DNA of 64,000 nt from the NCBI RefSeq assembly GCF_008630915.1, contig NZ_CP043909.1, positions 1,674,001-1,738,000 of the forward strand, in the 5' to 3' direction. This stretch comes from Acinetobacter suaedae (GTDB taxonomy: Bacteria > Pseudomonadota > Gammaproteobacteria > Pseudomonadales > Moraxellaceae). Both the position numbers and the translations under genes were made by a program. The notes below the pieces were generated by a model. That model had not been told where the DNA came from. It ran no database searches and saw only the letters and a program-made list of their open reading frames with translations. The first letter of the stretch is position 1. Each line of letters starts with the position of its first letter. Shown here one piece after another: positions 1 through 64,000 of this stretch.

Positions 1-718
1 AAGGACAACCACCCAGTCCAGCAAGCGAAGAATCAAAGACTCGAATACCTTGCTGTAAGGATTGATAGATATTCGCGATTGCCATGCCATAGGTATTATG
101 AAAATGTCCAGCCAAAATCTTGCTGTCCAACTCTGCTAAGCATGCTTGCCAAACTTTCTGCACTCGATCTGGTGTTGCTGTCCCAATGGTTTCACCCAAT
201 GAAATTTCATAGCACCCCATGTCATACAGCCGTTTGACGACATTCACGACTTGTTTGGGATCGATTGCACCTTCGTAAGGACAGTCCACCATACAGGAAA
301 CATAACCACGTACACGAACATTATTTGCCTGCGCCGCTTGGAAAATCTCTGAGAATCGCTCTAAGCTTTCATCGATCGAGCAGTTGATATTCTTTCGGGT
401 AAAACTTTCAGAAGCTGCGGTAAAAACCGCAATCTCTTTACATCCAACTGCTAAGGCAGCTTCAAAGCCTTTAAGATTAGGCGTGAGCAAGCTCAAATTT
501 AACTCATCGCGTTGTGGCAACAATTTAAATAACTCATCGCTCTGCGCCATTTGTGGTACCCATTTGGCTGATACACATGAACCCACTTCAATAGACTTCA
601 AACCTGCGTCAATTAAATCATTGATAAAACTCAAGCGTTGTTCAATGCTTAAAGCTTGTTTCTCGTTTTGCAAACCATCACGAGGCCCAACTTCTACAAT
701 CTTTACATAGTCACTCAT
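1..718 (-). CDS. liuE: hydroxymethylglutaryl-CoA lyase, C-terminus cut by window edge
   Basis: Splits 3-hydroxy-3-methylglutaryl-CoA into acetyl-CoA and acetoacetate, the last step of leucine degradation. About 239 residues are visible, starting MSDYVKIVEVGPRDGLQNEK, the N-terminal signature of the DRE-TIM metallolyases (the R-D pair binds metal). The last visible residues, GLGGCP, are the family's active-site Cys loop, so the missing part is only the C-terminal end. Its ATG overlaps the stop codon of the biotin carboxylase gene by 4 bp (ATGA), which indicates translational coupling as the last visible gene of the liu operon. The frame is clean with no lesion. Confidence is high because motif, neighbours and pathway agree. 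Confidence 0.95.
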   Translation of the reverse strand, partial: MSDYVKIVEVGPRDGLQNEKQALSIEQRLSFINDLIDAGLKSIEVGSCVSAKWVPQMAQSDELFKLLPQRDELNLSLLTPNLKGFEAALAVGCKEIAVFTAASESFTRKNINCSIDESLERFSEIFQAAQANNVRVRGYVSCMVDCPYEGAIDPKQVVNVVKRLYDMGCYEISLGETIGTATPDRVQKVWQACLAELDSKILAGHFHNTYGMAIANIYQSLQQGIRVFDSSLAGLGGCP

Positions 719-2706
719 GCAACTTCCTCCTCAGCAGCTTGGAAGTCGACAAGCTCATCACCCGCTTTAACTTGATCACCCACTTGGAAATAGGCATCTA
801 AAATGACACCATCTTTTGGAGCACGAATGGTATATTCCATTTTCATCGCTTCAAGCGTCAAAAGCACATCATCTTTCTTCACAGTGTGATTTGCGCCCAC
901 AAGTAATTGTGTCACCACGCCTGGCATCGGTGCTTTGAGATGTCCTTGCTCAGATTGACCATCAGTTTGATTATAATCCTGACGTAAGTAACTAAACTTA
1001 TAACTTTGTCCAGCGTTGAACAGGGTAATGCCTTGCACACCTCGGTTAAAGGCGAGTTTTTGCTGAATTCCACCAATTTGAATATTAGCACTATGCTGAT
1101 CAGTCAATTGACCTGTGATGTGATACTGCTGACCATTAAATTCTGCGTTAAACCCTTGTTCAGCAGCAGAAAACTTAATTTGAATATTTTGGTTTAAATA
1201 ATTCAATTTAATACTGTGCTGATAAGAGACATTACTACGCCATAAGGGTTGCGCCAACCACAGTTGCTTTTGAGTTGATTGGTTATTTTGCATTTGGCTT
1301 AGAAATTCAATAAATGCAGTCGCAACAACAAACTCAGGTTTTATATTCGCTGGACTAAACAAAAATTGTTCTTCACGTTGGATTAGATTCGTATCCAATT
1401 TTGCTTGTTTGAACGAATCACAACGTACGATTTTTTCCAAAAAGGCAATGTTATTGCCTAAACCATCGACATGGAATTGACTAAGCGCGTGTTGCATTTG
1501 AATCAAAGCAGCTTCACGGTTTTTACCCCATACGATCAATTTGGCAATCATTGGGTCATAGAAAGTGGTAATTTCATCACCTTCAACAATGCCACTATCT
1601 ACACGCACATATTGGTTTTGCGTTGGATAGCGTAGATAATCAATTTTACCGATTGCAGGTAAAAAGCCTTTTTCTGGTTCTTCGGCATAAATACGTGCTT
1701 CGAGCGCATGCCCATGAATTTGTAATTCATGTTGTAATTTTGGTAAAGGCTCACCATACGCAACACGTAATTGCCATTCAACTAAATCTTCACCTGTAAT
1801 CATTTCAGTCACAGGATGTTCGACTTGTAAGCGTGTGTTCATTTCCATGAAATACGCCGTACCGTCTTGTTCAACAATAAACTCAACCGTACCTGCACCG
1901 ACATAATTTACCGCACGCGCAGCATCGATTGCAGCTTGACGCATCGCATCGAGCTTTTCGCTTGGCATTTGTGGAGCAGGGGCTTCCTCTAATACTTTTT
2001 GATGACGACGTTGAACAGAACAATCCCGTTCAAATAAATGTACATAGTTACCATGTGTGTCGCCAAATACCTGTACTTCGATATGACGTGGTTGAATCAC
2101 ATAACGTTCAATCAGTACATCATCATTACCAAAACTCGATTTGGCTTCGCGTTTACATGACGCAAGAGAATGTAGGAAATCTTCGCTACGTTCCACTAGA
2201 CTCATGCCTTTACCACCACCGCCAGCACTTGCTTTAATCAATACGGGATAGCCAATACGATCTGCTTGTTGTTTTAAAAATTCAGCATCTTGATTGGTAC
2301 CGTGATAGCCCGGTGTTAGAGGTACACCTGCTTTTTCCATCAAAGCTTTAGAGGTAGCTTTCAAGCCCATCGCTAAAATGGCATCGACTGGAGGACCAAT
2401 GAAGCAAATATTATGCTGTTGGCAAGCTAAGGCAAATTGATCGTTTTCCGAAAGAAAACCATAACCAGGATGAATCGCTTGGCTTCCTGTATCAATCGCC
2501 GCTTGAATAATACGATCAGTTTGTAAATAACTTTGTGTTGCAGGAGATTGACCAATATAAATCGCTTCATCAGCAAGTTTAACGTGTTGTGCATGTGCGT
2601 CTGCATCTGAATAAACGGCAACCGTTGCAATACCTAATTTTTTGGCAGTACGAATCACACGGCAAGCAATCTCGCCACGGTTCGCAATTAAAATCTTTTC
2701 AAACAT
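715..2706 (-). CDS. liuD: methylcrotonyl-CoA carboxylase, biotin-containing alpha subunit
   Basis: Carries biotin and performs the ATP-dependent carboxylation half-reaction for 3-methylcrotonyl-CoA carboxylase. The protein begins MFEKILIANRGEIACR, typical of biotin carboxylases. It has the ATP-grasp glycine loop (GGGGKGMSLV), the EMNTRLQVEHPVTE active-site segment, and a C-terminal biotinyl domain with EAMKMEY (biotinylated Lys about residue 622). The predicted length of 663 residues fits the family. I chose the ATG at 2706 over the one nine bases upstream because an AAGGA lies about eight bases before it, while the upstream ATG directly abuts that ribosome-binding site. The gene sits between liuC and liuE, so the subunit call (not acetyl- or propionyl-CoA carboxylase) rests partly on context. 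Confidence 0.95.
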   Translation of the reverse strand: MFEKILIANRGEIACRVIRTAKKLGIATVAVYSDADAHAQHVKLADEAIYIGQSPATQSYLQTDRIIQAAIDTGSQAIHPGYGFLSENDQFALACQQHNICFIGPPVDAILAMGLKATSKALMEKAGVPLTPGYHGTNQDAEFLKQQADRIGYPVLIKASAGGGGKGMSLVERSEDFLHSLASCKREAKSSFGNDDVLIERYVIQPRHIEVQVFGDTHGNYVHLFERDCSVQRRHQKVLEEAPAPQMPSEKLDAMRQAAIDAARAVNYVGAGTVEFIVEQDGTAYFMEMNTRLQVEHPVTEMITGEDLVEWQLRVAYGEPLPKLQHELQIHGHALEARIYAEEPEKGFLPAIGKIDYLRYPTQNQYVRVDSGIVEGDEITTFYDPMIAKLIVWGKNREAALIQMQHALSQFHVDGLGNNIAFLEKIVRCDSFKQAKLDTNLIQREEQFLFSPANIKPEFVVATAFIEFLSQMQNNQSTQKQLWLAQPLWRSNVSYQHSIKLNYLNQNIQIKFSAAEQGFNAEFNGQQYHITGQLTDQHSANIQIGGIQQKLAFNRGVQGITLFNAGQSYKFSYLRQDYNQTDGQSEQGHLKAPMPGVVTQLLVGANHTVKKDDVLLTLEAMKMEYTIRAPKDGVILDAYFQVGDQVKAGDELVDFQAAEEEVA

Positions 2707-2717
2707 GTTGATCATCC

Positions 2718-3521
2718 TTAATTGTTGTTATTAGAATTTGAAGTCCACGCAGGGGCTTGCTTACTTAAGAAAGCAGTTAAGCCTTCTTTTGCCTCACTGC
2801 CTTGACGGACTTGTGCAATGTGTTGAGCAGTTTGTCGAAGTAATTCATCGTTCATACTTTGATTGCTGACCATTTGAATCAGTTGCTTAGATGCTGCTTG
2901 GGCATGTGGTCCACCCAGCAATAATGCATCAATAATCTCTTGAACTTTTTTATCTAAATCTTCTGCATCCGCAATTTCATGTGCCAAACCGATTTGTTTT
3001 GCTTCGTGCGCTGAGATACGTTCAGCAGTTAAAAAATAGCGTGAAGCTTGTCTAGCGCCAATCGCACGAATCACATATGGACTAATCGTAGAAGGGGCAA
3101 GACCTAGTCGAACTTCAGAGGTTGCAAACTTTGCATCGGTACTGGCAATGCAAATATCACATGCAGATGCCAAACCCATACCACCACCAAAAGCAATACC
3201 ATGAACACGTGCAATCGTTGGCTGATTTAAGGTTGCAAGTGCTTCAAGCATCTGTGCGAGTTTTAAAGCATCGGCTTCATTTTCTTCTGTAGAAGCTTGA
3301 CCCGCTTGTTTCATCCAATTCAGATCTGCACCTGCTGAAAAGCTTTTACCACGACCTGCTAAAACTACAACTCGAATATCGTCACGGGTAGCAATTTGCT
3401 TAAAGCAAGTATGCAATTCTTCAATCACCGTTGTATTGAAAGCATTGTGTAACTCAGGGCGATTCAGCCACACATATGCCACTTGATCATGCTGTTCCAC
3501 TTGTAAAAATTGATAGCTCAT
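2718..3521 (-). CDS. liuC: methylglutaconyl-CoA hydratase (enoyl-CoA hydratase family)
   Basis: Predicted to hydrate 3-methylglutaconyl-CoA to HMG-CoA. Crotonase-fold features are visible: the oxyanion-hole segments GKSFSAGADLNWM and HGIAFGGGMGLASACDI, and the LRTALS-type C-terminal region. At 267 residues it is a normal length. ATG 3521 is preferred over the GTG at 3527 because GAGG is spaced five bases from it. It lies 9 bp from the liuB stop and 11 bp from the liuD start, so it is clearly in the operon. Family assignment is certain. The specific substrate comes from its place between liuB and liuD. Confidence 0.92.
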   Translation of the reverse strand: MSYQFLQVEQHDQVAYVWLNRPELHNAFNTTVIEELHTCFKQIATRDDIRVVVLAGRGKSFSAGADLNWMKQAGQASTEENEADALKLAQMLEALATLNQPTIARVHGIAFGGGMGLASACDICIASTDAKFATSEVRLGLAPSTISPYVIRAIGARQASRYFLTAERISAHEAKQIGLAHEIADAEDLDKKVQEIIDALLLGGPHAQAASKQLIQMVSNQSMNDELLRQTAQHIAQVRQGSEAKEGLTAFLSKQAPAWTSNSNNNN

Positions 3522-3530
3522 AAACACCTC

Positions 3531-5132
3531 TTACATGCGGAACACGCCAAATTTAGTCGGTTGAATTGGAGCATTCATTGCAGCGGCTAGACTTAAACCA
3601 AGTACTTGACGCGTTTGCGCTGGGTCAATCACACCATCATCCCACAAACGAGCAGAAGCGTAGTAAGGATGCCCTTGACGTTCATACTGATCACGAATCG
3701 GTTGCTTAAATTCATCTTCTTCTTGTGCTGACCATTCTGCGCCTTTTTGCTCGATCTGATCACGCTTCAAAGTCGAAAGTACGCTAGCTGCTTGCTCACC
3801 ACCCATCACAGAAATACGTGAGTTTGGCCAAGTCCATAAGAATCGTGGAGAATAAGCACGTCCACACATACCGTAGTTACCTGCACCAAAAGACCCCCCA
3901 ATGATGAGTGTAAGTTTTGGAACATTTGCTGTTGCAACCGCCATCACCAGTTTTGCACCGTGCTTGGCAATACCTTCATTTTCGTATTGGCGACCTACCA
4001 TAAAACCTGTGATATTTTGAATAAATAACAAGGGAATATTGCGTTGGGTACATAGCTCAATAAAGTGTGCGCCTTTTTGAGCTGACTCTGAAAATAGAAT
4101 GCCATTATTGGCAATAATTCCGACAGGCATCCCATAAAGTGATGCAAACCCTGTGATCAAGGTTGAGCCAAAACGAGCTTTAAACTCATCAAAACGAGAA
4201 CCATCAACAATACGTGCAATTACTTCACGCACATCAAATGGCTTACGTGCATCTGTAGGAACTACGCCATACAACTCTTTCGCATCAAACAATGGTTCAT
4301 CAATCTGCTTATTGAGTTCGCTTGGTTTTTTATTCAAATTGGCAACGATATTACGTGCAATCGCAATCGCATGTTCATCATTTTCAGCGAGGTGATCAGC
4401 AACACCTGAAAGACGCGTATGTACATCACCACCACCCAAATCTTCGCTACTTACAACTTCACCTGTTGCTGCTTTAACCAAAGGAGGACCACCTAAGAAA
4501 ATCGTGCCTTGATTACGCACAATAATGGTTTCATCTGACATCGCAGGAACATAAGCACCACCAGCGGTACAGCTACCCATGACGACCGCAATTTGGGCAA
4601 TACCTTGGCTCGACATACGTGCTTGATTGTAGAAGATACGTCCGAAGTGATCACGATCAGGGAATACCTGATCCTGCATAGGTAAATACGCACCACCTGA
4701 ATCTACAAGATAAATACAAGGTAAGTGATTTTGTTCAGCAATTTCTTGAGCACGTAAATGCTTTTTAACCGTAAGTGGGTAATACGTGCCACCTTTGACC
4801 GTTGCATCATTGGCAACGATCATGCATGTCACACCATTAACCTGTCCAATACCCGCAATCACACCAGCAGCAGGAATATCATCTTCATAAACTTTATACG
4901 CAGCAAGTTGTCCGATTTCTAAAAAAGCTGTGCCAACGTCAATTAGTTGATCTATACGTTCACGTGGAAGCAATTTTCCACGCGCTAAATGCTTTTGACG
5001 TGCATTTTCTCCACCACCTAATGCGATATTCTGGGCAACTTGTGTTAAATCATTGACCAAACTTTGCATAGCTTGTTGGTTTGTTTTGAAGTCTTCACTT
5101 CGCACATTAATTTTGCTTTGTAATTGATTCAT
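3531..5132 (-). CDS. liuB: methylcrotonyl-CoA carboxylase beta subunit (carboxyltransferase)
   Basis: Transfers the carboxyl group from biotin on LiuD to 3-methylcrotonyl-CoA. Its 533 residues match acyl-CoA carboxyltransferase beta subunits, with the [20 protein letters not shown] start region, the glycine-rich [17 protein letters not shown] acyl-CoA site and [16 protein letters not shown] in the C-terminal half. I place the start at ATG 5132 (MNQLQSK), eight bases after AGGA. The ATG nine bases upstream overlaps that site. It is the second gene of the liu operon, after liuA. Confidence 0.95.
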
Positions 5133-5156
5133 ATGATGCATCCTGATTTATCGTTA

Positions 5157-6329
5157 TTATTTGGTTTCATTAAACAATTCACGTCCGATCAACATACGAC
5201 GAATTTCAGATGTGCCTGCACCAATTTCATAAAGTTTTGCATCGCGCCATAAACGACCCGTAGGGAACTCGTTGATATAGCCATTACCACCTAAAGTTTG
5301 AATCGCTTCACCCGCCATCCATGTCGCTTTTTCTGCTGCATATAAAATGGCACTGGCTGCATCTTTACGTAAGCTACGGTCATGATCTGCTTTATCACAC
5401 GCTGTACCAACCGCATATACAAGCGCTTTACAAGCCAGCCAAGTTGAATACATATCAGCAAGTTTTCCTTGCATTAATTGGAACTCACCTAAAGCTTGTC
5501 CAAATTGTTCACGTTGATGTAAATACGGAATCACAACATCCATGCAGGCATCCATAATGCCTAGTGGACCTGCGCTTAAAACTGCACGCTCATAGTCCAA
5601 GCCACTCATCAGGACTTTAGCGCCGTTACCGACACCACCCAACACGTTTTCAACAGGTACTTCTACATTGTCAAAAAATAATGGATAGGTATTTGAGCCG
5701 CGCATACCAAGTTTGTCTAAGTGATGGCCATGACTAAAACCTTTCATGTCCTTTTCAATTAAAAAAGCGGTCATGCCTTTTGCACCTGCTTGTGGATCAG
5801 TTTTTGCGTATACCACTAAGACATCCGCATCACCGCCATTGGTAATCCACATTTTTGAACCATTTAAAACAAAATGATCACCTTTTTGCTCGGCACGCAG
5901 TTTCATACTGACCACATCAGAACCCGCATTCGGTTCAGACATCGCTAGGGCACCGACGTATTCACCAGAAATTAATTTAGGCAGATATTTCTGCTTTTGT
6001 TGCTCATTCCCGTTGCGGTTAATTTGGTTGATACATAAGTTAGAATGTGCGCCGTAAGAAAGAGCGATTGCCGCTGAAGCACGCGAAATTTCTTGCATCG
6101 CGATGATATGAGCAAGATAGCCGAGATTAGTGCCACCGTATTCTTCTGAGACTGTTAAGCCTAGTAAGCCCATATCGCCAAACTTTTTCCAAAGATGAGC
6201 AGGGAATTTATTGTCTTGATCAACTTGCTGAGCAATTGGTGCAATTTCCTTTGCACAAAATGCGGCAACTGAGTCTTGAAGTGCAACGAGTGTTTCATCC
6301 AGACCAAAATTCAAGCTACGTAGGTTCAT
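5157..6329 (-). CDS. liuA: isovaleryl-CoA dehydrogenase
   Basis: FAD-dependent oxidation of isovaleryl-CoA to 3-methylcrotonyl-CoA, the entry step of the liu pathway. The 390-residue protein has the acyl-CoA dehydrogenase signature [10 protein letters not shown] and the C-terminal [19 protein letters not shown]. It also has [12 protein letters not shown], where the Glu is the position of the catalytic base specific to isovaleryl-CoA dehydrogenases. Start ATG 6329 has GGGA about eight bases upstream; an in-frame ATG nine bases earlier is too close to that site. It is the first gene of the operon, divergent from the TetR gene across about 145 bp. Confidence 0.94.
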
Positions 6330-6384
6330 TGTATACATCCCATTGGTTATATTTGTTGTTCCATAAGCATTGTTGTAGGTGCTT

Positions 6385-6453
6385 GTGAATTACCATACAA
6401 TGATTTTTTAAAAAAGTGAATAGAGATTCATAAAATGATTTACAATTCACTTT
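6385..6453. promoter_or_regulatory. GTGAAT half-sites between liuA and the TetR gene
   Basis: The divergent promoter region contains AAAGTGAAT at 6413-6421 and its exact reverse complement ATTCACTTT at 6445-6453, plus a third GTGAAT at 6385-6390. Perfect nine-base arms in a 145 bp divergent region are a reasonable candidate binding site for the adjacent TetR-type repressor. No family consensus was matched, so this is inference from position and symmetry. Confidence 0.4.
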
Positions 6454-6474
6454 ATTTGTTAGAGAATAAAATTT

Positions 6475-7092
6475 ATGAGCTACAAACGATCATCTTTAAT
6501 GCAAGAACGGATGGAACAAAATCGTAAATCGATTTTAAGTTCTGCCAGAAAGTTAATCTCGGAAGGAGGGTTTAAAGACGCACAAATTCAAACGATTGCG
6601 GAGCAAGCAGGCGTTTCGAGTGGATTGGTTTATCGCTACTTTGACAATAAGAGTCAGGTGCTGATCGAAGTCTTATCTGAAGCAATCAATACCGAGCTTT
6701 TGGTGATTGATGCGATTACAGACAGTGATTTGCCAGCAGAACATAAGTTGCACAAAGCAGTAGCAACATTTGTAAAACGGGCGTTAAACAGTCCTCAGCT
6801 TGCATATTCACTCATGTTTGAGCCAGTTGATTCATTGGTAGAACATGAGCGTTTTCGTGTGAAGCAATTGATTAAACAGAGCGTGATTAAAATACTCGCA
6901 GATGGAAAGGCAAGTGGTGAGTTCGATCTGGAAGATCTAAATACCACAGCACTCTGTGTAGTTGGTGCAATGACTTACGTTGTAGTTGAGCCTTTAGACC
7001 CTGCTCAAAATACGAAGTTCGACCAGCAACACAAAGACTATTTTTCAAAACAGATAGCTGATTTTTGTGTGGATGCAGTACGGAAAAAATAG
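6475..7092 (+). CDS. TetR/AcrR family regulator, probable repressor of the liu genes
   Basis: A 205-residue protein with an N-terminal TetR helix-turn-helix (IQTIAEQAGVSSGLVYRYFDNKSQVL, about residues 38-65) and an all-helical ligand-binding C-terminus. It is divergent from liuA and followed by the acyl-CoA ligase gene 110 bp downstream. TetR proteins in this position often respond to acyl-CoA intermediates. Known Pseudomonas LiuR is a MerR protein, whereas TetR-type regulators of liu genes are known elsewhere. The exact effector and whether it also controls the downstream ligase are not visible. Confidence 0.88.
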   Translation: MSYKRSSLMQERMEQNRKSILSSARKLISEGGFKDAQIQTIAEQAGVSSGLVYRYFDNKSQVLIEVLSEAINTELLVIDAITDSDLPAEHKLHKAVATFVKRALNSPQLAYSLMFEPVDSLVEHERFRVKQLIKQSVIKILADGKASGEFDLEDLNTTALCVVGAMTYVVVEPLDPAQNTKFDQQHKDYFSKQIADFCVDAVRKK

Positions 7093-7202
7093 CACGTGTA
7101 CGGCGATTAACATCATGGAATAGGCGGTTTGAAGAGTAGTTGCAGTAACAACAATTAGACCAGTTAAGATGAGAATTAGAAAGAATCAAGGAGAATGATT
7201 CA

Positions 7203-8897
7203 ATGCAACACGTACGGTTAAGCTACGCCTCTGGACCAAGTTCGCAGCCTTTAATTGGGATGACGATTGGAGAAAAATTCGACCAAGCATGCCAGCAATA
7301 CGCTGAGCGAGAAGCAATCGTAAGTTCACATCAGAATAGACGATTAAGCTACAAAGAGTTGCAAGATGAAGTAAATGCTTTTGCTTGTAGCTTGCTTCAG
7401 CTTGGTTTGAAAAAAGGCGATCGACTCGGTATTTGGTCACCGAACTGTGTCGAATGGACAGTCACTCAGTTTGCAGCATTTAAAGCAGGGATTATTTTAG
7501 TCAATCTAAATCCAGCCTATAAAAGCCATGAACTCGAATATGTGTTAAATAAAGTTTCTTGCAAAGGATTGATTATCGCATCGCAATTTAAAACCACAGA
7601 TTATCAAGAGCTTCTGACACGCATAGCACCTGAAATTGATTTCTGTACCAATAAACAAATCCATTCAGAACGTCTGCCTTTCTTAAAGTTTGTGATCAAA
7701 ATTGATGAAAAACAGCATACAGGTATTCATCGTTTTAGTGATCTGGTCGTCCCCCCAACACAACAACAACTCGATCAATTACAGTTAGCAACGCAACAGT
7801 TGCAGTTTGATGAAACCATTAATATCCAATTTACATCAGGTACGACCGGTAATCCGAAAGGCACGATGCTCACCCATCATAACATTTTGAATAATGGTTA
7901 TTTTGTAGGAGAGGGTATTCGCTTAACGCCACAAGATAAAGTGTGCATCTCAGTACCTTTATTCCACTGTTTCGGTATGGTGATGGGCAATCTAGCCTGT
8001 ATCACACATGGTTCTACCATGGTGTATCCATCAGCAGTGTTTAATCCACTTGAAACACTCAAAGCGATTCACAATGAACGTTGTACAGCAGCATACGGCG
8101 TACCAACCATGTTCATCGCCATCTTAGAGCATGAACAGTTTAACGAGTTTGATCTCTCCAGTTTACGCACAGGGATCATGGCGGGAAGCCCATGCCCACG
8201 TGAAATTATGCAGCGTGTGATTGATCGCATGCATATGTCAGAAATTACGATTTGTTATGGCATGACTGAGACTTCACCTGTAAGTGTACAAAGCTCAGTG
8301 AGTGACACCATTGATAAACGCGTCAGTACGGTTGGACATGTTCATCCTCATGTAGAAATTAAAATTGTTGATCTCGAAGGGCAAATTGTTCCTCAAGGCA
8401 CATTAGGTGAACTATGTGTTCGAGGTTACTCTGTGATGGCTGGATATTGGGGCGAAGAAGAAAAAACTCGTGAAGTGATTGATAACGCTGGCTGGATGCA
8501 TACTGGTGATATTGCGGAGATGGATGCAGAGGGCTTCGTCAAAATCAAAGGTCGTATCAAAGATGTGGTGATTCGCGGTGGTGAAAATCTATTTCCAAAA
8601 GAAATAGAAGACTTCTTGTACACCCATCCTGCTATCTGTGATGTACAAGTGATTGGTCTACCTGATACACGTTATGGTGAGGAGCTATGCGCCTGCATTA
8701 TTTTGCATGAACACCACCAGACCAATGAAGAAAGTATCCGTAATTTCTGTAAAGAGCATATCTCACATAATAAAGTGCCTCGTTATGTCAAATTCTTTAA
8801 TGAATTTCCTATGACCGCATCAGGTAAGGCCCAGAAGTTTAAGTTACAGGAAATTATGCGCGCTGAACTGAATCTAACAGGGACTGTATTCGACTAA
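7203..8897 (+). CDS. AMP-forming acyl-CoA synthetase
   Basis: Activates a carboxylic acid to its CoA thioester through an acyl-AMP intermediate. The 564-residue protein shows the P-loop FTSGTTGNPKGTML (about residues 210-223), YGMTETSPVS, the hinge region GWMHTGDIAEMD, and a C-terminal SGKAQKFK with the catalytic Lys. Overall it resembles medium/short-chain fatty acid ligases of the FadD3/AtuH/YngI type. AAGGAG lies nine bases before the ATG. It is downstream of the TetR gene in the same direction. Substrate is unknown; the liu neighbourhood would allow a branched or isoprenoid-derived acid. Confidence 0.9.
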   Translation: MQHVRLSYASGPSSQPLIGMTIGEKFDQACQQYAEREAIVSSHQNRRLSYKELQDEVNAFACSLLQLGLKKGDRLGIWSPNCVEWTVTQFAAFKAGIILVNLNPAYKSHELEYVLNKVSCKGLIIASQFKTTDYQELLTRIAPEIDFCTNKQIHSERLPFLKFVIKIDEKQHTGIHRFSDLVVPPTQQQLDQLQLATQQLQFDETINIQFTSGTTGNPKGTMLTHHNILNNGYFVGEGIRLTPQDKVCISVPLFHCFGMVMGNLACITHGSTMVYPSAVFNPLETLKAIHNERCTAAYGVPTMFIAILEHEQFNEFDLSSLRTGIMAGSPCPREIMQRVIDRMHMSEITICYGMTETSPVSVQSSVSDTIDKRVSTVGHVHPHVEIKIVDLEGQIVPQGTLGELCVRGYSVMAGYWGEEEKTREVIDNAGWMHTGDIAEMDAEGFVKIKGRIKDVVIRGGENLFPKEIEDFLYTHPAICDVQVIGLPDTRYGEELCACIILHEHHQTNEESIRNFCKEHISHNKVPRYVKFFNEFPMTASGKAQKFKLQEIMRAELNLTGTVFD

Positions 8898-8962
8898 ATG
8901 ATGTTTTACATCAAGTAGAAAAAGCAGCATTTTAAAGTTGCAAAGGCAAAGGATCAGGACGC

Positions 8963-9667
8963 ATGGCAAAAGATTTCAGCAGTCCAAAAGTGGTTGAAGA
9001 ATACGATCAGCATATCCGTAAATTAATACCAGGATATGAAATCATTCATCAACAAGTAGATGCGATTTTACAGTCTACCTTAAAACCAGATGCTCATATC
9101 CTGATTGTGGGATGTGGGACGGGCTATGAGCTGGAATATCTACTAAACAGACATCCAGGCTGGAAATTTACAGCGCTTGATCCTTCCTTAGCCATGCTTG
9201 AGAAAGCACAGGCGAGAGTCAATCAATTGAATAAGTGCGCACAAGTTGAATTTGTGCATGGTGACACTTCACATTTACCTGATCAAATTTGTTTTGATGC
9301 AGCACTGACAATTTTAGTGGCGCATTTTATTGCTGATGAAAATAAGCCTGTTTTTTTTACAGAGATCCATGATCAATTAAAAGAAAACGGCATATTACTG
9401 ACCTACGATTTGATGACCTGTGCAGACCTTCAGCAACTTCAAGCACTACGACATATATGTTTGGCACAAGGGTTGACTGAAGTGCAATGTCAGAAAATGT
9501 TAAAACGAATGGAAAGCGATTTTTTCACTGTTTCATTTGATGATTATCGGCAATTACTTCACCGCACAGGTTTTATGAATGTGTCTTCATATAGCCAAAT
9601 TTTAATGTATCAAGGATTGATCGCGCAGAAAAAGAAACGTCATGCGTTTTCTGCACAAGCATCCTAA
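8963..9667 (+). CDS. class I SAM-dependent methyltransferase
   Basis: A 234-residue protein with the Rossmann motif I ILIVGCGTGYELEYL (about residues 46-60), acidic motif TALDPS, and motif HGDTSHLP, which together define a class I AdoMet methyltransferase. It has no membrane segments and no recognisable substrate domain. It lies 65 bp after the ligase gene and 300 bp before the porin, so it may be co-transcribed with the ligase. The methyl acceptor cannot be deduced. Confidence 0.85.
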   Translation: MAKDFSSPKVVEEYDQHIRKLIPGYEIIHQQVDAILQSTLKPDAHILIVGCGTGYELEYLLNRHPGWKFTALDPSLAMLEKAQARVNQLNKCAQVEFVHGDTSHLPDQICFDAALTILVAHFIADENKPVFFTEIHDQLKENGILLTYDLMTCADLQQLQALRHICLAQGLTEVQCQKMLKRMESDFFTVSFDDYRQLLHRTGFMNVSSYSQILMYQGLIAQKKKRHAFSAQAS

Positions 9668-9968
9668 GCATGGACTAAATCTATGAAGGAATAAAGATGA
9701 GTACGCAAACTTAACCCTAGCATCTATTTTTTACCAAATGGTTAATTATCAGTGGTTTATATCACCACTGTGAGATCCCTTTGTCTTTTAAAAAGTAGAA
9801 ACTTATAAATACCAGCATTTTTATGGGAGGTGAAAACTAAAAGAAACAGGATATTAGTGCTTGAAAACAAGAAATGCGATGCAGTGCGATTAACTGCAAA
9901 GGATATAACGCAAACAAATAGCGATCTTAAAGGGTATTTAGGATCAAAAAAGAAGGAAACTTACTTTA
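9668..9968. promoter_or_regulatory. 300-bp gap upstream of the porin, with an inverted repeat
   Basis: No gene is visible. A perfect seven-base inverted repeat, CAGTGGT at 9750-9756 and ACCACTG at 9764-9770, is separated by TTATATC. No T tract follows, so an operator is more likely than a terminator. The rest is the probable promoter and leader of the porin gene; AAGAAGGAAAC lies shortly before its ATG. Confidence 0.4.
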
Positions 9969-11243
9969 ATGAAAAAGTTAAAATTGACGGTACATAAAAG
10001 TATATTGGCGCTGTCTATTATAGCCGCCATGCCTACTGTATATGCGGCTTCCGAACGTGATGAAGTTGCACAATTACGGCAAGAAGTACAAGAATTAAGA
10101 GCCATGCTACAACATTATGTTCAGCAGCCTGCATCAACCCAATCCACAACACAAGCCAAGGCAACAGTTCCATCAAGCCCACAAGCATCACAGTTGAAAC
10201 TAAAATCTGGTGCAGAGGTGAATTTATACGGCTATATCCGTGCAGATGCATCTTATCAAGCGCAAGGTGCCTCTACGATGTATAACAATATCAGTGGGGT
10301 CCCATTAAAAGGAACCGTAGAAGAAGCCCAACAAAAAGATCGTTTACACACAACGGTAAATGTCACCCGTTTAGGCTTAAATTTTACTAGCCCGACTGCA
10401 GTAGGCGATGTAGGTGGAAAATTAGAAATGGATTTCTTCGGGGGAGCCTCACGTGATCAATTTCGTATTCGTCACGCCTATTTAACCTTTGATAAATGGC
10501 TACTGGGTCAAACATGGTCTACTTTCATTGCACCTGAATACTATCCTGAAACAATTGATGCAGCGACCTATGTGGGAGGGGCATTACAACGCTCACCATT
10601 GGTTCGTTATAGTGACAATATTACAGCGAATACCAGCTTTGCATTATCAGTTGAAGATCCTAAATATACAGCACATTCTGATCCTGATAATAAAATGCGT
10701 TTACCCGCCTTTGTTGGACGCGTGAATCATAAATTCGACAATGGTTCGATGCTTTCTGGACGTAGTTTTGTTGCAGAGAAAAAAACCAGCAATGATGATG
10801 AATGGGCGTGGGGCATTGGCATCGGGGGCAAATATCAGCTCAGTCCAAAAACCTTTTTAAAGGCGGATTATAACCACATCAAAGGAGATGGACGTTTCTT
10901 GATGTGGACGAATAGTAGTTATGCCATTGATGAACAAAATAATATACATAGCAATGAATTTGACTCCATTTCTACGGGAATCACACATCAATTTAGCTCA
11001 CAGTTCCGCTCAACTTTAGGCTATGGCTATATGAAAGCCAAAAGTGACAATAGCTTCGCTCGTCTAAATAAAGACAGTTCAAATCAAAATAAAGAATTAT
11101 GGCAAGGCTGGATTAACGGTATGTACAACCCATACAAACCGATCACGCTAGGTATGGAATATGTCTATGGTGAGCGCGAAACCTTTGATGGTCGTACAGG
11201 GACAGATAGCCGTATCAACATGATGGCGAGTTATGATTTTTAA
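9969..11243 (+). CDS. DcaP-like outer-membrane porin
   Basis: A 424-residue outer-membrane channel, likely trimeric, for small anionic solutes. It starts with a cleavable signal peptide (MKKLKLTVHKSILALSIIAA, cleavage after VYA). A short coiled coil rich in Glu/Leu follows (ERDEVAQLRQEVQELRAML), then a QSTTQ-type linker and a beta-barrel beginning LYGYIRADASYQ and ending in Phe. The coiled coil plus GYIRAD barrel start is characteristic of the Acinetobacter DcaP family, known to transport dicarboxylates. Placement before an aromatic-acid-type MFS carrier suggests it feeds the same substrate into the periplasm. Confidence 0.87.
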   Translation: MKKLKLTVHKSILALSIIAAMPTVYAASERDEVAQLRQEVQELRAMLQHYVQQPASTQSTTQAKATVPSSPQASQLKLKSGAEVNLYGYIRADASYQAQGASTMYNNISGVPLKGTVEEAQQKDRLHTTVNVTRLGLNFTSPTAVGDVGGKLEMDFFGGASRDQFRIRHAYLTFDKWLLGQTWSTFIAPEYYPETIDAATYVGGALQRSPLVRYSDNITANTSFALSVEDPKYTAHSDPDNKMRLPAFVGRVNHKFDNGSMLSGRSFVAEKKTSNDDEWAWGIGIGGKYQLSPKTFLKADYNHIKGDGRFLMWTNSSYAIDEQNNIHSNEFDSISTGITHQFSSQFRSTLGYGYMKAKSDNSFARLNKDSSNQNKELWQGWINGMYNPYKPITLGMEYVYGERETFDGRTGTDSRINMMASYDF

Positions 11244-11337
11244 TATAAATAAAACCTTGAATTATATGTTTTTTCTTTAAGGTGCATTATGTCGTTTTAA
11301 TAATGATTAGGAATTTATCTCATTGAGGAGATGCAGA

Positions 11338-12702
11338 ATGACAACATCTACAGTTAATGTAAATGCAGTAATAGATGAAGCAAAGTTTACGCCTTTTCAC
11401 TGGAGTATTTTACTTTGGTGCTTAGTAATTATTATTTTTGATGGTTACGATCTCGTCATTTACGGTGTGGTTTTACCCTTATTGATGCAGGAATGGTCTC
11501 TTACTTCTGTTCAAGCGGGTATGCTCGCCAGTACCGCATTATGTGGCATGATGTTCGGTGCTATGCTATTTGGTGCATTGGCAGATAAAATCGGACGCAA
11601 AAATGTCATTTTAATTTGTGTGACTTTTTTTAGTGGGTTTACTTTTTTAGGTGCGTTTGCATCTAATCCATTCGAGTTTGGTATTTTACGATTTTTAGCT
11701 GGCTTAGGCATTGGTGGGGTAATGCCGAATCTCGTGGCGCTGACCTCTGAATACGCCCCTAAACGTATCCGCAGTACCCTAGTCGGCACGATGTTTAGTG
11801 GTTATGCGATCGGGGGAATACTTTCGGCATTGATTGGAAGTTATTTGGTTGAAAGTCAGGGATGGCAAATCATGTTCTTGATTGCGGGGATTCCATTAAT
11901 TTTATTACCAGTTATGTGGAAATTCTTACCTGAGTCTTTAACTTTTTTGGTTAAAACAGGAAAAACTGAGCAAGCAAATAGCATTGTACAAAAAATCTCA
12001 CCTGAACAAGCCATCAGCAGCAATACTCGTTTAACGCTAAATGAGGAAAATATTCCAACTGGAAGCTCAGTGAAAGGATTATTCCAACAAGGACGTGCAT
12101 TCAACACACTGATGTTTTGGGTATTGTTCTTTATGTGTTTATTAATGGTCTACGCGTTAAGTAGCTGGTTACCAAAACTCATGCTTGCAGCAGGGTATTC
12201 ACTTGGTAAGAGTATCTTATTCTTATTTGCTTTGAATGTTGGCGCAATGATTGGTTCAATTGGTGGCGGTATTCTTTCAGATAAATTCCATTTGAAACCT
12301 GTGATCATGGGTATGCTCATGGCAGGTGTTGTGGCACTGATCGGCTTAGGATTTAACTCTCCAGCTTATGTGTTATATGGTTTAGTGACTGTTGCTGGTG
12401 CGGCGACGATTGGTACTTCAATTCTTCTTTATAGCTATGTTGCGCAATATTATCCATTAAGCGTGCGCTCTACAGGGATCGGCTGTGCTTCTGGTGTTGG
12501 ACGAATTGGTGCCATTGTGGGACCGATTTTGACAGGTATGTTATTGACCTTAAACTTACCGCATACCATGAATTTTGTGATGATTTCTATTCCAGCTATC
12601 GTTGCAATCTGCGCGATTTTAAGTTTGAAACGACATAAATTTGATGAAGAACAGCAATTGGAAGAGGTTAAAACCAATTTAACTGAATCTGGTAATGCTT
12701 AG
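11338..12702 (+). CDS. MFS transporter, aromatic acid:H+ symporter (AAHS) type
   Basis: Inner-membrane proton symporter of 454 residues with 12 predicted membrane segments. The segment DGYDLVIYGVVLP in the first helix is the AAHS hallmark (Asp-Gly-Tyr-Asp), as in PcaK and BenK. The loop 2-3 motif GALADKIGRKNVI is standard for the major facilitator superfamily. Start ATG 11338 has GAGGAG seven bases upstream; an in-frame codon 15 bases earlier lacks one. It follows the porin by about 95 bp and is closed by a terminator at 12736. Likely imports a carboxylated, perhaps aromatic, compound. Confidence 0.9.
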   Translation: MTTSTVNVNAVIDEAKFTPFHWSILLWCLVIIIFDGYDLVIYGVVLPLLMQEWSLTSVQAGMLASTALCGMMFGAMLFGALADKIGRKNVILICVTFFSGFTFLGAFASNPFEFGILRFLAGLGIGGVMPNLVALTSEYAPKRIRSTLVGTMFSGYAIGGILSALIGSYLVESQGWQIMFLIAGIPLILLPVMWKFLPESLTFLVKTGKTEQANSIVQKISPEQAISSNTRLTLNEENIPTGSSVKGLFQQGRAFNTLMFWVLFFMCLLMVYALSSWLPKLMLAAGYSLGKSILFLFALNVGAMIGSIGGGILSDKFHLKPVIMGMLMAGVVALIGLGFNSPAYVLYGLVTVAGAATIGTSILLYSYVAQYYPLSVRSTGIGCASGVGRIGAIVGPILTGMLLTLNLPHTMNFVMISIPAIVAICAILSLKRHKFDEEQQLEEVKTNLTESGNA

Positions 12703-12735
12703 TGGTTTTTGATAATTATTCTTAGAAAATCAAAG

Positions 12736-12764
12736 GCACATCTACGTATAAGATGTGCTTTTTT
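12736..12764 (+). terminator. Rho-independent terminator after the MFS gene
   Basis: GCACATCT (12736-12743), a seven-base loop, then AGATGTGC (12751-12758) followed directly by a run of T. Perfect eight-base stem. Confidence 0.85.
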
Positions 12765-13133
12765 AGTTTGTGAAGCACATCTATTTTACAACCCCTTTGC
12801 TATTGATGAAATTATCATTTAATCAAAGAGCTGTTCAGCGAGCAAAAGCCCAACTTAAATTATGAGATTTCATTAAGGAAATATATTATTTGATAGCTTT
12901 TTTTGAGAACAATTTATCAAATGGAGATTTTAAACATAGTATCACTATTAATTGAATGCATAATTGAATATTAAAATAATTCATTTCATTCATGATACCA
13001 AGTTAGGTATGTTCAGGACATCACATAAATAGAGTCATGAGAAGCATAAATTTTAACTTCGGACGTGCAGCAAGGAATATTGAAAACAGGGCAAGATTCT
13101 ATTTAAGGAACAATACAAAAGGAAATTCTATAT
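12765..13133. promoter_or_regulatory. 370-bp non-coding leader upstream of the SDR operon
   Basis: I see no gene here. The stretch is AT-rich and precedes the first SDR gene of a four-gene operon, so it presumably holds its promoter. An AGGA-type site just before 13134 is weak. No strong symmetry was found. Confidence 0.35.
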
Positions 13134-13898
13134 ATGGCAACAAACTTATTTGATTTAACAGGAAAAATAGCATTAGTTACAGGTGCAAGTCGTGGTATTG
13201 GCGAGGAGATCGCTAAACTTTTGGCTGAACAAGGTGCACATGTGATTGTATCTAGTCGTAAAATTGAAGATTGTCAAAGAGTTGCTGATGAAATTATAGC
13301 AGCCAATGGAAAAGCGGAAGCTGCTGCGTGTCATGTGGGGAAATTAGAAGATATTGCAGAAATTTTTGAACATATCCGTAAGCAACATGGTCGCTTAGAT
13401 ATTTTAGTCAACAATGCAGCGGCCAATCCTTATTTTGGACACATCCTGGATACTGATATTGGCGCTTATAACAAAACGGTTGAAGTCAACATTCGTGGAT
13501 ATTTCTTTATGTCCGTTGAAGCTGGCAAACTAATGAAAGAACATGGTGGTGGTGCCATTGTAAATACAGCATCCGTAAATGCGCTACAACCCGGAGACCA
13601 GCAAGGAATTTATTCCATTACCAAAGCCGCAGTTGTGAATATGACCAAAGCATTTGCCAAAGAATGCGGTCCATTTGGTATCCGGGTAAATGCTTTATTG
13701 CCAGGCCTGACTAAGACCAAATTTGCATCGGCACTATTTGCAAATGAAGAGATTTATCAGCAATGGATGAGTTCAATTCCTTTACGTCGTCATGCTGAAC
13801 CACGCGAAATGGCAGGAACAGTACTTTATCTCGTATCTGATGCTGCGAGTTATACCAATGGTGAATGTATTGTGGTTGATGGTGGTTTAACCATTTAA
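13134..13898 (+). CDS. short-chain dehydrogenase/reductase
   Basis: A 254-residue NAD(P)-dependent classical SDR: TGASRGIGEEIAKLL (cofactor loop, residues 17-31), NNAAANPYFG (NAG-type motif), catalytic Ser in NTASVNALQPG, and YSITKAAV (YxxxK). The C-terminus GGLTI is typical. It begins a plus-strand group with a second SDR, a MaoC hydratase and an acyl-CoA dehydrogenase. Acting on a hydroxyacyl-CoA or an alcohol is likely, but the substrate is not readable. Confidence 0.87.
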   Translation: MATNLFDLTGKIALVTGASRGIGEEIAKLLAEQGAHVIVSSRKIEDCQRVADEIIAANGKAEAAACHVGKLEDIAEIFEHIRKQHGRLDILVNNAAANPYFGHILDTDIGAYNKTVEVNIRGYFFMSVEAGKLMKEHGGGAIVNTASVNALQPGDQQGIYSITKAAVVNMTKAFAKECGPFGIRVNALLPGLTKTKFASALFANEEIYQQWMSSIPLRRHAEPREMAGTVLYLVSDAASYTNGECIVVDGGLTI

Positions 13899-13989
13899 AA
13901 ATATAAAAAGTAGTTCCTTCCTATTAATAAATTAAGAGGAACTGGATATTAAACGGCAGTTAAAACAGAACTTTTTTAGGACATAGATC

Positions 13990-14901
13990 ATGACAGTTAA
14001 TTTAAACAATCGAGTGGCGATCGTTACTGGAGCAGGTGCAGGTTTAGGACGAGAACATGCATTGTTATTGGCCCGTTTGGGTGCAAAAGTTATTGTGAAT
14101 GATCTTGGCAGTGACGTAAACGGACAGGGCGGATCAACTATGGCTGCTCAAAAAGTCGTAGATGAAATTATTGCTGCAGGCGGTGAAGCAATCGCAAATA
14201 GTGCCTCAGTCACGAATATTGAACAAGTCCAACAGATGGTTGATGAAACAATTGCTCGCTGGGGCCGTGTCGATATTTTGGTGAATAATGCTGGAATTCT
14301 TCGGGATAAAACGTTTAGCAAAATGTCATTAGAAGATTTTCGTACTGTGATTGATGTACATCTTATGGGCGCCGTAAATTGCACTAAAGCTGTATGGGAG
14401 ATCATGCGTGAGCAGAAATATGGTCGTATTGTTATGACAACCTCATCTTCTGGTTTATATGGCAATTTTGGACAATCAAACTATAGTGCTGCCAAAATGG
14501 CATTGGTGGGCTTGATGCAGACCCTTGCGTTGGAAGGCGAGAAATATAATGTTCGAGTGAACTGCCTAGCACCAACAGCCGCAACACGAATGCTTGAAGG
14601 CTTATTACCCGAAGAAGCACTTAAAGCACTGGCACCAAGTGCAGTCAGTCCTGCAATTGCCGCTTTGGTGAGCGAAGATGCACCGACTCGGATGATACTT
14701 TGTGCAGGTGCTGGAAGCTTTGAGGCAGCACATATTACGCTTACACAAGGCATTCACTTAGGTACAGATGAGCAGGTTCCTCATGTATTAGCACAACGTT
14801 TAGCGGATGTTGCAGACCGTACAGATGAATTTGTTCCTGTGAGAGGCGCTGCTCAAGGTGATCTTGAGTTGAAAAAGGCTTCATTAACAACAGGAGAATA
14901 A
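13990..14901 (+). CDS. SDR, (R)-3-hydroxyacyl-CoA dehydrogenase type
   Basis: A 303-residue SDR whose opening (VAIVTGAGAGLGREHALLLA, then VNDLG) is that of the dehydrogenase domain of peroxisomal multifunctional enzyme type 2 and related bacterial 3-hydroxyacyl-CoA dehydrogenases. Catalytic Ser is in TTSSSG and YSAAK supplies Tyr and Lys. The about 50 extra C-terminal residues compared with classical SDRs are also typical of this group. It is immediately followed, 2 bp away, by a MaoC hydratase, the same pairing that is fused in MFE-2. This supports sequential hydration and oxidation of an enoyl-CoA. Confidence 0.88.
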   Translation: MTVNLNNRVAIVTGAGAGLGREHALLLARLGAKVIVNDLGSDVNGQGGSTMAAQKVVDEIIAAGGEAIANSASVTNIEQVQQMVDETIARWGRVDILVNNAGILRDKTFSKMSLEDFRTVIDVHLMGAVNCTKAVWEIMREQKYGRIVMTTSSSGLYGNFGQSNYSAAKMALVGLMQTLALEGEKYNVRVNCLAPTAATRMLEGLLPEEALKALAPSAVSPAIAALVSEDAPTRMILCAGAGSFEAAHITLTQGIHLGTDEQVPHVLAQRLADVADRTDEFVPVRGAAQGDLELKKASLTTGE

Positions 14902-14903
14902 TT

Positions 14904-15374
14904 TTGACATCATCTGCACAAAATATACTGAGTATTGAACAGCTTTTGGAATTGCAAGGTCAAGCTTTAGGTAACTCGGACTGGATTGCAATAGAGCAAC
15001 CTATGATCAATACGTTCGCTGATGTAACTCTAGACCGTCAATTTATACATGTTGATGAAGAAGCTGCTCGCCAAACACCGTTTGGTGGCACAATTGCACA
15101 TGGTTTTTTGACACTATCTTTACTCTCTGTCATGGCAGCTCAGGTACTACCTACTATCAAAGGGCAGCAGTCTGCCGTGAATTATGGTCTCAATAGTGTT
15201 CGATTTATCAGTCCTGTTCATAGTGGTAAACGTGTGCGTGGACATTTCCACTTAAAAAAAGTTTCTGAAAAGAATCAGAGAAGTTACCAATTAACGATGG
15301 AAGTTAGTGTTGAAATTGAAAATGAAGCCAAGCCAGCACTTGTTGCCGAATGGCTTACGCTTGTGAACATATAG
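14904..15374 (+). CDS. MaoC-like (R)-specific enoyl-CoA hydratase
   Basis: A 156-residue single hot-dog protein that would hydrate an enoyl-CoA. The hydratase-2 motif is clear: FADVTLDRQFIHVDEEAA followed by PFGGTIAHGFLTLSL, supplying the catalytic Asp and His. The start is TTG: AGGAG lies seven bases upstream of it and no ATG is available in frame. It is 2 bp after the SDR stop and 9 bp before the acyl-CoA dehydrogenase, so it is translationally linked to both. Confidence 0.9.
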   Translation: MTSSAQNILSIEQLLELQGQALGNSDWIAIEQPMINTFADVTLDRQFIHVDEEAARQTPFGGTIAHGFLTLSLLSVMAAQVLPTIKGQQSAVNYGLNSVRFISPVHSGKRVRGHFHLKKVSEKNQRSYQLTMEVSVEIENEAKPALVAEWLTLVNI

Positions 15375-15383
15375 GGGAACCTC

Positions 15384-17207
15384 ATGAGTAATGAATTTGT
15401 TCTCTCTCGTAAAGATATAGATTTCTTACTGTTCGACTGGCTAAAAATCGAGGAACTGAGTCAACGCAAACCTTTTAACGGACAAGATCGTTTTGAATAT
15501 ACCTCTGTTTTAAACGTTTACGAGGCCTTGGCAACAGATCTATTTGCTCCTCATAATAAAAAAAATGACAGTCATGAACCTGTGTTTGATGGTGAACGTG
15601 TAACAGTTAATCCCGAGGTTGGAATTGCACTCAAAGCCTTTGCAGAAGCAGGTTTGATGAGCGCAGCTTTCCCATCTGAATGGAATGGTATGAATTTACC
15701 GAATACTGTTGAGCGCGCAGGAATGGCCTATTTGCTTGGAGCCAACTCAGGTACAGCAGGTTACGCATTTTTGACTATTGGGAATGCCAATTTATTAATG
15801 GCACATGGAGATCCAGAAAAAGTTAAACCCTATGTCAGTGCGATGATAGAAGGAAAATGTTTCGGAACCATGTGTCTATCCGAACCACAAGCGGGGTCGA
15901 GTCTTGCGGATATTCGTACACGGGCGATCAAAACAAATGATGGGCGCTATCGCTTGTTCGGAAACAAAATGTGGATTTCAGGCGGTGAGCATGATATCTC
16001 GGACAACATTGTTCATTTAGTTTTAGCCAAAATCCCTGATGAAAATAGTCAATTGCCTCGAGGCGTTCAAGGTATTTCACTGTTTACCGTACCTCGTAAG
16101 TTACTCGATGAACAGGGACAACCAAATGAACGCAATGATATTGCCTTAGCTGGGATTAACCACAAAATGGGCTATCGAGGCACCGTCAACTGTGTGTTAA
16201 ATTTTGGAGAGGGGCGCTTTACTCCAGAAGGAGAAGCGGGGGCCATTGGTGAGTTGGTGGGCGAAGCTGGTAAAGGACTGGCTTATATGTTCCATATGAT
16301 GAACGAAGCGCGTATCTCTGTTGGACTTGGTGCAGCAGCATTGGGATATACCGGATATTTGCATGCTTTAGATTATGCAAAGACCCGATTGCAAGGTCGT
16401 TCTCGCGGCGAACGTAATCCAAGTTCACCACAAATCCCGATTATTCAACATGCTGATGTTCGCCGTATGTTGTTGGCGCAAAAATCGTATGTCTCAGGTG
16501 CATTAGCACTCTGCTTATATGCCGCCAGACTAACAGATGACATCCATTCACTTGAAGATCAAGAACAGCGTGACCAAGCCAATCAACTTCTCGACCTATT
16601 AACTCCAGTAGTGAAAAGTTGGTCTTCGGAGTGGGGGCTTGTAGCAAATGATTTAGCCATACAAGTTCATGGCGGTTATGGTTATACCCGTGAATACAAT
16701 GTTGAACAATTTTATCGTGATAATCGTCTCAACCCGATTCATGAGGGAACATTTGGTATTCAGGCACTAGACTTATTAGGGCGTAAAACACGCCTTAATC
16801 ACGGTAAAGCGATGAAACTGTTAGATGAAAAAATCTTGGAGACAATCGCTCAGGCCAAAGCGGAACCTACTTTAAGAAATCATGCCGATCATTTAACTGA
16901 AAAGTGGCAACTCATCCAGAACGTCACAGAAAAGCTACATGCCTTAACTGATGTAGAGCTCCAACTGGCAAATGCAGCGCATTATCTAGAAGCCTTTGGA
17001 CATCTGATCGTGGGATGGTTGTGGCTTGATCAGGCAGTCGTTATTCATAAGCGCTTACCAGATGCAACAGATCCAGATTTTCTACACGGAAAACTTGCAG
17101 CTTGCGACTATTTCTTTGGTTGGGAAATGCCAAAAATTATCAGTTGGTTATCCGTACTTGATCCTGTCGAGACGACGGCATTTAAAATGCCAATAGAATG
17201 GTTCTAG
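15384..17207 (+). CDS. large acyl-CoA dehydrogenase (about 600 residues)
   Basis: FAD-dependent acyl-CoA dehydrogenase that would create the double bond hydrated by the MaoC protein. At 607 residues it is longer than the 380-residue standard form and resembles the subgroup with an additional C-terminal domain (as in DmdC and AidB-like proteins). The signature MCLSEPQAGSSLADIRT and the FAD segment VHGGYGYTREYNVEQFYRD are visible. The last 130 residues form the helical extra domain. It ends the operon; a terminator follows. Substrate is unresolved. Confidence 0.88.
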   Translation: MSNEFVLSRKDIDFLLFDWLKIEELSQRKPFNGQDRFEYTSVLNVYEALATDLFAPHNKKNDSHEPVFDGERVTVNPEVGIALKAFAEAGLMSAAFPSEWNGMNLPNTVERAGMAYLLGANSGTAGYAFLTIGNANLLMAHGDPEKVKPYVSAMIEGKCFGTMCLSEPQAGSSLADIRTRAIKTNDGRYRLFGNKMWISGGEHDISDNIVHLVLAKIPDENSQLPRGVQGISLFTVPRKLLDEQGQPNERNDIALAGINHKMGYRGTVNCVLNFGEGRFTPEGEAGAIGELVGEAGKGLAYMFHMMNEARISVGLGAAALGYTGYLHALDYAKTRLQGRSRGERNPSSPQIPIIQHADVRRMLLAQKSYVSGALALCLYAARLTDDIHSLEDQEQRDQANQLLDLLTPVVKSWSSEWGLVANDLAIQVHGGYGYTREYNVEQFYRDNRLNPIHEGTFGIQALDLLGRKTRLNHGKAMKLLDEKILETIAQAKAEPTLRNHADHLTEKWQLIQNVTEKLHALTDVELQLANAAHYLEAFGHLIVGWLWLDQAVVIHKRLPDATDPDFLHGKLAACDYFFGWEMPKIISWLSVLDPVETTAFKMPIEWF

Positions 17208-17235
17208 TAAGAACCTTTTTTGCATTTTAGATAAA

Positions 17236-17262
17236 AAAGCACCTCGATTGAGGTGCTTTGCT
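17236..17262. terminator. Bidirectional terminator between acyl-CoA dehydrogenase and thiolase genes
   Basis: AAAGCACCTC (17236-17245), loop GATT, GAGGTGCTTT (17250-17259): a perfect ten-base stem between convergent genes, so it can serve both. Confidence 0.85.
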
Positions 17263-17274
17263 GATTTTTATAGT

Positions 17275-18447
17275 TTAAATTTCGATGGCCACAGCTGTTG
17301 CTTCACCACCACCGATACACAATGCCGCAACACCTTTCTTTTTGCCTAAACGTTTTAATGCATAGATTAATGAAAGAATAATACGAGAGCCTGTCGCACC
17401 AATTGGATGACCTAAAGCACATGCACCACCATGAACATTGACTTTGGCTTCATCAATACCTAACTCATGAATCGGGGCCATAGCCACCATCGCGAAAGCT
17501 TCATTGATTTCCCATGCATCGACATCTTCAACCGCCCAGCCAGCACGATCAAGCACTTTTTGAATCGCACTAATTGGAGCAATCGTAAACTCACTTGGAT
17601 GTTGCGAATGACTTGAAGTGGCAACAATTCTAGCCAAAACATTTAAATCATTTGCCTGAGCGTAGTCTTCCGTAGAAAGTACTAAAGCAGCAGCACCATC
17701 TGAGATCGAACTCGAGTTGGCTGCTGTAATCGTACCGTCTTTGCTAAAAGCAGGACGTAGCGTTGGGACTTTATCGAGATTTGCTTTGAGTGGTTGCTCA
17801 TCTTGATCAATCACTTCAACACCTTTACGTGTTTTAATTTCAACAGGGACGATTTCGTCTTTGAAATATCCTTCTGTGATTGCTGTTTGAGCTTTTTTTA
17901 GTGAAGAAATTGCAAAGTTATCCATTTGTTCACGGGTGAAGCCTTTGGTATTTGCCATATCCTGAGCAAATGAACCCATTAAACGACCCGTTTCAGCATC
18001 TTCTAAACCATCCAAGAACATATGATCTTTGATTTCACCATGTCCCATACGATAGCCACCACGTGCTTTAGGTAGGATATATGGTGCATTGGTCATTGAT
18101 TCCATACCGCCCGCAACCACAATATTTGCACTACCAGCTTTCAAAGCATCTGATGCCATCAATACTGCTTTCATCGCAGAACCACATAGTTTATTGATGG
18201 TCACAGCGCCAACATGATCTGGAACACCCGCTTTACGCATTGCTTGACGCGCAGGACCTTGACCAATGCCTGCACTCAATACACAGCCAAAAATCACTTC
18301 ATTAACTTGCTCTGGTGCAATACCAGCACGTTGGATAGATTCACGGATTACAGCAGCGCCTAATTCTGGGGCGGTTAAACTAGAGAGGCTACCTTGAAAG
18401 CCGCCCATCGCAGTACGACTACCTGACACAATAACAATTGAACTCAT
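17275..18447 (-). CDS. atoB: acetyl-CoA C-acetyltransferase (thiolase)
   Basis: Cleaves acetoacetyl-CoA into two acetyl-CoA or runs the reverse condensation. A 390-residue degradative/biosynthetic thiolase with the nucleophile in NKLCGSAMKAV (Cys88), the GGMESMTNAPY motif, catalytic His in NVHGGACALGHPIGATGSR and Cys in CIGGGEA near the C-terminus. It lies 76 bp after scoB on the same strand. Together with the CoA transferase it would complete acetoacetate use, fed by HMG-CoA lyase. Confidence 0.93.
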   Translation of the reverse strand: MSSIVIVSGSRTAMGGFQGSLSSLTAPELGAAVIRESIQRAGIAPEQVNEVIFGCVLSAGIGQGPARQAMRKAGVPDHVGAVTINKLCGSAMKAVLMASDALKAGSANIVVAGGMESMTNAPYILPKARGGYRMGHGEIKDHMFLDGLEDAETGRLMGSFAQDMANTKGFTREQMDNFAISSLKKAQTAITEGYFKDEIVPVEIKTRKGVEVIDQDEQPLKANLDKVPTLRPAFSKDGTITAANSSSISDGAAALVLSTEDYAQANDLNVLARIVATSSHSQHPSEFTIAPISAIQKVLDRAGWAVEDVDAWEINEAFAMVAMAPIHELGIDEAKVNVHGGACALGHPIGATGSRIILSLIYALKRLGKKKGVAALCIGGGEATAVAIEI

Positions 18448-18523
18448 TTTTATATCTCTTTAAATGTATGTCGTTATAAAACTGCTCCAGTTCAATAGAC
18501 TAGAGCAGAATATCTCATCTCAT

Positions 18524-19171
18524 TTAAGCCACTAAAGATTTATCAAAAATTAATGGCACACCTGTTACTGCACGAATTTGTTCGAGCGTTACATCTTTTG
18601 CGGGTTCAATCAGTTCAACACCTTCAGATGTAATATCCATGACACCTAAATCTGTAATCACACGATGAACAACCGCTTGACCTGTTAGAGGTAAGCTACA
18701 GTTTTTCACAATCTTTGGCGTACCGTCTTTCGCACAGTGCTCCATCAGAACCACAACTTTTTGAACACCTGCAACCAAGTCCATCGCACCGCCCATGCCT
18801 TTGACTTTCTTACCTGGAATCATCCAATTGGCTAAGTCACCTTGTTCAGAAACTTCCATTGCGCCTAAAATCGCAATATTGACATGACCGCCACGGATCA
18901 TTGCGAAAGATTCTGAACTTGAGAAAAATGCTGCACCTGCACGTGCAGTAATCGTTTGCTTTCCAGCATTGATTAAATCCGCGTCTAGCGTTTCCTCAGT
19001 AGGAAATGCGCCGATACCAAGCAATCCATTTTCAGACTGCAACCATACATTCATGTTTTTTGGAATATAGTTGGCAACAAGGGTAGGTAGACCAATACCT
19101 AAGTTCACATAGAAGCCATCTTCGAGTTCTTGTGCAGCACGCTGTGCCATTTCATTACGTGACCAAGCCAT
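18524..19171 (-). CDS. scoB: 3-oxoacid CoA-transferase subunit B
   Basis: Beta subunit of a succinyl-CoA:3-ketoacid CoA transferase, which activates acetoacetate using succinyl-CoA. The 215 residues include the active-site loop [14 protein letters not shown], with the catalytic Glu at residue 47, and [14 protein letters not shown]. It starts 1 bp after the alpha subunit stop. The family is certain. SCOT rather than the AtoDA type follows from closer motif likeness and is less sure. Confidence 0.92.
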
Positions 19172-19172
19172 T

Positions 19173-19877
19173 TTAAACTGCCTCCATGCTTAAAGTTTTT
19201 TGTTCGATACGTTTTTCAGGTGATGCATTTAAAATAATGCGATTCACATAAATCCCTGGTAAATGGATTTCATCTGGATCTAATTCACCAATCTCAACGA
19301 TTTGTTCCACTTCAGCAATGGTGATTTTCCCAGCCATTGCACATTCAGGATTAAAATTCTGAGCCGTTTTACGAAATATTAGATTGCCTGCTTTATCTGC
19401 CTTGTAAGCTTTAATCAGTGAAACATCAGCAGTAAGTGATTCTTCTAAAATGTATTTTTTACCATGAAAACTGCGTTCTTCTTTGCCTTCAGCAATCAGA
19501 GTTCCCACACCAGTTTTCGTATAAAAAGCTGGAATACCAGCACCACCAGCACGTAATTTTTCAGCTAATGTTCCTTGTGGAGTTAATTCAACTTCAAGCT
19601 CACCATTTAGATATTGACGTTCAAATTCTTTATTTTCACCCACATAAGATGAGATCATTTTTTTGATCTGTTTGGTATGCAATAAAATACCTAGGCCAAA
19701 ATCATCAACACCTGCATTATTTGAAATACAAGTCAGACCTGTTACACCACTTTCTTTAACCGCGACAATGAGCTGCTCAGGAATTCCACATAACCCAAAA
19801 CCGCCAACGGCTAAGGTTTGGTGATCAGCAACCACATCTTTGATTGCAGCTTCAGCGCTGGCATATACCTTATTCAT
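19173..19877 (-). CDS. scoA: 3-oxoacid CoA-transferase subunit A
   Basis: Alpha subunit (234 residues) of the same enzyme as the gene that follows it. [16 protein letters not shown] near residues 22-37 is the CoA-binding oxyanion segment of family I CoA transferases. [15 protein letters not shown] and [15 protein letters not shown] C-terminal segments also match. It leads the scoA-scoB-atoB operon, with a LysR gene 230 bp upstream on the same strand. Confidence 0.92.
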
Positions 19878-20107
19878 TCTATTATTGTCCTATTGTCCTT
19901 TAGTGATTTAGTTTTAGCATTAGGACTAAGCGTATAGAAGTTGATTTTTCTCAAGGATTAATGAGTTAAATTAATAAATTGATTTTTTTGGATAAATTTT
20001 ATTCGCAAACAAACAATAATTAATAAAGCTAAACATTTGAAAATATTTGTAATAAAAATATTTATTTGAGAGTGGGAAATATAAAACCAATTTCAATAAT
20101 GAGTTAT
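19878..20107. promoter_or_regulatory. Leader region of scoA
   Basis: A very AT-rich 230 bp gap between the LysR gene and scoA. No gene or clear symmetry is seen. It should contain the scoA promoter and possibly the end of the LysR transcript. Confidence 0.35.
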
Positions 20108-20989
20108 TTAAAATTTATACCTTATCAATGACTCAATAAATTGTGCCGAAATATGTGATATTTCAAAATTCTTTTTATAGACAATACCAACCGTTTTGTG
20201 GATGGTTCCATCTTCAAGTTCAAGTAATACATTTTCTGTTAAATCAATATGCTTGGCAAAATGACGAGGAATCGCGCTTACCCCAATACCATGCGCAACA
20301 AAACTGGATAATGAAGAAATCTGATGGCATTCGATTTTTAAATCCAAAGTCATATTGTTGCGTAAACAATTTTGCTCAACTAGGTGACGAACAATTGATG
20401 GCTTTTGTAGGGTAATAAAAGGATTGGCAAACAATTGTTGCCACGTAATACGTGCTTTGTCTGCTAAGGGATGGTTTTTAGGAAGTAAGGCGTGAAAGTC
20501 TTCATCAAACAAAGGCACAAACTCTAAGCCTTCTGTCAGTTCTGGTTCAAAACAAATGCCTAACTCAAAGATACCATCTTGGACTTTTTCAAGAATGGTT
20601 TCATTTGGAATATCGTGGATCGAAAAATTAAGGTTTGGATGCTCAGATAAAAAAGAGTGAATCACATCGGGTAAGATCGCATGAGTAAAAAAGGGCATCG
20701 AGGCGATACTCAGCGTACCGCGATTTAATTTAAAACGCTGTTTAACGTCATTTTCCATTTCATCCCAATTGGCCAGTAGTTTTTTTGCGTAGGGAATGAG
20801 AGATTTACCTTCTTGAGTCAGTTCAACACGACGTGTATTTCGATTAAACAACTTACCGCCGAGTTCATCTTCTAAACTTTTTATACTTAGACTTAAAGCA
20901 GATTGGCTCAAATGAAGCTCTAGCGAAGCATTGGCATAATTTAAAGTACGTGCAAGTGCCAAAAATGCCTTTAACTGCTTAAGTGTCAT
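20108..20989 (-). CDS. LysR family transcriptional regulator
   Basis: A 293-residue LysR protein: an N-terminal winged helix-turn-helix (LKQLKAFLALARTLNYANAS, then LHLSQSALSLSIKSLEDELG, residues 3-50) and a C-terminal substrate-binding domain. It lies directly upstream of scoA in the same direction, so control of the acetoacetate genes is plausible. LysR genes more often act divergently, however, and no operator was identified. Confidence 0.88.
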   Translation of the reverse strand: MTLKQLKAFLALARTLNYANASLELHLSQSALSLSIKSLEDELGGKLFNRNTRRVELTQEGKSLIPYAKKLLANWDEMENDVKQRFKLNRGTLSIASMPFFTHAILPDVIHSFLSEHPNLNFSIHDIPNETILEKVQDGIFELGICFEPELTEGLEFVPLFDEDFHALLPKNHPLADKARITWQQLFANPFITLQKPSIVRHLVEQNCLRNNMTLDLKIECHQISSLSSFVAHGIGVSAIPRHFAKHIDLTENVLLELEDGTIHKTVGIVYKKNFEISHISAQFIESLIRYKF

Positions 20990-21095
20990 CTCTTTCCCTG
21001 AGTGAAGTTGTTGAATAGCTCTAATTTATCGTAAAAATCAGCTAAATGTTATTTTAGAAATTATTTTTCAAAGAAAAGTTGACCAATACATCAAA

Positions 21096-21131
21096 TAAAA
21101 ACCCCCACCATTAAAAAAATAGGGGAGTTTA
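21096..21131 (-). terminator. Possible terminator of the SRPBCC gene
   Basis: On the minus strand, ACTCCC and GGGGGT flank an AT-rich loop and are followed by TTTTTATTT. The stem is only six bases with one G-T pair, so this is a modest call. Confidence 0.4.
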
Positions 21132-21148
21132 GTTCAAAGATTAGAGAA

Positions 21149-21580
21149 TTATACTTTTAGTTTTTTAAGCCCACGGCTCACACCATTTTGTAATGCGAAT
21201 TTAACGATCGGACCAATAAATGGCACACGCCCTTTAAAGCTAATCGTATAGTCCAAACGACTGCGATTATTGCCCAGATCAGTAAACTTCATCACGCCGC
21301 GATGCGCTTTGATTGGCGCGATACCACTGGTAATTGCGTATTCAATGAGTTCATTTTCTTTATACACCAAATTTGTTTCGACAAATGAAGGCGTCAGTGG
21401 AATAGATAGCTTACGTGCTGAGCCAACCCCATTACGTGCATCTTGACCATCGCTCAAACGAGTCACTTTTGCTGGAGCGAAAAGTTTATTCAAATTTTCA
21501 TGTTCACTGAGAATCGCAAATACCTTCTCGACAGGGGCATTGAACTCTTGTGTGATGTTGATCTGTTGCATTTTTAGCAT
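21149..21580 (-). CDS. SRPBCC (START-like) family protein
   Basis: A 143-residue helix-grip protein: it starts MLKMQQINITQEFNAPVEKV, the polyketide cyclase/dehydrase opening, and contains SRLDYTISFKGRVPFIG before a C-terminal helix. Such proteins bind hydrophobic ligands in a deep cavity. I chose ATG 21580, six bases after AGGA, over a start 42 bases upstream. It is monocistronic, and no function can be read from the neighbours. Confidence 0.82.
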   Translation of the reverse strand: MLKMQQINITQEFNAPVEKVFAILSEHENLNKLFAPAKVTRLSDGQDARNGVGSARKLSIPLTPSFVETNLVYKENELIEYAITSGIAPIKAHRGVMKFTDLGNNRSRLDYTISFKGRVPFIGPIVKFALQNGVSRGLKKLKV

Positions 21581-21666
21581 AGCAATTCCTTTCTTTTTTA
21601 ATTTGACATGATGAATTGTCATTTTTAAATACTAACACGGTTTGGCTGAACTGGTCATTTTGTTTG

Positions 21667-21679
21667 TCGGATTATCCGA
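21667..21679. promoter_or_regulatory. Palindrome TCGGAT-T-ATCCGA in the divergent promoter region
   Basis: A perfect 6+1+6 palindrome between the SRPBCC gene and the TonB-dependent receptor. It does not resemble the Fur consensus (GATAATGATAATCATTATC). Candidate operator for one of the two divergent genes, based only on symmetry and position. Confidence 0.35.
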
Positions 21680-21796
21680 GTAGCTAAAAATTCAGATATA
21701 TGTAAGCGAATATACTTGTTCAATCCAATAAAATTGTGAATACTCATGCCACAAAGTTGAAGCTATAAAATTATTTCTTTGGGGTTAAGCAATACT

Positions 21797-23989
21797 GTGA
21801 AAACTTTTCCATTTTCTCGTTTACAAAGCGCATTATTAGCCGTAGGTTCATTTTCATACCTCGGATTTACTCCAACAATAGCATATGCGGAACAAGAAAA
21901 TGAGATACAACGTCTCCCAACAATTACAGTTACAGCTGAGCAAAATGCCAATCACCAGAACAGCGTAAATTTATCTGGTTTTGCTGAACAAACCATTGCC
22001 AAAATCCCTGCATCAATCAATCTTATTAATGCCGACCTTATTGCAGATCAACATGCAAAAACGCTAAAAGATATTGTAAAAAATGATGCGGCGGTCGGCG
22101 AGGGCTACGCACCTATCGGCTATTATTCAAACTTTGTGATGCGTGGTTTTGCGCTCAATCTAGGATCAAGTTATCTACTCAATGGTAACGTGTTGAGAGG
22201 CGAACAAAACGTAGCGCTAGAAAATAAAGAACAAGTAGAAATCTTAAAAGGTATTAGCGCGATTCAAAGTGGTATGTCTACACCCGGCGGAGTTGTTAAC
22301 TATGTGACTAAACGACCAAAAGACATTCGTTCAGTTACGCTAGAAACAGATAGTCAGGGTGGTTATCGTGTCGCAACGGATATCGGTGATATGCTGGGTG
22401 AAAATCAACAATTTGGCTATCGAATCAATTTAGCGCATGAAGAGATTCATCCATATGTAGAACATACCAATGGAAAGCGTTTATTTGGTTCAGTTGCTCT
22501 GGATTGGCAGATTTCTGATGATTCAAAACTTGAGTTCGATATTGAATCACAACGCCAACGTCAGCGCTCGGTACCAGGCTATCAATTATTAGATGGGAAA
22601 ACTGTACCGACTAATGTGGAATGGGATCGTTTACTGGGTTATCAAAGCTGGAGTAAACCCGTTACTAATGAGAGCCTGAATACGAGTTTAAAATATACGC
22701 ATCGTCTCAATGATGATTGGACAGCAAACTTATCTGCTTCGCAAAGCCGTGTGACCGTTGATGACTATTCAGCATTCCCATGGGGTTGTTATAGTGAGAT
22801 TTGTGAATTTACAGGTTTAGGCAATACCTTTGATCAAAAGGGTAACTACGATATTTATGATTTCCGTAGTCCAGATGATAGTTATTTAACAAATCAATTT
22901 AAAACAGGGTTAAACGGCAAGTTCGCAACAGGGACATGGCAGCATAGCTTAAATATCGAGTTATCTCATACCTATAAACGACGTGCACAATATGATGCAA
23001 TCAATGAACTCGTTGGTATGGGTAATATCTACAACAATACAGTGAACTATGCACCTACAGATGTAGCCTTAGGCAATCGATATAAATCCCTTGATAGTCA
23101 GCAAACCGCATTAAATCTACTAGACCAAATCCGTTTTAATGACTCATGGTCTGTACTCATGGGAGGAAAAATCCTTTCTTTAGATGAAAAGGCTTATGAT
23201 GCAGCGGCGAATAAGATTCGTGATACAGATTTAAACCGATTCTTGCCACAATTTGCAGTGATGTATCAACCTTGGGAAAATACACAGGTTTATACATCAT
23301 TTAGTAAAGGTTTAAGTGATGGTGGACAAGCGCCGTGGTATGCATTCGGTAATGAAGAAAAAGGAATAGTCGGGAATGCATTTGAAACACTTGCCCCAAC
23401 CAAATCCATCCAATATGAAGTGGGCATCAAACATCAATTACCATCTATGTTGCTTACAGCAGCAATATTTAATCTAGAGCAAGACCATCAATATACCAAT
23501 GCTGATAATTATTACTTAACTGATGGCAAACAACATAACATAGGCTTAGAACTTGGTTTGCAAGGGCAGGTAACTGAAAATTTCGATATAACCTCAACTT
23601 TGGCACTGACGCGTTCACGCTTAAAAGAAATTGATGTCGCTGAATATCAAGGTCATCAAACCCAAAATGTTCCTAAAGTACGTTTTGCAAGTTATTTATC
23701 CTATCAATTGCCACAAGTGGAAGGTTTAAGATTACTGGCAGGTATGCAATACAGTGCAAGTAAATATGCCAATAAAACAGGTAGCGTAAAAGTTCCGAGC
23801 TATACAGTTTTTAATGCTGGTGCTGCTTATAACTTTAAAGCTAATGGCTATGAAAACACGTTGAGATTCAATGTTGATAATCTATTCAATAAAAAGTATT
23901 GGAGAGATGCAGGAAGCTTCTTTGGGGATGATTATTTGTTCCTAGGCGCTCCACGTACTGCACAGTTGTCTTGGAGTGTAAATTTCTGA
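21797..23989 (+). CDS. TonB-dependent siderophore receptor
   Basis: A 730-residue outer-membrane active transporter powered by TonB-ExbBD. Visible parts are a signal peptide (hydrophobic stretch then IAYA), a TonB-box-like LPTITVTAEQ, a plug domain (IPASINLINADLI to about residue 150, with VMRGF), and a 22-strand barrel ending in NVDNLFNKKYWRDAG and terminal Phe. I prefer the GTG at 21797 because it gives a normal signal peptide; a TTG 18 bases upstream is possible. Overall it resembles receptors for ferric siderophores (FhuE/FpvA type). The ligand is unknown and no siderophore biosynthesis is nearby. Confidence 0.9.
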   Translation: MKTFPFSRLQSALLAVGSFSYLGFTPTIAYAEQENEIQRLPTITVTAEQNANHQNSVNLSGFAEQTIAKIPASINLINADLIADQHAKTLKDIVKNDAAVGEGYAPIGYYSNFVMRGFALNLGSSYLLNGNVLRGEQNVALENKEQVEILKGISAIQSGMSTPGGVVNYVTKRPKDIRSVTLETDSQGGYRVATDIGDMLGENQQFGYRINLAHEEIHPYVEHTNGKRLFGSVALDWQISDDSKLEFDIESQRQRQRSVPGYQLLDGKTVPTNVEWDRLLGYQSWSKPVTNESLNTSLKYTHRLNDDWTANLSASQSRVTVDDYSAFPWGCYSEICEFTGLGNTFDQKGNYDIYDFRSPDDSYLTNQFKTGLNGKFATGTWQHSLNIELSHTYKRRAQYDAINELVGMGNIYNNTVNYAPTDVALGNRYKSLDSQQTALNLLDQIRFNDSWSVLMGGKILSLDEKAYDAAANKIRDTDLNRFLPQFAVMYQPWENTQVYTSFSKGLSDGGQAPWYAFGNEEKGIVGNAFETLAPTKSIQYEVGIKHQLPSMLLTAAIFNLEQDHQYTNADNYYLTDGKQHNIGLELGLQGQVTENFDITSTLALTRSRLKEIDVAEYQGHQTQNVPKVRFASYLSYQLPQVEGLRLLAGMQYSASKYANKTGSVKVPSYTVFNAGAAYNFKANGYENTLRFNVDNLFNKKYWRDAGSFFGDDYLFLGAPRTAQLSWSVNF

Positions 23990-24039
23990 TAGATCGGCCA
24001 TCTTAAAAGTGAATATACACTCATCGATTTGTCTATGAT

Positions 24040-24738
24040 TTAACAGATCAACAGCAGTCTATATTCATTTTCTTTTTCGATAGGCGCACGATGCACACAA
24101 GGTAAAACGTGTTGTGATGGATGATCAACAGCCAATCGCCATAGATGGCCTAAACCTAAATTCACAGGTTTTGCATTTGGTTTGGGTTGATAATGCAGAT
24201 CAAAGAAATTTTCTTCTAGAAAATTATCAAACTCATTTTCCGGACCATGATGTAATTGCTTAAGTTTTTCTCTGATTTCAGAAATCAAAATCTTTTGTTC
24301 GACCTGATCGTTTGGCAACATCTCACTTGCTGCACCATGGTAAGTACATAAAAAAGTATCAGTGGGAATAGGCGAGCGATCAACATGAAATGAATAAACA
24401 TCTGTCGAAATAAAATCGAACTCATCATCTCGCTCGTAGTTTTGGATCAAGTTAAGCACTGGTGATGCACCGAGAGCTGTTAATTGTTGAATATCCGCAA
24501 TGATAATTTCTCTTGCTAAATTACCATTTTCTGAAAGTTGCAATGCTAAAAGATCGTCAACAGAAACCTCTGTAATATTCTCTTTTATTTCAAGTTTTCC
24601 TATGATCTCTTGAAAATCACCAACTAAGTTTCTATACCAACAAATTGCATTACTTTCTCCTTGAAAATTGGAATCAATAAGCTCAGAAAAAGTAGAAACC
24701 ACACTAATTTGTTTGTGATCAGAAAAAGTATTCTTCAT
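24040..24738 (-). CDS. DUF1826-like protein with HxD...H...R arrangement
   Basis: A 232-residue soluble protein without signal peptide. Its middle (FHVDRSPIPTDTFLCTYHGA, about residues 117-136) and end (CVHRAPIEKENEYRLLL) resemble the DUF1826 family as I remember it. HVD, a later His in VHRAP and an Arg in EYRLL are arranged as in the double-stranded beta-helix fold of Fe(II)/2-oxoglutarate oxygenases. That fold assignment is my inference. It is convergent with the TonB-dependent receptor gene with a 50 bp gap and no clear terminator. Confidence 0.6.
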   Translation of the reverse strand: MKNTFSDHKQISVVSTFSELIDSNFQGESNAICWYRNLVGDFQEIIGKLEIKENITEVSVDDLLALQLSENGNLAREIIIADIQQLTALGASPVLNLIQNYERDDEFDFISTDVYSFHVDRSPIPTDTFLCTYHGAASEMLPNDQVEQKILISEIREKLKQLHHGPENEFDNFLEENFFDLHYQPKPNAKPVNLGLGHLWRLAVDHPSQHVLPCVHRAPIEKENEYRLLLIC

Positions 24739-24864
24739 TTAAGTGATAAATTCATAAGTAAATAGGAGGCTAATCATACACTTTTCTTTAATTGCTTGAG
24801 TGCTCTTAGATGAGATCGAATAAAGTAATTTTGAATCAAATATATGTATATTTAACAAATAGAA

Positions 24865-24965
24865 ATGAGCAAAATTATGCTCATAAAATCATGTAACAAA
24901 CTTTTTTGAGCAAATATATTCACAAAAAACAAGTTTTATAGTATTTTTGAGAAAATAATTGCTCA
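24865..24965 (+). promoter_or_regulatory. Three phased operator-like repeats upstream of hipA
   Basis: ATGAGCA-AAATTA-TGCTCAT at 24865-24884 is a perfect seven-base inverted repeat. A related site with TGAGCA and a degenerate right arm lies at 24907-24922, and TGAG...GCTCA at 24948-24965. Their centres are about 40 and 42 bp apart, near four helical turns, directly before the hipA start. The partner gene encodes an XRE-type DNA-binding protein, so these are likely its operators. Confidence 0.6.
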
Positions 24966-24974
24966 TTTATATCA

Positions 24975-26306
24975 ATGCAAAAATTAACAATACAGGCTTT
25001 ACTCGACCAGAATTGGTTAGATATCGCTGAACTTAAACTATTAGAACCTAAGCTGGGCTCAGCAAGCGCCAGTGAATTGGTCTACGAGTTGGAATACGCA
25101 ATCCAAAATCTAGACAAACGAGATGAACATGCCTGTAGTCTCTCACTACCTGTACAAATACTTATAAACCATGAATCTAGCTCATGGTTTGGTTTTTTAG
25201 ATGATATTGTTCCTTCAGGTGCAGCACGCCGTTATTGGGTCAATTTTTTAGGCTTACAACGACTCACGTATGCTGAGCAAGATAGTATTTTATTGGAAAA
25301 AGGTGGAATTGCGCCCGTAGGAAACTTGCGAATTAAAGAAGCTCTTCCGCCTATAAATCCTGACTCTACTTTGCATTTACGTTATTTTAGTCAAAATGAT
25401 GTTGCTGATCGAAATGTTGATTTTCTTGAGTATGCACAGCAAATGGGCGCGATTAGTGGTGGTGCAACAGGAGCGGGTGGTGAAGCTCCCAAGTTACTGA
25501 TTCGCGCGACAAAAGATCAAAATATTTGGATTGACACCTATCAACAAAACTTTGATCAACCTGATCAACACTATTTAGTTAAATTTCCTCGAAATAATCG
25601 TAGTGAGATCGACTGCAATATTCTCAGAGCGGAATACTATTACTATCAAGAACTAAAAGAGTTAGGCTTCAATACCATTGAAACAACAGAAATGAAGCTG
25701 ATCGAAGGTGAAAAATATCCATCATTATGGTTGCCAAGATTTGATGTGGAATGGCGCAATCAATGTTGGCAACGTCATGGTCTAGAATCTGTTTATTCAG
25801 TATTAAATAAGGCTTCAGGAAGTCATCTTAATCATTTTGAAGTAATAGACAACCTATGTGATTTGCTGACTGTGATTGATTCAAATTTTGATTCCACACA
25901 ATTCGTTTGTGAATGGTTACAAAGAGACTTGCTCAATATTATTTTTGGCAATTCTGATAATCACGGGCGAAATACCTCATTTCTAAAAAAATCTGGAAAA
26001 ATTTCGCTTGCTCCAATTTATGATTTTGCACCAATGAAAGCTGATCCAGAAGTCGTGACAAGATCAACGACCTGGGGAAGTCCTTATGAAGAAGGAGGAG
26101 AGTATCGTTGGGAGCAAATTACCCAAAAACTTGCACATTTATGCGATCCAAATTTGTCTATGAAGACATTAAAATCATTAGCAAACAATCTTGTTGGGCT
26201 AAAACAACGGTTAATTGATAAAGGTGTCCCAAAACAGATTATGGAGATGCCAGCACTTTCATTCGATTATGTTGAAGCTAAATTAGAAAGATGGGAACTA
26301 TTATGA
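24975..26306 (+). CDS. hipA: HipA-family serine/threonine kinase toxin
   Basis: A 443-residue HipA-fold kinase; E. coli HipA phosphorylates glutamyl-tRNA synthetase and induces persistence. The glycine-rich loop SGGATGAGGEAPK (about residues 160-172), the catalytic loop FGNSDNHGRNTSF (about 326-338, Asp base and Asn metal ligand) and the DFG-like YDFAP (about 348-352) are all present, so the kinase looks intact. The gene comes before its antitoxin, the reverse of E. coli hipBA. The target of this kinase is not known. Confidence 0.88.
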   Translation: MQKLTIQALLDQNWLDIAELKLLEPKLGSASASELVYELEYAIQNLDKRDEHACSLSLPVQILINHESSSWFGFLDDIVPSGAARRYWVNFLGLQRLTYAEQDSILLEKGGIAPVGNLRIKEALPPINPDSTLHLRYFSQNDVADRNVDFLEYAQQMGAISGGATGAGGEAPKLLIRATKDQNIWIDTYQQNFDQPDQHYLVKFPRNNRSEIDCNILRAEYYYYQELKELGFNTIETTEMKLIEGEKYPSLWLPRFDVEWRNQCWQRHGLESVYSVLNKASGSHLNHFEVIDNLCDLLTVIDSNFDSTQFVCEWLQRDLLNIIFGNSDNHGRNTSFLKKSGKISLAPIYDFAPMKADPEVVTRSTTWGSPYEEGGEYRWEQITQKLAHLCDPNLSMKTLKSLANNLVGLKQRLIDKGVPKQIMEMPALSFDYVEAKLERWELL

Positions 26307-26608
26307 ATATAAAAAATCAGCCTCAAGATCGCCAGCAAGTTCTTATTGATCTATATATGCAGTACTTATTGAATGAAATTACCTTGGGGCAATTATTGGC
26401 GTATTTGCGAAAAAATATACTTGGCATGTCTCAGGAACAATACGCAAATTTGGTTGGTGTCAGTCGCAGAACATTAACGGACATAGAACAAGACAAAGGA
26501 AAACTCACTCAATCTGTCCTGGATAAAGTATTTAAGCCACTCGGATTACAAGCAGGTCTTGTACCGACACATGAGCATATTGTGAGGAAGATCATTAAAG
26601 AAGGATAG
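26303..26608 (+). CDS. hipB: HipB-like XRE family antitoxin
   Basis: A 101-residue protein with a Cro/C1-type helix-turn-helix (MSQEQYANLVGVSRRTLTDIE, about residues 40-60). It would bind operators upstream of hipA and neutralise the kinase. I place the start at ATG 26303, which overlaps the hipA stop as ATGA with GGGA seven bases upstream; a start 12 bases earlier is possible. The tight overlap supports a toxin-antitoxin pair. Confidence 0.85.
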   Translation: MNIKNQPQDRQQVLIDLYMQYLLNEITLGQLLAYLRKNILGMSQEQYANLVGVSRRTLTDIEQDKGKLTQSVLDKVFKPLGLQAGLVPTHEHIVRKIIKEG

Positions 26609-26914
26609 AGAGTTTTTGATAAATCATTTACGATAGTAATGTGTATTTTGTCAATAATTTCAATTTATGTTGTATTACAAGCTAAAATACATGGATTCAG
26701 AAATAGATAAATTTTCTTATTAGCTTTAGGCACTTGATTGTTACTTTTAATCTAGTGTCTATTAGGATGGAAGTATTCTTTGTAAAAAAAATTTTAACGA
26801 ATTCTATCTTGCCAATCTTTAGCTTAATCGTGTCAACTCTTATATCAAAATTCTTTATTTTTTGATATTTATTCAAAATTTTAATTAAAATACTTTAAAA
26901 CAGGACGTTTGAGT
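26609..26914 (+). promoter_or_regulatory. Intergenic region with inverted repeat before the AraC gene
   Basis: About 300 bp with no gene. It holds a perfect nine-base inverted repeat, ATATCAAAA (26842-26850) and TTTTGATAT (26860-26868), 47 bp before the AraC start. Candidate autoregulatory site. Most of the rest is A/T-rich sequence without structure that I can name. Confidence 0.4.
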
Positions 26915-27964
26915 ATGTTTATGTCTAAAGCATTTACAGTAAGTAAATATATTGTTAACCATAACCGAAAAGGGTTCGAATGGTGGGCACTACAAAATGG
27001 TAAAGTTGATCTTTTCGAAAAGGTCTCTAAAGAATGGATCAATTTAGAGGAATTTCCTAATGATCGAGTACTTTTAGATGTAGTAAGTCATGAAATTCGA
27101 AGAACCATTAATTTAGCAGATGAACCTAATTTAGGTTTAAAAGTGATTGCAATTACAGATCTCAAGCTTTCACCTTTTTATAAAATTCTAGAAATTGCTC
27201 TAAGCCCCGCATTAAAAAATAATATAGATGTTCCAATGGGCTTTTTTCTACGGCTAGTTAGTAGTTACTACCAGATTTTGACTGAAGTCGTTTCTATAGA
27301 ATTACATGAATTTAGAAATGGAATCAAATTGGTCTTTAAGCCTAATTTACCAGAGTTAGTAACCTACCATCAAATTGAGGGAGCTATGTTTGGTGTCAGC
27401 CGGCTTATTGCACAATTTAAAAGCTTTTGGCCAAACAATGTCGAATTTATGCATACACCTAATATTATTGATTCAGATCTCTATCTAAAAACTTTTAAAT
27501 CTATTCCTACTTTTCATTGCCCTACAAATCAACTCACTTATACATTTTTATTAAAAGCTCCACGCAAAGAACATCAATTACTCATTAACCCACTTATTCA
27601 TTCAATAGATAAGCAGTTTCCTGAGACCTCCTATAGAGAAAAGATAAAAATATTATTATGGACAACATTGGGTTTTATCCCCCCTAATCGCCAAAATATT
27701 GCCTCATTGATGAGCCTAAGTGTGAAGACATTACAAAGAAGATTAAGTGAAGAAGGGCATACTTTTAATGAAATATTGCTACATGTTAGAAAAAAAAGAG
27801 CGATTGAATATATACGTTCGCAACAATTTAGCCTCCAACAAATCGGTTTATTGTTAGGCTATAAAGCAAAAAGCCAATTTTTAAAGGCATTCAACTCATG
27901 GTTTGGTATGACTCCAAATCAGTATAAGGCGAGAGTATTGCATCTCGCCCCATATAGTGATTAG
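26915..27964 (+). CDS. AraC family transcriptional regulator
   Basis: A 349-residue protein with a large N-terminal ligand domain of the AraC arabinose-binding/OruR type and a C-terminal double helix-turn-helix (LMSLSVKTLQRRLSEEG, then QIGLLLGYKAKSQFLKAFNSW and MTPNQYK). ATG 26915 is nine bases after AGGA; a TTG six bases upstream is less likely. It converges with and overlaps the lipoprotein gene by 4 bp at the stop codons. It may regulate that gene, but this is not shown. Confidence 0.86.
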   Translation: MFMSKAFTVSKYIVNHNRKGFEWWALQNGKVDLFEKVSKEWINLEEFPNDRVLLDVVSHEIRRTINLADEPNLGLKVIAITDLKLSPFYKILEIALSPALKNNIDVPMGFFLRLVSSYYQILTEVVSIELHEFRNGIKLVFKPNLPELVTYHQIEGAMFGVSRLIAQFKSFWPNNVEFMHTPNIIDSDLYLKTFKSIPTFHCPTNQLTYTFLLKAPRKEHQLLINPLIHSIDKQFPETSYREKIKILLWTTLGFIPPNRQNIASLMSLSVKTLQRRLSEEGHTFNEILLHVRKKRAIEYIRSQQFSLQQIGLLLGYKAKSQFLKAFNSWFGMTPNQYKARVLHLAPYSD

Positions 27965-29298
27965 AAATTTAATTTTTGATAAGGATTACAACCTAGAGCT
28001 TCAAACTCTTCTTTAGTGAAATATTTAGCTTGGGGTAAATACTCACCTAGAACTTCAGCCTCATCTCCAGGTGTTTTTGTATTTTGAATTGCGCTCTGGA
28101 AGTTGTTTACAGGTAGCATATTACGCACATTTACTCGCGCATCAGTTTTGTGATCTTCACGTCCAGAGACCATAGAGAATCCATCACCATTTTCCGACCA
28201 CTTTAAGAAATCTACACCGCACTCTTTTGTCGCATTATTTGGGCGATCACTTGCAATACTCGTAACAATTGTATATTTACCATCGGGATTAATTGTAATG
28301 TTCTCATCAAATAGACAATCAGATACTTTTTGAGAGTAAAATTCATTTTGGCACATAGACCAATATCTTAATTGCGCATTTCTACTATCGAAATGATCTT
28401 CACCATTTAATGTCTTTGGTACTCTTGGAATTTTTCCACGAATTACAACAATTGGTTTAATACTGCGATCCAAGAAGGTTGAGATATACTGATTGTCTAA
28501 ATTAGCATAATAAGCAACATTTCGTTTTGGATTAGTGTCGCATACACCATAGAAAACACATTGGATATCTGCTGCCATGTTATAGGAAGTACGCCATACA
28601 GGTATCTCTTTTGCTGGATTATTTTTACGTGCGGCGGCATAAGTGTTTGGATCTATATAAACTCCTGTAGCTGTTTTGTTTACCGCTTTTAAAGCATCAC
28701 AGGCTGCTTGTCCATTTAGTACTTCTCCTTGGCGAGTCGTTAACTCAACTTTTGGTAACGTTACACCACCAAGTAAATCTTTACCTTTATTTGGTACATA
28801 AACTCTATAAACAAGCGTAGTTTGTCCAGTCGCATAGTCATATATTGTATTTGCTGGTTTACTTTCAGGAGCTTCTCCAGCAGCAACATTTAATGTATAT
28901 GAGCGATTTGAATTATTACGAGGATTTCCATTAATAAAAGGATTTATTGAATTTTGATTAGGAATAATTTTATCATCACTAATTGCATCAGCTGGCGTTG
29001 TATCCAATCGGTAACTATTGATGGACATATATCGAGCGTAGGGGAAATCTCCTTTTAGTCTTAAGACTGCTCCTTCAGGAAGAGTATATTGAGCACTCCA
29101 ATAAGCACTCCCAGTATCAGGGAAAGCAAAATTCGTTTCAGGATTTTCCCTAACATAAGGACCTTGCCAAAAGCAATCACTTGTTTCTGCTGGTGGTGGA
29201 GCTAGTGTTAGCTGATCATCGGAGTTATTCCCACATCCACTGAGACTAACTGTTAATAAACATAAACTTGCTAAATAATAGTTAAAAGCCTTATACAT
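27961..29298 (-). CDS. predicted lipoprotein of unknown function
   Basis: A 445-residue protein with an N-terminal lipoprotein signal: MYKAFNYYLASLCLLTVSL, lipobox LSGC (Cys at about residue 22), then GNNSDD. The mature part is soluble and rich in Asn, Tyr and Pro, with several Cys (CDALKAVN, QCVFYGVCD, CLFDEN) that could form disulphides. ATG 29298 has a perfect AGGAGG four bases away, preferred over a start 15 bases upstream. I do not recognise a family. Convergent overlap with an AraC gene is the only contextual clue. Confidence 0.8.
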   Translation of the reverse strand: MYKAFNYYLASLCLLTVSLSGCGNNSDDQLTLAPPPAETSDCFWQGPYVRENPETNFAFPDTGSAYWSAQYTLPEGAVLRLKGDFPYARYMSINSYRLDTTPADAISDDKIIPNQNSINPFINGNPRNNSNRSYTLNVAAGEAPESKPANTIYDYATGQTTLVYRVYVPNKGKDLLGGVTLPKVELTTRQGEVLNGQAACDALKAVNKTATGVYIDPNTYAAARKNNPAKEIPVWRTSYNMAADIQCVFYGVCDTNPKRNVAYYANLDNQYISTFLDRSIKPIVVIRGKIPRVPKTLNGEDHFDSRNAQLRYWSMCQNEFYSQKVSDCLFDENITINPDGKYTIVTSIASDRPNNATKECGVDFLKWSENGDGFSMVSGREDHKTDARVNVRNMLPVNNFQSAIQNTKTPGDEAEVLGEYLPQAKYFTKEEFEALGCNPYQKLNF

Positions 29299-29587
29299 AT
29301 GTCCTCCTGACATTTTTGATTGGCATAAATTTAAATAGTAAGGTGATAATTTAATATCAGGTAGAGGGCTAAAAAAGGAAAAAGGTCGTATTTTGGGACA
29401 AAATTCGCACTAATTAACTTTTCTCAAAGGGACGTGCTAAAAGCTTGCTTTATATATGAATTATAATTTGTAAAAGTTATATTCTAGGTTTCAATATTGA
29501 TTCTTTGAAAATTCTGAGAGCATTTAATGCAGCTCAACACAGAAAGGAAGTATTGTGTTTGAATGCCTTGCCAACATAGACATATGA
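29299..29587. other. Non-coding flank left of the putative element end
   Basis: About 290 bp of AT-rich sequence between the lipoprotein promoter and the repeat starting at 29588. No gene is seen. AACACA at about 29535 and TGTGTT at about 29552 form a small inverted repeat of unknown meaning. Confidence 0.3.
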
Positions 29588-29674
29588 ATGACGTAACATC
29601 TGTCGTAAATGACAATTTATATGTCGCGTGATGACAGTGTTGTGTAGGCTACAGTCTTAGATATTCTATTTAAC
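29588..29674. repeat. Element-end repeat, copy 1 (87 bp)
   Basis: Nearly identical to 56687-56777: both begin ATGACGTAACATCTGTCG, differ by a handful of substitutions and a four-base indel, and end ATTCTATTTAAC. On the minus strand it reads GCGACATATAAATTGTCAT, closely matching the motifs GCGACACATAAGTTGACAT (at 49435) and CGACACATAAGTTGTCAT (at 49514) next to the recombinase promoter. Interpreted as the left end of a tyrosine-recombinase element. Confidence 0.7.
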
Positions 29675-29699
29675 TTATGTTTACCTGAAATCTAGTTTA
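29667..29699. repeat. Internal end-region repeat, copy A (33 bp)
   Basis: Begins TATTTAACTTATGTT and matches 38634-38666 at 28 of 33 positions without gaps. It overlaps the inner edge of the element-end repeat, so the 38.6 kb copy may be a partial second left end. Confidence 0.55.
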
Positions 29700-29952
29700 T
29701 AAGTTATTTTTAAAATATGTTAATTAATTTCAATATCTTAAATAAAAATAATGGTAATTTATTAAAATCCAGTTCATGAACTTAGGCAAAATCACAAACA
29801 CTCAATAAATTTATATTCCAAAATCAAATAAAAGACTGTTCTGTATATTTAACACCCACTTGATAATGATTTCCATTTGTATGTATTGTTAAATATGTGA
29901 ATATTGTATAAATTTCGCATGTTTTTTTGTTAAATTTAGTTAAACAATAGCA
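29700..29952 (+). promoter_or_regulatory. cdiB upstream region
   Basis: 250 bp of very AT-rich DNA with no gene; expected to contain the promoter of the cdi operon. I see no convincing operator or ribosome-binding site; the cdiB ATG is preceded only by AACAATAGCA. Confidence 0.3.
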
Positions 29953-31698
29953 ATGTATAAAAAAGTAATCCTTGGGTGCTTGTTGAGCTATATTCCTATC
30001 CTTAGCTTTGCAGTAGAAGACGTTTCTCTCCCAGAAGTAATTCGACAAGATCAACGCTTAAATGAATTAAAGAAACAACTTCTTGAGCAAGATCCACAAA
30101 TCGCACCGCAACAGAAACAATCTATTCGTTATACGATACAAGATATTGTTGTAGAAGAAACTCCTTGCTTTCCGATTAAGCAGGTCACACTGTCAATAAA
30201 AAATAATCTTGACCAACAGTACCAAGTTGATGATTTCTCTTACTTAATAAAAACTCTAAACAATCATAAAAAGGGAATAATCGGTAGATGTATAGGTACT
30301 CAAAGTCTTCAAAATCTCGTTCGCTATTCCCAAAATGAATTGATGAAACGAGGGATGATTACTAGTCAAATTACAGCTTTACCTCAAGATTTGAATACTG
30401 GCCTTTTAGAATTACAACTAGAACTTGGTCGATTGCATAGAATTATTAGAGCAAATGAACAACCATCAAAATTAGAACTTAATAGCGCATTGCCTTTTAA
30501 AGAAAATGATGTCCTTAATTTACGACAATTAGATCAAGGTTTAGAAAATCTAAAACGTACCACAAACCGCACTTTAGATATTCAAATTATTCCAGCCTCA
30601 ACTGAAGGGCAAATAGAACTCAATGGCTATAGTGATTTACTGATAAAGGCAGAGTCATTGAAAAAGCTCAACTTTAATATTGGTGTAGATGACTCGGGTA
30701 GTGAGACTACTGGAAAATATATTGGAAATATTGGTGTTGGCCTAAATAGCCCATTTCATCTCAATGATGCTTTTAATCTGAATTTTAGTCATTCTTTGGA
30801 TGATTTTAAAAAGAATAGGAACCAAAACTATTTTATTAGTTATCAAGTTCCTATTCGTAATTATGAATTAAATGCCAGTTTTAACCAATCAGAATATGAC
30901 CAATATGTGGCAGGTTATAACTCACCAATTCTTTATAGTGGTAAAACGCAGCAGAGTAATTTGACGTTATCACATCTTTTAAGTCGTGGAAGCCATTATA
31001 AGACTAGTCTTTATGGAAAAGCCTATCATAAGCGTAGCCAGAACTTTATTGAAAATATTGAGGTCGAGGTACAACGTCGTCAAACCTCAGGATGGAATAT
31101 TGGATTACAACATCGTCAATATTTTGGCGTGGCCTCATTAGATTTTGGTCTGGATTACCGTCATGGTACAGGGGCTCTTAATGCAAAACCTGCAGCAGAA
31201 GAGCAAATTCGAGATATCAATGGCAACTTACGTCCTTCCGAAGGTTATGCACGGGCTCCACTTTGGAGTGCAGACCTCCGCTTAAATTATCCCTTCCAAA
31301 TTTTAGATTATCCAGTGCAATACCGTTTGAGCTGGAAAGGTCAATATGCGCCAAAAATCCTAGTTCCACAAGATCGTTTCTATATTGGTGGAAGGTATAG
31401 CGTAAGAGGATTTGATGGAGACATCATGCTTTCTGGTGATAACGGACATTATCTACAGCAAGAGATGAGCTTTAACTCCTCAATCTCCAATACACAGTTT
31501 TATTTCGGTATTGACCAAGGTTGGGTCAATGGTCGAAACAGCATTCCTGACAATAGACATCTACTTGGTACTGTCTTTGGATTAAGAAGTTATTACCAAG
31601 GTATTTATTTAGATGCTTTTGCAGGTCATGGGCTCATTGCGCCCAAAAATCTTGATAAGGATTGGGTAACGGGCTTTAGCCTGAGTTACTCATACTAA
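29953..31698 (+). CDS. cdiB: CdiB/TpsB outer-membrane transporter (two-partner secretion)
   Basis: Exports the large exoprotein encoded next to it. The 581 residues comprise a signal peptide (MYKKVILGCLLSYIPILSFA), an N-terminal helix and two POTRA domains (about 70-230), and a 16-stranded barrel with the conserved loop-6 motif VRGF (RYSVRGFDGD, about residue 480). The C-terminus is aromatic (SLSYSY). This is the FhaC/ShlB/CdiB family. Acinetobacter CDI loci have the order cdiB-cdiA-cdiI seen here. Confidence 0.92.
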   Translation: MYKKVILGCLLSYIPILSFAVEDVSLPEVIRQDQRLNELKKQLLEQDPQIAPQQKQSIRYTIQDIVVEETPCFPIKQVTLSIKNNLDQQYQVDDFSYLIKTLNNHKKGIIGRCIGTQSLQNLVRYSQNELMKRGMITSQITALPQDLNTGLLELQLELGRLHRIIRANEQPSKLELNSALPFKENDVLNLRQLDQGLENLKRTTNRTLDIQIIPASTEGQIELNGYSDLLIKAESLKKLNFNIGVDDSGSETTGKYIGNIGVGLNSPFHLNDAFNLNFSHSLDDFKKNRNQNYFISYQVPIRNYELNASFNQSEYDQYVAGYNSPILYSGKTQQSNLTLSHLLSRGSHYKTSLYGKAYHKRSQNFIENIEVEVQRRQTSGWNIGLQHRQYFGVASLDFGLDYRHGTGALNAKPAAEEQIRDINGNLRPSEGYARAPLWSADLRLNYPFQILDYPVQYRLSWKGQYAPKILVPQDRFYIGGRYSVRGFDGDIMLSGDNGHYLQQEMSFNSSISNTQFYFGIDQGWVNGRNSIPDNRHLLGTVFGLRSYYQGIYLDAFAGHGLIAPKNLDKDWVTGFSLSYSY

Positions 31699-31754
31699 GT
31701 TATTAGATTTACTGATTTATTTAAACTCTCACTTTAGAATATAGCTGAACCCAA

Positions 31755-34700
31755 ATGAACAAAAATCGTTACCGTATTATCTATAACAAAGCTCGTCAAA
31801 TGTTTATGGCTGTAGCTGAAAATGCAAAAAGCCAAACAAAAAATTCAGGTCAATCGACCAGGACTATTGCTGAAACAACAGATCAAGCATTTCATCAACT
31901 TTGGCATGTAAAAGCTTTAGTGGTGAGTATGAGCCTGTGGATGCCACTTTCAACGGTCTATGCAGGAATGGTTGCTGATCCAGGAGCGAATGCTGCGAAC
32001 CGTCCTGTAATTGGGGTTGGACAAAATACGCAAAAACAGAATGTACCTGTGATTAATATCCAAACACCAAATGCTAGTGGTGTATCACATAATATTTATA
32101 AAGAGTTCGATGTTCCAACACAAGGAGCCGTGCTCAACAATAGCCGTGCTGGGGCTGCTTCAAGCATTGTCGGTAGTGTGGGGGCCAATCCATATCTTCA
32201 AAAAGGTGAAGCGCGTGTCATTCTTAACGAGGTGAACTCTGCAATCGCTTCAAAATTCGAAGGAAATCTAGAAATCGCGGGTCAGCGAGCTGATCTTATC
32301 ATTGCAAACCCTGCTGGAATCAATATTAAAGGAGGCGGTTTTATCAATGCAAATAAAGCCATTCTTACTACCGGGAAGCCGCAATTTAATGTAGATGGGT
32401 CAATTAAAGAGTTCATCGTTGATCAAGGTAAAATCACGATTTCCGCAAATGCTGGTTCTAATCTTGGCTTAGGTGGTACAGCAAATAACAATGCAAACTA
32501 TGTTGATATTTATACCCGTGCAGTAGAACTTAATGCACAAGTCCATGCCAACAATGATATTCAAGTTATTACTGGTGCCAATTCCATTAGTGCTGACTTA
32601 ACGAAAGTTGAAGCTAAAACATCGACTGCCGCAGCACCAAGCATTGCAATTGATGTTAAAGCTTTAGGTGGTATGTACGCCAATAACATTTATTTGATGG
32701 GAACTGAAAAAGGTTTAGGTGTAAATAATGCAGGAACATTACAAGCTTTAAATAATCTTGTAGTGACTAGTGCTGGAAAAATTGAGCATAGCGGAACAAT
32801 CAGTTCAACCAGTAAAACTCAAAGCCTGGTGAATATCCGTACGACGAATACAGGTGCCGCAGGTGATATTAATTCTTCTGGTAGTATCAATGGTTATGGG
32901 ATTTTAAATATTGATGCTGGAAATGACATTAATGTTAATGCAAAAGGTATTACCCTGAATTATGAGGGTGTTGCGTCATCACCTTTAATACTGAGTGCAA
33001 AAGGAAGCTTTAATTTAGCCGCGGGCACAAAGGTTGCCAATTTAGGTGCTTTAGGCGATTTGTATATCGATGCTGAAAATATCACATTAGGCGCAGATAC
33101 GGAGCTTCGCAGTAACCGAGGTTCAGCGGTGATCCAAGCCAATAATAGCCTTGTCTCAAATAAAGCTGGTTTTGTTGCTGCAAAAGATTTAACGCTTAGT
33201 GGCAATGCGAATTTAAAACTTACAGATACCCGACTACATGCTTCCACGGGTGATATCTATTTACAATCGACCTCAAAAGATAAAGTTAGCAATGATATTA
33301 ATGTCCAAGGCGGTTCTGTTTACGCAGCTAAAGGATTAACCGTCTATTCGGATAAAGATGCGACCATAAATAATCTTAACTTTTTGAAGAAAGCGAATAG
33401 TACACAAGCACAAGTGAACAGTATTAATGCCTATGCAGGTAACAATCTGAACTTTAGTACGACGAACCAGGAATTTCCTTATACCAGTGGCAAGATCCAG
33501 TTAGGTGCTGGCAATCAGTTGACGCTAGAAGGTAAAGATCAAAACTCTAAATTGTCTGGCGGTGGTGGGCTCAAACTTTCAGGGAAAAATATTACGACCA
33601 AGAATATTTATATGACGGGCTCTGGGGCGAATGGTGTAGATATTATCAGTGATGGAGGAGATATCCTCTTAGATCAAGGAAGTCGAATTTGGGGCAATAC
33701 TGGGGATATTAATATTAATGCCTTAAATGGAAATATTACTGCGAATAGCCTCAAAGCAACAACGGGCGGCAAGATTGCGATACTTGCCAATAAGAATGTT
33801 GAGCTTAACTCTTTACAAAAAACTGCGACGCCTGTAGCTGGGAAAAACACTTTAACCACAGATAAAAGCGTAATTGGTGGTCAGAAAGGCGTTACCATCG
33901 GTTCAATTGGTGAGGGTAATGTTAAGATAAATGCCACTAACTTAACTGCTCAACAAGGTGAGATTCAGCTTACCAGCCAAAATGGCCTTACGCTCGACAA
34001 GAATATAGATGTCATTCTAAAAAATGATACCTTAAGCAATGGCGTCATAAGCAGTGTTTTAAATGGACAGGCCATTTCAATAGATAATAATAAATCCAAT
34101 ATCCAGATTGCGGATACACAGTTAACCGCAACAACAGGCAAGCTTTTGGTTAGTAACAAAGTCGGCATGACCACAATAAAAGATAGTGTCTTGACTTCCA
34201 AAGGCAATACAGAGCTTCATGCAAAAGACTTACTTACTTTGCAAGGTGTAACAGCTATTTCAGATCAACACTTAGCCGTGAACTCTGGGCGTACTGTTTA
34301 CATTAATGCAGAGTACACGCCCGCAACCGTTTGGATTCCAAATAAAGTCACCAACTTAACTTCTAAAGGCGTGACATCTGTAACAGCGACAGGTAATCAA
34401 GTATTACAAAATGCCAATATCACAGGTGGTGCAGTGTTAATGGAGGCAGGTGGTTTTATTCTTGGTCAAACAGGAATGAATTATAACGCCACAGGCAGTG
34501 ACTTACTAAAAAATGATACAAAACTGAATAGCTTAGATGGTGACTTGAGTATCCAGACGGGGCGTGATCTTACGATTGATCCAACAAAACACAAATTAAC
34601 AGCCATGGGAGATATTGATTTAGTTTCTAAAAATGGGGCTTTAATTCTAAAAGGATACGGTGGTACTACTGGCAATGGTTCTGAAAAAGTTATCTCTTTA

Positions 34701-37700
34701 AATACAGCTAATGGGGGAGTTCATTTACAGGGGAATAAGGTTGAGCTACAAGGCTCACAATTAAATGCTAATAAAAATATCAAGATTATTTCTAATAATG
34801 GAGATTTAGTAATAGATGGTGTTAAAAACACTTTAAGTAATCATAATAGTAGCCAGGTTGTAAATCTTTTACGTCAAGAGAAAGAGAGAATAATTAAATT
34901 GCAGAAAGAAGTGGATTTCGCTGCATTAGAAAGAGATAAGAAAAAACTTATTACTTTACAAAATTACTATAATGATGATTTAGATAAGGCATGGGGGAAT
35001 CAAAAACTTTTAGAGGAGGATTATGCAGAAATATATAAAGAAATCCAAAATTTTTCAAAAAAATATAGAAATAGTATTACTGAAGATTGGGGGTGGGATC
35101 CTAACACTGATACGAGTTATCTAGTTCTGAAGTTTGAAACTCCTTATCAGAGTTTAATAAATGATCTAGATAATCAGATTGGTTTTTTTAATACATCCTT
35201 AAATGGTTATGAACACACAGGAAGTAAATTAAATTCTAATACTGGAGATATAGAGTTAATATCTCAAAAGGGTGTGTCTGTTAGTGGTGCAGAGATTAAT
35301 TCAAACTCAGGAAACATAAAAATAGAAGCGAGAGGAAGTTTAGATGAGAAATATACTTCAAGCACGCTAATTGGAGATTCCAAAGAGCCTAAAAGTATAT
35401 CAACTGCTATTATCATAGATGGACATACTAATTTTTATGATAAAGGGAATGAAAATGATAGTAACTATAGCATGAGAACTTTAATTAATCCTACTTTACT
35501 TAATGGAGAAAAAGGAGTAGATATTAAGGCTATAGGAAATTCAGAAAAAGATAATCTTATTCTCCAGGCCGTCAGTATTGTTTCAAATAATGGAAATGTA
35601 AATATTGAAGCAAATAAGAGCATAGTACTAGATGCTGCTGTTGAAACTAGTTACGATCGAACTTTAACAGTAGAAAGAAAAAAGTCTTGGGGTGGTCTAA
35701 AAAAGAAAACAATAACAACTGCTTGGGAAAGTGATGTTGCAAATGCTGCATCAGTAGAAATAGTAGCGAAAAACATAAATATAGAAAGTAAAGATAAAGA
35801 TGTAAATATTGATATATATTCAGGTAGATTAAAAGCTGACGGTGGAGTTATCAATATTAAATCTGGAGGAAATATTAATTTCTACACAGTGGATGAACGA
35901 AATGTAAGCAAGTTCGATACTACCAAAAATTCCTCATTTGCAGGAATAAAATATAATAAGTCTAAAACCAACTCAACGCGTTCACAATTTACAGAATTAC
36001 CAGCTAAATTACAGGCAGATTATATAGGAACAAAATCTGGTTTTGATACTCGTTTAGTTGGAACGGAATTTGAATATTTAAAAGGTGCCACCATCGAAGC
36101 TGGGGGGACTTTATCTCTACTAGTAGCAAAACAAACGATTTCTGAGTTGACCAAAAATGAGAGTAATTCAGTTGTTTGGCAATCGATGCAAGATAAAGGT
36201 TCAATTACTGAAACAGCACAACTACCAAGTTTTAAGGGCCCTTCGGCTCCTGTTTTTAAAGCAGCTGGTGGGCTAATTGTTCAAATTCCAGTGGGGGAAA
36301 AAGATCAAAATAAAGTTCAACTGAAAGATGAGATTTTAAAACTTGCTAATCAACCCGGTAATCAATACCTAAAAGACTTTTTAAATAGGAATGATGTCGA
36401 TTGGCAAAAAGTAATTCTTACCCAAAAAGATTGGGATTATAAGTCTCAAGGATTGACTGCGGCAGGCGCAGCAATTTTGGCGATTGTGATTGCTGCTGTA
36501 TCAGGTGGAGCAGGAATTGGAGCGTTATTAGGAACAAGTGGAACAATCACTAATGCTGCTTTACTAAGCTTAACTACTCAAGCTTCTATTAGCTTGGTAA
36601 ATAATGGTGGTGATATTACTCAGACCCTGAAAGATCTCGGAAGTAAAGAGTCAGTAAAAAGTTTAGCTGCAACAGTGGTCACTGCGGGCTTAATGAGTCA
36701 ATTAGGTACAACTTTAAATTTAAAACCCGATAGTGCACTACTTACAGATCGTTTAATTAATAACTTTACAAGTTCGGTCGGCTCAACATTAGTGCAAACA
36801 GCTATAAACGGTGGCAACTTAGAAGATAATTTGAAAGTTGCTTTATTATCTGGTTTAGCTGGAGCTTTACAGGGGGAAATGGCAAATAACATTAAAGGTT
36901 TAGAAGATGTCAATTATATTGCCCATAAATTGGCCCATGCATTAGCAGGTTGTATTGCTGGTGCAATACAAAAGCAATGTGAAGCAGGAGCGATTGGTGG
37001 GGCTGTGGGCGAAATTGTTGCTAGTTTAAGCCCTCCCTCCAATGGTTTGTTATATACAGAAGAAGAAAAACAAAAAATCCTATTAGTTGGGCAACTGACA
37101 TCAGGTGTTATTGCTGCTTATGCTGGATATGATGTAAGTGCTGCATCTAATTCTGCAAATATTGCACTCACAAACAACGCATTCAATGAAAAGAAAGTTA
37201 AGCAGTTACTAGAACAAGCAAAAGGATATATGGGGGAAAAAGGAGGAGAAGCATTAGATGCTGTTAGTAGAGGCATTGCCAAAGGTGATATAAAAGCTTT
37301 AAAAAATGCTCAAACTCAGATAGCAGAATATTTATTAAAAAAAGCAGATTCTGGTGGGTTATCGCAAGCTGAAATGGTTACATTTGGTACCTTATATGCA
37401 TTGAATGAAGCTTTATTTCCAACAAATATTCTAGATGTCATTCCTGGCGCAGGTAAGGCCGTTGGAAAAGGTAATGATCTATTAAAAGGAATTAGAGCTA
37501 CTGCACCAGTTTCAGCAGCCTCAGCTACTGCAAGATTAGGTTTACGAGAAGACTTAGCAAAATTGGCAAATATCCCTCGGAATATTGACAGTCAACCAGC
37601 AAATATATGGGGTAAAAGTCTTCAAGATATTAAATATTCATTTGAAATGGATGGTGCAGTACTTACGCTAGTACCTCCTAAATCAGGGACCTCAGGTTTA

Positions 37701-37949
37701 GCACAAGTCTATAAAGTTGAAAAGAGTGCAACAGGTATCAAAGAAATTGAATATCATCCTGGTGGTGGGCAACACTCCAAAAGCGGAGACATGTATTATA
37801 AAATGGTTATGAACGATGGAACACAAATTAGAATCATTGATCCTAATAGTTCTTTTAAACCAGGTACTATTGCGTCAAATCAGATTTATCTGAATCAAAA
37901 CGGGCAAAAATTGAAATATCAAAGTGGCAAATGGGAAATTTGGAAATGA
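31755..37949 (+). CDS. cdiA: CdiA-type filamentous haemagglutinin exoprotein with C-terminal toxin
   Basis: A 2064-residue surface protein. It starts with an extended signal peptide (MNKNRYRIIYNKARQMFMAV, cleavage after STVYA about residue 72), then the TPS secretion domain with IIANPAGINIKGGGF, then beta-helical haemagglutinin repeats. Residues about 1030-1155 are a charged, coiled-coil-like insertion. A glycine/alanine-rich hydrophobic stretch (about 1565-1600) and an NNAFNEK pretoxin-like motif (about 1807) precede a variable C-terminus. The last about 110 residues, with YHPGGGQHSKSGDMYYK, are the presumed toxin. I do not recognise its activity. From about 34.7 kb codon usage becomes noticeably more AT-rich. 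Confidence 0.88.
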   Translation: MNKNRYRIIYNKARQMFMAVAENAKSQTKNSGQSTRTIAETTDQAFHQLWHVKALVVSMSLWMPLSTVYAGMVADPGANAANRPVIGVGQNTQKQNVPVINIQTPNASGVSHNIYKEFDVPTQGAVLNNSRAGAASSIVGSVGANPYLQKGEARVILNEVNSAIASKFEGNLEIAGQRADLIIANPAGINIKGGGFINANKAILTTGKPQFNVDGSIKEFIVDQGKITISANAGSNLGLGGTANNNANYVDIYTRAVELNAQVHANNDIQVITGANSISADLTKVEAKTSTAAAPSIAIDVKALGGMYANNIYLMGTEKGLGVNNAGTLQALNNLVVTSAGKIEHSGTISSTSKTQSLVNIRTTNTGAAGDINSSGSINGYGILNIDAGNDINVNAKGITLNYEGVASSPLILSAKGSFNLAAGTKVANLGALGDLYIDAENITLGADTELRSNRGSAVIQANNSLVSNKAGFVAAKDLTLSGNANLKLTDTRLHASTGDIYLQSTSKDKVSNDINVQGGSVYAAKGLTVYSDKDATINNLNFLKKANSTQAQVNSINAYAGNNLNFSTTNQEFPYTSGKIQLGAGNQLTLEGKDQNSKLSGGGGLKLSGKNITTKNIYMTGSGANGVDIISDGGDILLDQGSRIWGNTGDININALNGNITANSLKATTGGKIAILANKNVELNSLQKTATPVAGKNTLTTDKSVIGGQKGVTIGSIGEGNVKINATNLTAQQGEIQLTSQNGLTLDKNIDVILKNDTLSNGVISSVLNGQAISIDNNKSNIQIADTQLTATTGKLLVSNKVGMTTIKDSVLTSKGNTELHAKDLLTLQGVTAISDQHLAVNSGRTVYINAEYTPATVWIPNKVTNLTSKGVTSVTATGNQVLQNANITGGAVLMEAGGFILGQTGMNYNATGSDLLKNDTKLNSLDGDLSIQTGRDLTIDPTKHKLTAMGDIDLVSKNGALILKGYGGTTGNGSEKVISLNTANGGVHLQGNKVELQGSQLNANKNIKIISNNGDLVIDGVKNTLSNHNSSQVVNLLRQEKERIIKLQKEVDFAALERDKKKLITLQNYYNDDLDKAWGNQKLLEEDYAEIYKEIQNFSKKYRNSITEDWGWDPNTDTSYLVLKFETPYQSLINDLDNQIGFFNTSLNGYEHTGSKLNSNTGDIELISQKGVSVSGAEINSNSGNIKIEARGSLDEKYTSSTLIGDSKEPKSISTAIIIDGHTNFYDKGNENDSNYSMRTLINPTLLNGEKGVDIKAIGNSEKDNLILQAVSIVSNNGNVNIEANKSIVLDAAVETSYDRTLTVERKKSWGGLKKKTITTAWESDVANAASVEIVAKNINIESKDKDVNIDIYSGRLKADGGVINIKSGGNINFYTVDERNVSKFDTTKNSSFAGIKYNKSKTNSTRSQFTELPAKLQADYIGTKSGFDTRLVGTEFEYLKGATIEAGGTLSLLVAKQTISELTKNESNSVVWQSMQDKGSITETAQLPSFKGPSAPVFKAAGGLIVQIPVGEKDQNKVQLKDEILKLANQPGNQYLKDFLNRNDVDWQKVILTQKDWDYKSQGLTAAGAAILAIVIAAVSGGAGIGALLGTSGTITNAALLSLTTQASISLVNNGGDITQTLKDLGSKESVKSLAATVVTAGLMSQLGTTLNLKPDSALLTDRLINNFTSSVGSTLVQTAINGGNLEDNLKVALLSGLAGALQGEMANNIKGLEDVNYIAHKLAHALAGCIAGAIQKQCEAGAIGGAVGEIVASLSPPSNGLLYTEEEKQKILLVGQLTSGVIAAYAGYDVSAASNSANIALTNNAFNEKKVKQLLEQAKGYMGEKGGEALDAVSRGIAKGDIKALKNAQTQIAEYLLKKADSGGLSQAEMVTFGTLYALNEALFPTNILDVIPGAGKAVGKGNDLLKGIRATAPVSAASATARLGLREDLAKLANIPRNIDSQPANIWGKSLQDIKYSFEMDGAVLTLVPPKSGTSGLAQVYKVEKSATGIKEIEYHPGGGQHSKSGDMYYKMVMNDGTQIRIIDPNSSFKPGTIASNQIYLNQNGQKLKYQSGKWEIWK

Positions 37950-38479
37950 AGAATTTAACCCCTGATCTATACGCGCCAATTATCCCAAATAAAGGTGCTG
38001 CTGGGCTTAGTTTAGGAATGCAATATGCTGATTTCCTGAAGCAAACTGGACATCTATTTATTGATGATTATCTTGAAGAATCTATATTTGATAATGTTTG
38101 GAGGGTTTATGAACAAAAAGAATTCAATGAAATCACCCAGATCCAGTATAACTTTAACTATTGTTATTGGAATAATTCAGTAGTGTTGGTATTTAATGGA
38201 AATAGTTCTGAGTTAGAATCTATCCAATTGTATTCTGGCTATAAAGGTGCACTTTTTGAAGAATTTCATATTGGTGATAAATTAAGTAAAATTCATGAGA
38301 AATTTAATTTTTACTTTTACGCTGATGTTCACTATCTCATAGATGATAACGTTTATATTGACAGTGATGAAGATCCTGCTCTAATTGAAGGAGTAGCATT
38401 GAAAACAGACTATTTAATAGAATACTCAAGTACTTACTCTGATCATGTAGTCGAGCAAATAAATGTTTTCAAGGCTTAA
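37946..38479 (+). CDS. cdiI: probable CDI immunity protein
   Basis: A 177-residue acidic cytoplasmic protein starting MKNLTPDLYAPIIPNKG. Its ATG overlaps the cdiA stop (ATGA), the standard arrangement for immunity genes, which must be made with the toxin. No known family is recognised, as expected for immunity proteins that co-evolve with variable toxins. An upstream in-frame start 15 bases earlier exists, but the coupled ATG is preferred. Function is inferred from position only. Confidence 0.75.
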   Translation: MKNLTPDLYAPIIPNKGAAGLSLGMQYADFLKQTGHLFIDDYLEESIFDNVWRVYEQKEFNEITQIQYNFNYCYWNNSVVLVFNGNSSELESIQLYSGYKGALFEEFHIGDKLSKIHEKFNFYFYADVHYLIDDNVYIDSDEDPALIEGVALKTDYLIEYSSTYSDHVVEQINVFKA

Positions 38480-38496
38480 CATTTAAAAATTTTATC

Positions 38497-38524
38497 AAGG
38501 CCTTCAATATGTTTGAGGGCCTTT
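38497..38524 (+). terminator. Terminator of the cdi operon
   Basis: AAGGCCTTCA (38497-38506), seven-base loop, TGAGGGCCTT (38514-38523), one G-T pair. The T-tract after it is short, so termination may be partial. Confidence 0.65.
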
Positions 38525-38833
38525 CAATAAAAATTTCATTATTACTTATATGCCTAGATTTCTTAATCTTGACTAAAAGCAGGTTGAGCTTTAATATATA
38601 TCAGAAATAATGAATAAAGTGACAGGTGTTATTTATTTAACTTATGTTCACCTAAAATTCAGTTCACAGTATTAGTTTTTTAAATTTCAATGAATTAGAT
38701 AATAATTTTCACGGATTCTGTTAATTATATTCATGAATATAACTTACTACTTTAGTAAAGAAGCACATTTTGTATTCTATACGTAATCATAATTTTGTGA
38801 TAAAAATATAATAAAACAGCTACTTAAAAAATT
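38525..38833. other. AT-rich gap between cdiI and the helicase gene
   Basis: Contains the second copy of the 33 bp repeat (38634-38666) and the presumed promoter of the two-gene operon. No gene is visible. Confidence 0.4.
38634..38666. repeat. Internal end-region repeat, copy B (33 bp)
   Basis: Ungapped match (28 of 33) to 29667-29699. The outer 80 bp of the 29.6 kb element-end repeat is not present here, so this could be a truncated element end or a shared promoter segment. Confidence 0.55.
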
Positions 38834-41800
38834 ATGATTACAGAAATTAACCATTTGATAAGTGAAAAGCTTAGAGCATGTCAACGAATCAGCATAGATA
38901 CAATAAAACTTTATTTGCAATCAGACTCAAAGAAATCTTGTCTTATTAGTCTGCCGACAGGAGCTGGAAAAAGTGGTGTTATTTGTACAGTTGGCCATTT
39001 TAGTACTTTTGAAAAAATTTTAGTTGTAACTCATAGAAGAGCTGTATGTGATCAATTGTATAAGCAATTGAAAGGAAAATTTTTTGAAAAAATATTACTT
39101 GAACAAGAAAATCATAAGCAATTTCTCACTAAAAATATTTTCAACCAAATCAATGAAGTCGAAGATAATGGAATTTATTGCACCACCTTTCAAAAAATTA
39201 CAAGTTTAACTGAAGATGAGTTAGCAGCCCTAGAAACTACATTTAACCTCATATTAATTGATGAAGGGCATGCAGAACCATCCCCTAAATGGGGTACTGC
39301 AATCAGAGCATTAAAAGCAAAAAAAGTAATAATCACGGCAACACCATATCGAAATGACCTATTTAGCTTTGATATAGATGCTGAACATAGCTATATTTAC
39401 ACTTATAAACAGGCGATAGATGATCAAGTAATTGTTTCACCTACATTTGAGACTATTGCCATATCCCAATCCAATGAGAGTATTAATGAAGATACTGATT
39501 TTTCAGAAATTTATAATAAATTAAATACTATTAAAGAATTACAGCCCGATGCTGTGTGTATTATTAAATGTAAGGAATTTAGTGATATTGAAAAATATTT
39601 CCTAAAATTTAATCAATCTTTTAAGACGGTTGCAATTCACGAGCAATTCAAAGATAAAAATATTGAAGATACGTTTAGTTATGTACCAGCAGACCTAGCT
39701 GAACTAGGTTATGAAGTTCTAATTCACCAACGGAAATTGGATGAGGGGATTGATATACCTGAAGCTAAAGTTTTAATTTTGACTTATCCTGTTGGTAGCG
39801 GGAAGGAGCTTGTACAAACTGTTGGTAGAGTAGTAAGAATATATCAAAATTATCAGCCAACAGTTTTAGAAATATCCACTGAAAGTAATAATAATTTATG
39901 GAAAAATTATCTTGAATTTGATGATTATATTTCCAATGTAGAATCAGCAAAACGTTTTTTAAATACATTAGATACTGCTCTTTTGGTAGATAATTATCTC
40001 GAAGTTTTTCCTGAACATAGTTATTTTGATTCTTGTTATCGGAAAAAATTTAATTTTAACGATTTTGATCCTATTACCTCTTTAGAAATCCCTCTTGCAT
40101 CAGTTTGTTTTTATTATAAATTGAATGATTTTAGTTTGAATGATTGTATTGATAAACTTTACTGGGAGTTTAGCAGGGAAGGTGCTTTAACTAAGTATGA
40201 TATTGAATCAGGTGTTATTACATCTGTTTGTTTTAATAATTCTAAGTTTCTTAAGGATAGTTTGTTTTTTGAACCATCTTTAGAGATTATGATAATAAAA
40301 GAAATAGGAGACATTATTTCTATTTTTGATAGCAGAGGTAGAAAGTTCAACCATAGAGATGATCTAAAAATTGGTAGAACTATTGATTTAGAGAAATTAT
40401 TTAGTGTAATTGCTGGAACAGAAAAAACAAGAACAAAACAAGCTAATACAAGAGCACTTCAACTTAGCCAAAATCGGCCTGAAGGTATATTACTTAAAAG
40501 TTCTGATCTAGAAGCAATCAATCATTCTCAAGCAAATTCGGCATATGCAGTTACAACTGCAGTAGTATCAAATATTAATGAAAGCGATAAGGTTACCTCT
40601 TCTTATTATTTAGGTGTCGGGTCTGGACGAATATGTGATCAAAAAAAGAGTAAATTTACTTATGAAAGATTTATTGAGTGGCTGGATCAAATAAACATAG
40701 CTTTTATGAAAAACCAACCAACCAAAAGTCGTTTTCTAAACTCTTTTGCGCAAGCTATAGATGAAGCACCTGAAGAAGAACCTATATCTTGTATATTGGA
40801 TTTTTCAGAAATTATAGGCATCATAGAAGTGCACCATAATAATTGTATACAGCAAATTGATAATACTTTTATCTATAAAAAATATACAAAAGGAATTTCT
40901 TTTTTTAATTTTTATTTTATTTCTAATGATAAATATAATGTTTATTTACCTACTAATAATTTAAATAGTCTTATAACATTTACTTTTGATGAAAAAAAGG
41001 GGCTAATGGCACATAGTGTTGGTGATATAGCTTTCTTTATTGATGGTATTGAAATAAATATTAATGAAATTTTTAATAACAGAACTGTAAAACTATTATT
41101 TAAAGATGGAACAACTTTTTTATACGGCTCATTTTACAAACACAAACTTCCTGTCGAAAGAAGCCAACTAAATCATAATATCATAAACAATATAATTCCA
41201 TTAGATTGTTTGTTAGCTAAAGATATGACGGAAAAAGATGAGGATAATTTATCAATTAATTCCTTTGGAAATAAGTCAATTTTCTATTTAATAGATCAAA
41301 TGTCCAATGTTAGAAATCCACATGTTAGTCTAAATAGTTTAGGTCAATTTTTTCAATATCTACCGAATATAGATCTAATGTTATGTACAGATATGGGGAC
41401 TGAACCAGCAGATTTTATTTTATCTTCAAAAGATAAGGTTATCTTCGTTCATGTCAAATGTGGAGATAGTCCAATATCTCCACAATCTTCAGCTGGTGCT
41501 CTTTGTTTAGTTGGTGGTCAAGCTCTAAAAAATCTACACTTCTTATTAAATAGTAGCCCTTCAAGATACGGCAATATTACAAATATTCGTGGAGCATGGC
41601 CTGCACCAAGCGGTAATAAGCATAAAATTTGCCTTGATAGTCGTATCCGTTTGTTCAATAAAACATTTGATCTTACCCATTCCTTAGATGATGTAATCGA
41701 AACAATTGACAAGCGTAGACAAGATCCATTAGTACGTAAAGAAATCTGGTTAGTAATCGGCAATGCTTTTTCACACAAGCATTTTATGTCTCAACTTAAT

Positions 41801-41911
41801 AGTCCAAGTACAGCTAATTCTGAAACAGTTCAAGCATATCAGCTACTAGACACTTGGTTCAGCCAAACATCTAGTCATGATGTGGATATGAAAATATTTG
41901 TATCTAATTAA
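38834..41911 (+). CDS. SF2 helicase with C-terminal PD-(D/E)xK-like nuclease domain, candidate defence protein
   Basis: A 1025-residue protein. Helicase motifs in order: Q-like LRACQRISIDTI (13-24), Walker A LPTGAGKSG (40-48), DEGH box (143-146), TATP (168-171), LDEGIDIPEAKVL, and QTVGRVVRIY (about 330) with the arginine finger. After a 500-residue unassigned middle, about residues 853-877 contain NIDLMLCTDMGTEPADFIL and VIFVHVKCGD, an Asp...hydrophobic-Lys pattern as in PD-(D/E)xK nucleases. Very AT-rich. It is followed 19 bp later by an unknown gene and lies next to recombinases. It resembles type III/restriction-type helicases in outline but no named system could be matched. Confidence 0.8.
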   Translation: MITEINHLISEKLRACQRISIDTIKLYLQSDSKKSCLISLPTGAGKSGVICTVGHFSTFEKILVVTHRRAVCDQLYKQLKGKFFEKILLEQENHKQFLTKNIFNQINEVEDNGIYCTTFQKITSLTEDELAALETTFNLILIDEGHAEPSPKWGTAIRALKAKKVIITATPYRNDLFSFDIDAEHSYIYTYKQAIDDQVIVSPTFETIAISQSNESINEDTDFSEIYNKLNTIKELQPDAVCIIKCKEFSDIEKYFLKFNQSFKTVAIHEQFKDKNIEDTFSYVPADLAELGYEVLIHQRKLDEGIDIPEAKVLILTYPVGSGKELVQTVGRVVRIYQNYQPTVLEISTESNNNLWKNYLEFDDYISNVESAKRFLNTLDTALLVDNYLEVFPEHSYFDSCYRKKFNFNDFDPITSLEIPLASVCFYYKLNDFSLNDCIDKLYWEFSREGALTKYDIESGVITSVCFNNSKFLKDSLFFEPSLEIMIIKEIGDIISIFDSRGRKFNHRDDLKIGRTIDLEKLFSVIAGTEKTRTKQANTRALQLSQNRPEGILLKSSDLEAINHSQANSAYAVTTAVVSNINESDKVTSSYYLGVGSGRICDQKKSKFTYERFIEWLDQINIAFMKNQPTKSRFLNSFAQAIDEAPEEEPISCILDFSEIIGIIEVHHNNCIQQIDNTFIYKKYTKGISFFNFYFISNDKYNVYLPTNNLNSLITFTFDEKKGLMAHSVGDIAFFIDGIEININEIFNNRTVKLLFKDGTTFLYGSFYKHKLPVERSQLNHNIINNIIPLDCLLAKDMTEKDEDNLSINSFGNKSIFYLIDQMSNVRNPHVSLNSLGQFFQYLPNIDLMLCTDMGTEPADFILSSKDKVIFVHVKCGDSPISPQSSAGALCLVGGQALKNLHFLLNSSPSRYGNITNIRGAWPAPSGNKHKICLDSRIRLFNKTFDLTHSLDDVIETIDKRRQDPLVRKEIWLVIGNAFSHKHFMSQLNSPSTANSETVQAYQLLDTWFSQTSSHDVDMKIFVSN

Positions 41912-41930
41912 TTTATTAGAGATATTGTAT

Positions 41931-43622
41931 ATGCTTAATATATGTGAAATTGATAAATTTTTAATTAAAAGAGAAGTGGTTATACCTTTTAAAGCTAACT
42001 ATTTTTTTTATGAAAATAAAATTCTTTGCACAAACTCACTTATTGACATGTGTCTACAAATTAAGGATCTTACTAATACGGATGATTGCAACCAATCTTC
42101 TGAATTTTTATTTGCTAACACTATTTTAGCATTTGTAGATAAAGATTATAGTCTGCAACGTGAAAATTCAATTAGGTTGCTATTCAAAAAAGATGAATAT
42201 ATTCCTGTTTCTCTATTAAATGCAATTAATTGTTCCACTGTTTTTTTTGAAAAAAAAGACAATTCAGGTTTGATATTTGATCGGCTTGAAGGTGTTGAGT
42301 TAAATGAAGCTCACCCCTATTTTAAGTTTATTTATTATTTATTAGGTGTTGATTCCAATAAAAAAATAGAACCGTATATTAATGCTCTTAAAAAAATGTA
42401 TGATGGTAACATCATAGATCAAGAAATTTTGATATATTTTTATGAATATTTTCATGATATTATTAAATCAAAATTAAAAGTTTTGGAAGTATTTACACAA
42501 TTTGTTTTTAATAACATTCATAAAGATAAAGTAACTCAAACAATTTGGTTCTTTCTATCCTACTTTAATTTATCAAAAGATGATTCCAAAGCTATAGAGT
42601 ATGCTAATAATTTTATGGGATCGGCTAATTTAGCTCATACATATTCTTATAATAAAGCACTCTATACAAACACCTTGAGAGCTGCAATTAGAGTTTCAGC
42701 GTGGGATGATTTTTTTTATTTTAAATCTCAAGTTGATGGTAAATCAATAGGAAATAGTCAAGAGTTTTTGGAAATTTTTGAGGCTGGTGAGAAAAAATAC
42801 CTGAAGGAACGAGAGAGATTAGATCATCCTTTACATCCACAAAATATAAAAAAAATTAATCTAGAGAGTATAAATACAGATAATCTTATTTTCCTCGCAT
42901 GTGTTATATTGAATAGTGGAGAGGATTGGGGAGTCCTATTAAACGAAAATAGATTTAAGTATATTTTTCCATCTAAAGAAATTGTTTATCGGATTCTAAA
43001 AAAATTAATATTAACTCATTGCTTAAAAATATCTTTGAAGGATTTTAATAATATTGATGATGATGAATTGTATGATTTTAATAAATTAATAAATAATAAT
43101 AGGTTTCATTTGAATATTGATGGTATTATTGATAGTAAGGAAATTTCCTTATCTTTGATTAAAGAAGAGATAATAAATAGAAGTGACATTAAAGATTCCA
43201 TTTTGTCAGTATGGAAAATTATTAACATAGGATATTTTTATAGTACTTATGAGTTTTATTTAGATAAAATTACAGACAATTGGGTAGATGATTTTGAACT
43301 CAATCAGAATACTATTGAACGAATAGAAACGATACAGTCGACAGCAAAAAGATTTTCTTTTACCGCTTATAGTGCTGTGAGTGCAACTGTTTCATTTCAT
43401 GAACTACGGAGTACAGGGAATAAACACACACAAAATACTCTACTTTATAATATAAATAAGTATTTAGATTTTATAGAAAAAGGAGAGGCTGACTATTCTA
43501 AACCTCGCTTTCATAAGGCTCCAGTTTTAACCATTGAAATGTTATTTGATGAACTTTTTAATTTATCTCCAGAAACTATATACAATGAAAATATTTCAGT
43601 TGATCAATTATCTTTAGAGTGA
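41931..43622 (+). CDS. unknown protein, partner of the helicase-nuclease
   Basis: A 563-residue soluble protein, unrecognised. It is rich in Asn, Ile, Lys, Phe and Tyr, predicted mostly helical, and has no signal peptide, membrane segment or catalytic motif that I can name. The C-terminal third has RIETIQSTAKRFSFTAYSAV and SATVSFHELRSTGNK. ATG 41931 is chosen over a TTG at 41898 that would overlap the helicase gene. Its tight linkage to the helicase (19 bp) suggests one transcript and a common role; a subunit, adaptor or regulator is possible. Confidence 0.7.
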   Translation: MLNICEIDKFLIKREVVIPFKANYFFYENKILCTNSLIDMCLQIKDLTNTDDCNQSSEFLFANTILAFVDKDYSLQRENSIRLLFKKDEYIPVSLLNAINCSTVFFEKKDNSGLIFDRLEGVELNEAHPYFKFIYYLLGVDSNKKIEPYINALKKMYDGNIIDQEILIYFYEYFHDIIKSKLKVLEVFTQFVFNNIHKDKVTQTIWFFLSYFNLSKDDSKAIEYANNFMGSANLAHTYSYNKALYTNTLRAAIRVSAWDDFFYFKSQVDGKSIGNSQEFLEIFEAGEKKYLKERERLDHPLHPQNIKKINLESINTDNLIFLACVILNSGEDWGVLLNENRFKYIFPSKEIVYRILKKLILTHCLKISLKDFNNIDDDELYDFNKLINNNRFHLNIDGIIDSKEISLSLIKEEIINRSDIKDSILSVWKIINIGYFYSTYEFYLDKITDNWVDDFELNQNTIERIETIQSTAKRFSFTAYSAVSATVSFHELRSTGNKHTQNTLLYNINKYLDFIEKGEADYSKPRFHKAPVLTIEMLFDELFNLSPETIYNENISVDQLSLE

Positions 43623-43647
43623 AAGTTTATACAATATTTAAGTAATG

Positions 43648-44085
43648 CTATTCACGTGAAAGATACTTCTTAAGAAGATGGGGAGCCAAGAGGTGATCAA
43701 CTTTCAAATTGGTTCTAAGCTTTACCTCTTCAATAATATCTATAAGTGTCTCTGTATTCTGATGAAGCTGTGACTCCAAATCATCAACTTGTGTGCGTAG
43801 ATTTTTATTGGTATCTGTAAGAGCTTGTCTTGTCTTTTTATTCACATAGAGTTGCTGTTCCTTAGTCTTTAGATTTAGTGGAGAAATCTGCTCGGATACA
43901 TACAAAGATATAAGCTTCTTCCGCTCAGCAGAACTCAAAGTACTTAGCCCACCTGATATATAACCTTTAGCTGTTAGACGACTGTGAAGAGCCTTGTGTG
44001 AAATGGGCGATTTCTCAAACCCTTCAATCAACATCATTTGCAATTCTTGTTCAATGACTTCATCAAGTTGTTTACCGCGTAACAT
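43648..44085 (-). CDS. TnpC-like small coiled-coil protein
   Basis: A 145-residue hydrophilic protein; the C-terminal half (NKKTRQALTDTNKNLRTQVD then LESQLHQNTETLIDIIEEV) is a clear coiled coil. In Tn554-family elements a small protein of similar size and position (TnpC) follows the large recombinase and influences transposition. The start is 3 bp after the stop of the upstream recombinase, with AAGGA about ten bases before. Role is inferred from position and shape. Confidence 0.65.
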   Translation of the reverse strand: MLRGKQLDEVIEQELQMMLIEGFEKSPISHKALHSRLTAKGYISGGLSTLSSAERKKLISLYVSEQISPLNLKTKEQQLYVNKKTRQALTDTNKNLRTQVDDLESQLHQNTETLIDIIEEVKLRTNLKVDHLLAPHLLKKYLSRE

Positions 44086-44088
44086 ATA

Positions 44089-46413
44089 TTAGGCTTCCTT
44101 AGACTCAATTTTTTGTTGTTCTATGGCGAACAGTTCACTTAAGGTTGTTGGTAATTTAGTGATTGCATCTCCATAAGGAAAAACGGAAATAGGAGTTAAA
44201 CTATATTGCCTATCAAGTGCTTTTGTCTTTAAGTCACTTAAATAAAGTATTTTTTGACGTAAATCCTCAAGCATTTCTCTATATGATAAATCATGGGCTA
44301 TGATTTGCTCTATATGTGAAAACTTATCTAGCAATTCATTCAAAGTATATTGTAGTGCTTCTAATTCACCTTTACGGCCAGTTAAAGCAAAGTTTCCACA
44401 TTGATCACCTGATTGGCAAGCAATGCGTTTAGGGCAATCATGGACTGCTATTTCACGCATACAGCCGCCAAAAGGTAACGGGTGTAAATTTGCATGACGC
44501 TGCACTAACTCATCTGCATCTTTTTCATTATTCTTCGTTAATTCATTGAACGATTGAGTGATGTCTTCAAAGTATTCATCAAAGAATGATTTTTTAATGT
44601 AACTAGCAACTTCATTCTTTGAATCAAAAGATTGTAGGTTCATCTTTAGATTACTTTCTAAATCTAGTTGGGTTGAAAAATACATTAGTCCATCATTTTT
44701 TACAGAATCAATTGGATACTTCACAGGCTCTTGTTCTGTAGGGAATCCAGAAACAGCCAATTCATTCTTTTCAAGAATACTAGCAGCTACTCGATGTTGC
44801 TTTAAAGCTAAATGTTGGTAATGCTGATTTTGTTTAATATCAACACGACCCATGAGCATTGCTTGTAGGTGTTCAGCTAAGCCACTGAGAGCAAGGAAGG
44901 TGTTGATGTTATGCCGTGGTATGTGGCTAGTAAGCTTTGAATGCTCAGTCTCATTTTCTAGTAAATTGTACTTTTGGAAAGCAGAGACATTGTTGCTGCT
45001 TCCCAAAAAACTATTAATGATATTACCACTTAATGGAATGATATTGGTTTTGTTGTAAAAAGCTCGTTGAAGTGTTGCTGATCTATATTCATGGATGAAA
45101 AGTATATCTTCGTAAGGTATGTTCTCAGTTTTACCCTCATAACTAAAAACATGATTAAGAGGTTGATCTGAATCATAATTAGTGAAAGATCTTATAAAAT
45201 TGTCTAAATCATTTTTTAAATAATATTTTTTGACTTTTGATCCAATTGTTATTTCTTTATAGATAGGTACTTTACTGAGTGTCTTGATTACAACCTCACG
45301 ACGACCAGCATGTCCTCTGTAATTATCCTTAACTGCAAAGACTGTATCTATCAAATCATCAATCTCTATAAAATCTTCCGAAATTCTATCAATTGATTCA
45401 GGTAGAAAATCCTTACAGTCTTTTGATCGGAGATATAAGATGCGTTCTCTAAATTCTTTTGTAAGTTCTAGGACTGAGGCAAAAATTGTCTCAACTAGGT
45501 TCGCTGCTAACGGTTCTACCCAATGAGTACGAAAGCCTGCACCTTTGGCACCATGATATTGGATACCTAGTGTATATTGTTTAACACCATCAATACTAAG
45601 ATGCTCTTTGGTGGCAAGGTCTAAGATAGGTTGTTTGATTAGCGCATCTGTTTTTAGAAGTATGGCTTCGGTAGAACGGAGTCCTGTAATAATAAGTAAT
45701 AACAATAGATTGAGAACAATCTTTTCACCATTAGTTTGACATAAACTAATCAATGAAATGATATTAATGAACGTCCGAATAGAAATTAGTTTATCTGTAT
45801 TGAGTTCATCTTCATCCAGTTCAAGTTGGTCAATTAATGCTTTTGTACGTTTTGCATTTGGTGTTCTATTCTGCCTATTGATATATAGATATTTTTGAGA
45901 AAACTCTAAGTTTTTCTCAGTAAAACAATAATGATTCAAGAGTTCTTGTAATCTTAAGTATGTGCCTGCATGGTCAGGTAAGTTAGTTTTACTGGCGTTT
46001 TCCTTCAAAATTTCAAAAGACTGGTTCAGAGTAGAAGTGGATAGGGTACAAGGGTGGCAGGTATTGGGATTCTCATTATATAAAGAACTATACCAGCGTT
46101 TAAGAACTAGAATTTCTGCATATAATTTTTGTGGTGAGGCTTTTGAGTTTGATTTTCTATAACTCAGAACCATTACTGCTTTCATGAACTCTTGATATGT
46201 AGGATCTACAAAAAGGCTCTCAACTCCCTTTAACTTTTTGATTGAATTAAATAAAAAGTGGACTCTACCACTTCTAGAAAGCAACCAACCTGAGCCGATA
46301 GTTCCCCCATACCAAGCTGAGTCATCCCATCTTAATTTGAAAGTTGGTTGGATATTATTCTCAAAAAATTCTCACTGTTCATTTATAAATACATGGTATT
46401 GTTCAAGATTCAT
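44089..46413 (-). pseudogene. tyrosine recombinase C (TnpB-like), interrupted by an in-frame TGA
   Basis: Large tyrosine recombinase with a C-terminal Zn-like domain. An ATG at 46413 (MNLEQYHVFINEQ) runs in frame into TGA at codon 14 (46374-46372), after which the frame reads EFFENNIQPTFKLRWDDSAW and continues for 760 codons. The catalytic set looks complete: Arg in GLRSTEAIL, HxxR in SHIPRHNINTF, Tyr in QNQHYQHL. GGCMREIAVHDCPKRIACQ and GDQCGNF are the Cys-rich tail seen in Tn554 TnpB. Translation could only restart internally, for example at the TTG at 46284, losing about 43 residues. Probably inactivated, or recently mutated. Confidence 0.75.
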
Positions 46414-47993
46414 GGATACCATCCTTATGCATGTGGCAACGATTTATTACTGATTCTATTTCAAATTTTGTAGATTCATGGACTCTAATCAATGGATTTC
46501 TAGAAACACCTATACCATCAGACAGCCTAATCAGATCATTAATTTCACATTGAATACTTTCTAAAACATTGCTGTGATCAGCATCTATGAAAGGATGAAA
46601 ATATATACACCCATAGCAATTACGGACAGGTTGAAATAAGCATTTATCATTGTAAGAACAACCACCTATGTCATAATGAATCTTATGTCCAATATTGCCC
46701 TTTTTTCTGCTTCCATTCTTGTCTATAAATCAAACGTCCTGTGAGTAACATAGCTATCATCTGTTTATAAAGAGAGTTTCTACCTAAGGCTTGAGCCCTA
46801 ATTTGTGCTAATTGTGGTGTAGAGAAAATATAATGTCTTGCTGTCACGACTGATGAGTGACCCAAAATATATGCTATTTCTTCAGCGGAAGAACCCGCCA
46901 TAGCTAGGCTATAACCAACATGATGTCTAAAGTCTGAAAAGGAATATTTTTGTCTAATCATTTCTCCAGCTAAAACAGCATCTCGATATGATTCTGGTGA
47001 AAAAGCAAATAATTGAGTGTTAATAGCCGTTGAGCAGAAACGAGCTGCATTTTCCTCCATATCGAATAACTTTTCATCCGGATGCAAGTTAAACCTTTCG
47101 ATATATGAAAGAATAATTTCAGCGACTTCTTCTGGCAGTTTTACAGCTATTTTCTCATGTACATATCTTGCTTGCTTTGCATAGGGAATTAGTACGCTAT
47201 AGCGATGGAAATTATCGGTAGTACGTGTAGTGTCTACTTTTATATCTTCTACTGACAACTTAGCTAATTGAACAGGTCTAAGTCCTGATACATAGATTAG
47301 GCCTAATATTGAAGAGTTGATTAAAGTTTGATTAGTGACTTCTAAGGAATTTTGTTTTAATTGATGATTCAATTGGCTAAAACCTTGTTGAATCATGGTA
47401 ATAGTTGGGTAATCAATAGGGTCTTCATATTGTTGATAATACAGTTTTGAGTTGAAGGCTGTAGGACGTTCAAGAAATTCTAATTCGTATTCTTGATCAA
47501 CATCAAAATGTGAAAAATTTTCTAAAAATAATAATTTAACTAGAAATTTCAAGTGGTAATAGTAAGGTGACCTATCATCTTTTGCCAAATTACCCAATAT
47601 CGATTTTAAATTTTGATAATCAAGTTTTTGCTTATTGGCTTTTAATATTCCTATAGCATAACTAAAAGCCTGCAATTTAGCTTCAAGTGATGATGGTGTG
47701 TTGACCTGAATATAATTAGCAAGAAAAAATTTAGCTAGTTTTTTCTCAAATTTACTGAAATTAGAAAAACTTAGCTGAACCTTTTTTCCTGAATAATTAA
47801 AACTCCAAAGATCAGAAGAACTCTGAATAAATTTACTATCAAATTTATCAGCCCTTTGAAATTTAATGATTTCAGGAAGTTGTAATGATTCTATTACATT
47901 AAGGTCATTATCAAAAAAGACGATGAACTCATTAGGCTTTTTATCTATTTTTTCAAAATCTAGACTAAGTTGAGGCATATTTTTATCAATCAT
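46403..47993 (-). pseudogene. tyrosine recombinase B, frameshifted near its C-terminus
   Basis: The uninterrupted part (46683-47993, 436 residues) has Arg in GLRPVQLAKLS, an SDFRHHVGYSLA segment (Ser where most integrases have the His of HxxR), LGHSS and the Tyr nucleophile in ARHYIF. It stops at TAA 46685-46683. In the +1 frame the coding continues from GNIGHKIHYDIGGCSYNDKC through NCYGCIYFHPF to a stop at 46403, about 98 more residues with a Cys-rich Zn-like motif. Deleting one A from the A6 run at 46701-46706 restores one frame. The extension then overlaps the start of recombinase C by 11 bp, matching the other overlaps. Confidence 0.75.
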
Positions 47994-49335
47994 AATTTAT
48001 ACTGGAATCTATGATGCGAGCCAAGTTCATAAAATTAGCACGTTCTACAATAAAGCGTTTACCATAATATATAGGCATTGTACTTGTAGGTGACCAACCA
48101 CCTAAGGCTCTTAGATCATCCTGTGCTTTTAGCAGAGCATCATTTACACTTTGTTTGAGATCAGAGTGATTAACATTTTCTTTCTTATACTTCTCAAAAG
48201 AAAAGCTTAACATCATATAAGCCCAAGAATGTCTACATACGTGTGGAGTTAGACGTTCTATTGAGTCATAAGCTGAAGTATCAAAACATTCAGGTAGCAA
48301 TGTTTTTAATGACAAATCTACATGATCAAATATCTTTTTAACACTGGCATAACTTAAAGCAGAGTAGGGAGGCTTTAAGGAGGTAAATAAGATTTGTGAA
48401 GGAATTTCTTTTCGTATTTCATCTATATAAATTTGAAGAATTCTATAGTCACGTTCCTGTAGTTTAATTACTCTGTATGAGTATTCATTCTTGATTTTTG
48501 GCTTTTTTGATCGATCATCGAACTCATCATCTGTATTTGTAATAATTAAACTAAAATTATGATTCTGAATTGATTTTTTAATAGAATTGGTTGTTAGTAG
48601 CATAAGTTCACCAATTCTAAGACCATAATTAAGCATGAGATGTATGATCAGAAAGTTTCTGAGTTGTACGTTTTTTGACTTAAATGGGTTCAAGGTATTG
48701 TATTTATTAGAATTGCTCGGTGAGATAATTAAATACAATCCTTTAATCATCTCATCATTCATACTTTTGAACGAATAATTGATTTCACTTTTAATTGTTT
48801 TATTAGACTTTGAAAAGTTGTTTATAATTTTTTTCTTTATAGTCATATATTTATTTAAGTTTCCTTTAATTTTTTGGATTTCCTTCAGTGAAAGTTGTGG
48901 CTGAGATTGGATCGTTAGATATTCATCAATCAAAAAGCTGTAAAACTTTAAGAAGGATCTAAGTCTATGGCCAATTGTAGTGTAGTTAGCATGTTCTGCA
49001 TTTCTTAATCTTATAAGATTACTTTCAATTTTTTTGTTGTTTTCTAAATAGATAATGAAGTTATCAATTTCACTTTGAATAATTTCAAAGTTGTAGGATG
49101 ATGAATAGAAAGACTCACAAAAGGAAGTAGCAAACTTTTCAGACCAAAAATCGTACCAAAATTTTAATGCTATCAAATCAGCATGCTGCGTAGAGACACT
49201 TTGAAATCTGAGAAATTTCATGGTGTACAGCATAGGGTACAAACATGGACAAGTTGTATCCATATCAAATAACAGAATAATTTGGTTTTCGTTTGAGACT
49301 TTCTTTTCTAAATGAATTGGCTTTAGAGCAAACAT
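47986..49335 (-). CDS. tyrosine recombinase A (TnpA-like), apparently intact
   Basis: A 449-residue site-specific recombinase, the first gene of the recombinase operon. Catalytic residues are visible: Arg in LNYGLRIGELMLL, HxxR in TPHVCRHSWAYM, a Trp in GGWSPTSTM where the second His/Trp sits, and Tyr in IYYGKRF. Its last codons overlap the next recombinase start by 8 bp. Three large tyrosine recombinases plus a small coiled-coil protein resembles Tn554-family or recombinase-in-trio elements. There is no tRNA or attachment gene next to it. Confidence 0.85.
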   Translation of the reverse strand: MFALKPIHLEKKVSNENQIILLFDMDTTCPCLYPMLYTMKFLRFQSVSTQHADLIALKFWYDFWSEKFATSFCESFYSSSYNFEIIQSEIDNFIIYLENNKKIESNLIRLRNAEHANYTTIGHRLRSFLKFYSFLIDEYLTIQSQPQLSLKEIQKIKGNLNKYMTIKKKIINNFSKSNKTIKSEINYSFKSMNDEMIKGLYLIISPSNSNKYNTLNPFKSKNVQLRNFLIIHLMLNYGLRIGELMLLTTNSIKKSIQNHNFSLIITNTDDEFDDRSKKPKIKNEYSYRVIKLQERDYRILQIYIDEIRKEIPSQILFTSLKPPYSALSYASVKKIFDHVDLSLKTLLPECFDTSAYDSIERLTPHVCRHSWAYMMLSFSFEKYKKENVNHSDLKQSVNDALLKAQDDLRALGGWSPTSTMPIYYGKRFIVERANFMNLARIIDSSINYD

Positions 49336-49435
49336 AATAAAGTTTATGAAGTATTCTTAAGGTCAACATATCATATTCTTTAAGTAAAATAGAAATCACT
49401 TAAGTTATTGAATAGTGGTGAAGGAATGCGTCATG

Positions 49436-49453
49436 CGACACATAAGTTGACAT
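49436..49453 (+). repeat. Recombinase-site-like motif 1
   Basis: CGACACATAAGTTGACAT, preceded by CGTCATG. With its flank it matches the minus strand of the 56.7 kb repeat at all but about three of 25 positions. It lies about 100 bp upstream of recombinase A. Confidence 0.6.
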
Positions 49454-49513
49454 AACTGCAATCTAATAATCAATAGCTTAAAGCTTTTAATGACATAGAA
49501 TGTCAGCAGTCAA

Positions 49514-49531
49514 CGACACATAAGTTGTCAT
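49514..49531 (+). repeat. Recombinase-site-like motif 2
   Basis: CGACACATAAGTTGTCAT, a direct repeat of motif 1, 78 bp further out, again preceded by GTCA. Paired subterminal repeats of this sort are expected as recombinase-binding sites at an element end. The precise end point cannot be seen. Confidence 0.6.
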
Positions 49532-49725
49532 TTTTATACTCAATGTATTCAATTACTTGAAGAAAATGTTTCAAAAATCAATTAAGTCTTCATTTATTCT
49601 TAAAAACTACGTCCATCAATAAAGATTTTTTGTTTAATTCACTATTTTTTATAGGACATTGGGCTAAAATAGCTATTATGTTATTCATCAACCTAGCCAA
49701 ATTTAATCAAAATAAGGTTTTAGAT

Positions 49726-49983
49726 ATGAAAGTTAACAGCTTAGAGGATGAAAGAGATATAGCTACTGCAGCAGCTAGGGTCCTTTGTGAAAGTTTTATT
49801 GAGAATGCACGCACTAACACTGTACTTTATGTAGAACACGACGCTATCTGGAGCAAGGCTCCAGATAGCGTTCCCGTCTTAATTAAACATTTGTCTGGAC
49901 GCACCCCAAATCCAGCCCCAAAAATTGCTATAGGGGGAACTTATAAAATTAAAAAGCGAAATCTTATTACTTCAGACAAATAG
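49726..49983 (+). CDS. small hypothetical protein carrying an internal perfect hairpin
   Basis: An 85-residue protein starting MKVNSLEDERDIATAAARVL; AAGG lies eight bases before the ATG. The composition looks protein-like, but no family is recognised. A 14-base perfect inverted repeat (49841-49871) sits inside and encodes DAIWSKAPDSV. A longer reading from 49630 adds a hydrophobic N-terminus without a ribosome-binding site and is not preferred. Confidence 0.45.
   Translation: MKVNSLEDERDIATAAARVLCESFIENARTNTVLYVEHDAIWSKAPDSVPVLIKHLSGRTPNPAPKIAIGGTYKIKKRNLITSDK
49841..49871. repeat. Perfect 14-bp inverted repeat with 3-base loop
   Basis: ACGCTATCTGGAGC at 49841-49854, AAG loop, GCTCCAGATAGCGT at 49858-49871. 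It lies inside a small reading frame, has no following T tract, and is more GC-rich than its surroundings. Could be a recombination site, an RNA hairpin or a mobile-element remnant. Confidence 0.75.
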
Positions 49984-50040
49984 TTGATACTAAGCAGAGC
50001 TCTACAAGACTAACGTAATTTATAATTATATGAATTTAGA

Positions 50041-50186
50041 AAATGGTAAAACGATATGCTCTATGAAAAACTATCAAAAATACAATTTTCAAAGCAACTA
50101 TACATAAGTGGAATGAGAGCTTTAAATATCAATGACTATGAATTTTTAACAGGTTATTGGCATATAAAAGAGACATGGCATCCTGA
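50041..50186 (+). repeat. 146-bp direct repeat, left copy
   Basis: Gap-free match, about 90 percent by eye, to 55472-55617. It includes the leader and first 43 codons of the gene at 55487, and after the end the two sequences are unrelated. Confidence 0.85.
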
Positions 50187-50241
50187 GTCCACTGTTCTTA
50201 CGATAATTTATACAATTCTAAATATTAGATACATTAATTAA
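50056..50241 (+). pseudogene. truncated copy of the 55487 gene
   Basis: The first 43 residues (MLYEKLSKIQFSKQLYISGM and on to ETWHPES) copy the N-terminus of the 238-residue protein at 55487. Homology then stops and an unrelated tail of 18 residues runs to a stop. Its leader is copied as well. Closed by a terminator at 50244. Best read as the remnant of a duplication or recombination. Confidence 0.75.
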
Positions 50242-50243
50242 AA

Positions 50244-50270
50244 AAGTCCCTCAGATCTGAGAGACTTTTT
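50244..50270 (+). terminator. Rho-independent terminator
   Basis: AAGTCCCTCA (50244-50253), loop GATC, TGAGAGACTT (50258-50267), one mismatch, followed by T. Shape and T-tract support it. Confidence 0.75.
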
Positions 50271-50425
50271 ATATCTTCTTTAGTTAATGGATAATTGCAA
50301 TTTCTTAAACAACTAAACCAATCAAAGGGATAAAATTAATGAATAGTAAAATAAATCAGTGCACTAATTTACTCTCTATAATAACAGTACCTTAAATCAG
50401 TTTCTTAGGCACTGATAATAAGAAA

Positions 50426-50602
50426 TTATTTGTTGTTAGTCTCAGGTTCTTGCGAATCCTGTGGTTTCGGAGAGTCTTCAGGTTTAGGAGTGGTTTGAGG
50501 ACTGTTAGGAGTATTTACCTGAGTATGTTCATTCGCTTGAACTTGATGTGCCGCTTCGTTGTCTTTAGTCGCTTTCTTAGAAAAATCTTTAAAATCAGAC
50601 AT
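50426..50602 (-). CDS. small disordered hydrophilic protein
   Basis: A 58-residue protein beginning MSDFKDFSKKATKDNEAAHQ and ending in a run of Pro, Gln, Glu, Asp, Ser, Thr and Asn (PKPEDSPKPQDSQEPE). AGAAG lies upstream of the ATG. The composition suggests an intrinsically disordered, cytosolic protein. A similar 53-residue protein lies at 54443. No function is known to me. Confidence 0.55.
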   Translation of the reverse strand: MSDFKDFSKKATKDNEAAHQVQANEHTQVNTPNSPQTTPKPEDSPKPQDSQEPETNNK

Positions 50603-50900
50603 TTTAATCTTCTTTGTTTGGCTATGGAGAGCCCATAGTACCCGGTTATTTTGTTTACACTACAGTAGCTTTAAGAGGTATTTGTTGGGATATGTAGGTG
50701 AACTCAACAATATATCTCTGAAATGTTTCTTAAATAAAATCAAATAAATATTAAGTGTTGATTACTATAATTTAATAACCGTTACCTACTTTCAATAATT
50801 TCAAGGGCAGGTACATAAAGATCACAAATCTAATATTTAAAAAAATCTAATTACTTAGATGTGATATTTATAAAGCCATATTGAAAAGTAATTAATTCAA
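50603..50900. other. AT-rich non-coding gap
   Basis: About 300 bp; no gene, terminator or symmetry worth naming was found. Confidence 0.3.
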
Positions 50901-51095
50901 ATGAAAAGAAAGCAAAAAGGTTTAAAAGCAAAAGAATCTAATTGGTCAAATGACCAAGATTCATGTCTTATAGAGAACAATTCAATGACTATTGAACAAG
51001 TTATGTTATTTCTGCCATTTAGTGGAAATGAAATTAAAGCACGAAAACAATTTCTTGGACTTTATAAGCGACACAGTCAGATGAAGAGTATTTAG
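50901..51095 (+). CDS. small Myb/SANT-like hypothetical protein
   Basis: A 64-residue basic protein. SNWSNDQDSCLIENNSMTIE followed by QVMLFLPFSGNEIKARKQFL has the spacing of a Myb/SANT-like helix-turn-helix (Trp near the start, acidic second helix, Arg/Lys in the last). DNA binding is therefore possible but not established. Start ATG 50901 lacks a strong ribosome-binding site. Confidence 0.45.
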   Translation: MKRKQKGLKAKESNWSNDQDSCLIENNSMTIEQVMLFLPFSGNEIKARKQFLGLYKRHSQMKSI

Positions 51096-51166
51096 TAGTG
51101 CTTTATTTTTTGTTCGGTGCCAAAATTTTAATACTCTGTATGAGTTATAAAAGTGAGGTTATCTAA

Positions 51167-51445
51167 ATGTGCTCGCAAAAGTTTTTAAGCGAAATAAAGA
51201 GACTACCTTGTGTAATTTGTGGTAATTCACCTGTAGAAGTAGCACAAAGTAATCAAGTCGACCTTTTAAAAGAATCAAGTGCTAAGGCAAGTGATTTCTT
51301 CACGATTCCGCTATGTAGGAACCACCATATTGAATATGACCAGTTCCAAAAGATGAACCGATCACAGTCAGTTGAATGGTTTAATCAAATGCTAGAAAAG
51401 ACTGAGTTGATGCTGTTCCTTAAGAATCAGGCCGATGTTTTTTAA
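51167..51445 (+). CDS. DUF968/Ref-like HNH-related phage protein
   Basis: A 92-residue protein with CVICG near residue 15, ASDFFTIPLCRNHHIEYD (about 44-61) and a C-terminal helix. Cys pairs followed by LCRNHH are the metal-binding site of small HNH-type proteins of prophages (DUF968/NinX/Ref-like). It suggests phage ancestry for this stretch. Nuclease activity is not certain: only one Cys pair (CVIC) is complete. Confidence 0.6.
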   Translation: MCSQKFLSEIKRLPCVICGNSPVEVAQSNQVDLLKESSAKASDFFTIPLCRNHHIEYDQFQKMNRSQSVEWFNQMLEKTELMLFLKNQADVF

Positions 51446-51477
51446 TATGATTTTCTATACTCATAAAGACATAATCA

Positions 51478-51888
51478 ATGACGATTTTAAATAGGATTTA
51501 TGATGCTCAAATTGGGTATGAAGAGAAATACAACGAAGCCCCTGAAATTTTATTTGTAAGTATTCTAACTTATGACGAAATGCACAAAGAGTCTCAATCT
51601 CTTGAAGGTGTTTCTTTAACAATTGCTGGATGTGAGTTAATTATTGTAGAGAATTTGATAGGTGACTTTAAATACTTACCACATGTAGATTTAACTAAAG
51701 CAATTAATTCTTACAATGCTAAGCCTAAGGATTTAATTTTAATTAGAAAATTTGAAAAAGCTGATAAAAGTTTAGGAGAAAATTTAAGTACATGCAGAAA
51801 TGATCCAAGGATGATTGCTGTCCAATTTTATATTCAGCGTGAGCTGATTGATGCTTATCAGCGACATTATTTTGATAAAAAAATTTAA
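51478..51888 (+). CDS. hypothetical protein
   Basis: A 136-residue acidic soluble protein (ILNRIYDAQIGYEEKYNEAP at the N-terminus), not recognised. It has no signal peptide, membrane segment or known motif. It follows the HNH-like gene by 32 bp in the same direction and may be co-transcribed. Confidence 0.5.
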   Translation: MTILNRIYDAQIGYEEKYNEAPEILFVSILTYDEMHKESQSLEGVSLTIAGCELIIVENLIGDFKYLPHVDLTKAINSYNAKPKDLILIRKFEKADKSLGENLSTCRNDPRMIAVQFYIQRELIDAYQRHYFDKKI

Positions 51889-52037
51889 AGCTCTAGTCAT
51901 CAAATATTCAAGAATTACAACATTGTAGATGTATGAGATATGAATCTGTAAAAGGTGAAGTTAAGGCGTCTTGGGTTGTAGTATGTTAGTCTAGTTGTTC
52001 AAGTGAATTGAAAAAAACAACTTAAACTGGTGAGCCT

Positions 52038-52406
52038 ATGAGTTTCACAATGTGGTTGCAAGAATTAGACAAGGATATTGAAACTAGAACTGAAATTAGA
52101 ATTACTGTGGATTCAGAAGTCCAGCCATCTTATATGTCAGAATTTGGTGGTGGAGTAGTTGAAATTGAATCAAATGGATATTTCTCAAATTGCGATGATG
52201 CAAAACTGACAGCAAATTTTGGGTTGAAATTAAAAATTACTAATAGTGAAAAATATTTAAATATATTTATTCCTACTCAAGAGGAAAAAAATGAAGATAC
52301 TAAACAAATGAAAGTGGTGGAGCGAAAACTCCATAAAGGAATGAAAGTAAAAGTTTATAGATCAAAGTTAGGATTTTCGTATTTAGCTGAGATTAAATCT
52401 TTTTAA
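52038..52406 (+). CDS. hypothetical protein
   Basis: A 122-residue soluble protein, MSFTMWLQELDKDIETRTE then an IEIESNG-like beta-rich middle and a basic C-terminus. Immunity-like small beta proteins look similar (a tryptophan near the start and GGGVVEIESNGYFSNCDDA), but no family can be given with confidence. TGGTGAGCCT precedes the ATG. Confidence 0.5.
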   Translation: MSFTMWLQELDKDIETRTEIRITVDSEVQPSYMSEFGGGVVEIESNGYFSNCDDAKLTANFGLKLKITNSEKYLNIFIPTQEEKNEDTKQMKVVERKLHKGMKVKVYRSKLGFSYLAEIKSF

Positions 52407-52455
52407 ATAAAAAAGCCCCTCGAGGTTTTTTTATTTAACTGTAATTTCTCATATT

Positions 52456-53100
52456 TTAATGCGTGTTTGGCCGAAATTTATGCATATCGAATTTTGGTGC
52501 TGCAGTGTAATCGTCTGGGGAGAATTCATGCAAAAATTGAGTTGCTTCCTCATTGTCACATCTTAGCCAGTTATTTCGCCTATCTCGTGGAATAACAACA
52601 ACAGATCTCTTTTCATCTTCAGGCGCATGAAACTGTTGCATGAAAGGGTGTGAATCAGCATTGATTGTAATCATCGTCATAGAGATGATTGACTTACCGT
52701 TAATACTTGATTGCTCATAGAGTCCAGCCAATGTAAATGGCATGCTGTCTTGTCGATAAATTCCATACCATATAGCTTTGCCGTCTATATATTTAGGTTC
52801 AAAGATAGTTTCAACTGGTATTAGACAGAATTGGTTATTCTTCCAAGCATTCTTAAAGCTGGGTTTAGTAGCAATGGTTTCACATTGAGCATTAAATGTA
52901 TTTTGAACCCTTTCCAAATCCTCAGTCCAAAAGGGTATCAGACCGAAACGGGCAGATTGCCATTCAATATTATCGTTAGTAGAAATCAAAATCGGAGCAT
53001 TATAACTTGGGTAAATATCTGAATTATAATCGAAAGTAGGTTCATAAAGATCGAGGAGATGAGCACGATTTTTTGAAATTGGTTCGTAATTAGAACACAT
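52456..53100 (-). CDS. SOS response-associated peptidase (SRAP, YedK/HMCES family)
   Basis: A 214-residue protein that would form a stable thiazolidine link to abasic sites in single-stranded DNA. Residue 2 is the catalytic Cys (MCSNYEP), exposed after methionine removal, so the start at ATG 53100 is required; an earlier in-frame GTG would bury it. NAQCETIATKPSFKNAW, IPVETIFEPKY (catalytic Glu) and HPFMQQFHAPEDEKRS (His) follow the family order. SRAP genes are common on phages and mobile islands. Confidence 0.88.
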   Translation of the reverse strand: MCSNYEPISKNRAHLLDLYEPTFDYNSDIYPSYNAPILISTNDNIEWQSARFGLIPFWTEDLERVQNTFNAQCETIATKPSFKNAWKNNQFCLIPVETIFEPKYIDGKAIWYGIYRQDSMPFTLAGLYEQSSINGKSIISMTMITINADSHPFMQQFHAPEDEKRSVVVIPRDRRNNWLRCDNEEATQFLHEFSPDDYTAAPKFDMHKFRPNTH

Positions 53101-53335
53101 TTGAATCACCACTTATATCAAGTGAGTAATATTTAATATAGCAGGGTTTTTTGTGGAGATAAAAATAATATTTAAATTATTTATAATTTTTATTAATATC
53201 ATGGTTTTGTGTTACTTTTAAGTTTTAATTAACTATATGATATTACATTTAATGTACTCAAAATGAATACATTTCTTAGAGATCGGACTAATGTAGAGGT
53301 AACTGTATGTTCAGTTGTCTATTATTAAGATAATT

Positions 53336-53656
53336 ATGAAAGACGGAATTTATTTGCTTACATTTAAAAGTCAAGATAAAGACTTTGGGAGTGGGATTCT
53401 TGTAGTTGATGATAGTGTGGTTAATGGAGGAGATATAACCTATTCATATAACGGAATAATTGAAGAAAACAGATTGGTTTTGAGTCTAAATAAGCACAAT
53501 GTAAATGTTCATTCTCTTTTTGGGGATTTCGGATCGTTAAAACTTAATCTAAGTTTTCAAGAGAATAATCAAGGTTATATTTTGCATGGAAATGTAGAAA
53601 ATTTACAATCAGTTCCTTTGCTTGTACAAGAAAAATTGATTGGAAAAGTTGAGTGA
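53336..53656 (+). CDS. GrlR-like regulatory protein
   Basis: A 106-residue protein starting MKDGIYLLTFKSQ, with DFGSGILVVDDSVVNGGDI, then YSYNGIIEE. This matches the beta-sandwich GrlR protein of enteropathogenic E. coli, which binds the activator GrlA and represses the type III secretion locus. Here there is no GrlA partner or secretion locus in the window. The ATG at 53336 is taken because it gives the family start; an upstream TTG reading adds seven residues. Confidence 0.65.
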   Translation: MKDGIYLLTFKSQDKDFGSGILVVDDSVVNGGDITYSYNGIIEENRLVLSLNKHNVNVHSLFGDFGSLKLNLSFQENNQGYILHGNVENLQSVPLLVQEKLIGKVE

Positions 53657-53807
53657 ATATTTTTTAGTTTGTTGAAATTTATATTTTAAAAGACCCATTT
53701 AAAATCTCTGGTGTATAGTTTGCAAATGACTTTTAATAATAAATATAAATCAATTAAATGTATAACATGTTATTTTGTTGTCTACGAAACATAAAGTAGA
53801 GTAAAAA

Positions 53808-54272
53808 ATGGAAAGTTATCTAGAAGTAGCGGAAAAGCTATACAGTTCCTTATATAGTAGAAATAAATTGTCATCTAAATCAAATAATTGGTTGAACTTG
53901 CTAATAAGAGAGTTAAAGAAAGAGATAGTTGGAACAAACATTCAACTAAAATTTAATCATATTTATTTTAGACAAGGGTTTAAGAATGAAACTGAGATTA
54001 AATTTTTAAGTCTTGATATCAGTCTGATACCAAATTGTGAGAATAAGTATGAATTTATTCTTTGGCTAGCTGGATTTATTGAAAAAATAACTGCAGGAGG
54101 TAGGAAAGCTCCGCCTGCCATTAAATTAAATATTCCTTCTGAATTTATTTATTTGAAATATTTAAGTAAAACTTCTAAAGAATGGGAGAGTAAAAATAAA
54201 GCTGAGATACTTTCTGGGTTTAATTCTAGAGAATTTCATGATAATTATAAAAGATATAAAAATTTCATTTAA
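53808..54272 (+). CDS. hypothetical protein
   Basis: A 154-residue Lys-rich soluble protein (MESYLEVAEKLYSSLYSRNK). FILWLAGFIEKITAGGRKAPPAIKL is the most distinctive stretch. No known family, signal peptide or membrane segment is seen. Strongly AT-rich, like its neighbours. Confidence 0.5.
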   Translation: MESYLEVAEKLYSSLYSRNKLSSKSNNWLNLLIRELKKEIVGTNIQLKFNHIYFRQGFKNETEIKFLSLDISLIPNCENKYEFILWLAGFIEKITAGGRKAPPAIKLNIPSEFIYLKYLSKTSKEWESKNKAEILSGFNSREFHDNYKRYKNFI

Positions 54273-54442
54273 ATTTAATAATTTTATACCTGATAATGCT
54301 TATATTTATTAAAATGTTAGAGTGATTATATATTTTTACTTACAAGTAAGTGCATTTAAGCTATATCTATAATTCGATTAAAGGTCTATGGTGGTTGAGT
54401 GCTAGATAATTATCTACACATCATTAGATAGGAGAGACACTA

Positions 54443-54604
54443 ATGTCTCAGAATCAAGATAATTCAAAACAACAGGCTAATCAGCAAAATCCATCACCAG
54501 GTCAACAGCAGCAGTCTGAGCCAAAAAAAAATCCACCTGAGCAGCCTGGTTCACAACAACCAGACACCAAACAACCTAAAGAAAGTAATGAGCAGCATAA
54601 ATAA
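54443..54604 (+). CDS. small Gln/Pro-rich disordered protein
   Basis: A 53-residue protein starting MSQNQDNSKQQANQQNPSPG and ending ESNEQHK, with AGGAG about nine bases before the ATG. The composition (Gln, Asn, Pro, Ser, Lys) predicts disorder. It resembles in style, not clearly in sequence, the 58-residue protein at 50426. Function unknown. Confidence 0.6.
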   Translation: MSQNQDNSKQQANQQNPSPGQQQQSEPKKNPPEQPGSQQPDTKQPKESNEQHK

Positions 54605-54744
54605 TCATTATTATTTTAAGATTGTATAGGCTTATGTCTATTTATAGAGAGCTACAATAAGCTCTCTATTTGTTGTGATTAATTATCTATGGTGAATTTT
54701 CTATTTTTTATAGTGAGTGATGCGATTTATAAGAGTAAGTAATT

Positions 54745-55221
54745 ATGATTTGGGTATTTGCAATAATAGTGATTTGGGTCCTATATATTGTATTCGGAAA
54801 AAAGATAAGTAATAGGAATAGAGTCCAAGAGTTCCCTAATTTCACATTAAATATTGTAGGGAAGATTTTTTATGAGAAAGATGAAGAGTATGAGCATGAA
54901 GTTATTGTTGTGCTTTATCAAAATGAATTAAAAACTGTTATTGGAATTGATAGTGAAAAATTCATTAAAGTTAAGAAAGATGCCATAGTTGCACAAGAAG
55001 ATACAGGTGAAGTAGGTGTCTACATAGATGCAATGCGAGTCGGTTATTTGAATGCTGATAGTGCGAAAGAATTCTGTAATTTTATAAAAACAAAGAACCT
55101 ATCTAAAAATGATGCTTTTGACGTTGAAGCAATTATTATGGGTAATCCAAAGGGTGATAAGTGGTATGTGAAGCTAAACATACCATGCAAGATGCAAAAG
55201 TTTAGATATAAGATTTATTGA
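54745..55221 (+). CDS. membrane-anchored HIRAN-like protein
   Basis: A 158-residue protein with one N-terminal membrane segment (MIWVFAIIVIWVLYIVFGKK) and a soluble C-terminus. VGVYIDAMRVGYLNADSAKE, then AIIMGNPKGDKWYVKLNI, resembles the HIRAN fold (a beta-domain that binds DNA ends), where the sequence 'V..NGK.VGYL....A' recurs. The fold call is tentative. A degraded reading frame follows immediately. Confidence 0.5.
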   Translation: MIWVFAIIVIWVLYIVFGKKISNRNRVQEFPNFTLNIVGKIFYEKDEEYEHEVIVVLYQNELKTVIGIDSEKFIKVKKDAIVAQEDTGEVGVYIDAMRVGYLNADSAKEFCNFIKTKNLSKNDAFDVEAIIMGNPKGDKWYVKLNIPCKMQKFRYKIY

Positions 55222-55439
55222 ATGTCGCAGATTTAGCAAACTTAGGAAATGCTGTAGATTCTCGGATTTCTGGCTATAAAGCAGCTTACGCTGTATGTAT
55301 TACTAACTATAATGAACTTTAAAATCAGTTAGAGAATTTACAACAAAAAATACTTTTAAAAATCTACAGGCCAAGTGGGTTAGATATTAATATAAGTAAA
55401 TTAACTGGTGAAAAGCGGAAATTTCTTGGATTGAATTAG
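55218..55439 (+). pseudogene. decayed reading frame after the HIRAN-like gene
   Basis: One frame reads NVADLANLGNAVDSRISGYK and on to NYNEL, then a TAA, then NQLENLQQKILLKIYRPSGL and on to FLGLN before a TAG. This coding-like composition broken by a single stop suggests a small gene in decay. Product unknown. Confidence 0.4.
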
Positions 55440-55471
55440 GTTTATATATTTGTTTTTAAAATATAAATTAA

Positions 55472-55617
55472 AAATGGTGAAACGGTATGCTCTATGACGA
55501 ACTAGCAAAAATACAATTTTCAAAGCAACTCTACATAAGTGGTATGAGAGCTTTAAATATCAATGACTATGAATTTTTAACAGGTGATTGGCATGTACAT
55601 GAGACATGGCATCCTGA
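55472..55617 (+). repeat. 146-bp direct repeat, right copy
   Basis: Gap-free match to 50041-50186. Includes the leader and first 43 codons of the gene below. Confidence 0.85.
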
Positions 55618-56203
55618 TTCTAATTTAAGTTCCTTCCATATTATGGGAGAGGGAAAAATTGCTTTATTTGATACAAATGTATATTTAGGTGAAGAGGGAG
55701 TATTTGAAGCTAGCGAAATCTTACGGACAATGGGAATTCCAATTTTTTCACCCACAGTTTTTGCTGCCACACATGCTAGAGCAATTGCCGATAAAATTAT
55801 TGCAGAAGCTTTTTTGGCTATAGAACTAAATGGCAGTAAACTATTTAGATATATTTCATTACATGATTTTGATGACTATATGCCAGAAGATACTGATAAA
55901 AAACGTGTTTATGAACTACTTGAGAAAGCCATAAAGCTTTTACCACAAGAACAATCCGATCATGTAAAAGAATGGTTATATCAAGCAAAATGTAAATTTA
56001 AAAACTTAACTCTTGAACAAAAGAAAATTAGAAGTGCATGGTTAAGTGCGCAAGCGAATGCTCGACAAGCATTTCCAGAAGAGGTAGTCAATGCATGTAG
56101 AAAAAAATCAAATTCAAGGCTAAGAAGAATATTAAATGGAGAAAAAACAGTAGAGGAAGAGGAATCAGAGCTTTTAAGAAAATGGCAAGAACTAAATAAA
56201 TGA
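55487..56203 (+). CDS. hypothetical protein with a duplicated N-terminus elsewhere
   Basis: A 238-residue protein, not recognised. It starts MLYDELAKIQFSKQLYISGM; the middle (TVFAATHARAIADKIIAEAF) and the C-terminus (Lys/Glu/Arg-rich helices ending ESELLRKWQELNK) are helical. No signal peptide. The same N-terminus is copied at 50056. It is convergent with the WYL remnant. This type of gene appears in accessory islands, but no function can be given. Confidence 0.6.
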   Translation: MLYDELAKIQFSKQLYISGMRALNINDYEFLTGDWHVHETWHPDSNLSSFHIMGEGKIALFDTNVYLGEEGVFEASEILRTMGIPIFSPTVFAATHARAIADKIIAEAFLAIELNGSKLFRYISLHDFDDYMPEDTDKKRVYELLEKAIKLLPQEQSDHVKEWLYQAKCKFKNLTLEQKKIRSAWLSAQANARQAFPEEVVNACRKKSNSRLRRILNGEKTVEEEESELLRKWQELNK

Positions 56204-56269
56204 TTTAGTCTACAATTTCTGCAATGAATTCTGTGCTATAGCTATAGTTGATACTTCATTTTCCATAGT

Positions 56270-56788
56270 TTATTGCCCAATCTCATCTTTTATAAAATGT
56301 GAGATATCTTCATAGTTTGATAAGGATATAAACTGATCATTTAGCTTATTTAGTTTCTCATTATCTGTTATAAAATCCTTTAAGAGATTGTAGCGTTTCA
56401 GAGTATAAGATAATAATGCTTTTCTACATTTTATCTCTATTTTTCCATCATTCATTCCATAATCAAATTCAATGGCTTTACGATGTGTTTCAGATAAGTC
56501 AGATGAAGGCTTAAAAACTAGAGTGATGTATGTATGCCATGCAATATCTTGTTCAGAGGATACGACTACTTCATCTACAGCTTCGGCTGTAATAATTCTA
56601 GCTAAAACGAAATCACGAAAATTCTCACGTGTTTGACAAAATGCTCTTACATGCCAACGATGGCCATCAAATACCATAGCATGAGGATGACGTAACATCT
56701 GTCGCAAATGACAACTTATATGTCGCGTGACGACAAATAGTGTTGTGTAGGCTACAGTCTTAGATATTCTATTTAACATAATATACAT
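56270..56788 (-). pseudogene. truncated WYL-domain regulator
   Basis: The frame of 172 residues contains the second half of a WYL-domain protein: PHAMVFDGHRWHVRAFC, then NFRDFVLARII, as in BrxR/CapW-type repressors. The first about 35 residues (ending LRQMLRH) are translated from the element-end repeat, not from WYL sequence; the switch is at about 56687, within the codon before PHAM. The usual helix-turn-helix and the first half are missing. Such regulators often control defence islands, and this one is broken by an insertion. Confidence 0.78.
56687..56777. repeat. Element-end repeat, copy 2 (91 bp)
   Basis: Near-identical to 29588-29674. The minus strand contains GCGACATATAAGTTGTCAT, which resembles the motifs near recombinase A. 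WYL sequence begins directly at its outer side, so this is the cleanest view of the end: ATGACGTAACATC is at or near the terminus. Confidence 0.72.
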
Positions 56789-56849
56789 TATGCGTAATTC
56801 ATAACTATAAGAAATTGATATATCTATTAATTATAATTTCTAATATACA

Positions 56850-57884
56850 CTACAAAACCATATGTGTTGCTTTATGTCGCTCAACCTCTCTATAAAACTT
56901 AGGTGTAACGTTCGTCCATTTTTTAAATGCCCGTGAAAAATGAGAAATATCTGCGTATCCCAATCGTTCTGCAATTTGTTCAATAGATAGATGTTGTTGT
57001 TTTAATAAAAATTCTGCTTGTTTTCTACGAACCTCAGCAACTAACAACTGAAATGAAGTTTGTTCTTTCGTGAGTTGGCGCTGTAATGTTCTCTCTGACA
57101 AATGTAATCTTTCAGCAACCTGTTTAAGTGATAGAAATCCAAGTGCTTCATCATATAGTGCGTCTTTCACATTTTTTGCCGTACTATCTACATTTTTCAT
57201 TTTTAAAAATAACTTTTGAATATCCTGTTTACACTGCTGAATTGTTAATCGCGCAACCAATGCATCAGCTGTCTTTAATGGTAAAGATAAAACGTTTTTA
57301 TTTATAATTAAGCGATCATTCCTTGTATTAAAATCACCATTTAACTGATTAATATTAAATATTTTTTTATAGAAATCTGGTTTATCTTGCTGAAACTCAA
57401 AACGGATATCTAACCTCTGTTGAGCTAAATTCTCTACTATTTGAGCAAAACCAAAAACTAAGAATATCATTGCATGCTTATTAAACCTAAACTGTTGTAA
57501 AGGTTGGTTAAAATACAAGTATGCACTTTTCTCATCTACCTGAAGTTTAGGCTTGAATACCGCACAATGCAATCCAATGTATTGCTCCAAAACTTCAATT
57601 GCTGAACCAAGATCTTCTGAAGCTGTTGCTGCAACACCGATATGTCCATAACACGAAATTTTCATTTCTTTTGCAAGATATACACTGATTGCTGGTTCAT
57701 CGGTAATCTGTGCAGCTCTTTCTAACAAATAGTTGAAAATATTGAAATCTACATACCAAAATGGCGCATTTAATTTATCAGAAGAAATGCCAGTCCCAGA
57801 TAAAAGTTGTTCAGGTGCGATATCCCATCTTTTGAGTACATCAACTAATAAATTTACATAACTACCAGGTAATTCAGGATTCAT
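56850..57884 (-). CDS. AraC family regulator
   Basis: A 344-residue protein with an N-terminal arabinose-binding-like domain (OruR/Arabinose_bd type) and a C-terminal double helix-turn-helix (LKQVAERLHLSERTLQRQLT, then IEQIAERLGYADISHFSRAF). It is divergent from the flavodoxin-fold gene with a 130 bp gap, so it is the likely activator or repressor of that gene. Confidence 0.87.
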   Translation of the reverse strand: MNPELPGSYVNLLVDVLKRWDIAPEQLLSGTGISSDKLNAPFWYVDFNIFNYLLERAAQITDEPAISVYLAKEMKISCYGHIGVAATASEDLGSAIEVLEQYIGLHCAVFKPKLQVDEKSAYLYFNQPLQQFRFNKHAMIFLVFGFAQIVENLAQQRLDIRFEFQQDKPDFYKKIFNINQLNGDFNTRNDRLIINKNVLSLPLKTADALVARLTIQQCKQDIQKLFLKMKNVDSTAKNVKDALYDEALGFLSLKQVAERLHLSERTLQRQLTKEQTSFQLLVAEVRRKQAEFLLKQQHLSIEQIAERLGYADISHFSRAFKKWTNVTPKFYREVERHKATHMVL

Positions 57885-58014
57885 ATTTTAGATCCTATGC
57901 TGCTTATATTTTGGCGTAAATTGGTAAAAATTGGCGGTTTATGAACTATGCCATGATTTAGCTTTACGGCATAGTAAGTTCCTATAAAAAACGAGGTTAA
58001 AGGTTAACTTTCCA

Positions 58015-58716
58015 ATGAATGTACTTATTGTCCACGCACATCCTGAGAAACGATCATTTACAACGGCCATGAAAAATACAGCTCAACAGACTTTTAAAAA
58101 ACTCGGATACGAGGTTGAAGTATCTGATTTATATGAAATGAAATTCAACCCTGTTGCTTCAGCTGACGATTTTGGTGATTTTGAACAAACTGAATATCTA
58201 AATTATGCACTCGAACAACGTAATGCTTTAAAAAGCAATACGCTTTCGCCTGACATCGCCATTGAAATCGAAAAGGTTAAACGTGCAGATCTCGTGATTT
58301 TTAATTTTCCGTTGTACTGGACATCTGTACCCGCAATCCTAAAAGGCTGGATTGATCGAGTCTTCGTCTCAGGATTATTTTATGGCGGTAAACGTTTTTA
58401 TAACCATGGTGGTATGGTTGGAAAAAAAGCAATGCTGTGTTTTAGTTTAGGTGGTCGAGATCATATGTTTGGTGATAACTCAATTCATGGTCCAATCGAG
58501 CAATATTTATCTTCAATTCAACGTGGTTCTTTAGCATATGTAGGTTTCGAAGTTTTACCATCATTTATTGCATATCATGTCCCATATATTACTAATGAAG
58601 ATCGACAGAATATTTTAGTCAACTTGGAGCAGCACCTACAAAACCTTGATCATTTGAACCCTCTAGAGTTCTCTCATCTTGAAAATTTTGATGAAAAAAT
58701 GAATCCAAAAAATTAA
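58015..58716 (+). CDS. NAD(P)H:quinone oxidoreductase, flavodoxin-2 fold
   Basis: A 233-residue FMN/FAD-dependent reductase: MNVLIVHAHPEKRSFTTAMK (phosphate-binding N-terminus), DLVIFNFPLYWTSVPAILKG and WIDRVFVSGLFY match the MdaB/KefF/NQO1 family. It would reduce quinones by two electrons, in defence against quinone or electrophile stress. Divergent AraC regulator; closed by a terminator at 58728. Confidence 0.88.
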   Translation: MNVLIVHAHPEKRSFTTAMKNTAQQTFKKLGYEVEVSDLYEMKFNPVASADDFGDFEQTEYLNYALEQRNALKSNTLSPDIAIEIEKVKRADLVIFNFPLYWTSVPAILKGWIDRVFVSGLFYGGKRFYNHGGMVGKKAMLCFSLGGRDHMFGDNSIHGPIEQYLSSIQRGSLAYVGFEVLPSFIAYHVPYITNEDRQNILVNLEQHLQNLDHLNPLEFSHLENFDEKMNPKN

Positions 58717-58727
58717 ATACAATAAAA

Positions 58728-58764
58728 AAAACTGCGATCCGTCCCCAAGCTAGATCGCAGTTTT
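58728..58764. terminator. Bidirectional terminator
   Basis: AAAACTGCGATC (58728-58739) and GATCGCAGTTTT (58753-58764), a perfect 12-base stem between convergent genes. Confidence 0.9.
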
Positions 58765-58774
58765 ATTCTGTGTA

Positions 58775-59524
58775 TTATCGATTGGCTTGCTGAATTTTGT
58801 AACACTCATCCAGTGCAAGTTCATAATACGCTAAACCTTCTTGTGCAGCTAAAAATGCTTTTTTCTGCATCACAGGATCTTGGTCACATAATCGTTTGAT
58901 AAGTTCCATCGCTTCATACGGATGAAGATCATCGTAATGCGCATGCGCTCTTAACCAAGCTAATGATCGTTTATTAATCGTAACTTCTGGATTCTGAGTA
59001 TAACTTTGCACCCCCTTGTAAACTTGTATACTCCAATCCCCTGTCGCCCACTCAATTGCAAGATTTGTAGCAGCAATACTCTCAGCCAAACTACCTCGAT
59101 AATTTATATCCCACAGAAAATGATTAACTGCATTCATCGCAGCTGGAGGTTTAACATTATTCAACATATCTACAGTGAGACCAAAACCACCAGCCCAATC
59201 TTGATACCAAATTAAATGACGTTCTTCAACCTTGATGTTTTGGATAAGCCAATCTCGCGTCTCTGTTACACCAGCTAAAGAAAATGCTGTTGCTTTGGCC
59301 AATGTTCCAGCCATATATGATGGGAAATGAGCAACTAAAGGATAAAAATTTAATAAAGCTGAACGAAAACACTCTAAACTCAGTGAACCACTCGCCATAT
59401 CTAAGAATAAAGGGTGTTTACTAACTCGTTCTTTTGCAGGTAAAAGTTCATCCCAGAACTGTTGTGACCACTCCGAATGAGCTGTAATTTCTAATTTTGT
59501 TGCATATTGATTCATAGCAGTCAT
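58775..59524 (-). CDS. haem-oxygenase-fold, CADD/PqqC/TenA-like protein
   Basis: A 249-residue all-helical protein. KVEERH, ATNLAIEW and HAHYDDLHPYEA provide Glu, His, Glu and the HxxxDxxH set of the di-iron-binding members of this fold, such as Chlamydia CADD. A di-iron or iron-dependent oxidase is therefore plausible; TenA-type thiaminase is less so. ATG 59524 has AGGA about nine bases away; the frame could start 45 bases earlier. Monocistronic. Substrate unknown. Confidence 0.75.
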   Translation of the reverse strand: MTAMNQYATKLEITAHSEWSQQFWDELLPAKERVSKHPLFLDMASGSLSLECFRSALLNFYPLVAHFPSYMAGTLAKATAFSLAGVTETRDWLIQNIKVEERHLIWYQDWAGGFGLTVDMLNNVKPPAAMNAVNHFLWDINYRGSLAESIAATNLAIEWATGDWSIQVYKGVQSYTQNPEVTINKRSLAWLRAHAHYDDLHPYEAMELIKRLCDQDPVMQKKAFLAAQEGLAYYELALDECYKIQQANR

Positions 59525-59874
59525 TGCGATGCATCCTATTTCGTATGACTTAACCCAATCATATTCCATGATTGCTGCTTTTTTCTTGATTGTATCCTAA
59601 TATTGTAAATATACAATTACCGTTCCTCGGTTTGTGATGTCTTTTATTTATTGAAGATTATCCTCATTTCATCAGCAATTACCGACAATTGATAAGCTCT
59701 AAAGATCTTAATTAGCATAAGTTTTGAGCAACAAAAAGGTGATTATCGCAAAAAAGTCTGATTTTTTGATTATCTAATACACATTTTATTTAATTCAGTG
59801 TAACGTAGTAAAAAACAATACCAATATTTGATGACTTGCATACAAAAAAACATTAGGGAGTGGTGAGAGATAAG
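59525..59874. other. 350-bp gap before the diguanylate cyclase
   Basis: Divergent promoter region between the di-iron-type gene and the diguanylate cyclase. No small gene or clear operator was found. Confidence 0.35.
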
Positions 59875-61104
59875 ATGAAGTTGAAAGCTTCCAATATATT
59901 GGGACAGGAACAAATCGACTTGTTAATTTCTCGCGGACTAAATTTAGTTTGGTTTCCTAAAGAATTAGAGGCGATCTACCGAGATCAGTACAGAAATGAG
60001 GCCGCACACGAATTTCGTTATCGTGCGCCAATTATTTTGGGCTTATATACATTTTTAAGCTTCGGTATTTATCAAGTCTTACCCCCCGATATGCGTCTAG
60101 AATGGATTGCCTACTATGGCTGGGTTGGTGTGATTATTCTACTCGCCTGGATGCTCTCTTTTCTTCCTGTAATGAATCGATGGTTTGATCATTATGTTTG
60201 TATAGGCTCTACTGGCGCAGTAGCAATTACCTTTACTTTGATTAATGTTCTCGAACAAGGTCAACACAATGTTTTGTTCCATGCTGCAATGATGTATGCC
60301 GTTATCATCATTTATGGTTTTGTGGGCATGCGTTTCTATACCGCAATGTTTGCAGGCTGGATGGGAGGTGTTATTGGTATTGCAGCAAGTACTTGGTTAA
60401 GCGGTTCTATTGACTGGACTTTTTTACATCGAACATACACTTTCAGCAGTTTCTTAGGAATGGCTTTGGCTTATGCTACAGATCGACAACATCGTGAAAA
60501 TTACTTACAGAATTGCATGATTGAACTGAATCGATTAGAGCTCATGCGACAAGCCCAGCAACTATCTATTCTTTCACAACAAGATGCTTTAACTGGCTTA
60601 GCAAATCGTCGTTATCTAGATGAGGTTCTAGAGAATGAATGGAAACGAGCGATGCGTCATGAAATGCCTATCACGATTATGATGATCGATATAGATTTCT
60701 TTAAACTCTATAATGATACGCTTGGCCACATTCAAGGTGATCAATGTTTAAGAAGGATTGCAATTTTATTGGGTTCTATCACATCCCGCAGTGGTGACTT
60801 AGCAGCACGTTACGGAGGAGAAGAATTTCTCCTCGTCTTTTCAATGACAGATCGAGATCAAGCACTCGTTCAAGTCAAACGCTTGATGGAGTTAATAAGT
60901 AATATTGGTATATCCCACCCCAAAAGCCAAGTTTCTAAGCACGTAACTATCAGTGTCGGAGTGGCAACTATGGTTCCGAGTTTGGGTGATAGTCTTTCGG
61001 AGTTTATATCCCAAGCGGATCATGCATTATATATTGCAAAAAGCAATGGGCGAAATCAATACCATATCGCCTCATCAGAAAATATAGTATCTGAAACTTT
61101 ATAA
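59875..61104 (+). CDS. membrane diguanylate cyclase (GGDEF domain)
   Basis: Synthesises cyclic di-GMP. The 409-residue protein has six predicted membrane segments in the first 210 residues and a C-terminal GGDEF domain: DALTGLANRRYLDE, DIDFFKLYNDTLGHIQGD, and RYGGEEFLLVF (the active-site GGEEF, about residue 314). No EAL domain. The N-terminal membrane part is unlike common named sensors. I chose ATG 59875; GTGs 12 and 15 bases upstream are too close to AGGGAG. Confidence 0.9.
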   Translation: MKLKASNILGQEQIDLLISRGLNLVWFPKELEAIYRDQYRNEAAHEFRYRAPIILGLYTFLSFGIYQVLPPDMRLEWIAYYGWVGVIILLAWMLSFLPVMNRWFDHYVCIGSTGAVAITFTLINVLEQGQHNVLFHAAMMYAVIIIYGFVGMRFYTAMFAGWMGGVIGIAASTWLSGSIDWTFLHRTYTFSSFLGMALAYATDRQHRENYLQNCMIELNRLELMRQAQQLSILSQQDALTGLANRRYLDEVLENEWKRAMRHEMPITIMMIDIDFFKLYNDTLGHIQGDQCLRRIAILLGSITSRSGDLAARYGGEEFLLVFSMTDRDQALVQVKRLMELISNIGISHPKSQVSKHVTISVGVATMVPSLGDSLSEFISQADHALYIAKSNGRNQYHIASSENIVSETL

Positions 61105-61135
61105 TTTACTGGCTATTAAAATTAGAGTAAAACCC

Positions 61136-61175
61136 AAGCTACCCTCATAATAAATTCACTATATGAGTGTAGCTT
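61136..61175. terminator. Bidirectional terminator between the cyclase and aroC
   Basis: AAGCTACCCTCATA (61136-61149) and TATGAGTGTAGCTT (61162-61175), 13 of 14 bases paired, followed by TATTTTT on the plus strand. Confidence 0.8.
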
Positions 61176-61185
61176 TATTTTTAAA

Positions 61186-62277
61186 TCATGGCTCTATTGG
61201 TTTAAACGGCGGAATTACATCTGCATTTTGTGCACGGTTTCTTAGGAAATGATCCATTAAAACGATAGCTAACATTGCTTCTGCAATTGGTGTTGCACGT
61301 ACACCGACACAAGGATCATGGCGACCTTTGGTCAGTACATCCGTGTTTTGTCTATCCATTGTAATCGTCTTTCCTGGTGTTGTGATGCTTGCTGTTGGTT
61401 TCAATGCAATCGCCACACGAATGGTTTGTCCACTCGAAATTCCACCTAAAATTCCTCCTGCATGATTTGCAAGAAAACCATCTGTGGTGAGCTCATCACG
61501 AGTTTCATGACCAAATTGACCTGCCACAGCAAATCCATCACCGATCTCAACACCTTTAACAGCATTAATGCTCATCATTGCATGGGCAATATCAGCATCT
61601 AAACGATCAAATACTGGCTCTCCCCAACCTACTGGGACATTTTCAGCAATAATTTCAAGTTTTGCACCACAACTTGTACCCTGTTCACGCAAAGAAGTTA
61701 CTAACTTTTCAAAACGAGGTACAGCGTCAACGTCACCACAGAAAAATGGGTTATTTGGTACTTCTGCCCAATCTAACTTTTCAGCTATTTCATTACCAAT
61801 TTGAGTAACATGCCCTCGAATATCAATCCCAAATTTTTCAGCTAGATACTTTTTCGCAATTGCACCTGCAGCCACGCGCATTGCTGTTTCACGTGCACTT
61901 GAGCGACCACCACCACGATAATCACGAAAACCATATTTGTGCGTATAGGTATAATCAGCATGGCCAGGACGGAAAGTTTGAGCAATATTACCGTAGTCTT
62001 TAGACTTTTGATCAGTATTGCGAATCAACAAACCAATTGAGGTTCCTGTGGTTTTACCTTCAAAAACACCAGAAATAATCTCAACTTCATCCGGCTCTTT
62101 ACGTTGAGTCGCAAATTTAGATGTACCTGGTTTACGGCGATCTAAATCTTTTTGTAAATCAGCCTCACAAAGTTCAAGACCAGGTGGCACACCATCAACA
62201 ATTGCCATCAAGCCAACACCATGTGACTCACCACATGTTGTCACTTGAAAGAGTTGCCCAATACTATTCCCTGCCAT
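61186..62277 (-). CDS. aroC: chorismate synthase
   Basis: Final step of the shikimate pathway: EPSP to chorismate with reduced FMN. The 363-residue protein starts [20 protein letters not shown] and shows the signatures [30 protein letters not shown] and [17 protein letters not shown]. It lies 11 bp downstream of prmB, likely one transcript. Confidence 0.97.
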
Positions 62278-62288
62278 GTTCTAGCCCC

Positions 62289-63299
62289 TTAATTTTGAAT
62301 AGATTGCTGAAATATTTCTTTATAGCGACGGCATTGTTCAGCAGTCAATGCAAAAATACCAGAGCCACCTTTCTGGAAAGATAGCCAATGGAAGTCAATC
62401 GTATTGAAGTTCTGGCGCATTGCCCACTCAGAATTACCGACTTCAATAACGATCAGGCCATCTTCGGTTAAATAATCAGCTGCCTGAGCTAGCATTTTAC
62501 GTACTAAGTCCAAACCATCTTGCCCTGCTGCAAGCGCAAGTTCCGGCTCATGAAGAAATTCTTCTGGTAAGTCTGCCATATCTTCGGCATCCACATACGG
62601 CGGATTACTTACGATCAAATCATATTGATTTTCAGCAGGTATTTTTGCAAATAGATCAGATTCAAGTAATGCAACTTGATACTGTTTATTGTGGTGTTCG
62701 GTATTAATTGCTGCGACTTCCAATGCCTCTTTTGAAATATCTGTAGCATCGACTTCCGCATCAGGGTAAGCATATGCTAAAGCTATCGCAATACACCCAG
62801 AACCAGTACACATATCTAAGATACGTTGTGGTGTTTTTGGATTTGCATTTTCAGGTAAGCTGTTTAATGCCTCAAGCATTTGACCATTTTCATCTAAACA
62901 ATATGGCGCAAAACGTTGTTCAATTAACTCAGCAATTGGTGAACGTGGAATTAGAACGCGCTCATCTACATAAAACGGCTTATTAAAGAAATAAGCTAAG
63001 TTTAATAAGTATGATGTTGGTATACGATCATTAATACGGCGTTCGAGCAGGCTTAGAAATTCTGCTTTTTCACTCGGTAATAGTTTTGCGTCTAGGATTT
63101 CAGCATCCGCATTCCACTCAAGTGAAAGTGTTTGCAAAACCAATGCTGAGCTTTCAGCAAAATAATCTTCAGTGCCTTGACCTAAGTGTGCGTCATATTG
63201 ACGAAGTGCGGTAACGCCAAAACGGATAAAATCTCGAATGCTTACTAAGTTTTCAGCCGCTTCTTGTAAATGTTCAGGGCTGATTGTAGGTCGCTCCAC
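62289..63299 (-). CDS. prmB: 50S ribosomal protein L3 glutamine methyltransferase
   Basis: Methylates a glutamine of ribosomal protein L3. A 336-residue class I methyltransferase with LDMCTGSGCIAIALA and the NPPY motif (IVSNPPYVDAEDM) that marks amide-N methyltransferases; the N-terminal helical part and VLIPRSPIAELI match PrmB rather than PrmC. The start is GTG, eight bases after GGAG, and no ATG is near. It is cotranscribed with aroC, an association common in gamma-proteobacteria. Confidence 0.93.
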   Translation of the reverse strand: MERPTISPEHLQEAAENLVSIRDFIRFGVTALRQYDAHLGQGTEDYFAESSALVLQTLSLEWNADAEILDAKLLPSEKAEFLSLLERRINDRIPTSYLLNLAYFFNKPFYVDERVLIPRSPIAELIEQRFAPYCLDENGQMLEALNSLPENANPKTPQRILDMCTGSGCIAIALAYAYPDAEVDATDISKEALEVAAINTEHHNKQYQVALLESDLFAKIPAENQYDLIVSNPPYVDAEDMADLPEEFLHEPELALAAGQDGLDLVRKMLAQAADYLTEDGLIVIEVGNSEWAMRQNFNTIDFHWLSFQKGGSGIFALTAEQCRRYKEIFQQSIQN

Positions 63300-63416
63300 T
63301 TAGGCTTCTCCAAAAGTGCTAATTGCAAAACGGCTTATTCTAACGTGTTTTGGTATTTTTTTTAATGATTAAATTAGCTTTACTACTTTTGTTGGCCCTT
63401 GAAATGGAAAAAAATT

Positions 63417-63438
63417 AAAATGACATTTTTGTCATTCA
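63417..63438 (+). promoter_or_regulatory. CusR/CopR-type box
   Basis: ATGACA-TTTT-TGTCAT (63420-63435), preceded by AAA and followed by TC. This fits the CusR/CopR box consensus of paired TGACA/TGTCA arms in the form AATGACANNNNTGTCATT. It lies about 50 bp upstream of a matching response regulator. Confidence 0.65.
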
Positions 63439-63488
63439 AATCGTTCTCCAGCAAAATTAAGTTATCCTGTAAAAAAAGGGAGCGAAAA

Positions 63489-64000
63489 ATGAAGATCTTA
63501 TTGATAGAAGATGAGTACAAAACAGGAGATTATCTTAAACAAGGTTTAACCGAATCTGGATATCTTACTGACTGGACTACAGATGGTATAACCGGACTAC
63601 ACTTAGCGTTTTCTGAACAATATGACTTAATTATCTTAGATGTCATGCTCCCTGAACTTGATGGTTGGCATATTGTTGATCGGATTCGTAAGAGCGGGAA
63701 AAACCTGCCTATATTGTTTTTAACAGCTCGGGATCAAGTTGAAGATCGCGTTAAAGGACTAGAGCTTGGTGCTGATGACTACTTAATTAAACCCTTTGCG
63801 TTTTCCGAGTTCTTAGCCCGTATAAAAAGCTTGTTGCGTCGTGGTCAACCTCAAGAAGAACATCATTTTATCAAAATTGCTGATCTTGAACTTGACTTGC
63901 ATAAGCGCCGAGTGACTCGAGCAGGACAAAGAATTGATTTAACTGCAAAAGAATTTGCACTCATGGAGCTTTTTATGCGACGTCGTGGTGAAGTTCTCCC
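63489..64000 (+). CDS. heavy-metal (copper) response regulator, C-terminus cut by window edge
   Basis: At least 170 residues of an OmpR/PhoB-family regulator: receiver domain with IEDE, the phosphoacceptor Asp51 in [14 protein letters not shown], Lys in LIKPFAF and the start of a winged helix ([20 protein letters not shown]). The short receiver and [11 protein letters not shown] spacing match CusR/CopR/PcoR copper-type regulators. The palindromic box upstream supports autoregulation. A sensor kinase should follow outside the window. Confidence 0.9.

Follow-up and report, generated by a model that had tools for sequence, protein, structure and literature searches.

A putative helicase-nuclease on a GInt-type island of Acinetobacter suaedae as a candidate single-protein defence effector

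The ATP-dependent restriction endonuclease SauUSI combines a helicase with a nuclease of the PLD family within one chain, and in HsdR of the type I restriction-modification (R-M) systems the nuclease part lies at the N-terminus. The YprA-like DruE of Druantia III is a single-chain SF2 helicase with a C-terminal nuclease of PLD domains that serves as a defence effector and acts together with DruH (PMC13192584). Within the literature covered, DruE would seem to be the nearest described working model for the gene considered here, although the latter encodes a ResIII/RadD-like motor and a putative nuclease with the motif D-E-D...HxK. Here, we analysed a stretch of 64,000 nucleotides of Acinetobacter suaedae (NZ_CP043909.1, positions 1,674,001 to 1,738,000; hereafter the window), and we believe it probable, albeit far from certain, that it encodes a self-sufficient anti-phage (or anti-plasmid) helicase-nuclease effector, carried as cargo by a GInt-type island.

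The SF2 helicase is encoded on the plus strand (38834..41911, ATG start, 1025 amino acids) and comprises a motor (residues 1 to ~390), a middle region of ~400 amino acids with no assignment and a nuclease-like C-terminus (residues ~800-1025). As the preliminary description had claimed, the SF2 motif set is complete: GAGKS, DEGH, TATP and GRVVR are all found and are invariant or nearly so across 41 aligned sequences, in which the serine of GAGKS can be replaced by threonine. The Pfam cut-offs were passed by both ResIII (3e-17) and Helicase_C (5e-8). The same description had matched the protein to no named system, which holds at full length for PADLOC 2.0 and NCBIfam 20: NCBIfam gave nothing near any cut-off and PADLOC returned only weak partial matches, inside the helicase core, to PbeA of PbeABCD (9e-10), GajB of Gabija (0.0015) and HamB of Hachiman (0.038), with no match to the partner genes of these systems among the seven window proteins scanned. 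Gabija was ruled out, the GajB model covering residues 33-80 only and GajA having no match in the seven proteins, as was Hachiman, for which HamB extends over 53 residues and HamA was likewise not matched. HsdR shares its ResIII-type motor with the window helicase (3h1t; NF046051), but it scores 37 bits where the cut-off is 550, which rules out that identity; the nuclease-like part is C-terminal, unlike that of HsdR, and PADLOC matched neither hsdM nor hsdS among the seven proteins. Foldseek aligned the helicase to SauUSI (PDB 7clg) with an E value of 4e-10, over 383 columns only. No name for the family was found in PADLOC 2.0, NCBIfam 20 or the literature searched, the latter lying outside subscription journals and most preprints.

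An Asp...VHVKCGD nuclease-like site had been noted previously in this protein, and its core stands while its end does not. In the C-terminal domain (41231..41908, plus strand) the residues D853-x3-E857-x2-D860-F861 ... H873-x-K875 ... Q896-x2-K899 do not vary in any of the 58 aligned sequences (that of the window among them), which reach as far as an archaeal bin; the closing Gly-Asp of VHVKCGD is not invariant. PD-(D/E)XK enzymes were taken to have a conserved D ... (D/E/H)xK and a three-strand core between helices, and the secondary structure predicted for the domain, helix-strand-strand-strand-helix, fits that core order. Profile searches of the domain against Pfam and the PDB found no match. 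We describe the C-terminus as a putative PD-(D/E)XK-like nuclease.

In both sequence and fold the motor is also similar to RadD and XPB (Foldseek being among the searches), a similarity that speaks for a RadD/XPB-type enzyme with a housekeeping role in DNA repair or recombination. However, the helicase falls far below both cut-offs, scoring 33 bits where RadD requires 720 and 22 where XPB requires 610, it is mobile and has defence-gene neighbours, and its distribution is patchy: it occurs at full length in 5 of 149 Acinetobacter genomes (10 more matches were partial and confined to the motor region), and the close version of a helicase 50% identical to the window's, found on E. coli and Klebsiella plasmids, is present in 19 of the 5426 genomes of E. 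coli searched. For these reasons we regard a housekeeping role as highly improbable. On the A. johnsonii plasmid pAJ_082-3 (L002) insertion-element transposase genes interrupt the helicase copy, dividing it into four pieces.

The helicase sits on an island (38630..49428) that is 95.9% identical to a copy in A. pittii ANC 4050 over 10.8 kb, with different flanks, and that contains the helicase, a second gene (gene 2), four minus-strand recombination genes and nothing else. Recombinases had been reported beside the two genes, and they are real (43648-49335). From right to left they comprise tyrosine recombinases in the GinA-like position (47986..49335, 449 amino acids, Phage_integrase 1e-7) and the GinB-like position (46683..47993, 436 amino acids, Phage_integrase 3e-10), a 731-amino acid protein in the GinC-like position with a weak tyrosine-recombinase match below the Pfam cut-off (44089..46284), and a small protein of 145 amino acids in the GinD-like position (43648..44085); their identities to the E. 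coli island counterparts are 38%, 35%, 40% and 59%, respectively. This matches the gene order of the GInt, or Tn6571-type, islands, an operon of two integrases, an integrase-like protein and a small protein, and then cargo, the same island being found at different sites (Bardaji 2017, PMC5385486). In the window too the cargo lies directly at the ginD-like end, gene 2 ending at 43622 and the small gene at 43648. Strand-biased circularizing elements (SEs) have the order intA, tfp (atypical), intB, srap (PMC10214605); we rejected that identity because the atypical gene of an SE is second, whereas the weak recombinase match in the window is third. GinC is described as being without the first Arg in PMC5385486 and without the catalytic Tyr in PMC10214605, whereas the window's GinC-like protein, with TGLRSTEA and QNQHYQHL, appears by eye to have kept both. 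We thus use only the term GInt-type, a placement by layout in which homology was judged against the E. coli islands alone and membership is unproven. The left end of the island (38630..38700) is like its A. pittii counterpart and, by eye, like the window from ~29674. GInts have imperfect direct repeats at their flanks; the end sequences of the A. pittii copy look similar by eye, and the window's right end diverges from that copy past 49428.

GInts of E. coli have been reported as carriers of defence genes (PMC10121019), and we read six E. coli helicase loci, five from the 19 genomes above and one from a plasmid record. By tblastn, gin gene homologues or remnants lie downstream of the helicase in all six. 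All four gin-like genes are present in L189, L191 and L192; L188 has A, B and part of C, L190 has C, D and a B that runs off the end of the stretch, and the plasmid L003 just a piece of D, with the complete genes ~35-60% identical to those of the window. Extra GinC-like remnants near the helicases (13218-13652 in L190, L191 and L192; 23406-23753 in L188; 23408-23755 in L189) are a sign of repeated insertions. The neighbours include Avs4 in two loci, retron Ec78 in one and, in two, large AAA/TPR ATPases that we read as STAND-type; one of the six has no named defence gene among its neighbours. The proposed link of the helicase to recombinases is thus borne out in the Acinetobacter and E. coli islands, and its association as cargo with one recombinase type in both would suit a protein serving the mobile island itself, for example in its stability or in the exclusion of rival elements. 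Yet the linkage is not general in the family: among 40 close genome loci only L031, which is the same island, has gin-like genes within 10 kb, and the other 39 have no such recombinases over that distance. We give the island-serving role almost no weight.

Gene 2 (41931..43622, plus strand, ATG start, 563 amino acids) begins 19 bp after the helicase; a longer version from a TTG at 41898 would have 574 amino acids and overlap the 3' end of the helicase gene. Searches against PADLOC, Pfam, NCBIfam and PHROGs (E up to 0.1) and against PDB sequences (E up to 1) gave no match, in agreement with its earlier description as unassignable. It is predicted to be mostly helical with a TPR-like solenoid at residues ~126-294, and such a middle region would suit a protein-binding accessory. 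The preliminary description had taken the helicase and gene 2 together as the system, in which gene 2 could be a TPR-like sensor or regulator that the helicase cannot do without. The 19-bp spacing, the shared strand and the presence of both genes in either copy of the island (with protein identities of 97% and 99%) accord with this, but the test of conserved linkage was negative. The two genes were seen side by side in just two genomes, the window's and that of A. pittii ANC 4050, both with the same ~10.8-kb island; gene 2 is missing from 39 of 39 other helicase loci (L032-L069 and L081, of which L034, L041 and L045 hold <700 bases downstream), from all six E. coli loci (tblastn) and from two further helicase-bearing Acinetobacter genomes, G046 and G084, a third, G110, being that of L033 and thus already counted. 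Conversely, no helicase accompanies gene 2 within its 8.7-kb contig in Enterobacterales, where it is surrounded by genes that by eye look Phd/Doc-, AbiE- and HicB-like, or within 16.4 kb of its remnant on the A. soli plasmid pGFJ1. Since gene 2 is absent from other helicase loci and occurs elsewhere without the helicase, the two genes do not make up a conserved system, and an obligate two-gene system looks distinctly unlikely to us; gene 2 is probably a separate passenger or an optional accessory of a self-sufficient helicase. Gene 2 is also rare, with six proteins found among ~8,000 scored candidates out of 5.8 billion (four of them, beyond those placed here, having no assigned location). It is present in 2 of 175 Acinetobacter genomes, both with the helicase island, in 1 of 369 class-wide genomes (the window's own) and in 1 of 394 Enterobacterales genomes. 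Its relative P0125, 39% identical, belongs to a cluster that numbers 1401 sequences and lists a single contig. Beside the remnant on pGFJ1 (L006, 1661-7597) there is another three-gene recombinase-like set, of 152, 767 and 1057 amino acids, with no match to the window's recombinases.

Of the suggestion that the locus serves phage defence, the two-gene form has not survived, whereas the surroundings of the helicase's relatives favour defence, a function that we deduce from context. We compared 225 ORFs of >=150 amino acids, all lying no more than 5.25 kb from the helicase in 32 loci, with 246 ORFs from 32 control stretches of the same contigs at a distance of ~50-70 kb, using PADLOC at E 1e-25. 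The neighbour scan was of ORFs other than the helicase genes and those <150 amino acids, and left aside L031, the distant loci L071-L080 and L082-L110, the fragment L070 and seven of the 39 loci that had no matched control (L037, L041, L045, L046, L050, L057 and L059). PADLOC models matched numbered 80 and 140 near the helicase and 24 and 17 in the controls; the control lists were mapped completely and the near-helicase loci from the best 25 of 80 and the best 25 of 140 models, so that the count near the helicase is a lower bound. Known or candidate defence genes lie within 5.25 kb of at least 14 of 32 helicase loci versus at most 4 of 32 controls (Fisher test, p 0.004 to 0.011), a count that leaves out the generic models mad2 (three near the helicase), mad2 and mad3 (one and six in controls) and RtcR (in a control). 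Without two loci that have PDC candidate models only (L053 and L060) the figures are at least 12 versus at most 4 of 32 (p 0.04), and with mad2/mad3 counted on both sides they become up to 17 versus up to 9-11 of 32 (p 0.07-0.21), so the contrast depends on the omission of generic models. The remaining matches near the helicase are to Lamassu LmuB (L038), type I R-M (L039, L042, L047 and L066), Mokosh-like genes and ThsB (L052), a type IV enzyme (L061), a type II methyltransferase (L063), Olokun (L065), Shango (L067), DISARM DrmA (L068) and DRT2 (L069), and those in the controls are to a CRISPR I-F set, RmrA, RmrT and Tmn; these are matches to single genes and do not imply complete systems. 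Among the matches listed, no defence gene was mapped within 5.25 kb of the other 18 helicase loci.

In five loci, L039, L041, L042, L047 and L066, the helicase follows 13-35 bp behind an hsdS-sized gene on the same strand. For L039, L047 and L066 the type I call was made from member counts and gene sizes, for L042 from these together with a direct scan of its hsdR, and for L041, which is outside the 32, from gene sizes alone. The hosts are marine-type gammaproteobacterial genera, and the five loci occupy three places in one ten-member clade (tree read by eye), a scatter consistent with either an ancient link that was lost in places or several separate captures. This arrangement would suit a restriction accessory that degrades DNA marked, stalled or cut by a type I R-M system, acting elsewhere with an unlinked one. 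However, among the matches listed, just 4 of the 32 loci have type I R-M next to the helicase, and PADLOC found none in the window's island; we consider an accessory of this kind unlikely. The operon version is nonetheless a natural place for testing cooperation between restriction and a downstream helicase-nuclease.

Based on these observations, we propose a model in which the helicase acts alone. The N-terminal SF2 motor would load onto incoming or replicating foreign DNA and translocate along it using ATP, the middle region may recognise a DNA structure or modification, and the C-terminal PD-(D/E)XK-like domain would cut the DNA. As PADLOC, Pfam and NCBIfam found no methyltransferase among the island's proteins, foreign DNA is probably discriminated by structure or modification and not by a cognate methyl mark; if confirmed, this raises the question of how the helicase tells phage from host DNA. 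More tentatively, with a little less than even confidence, we suggest that the helicase belongs to an undescribed and very old family of single-protein helicase-nuclease immune proteins, with members in Proteobacteria, Chloroflexota, Bacteroidota and Actinomycetota as well as in an archaeal bin. This family would have its own nuclease variant (DxxxExxDF...HxK...QxxK) and no fixed partner, spreading on GInt-type islands and having been taken into type I R-M operons of marine-type bacteria. If so, a compact, mobile, single-gene DNA-degrading defence protein, unnamed in PADLOC 2.0 (2023) and NCBIfam 20 (2026), occurs on Acinetobacter chromosomes and on E. coli and Klebsiella plasmids.

Several other features of the window lie outside the helicase island. 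Related sequences occur at 29634-29714, 38630-38700 and 56727-56794, two of which resemble island left ends, a pattern that would fit the accumulation of islands at a single attachment site. A 172-amino acid protein with a WYL-domain match (56270-56788, minus strand; Pfam E 2e-7) starts on the repeated sequence and may come from a regulator gene that an inserting island has truncated. On the plus strand at 29953-38479 there is a locus like those of two-partner secretion or contact-dependent inhibition, encoding 581, 2064 and 182 amino acids (named by eye), and in G084 a 39%-identical relative of the 182-amino acid protein lies 2.2 kb after the helicase. Similarly, DNA 80% identical to a HipA/HipB-like pair of the window (24975-26608, plus strand; named by eye) is found ~2.5 kb after the helicase in G046.
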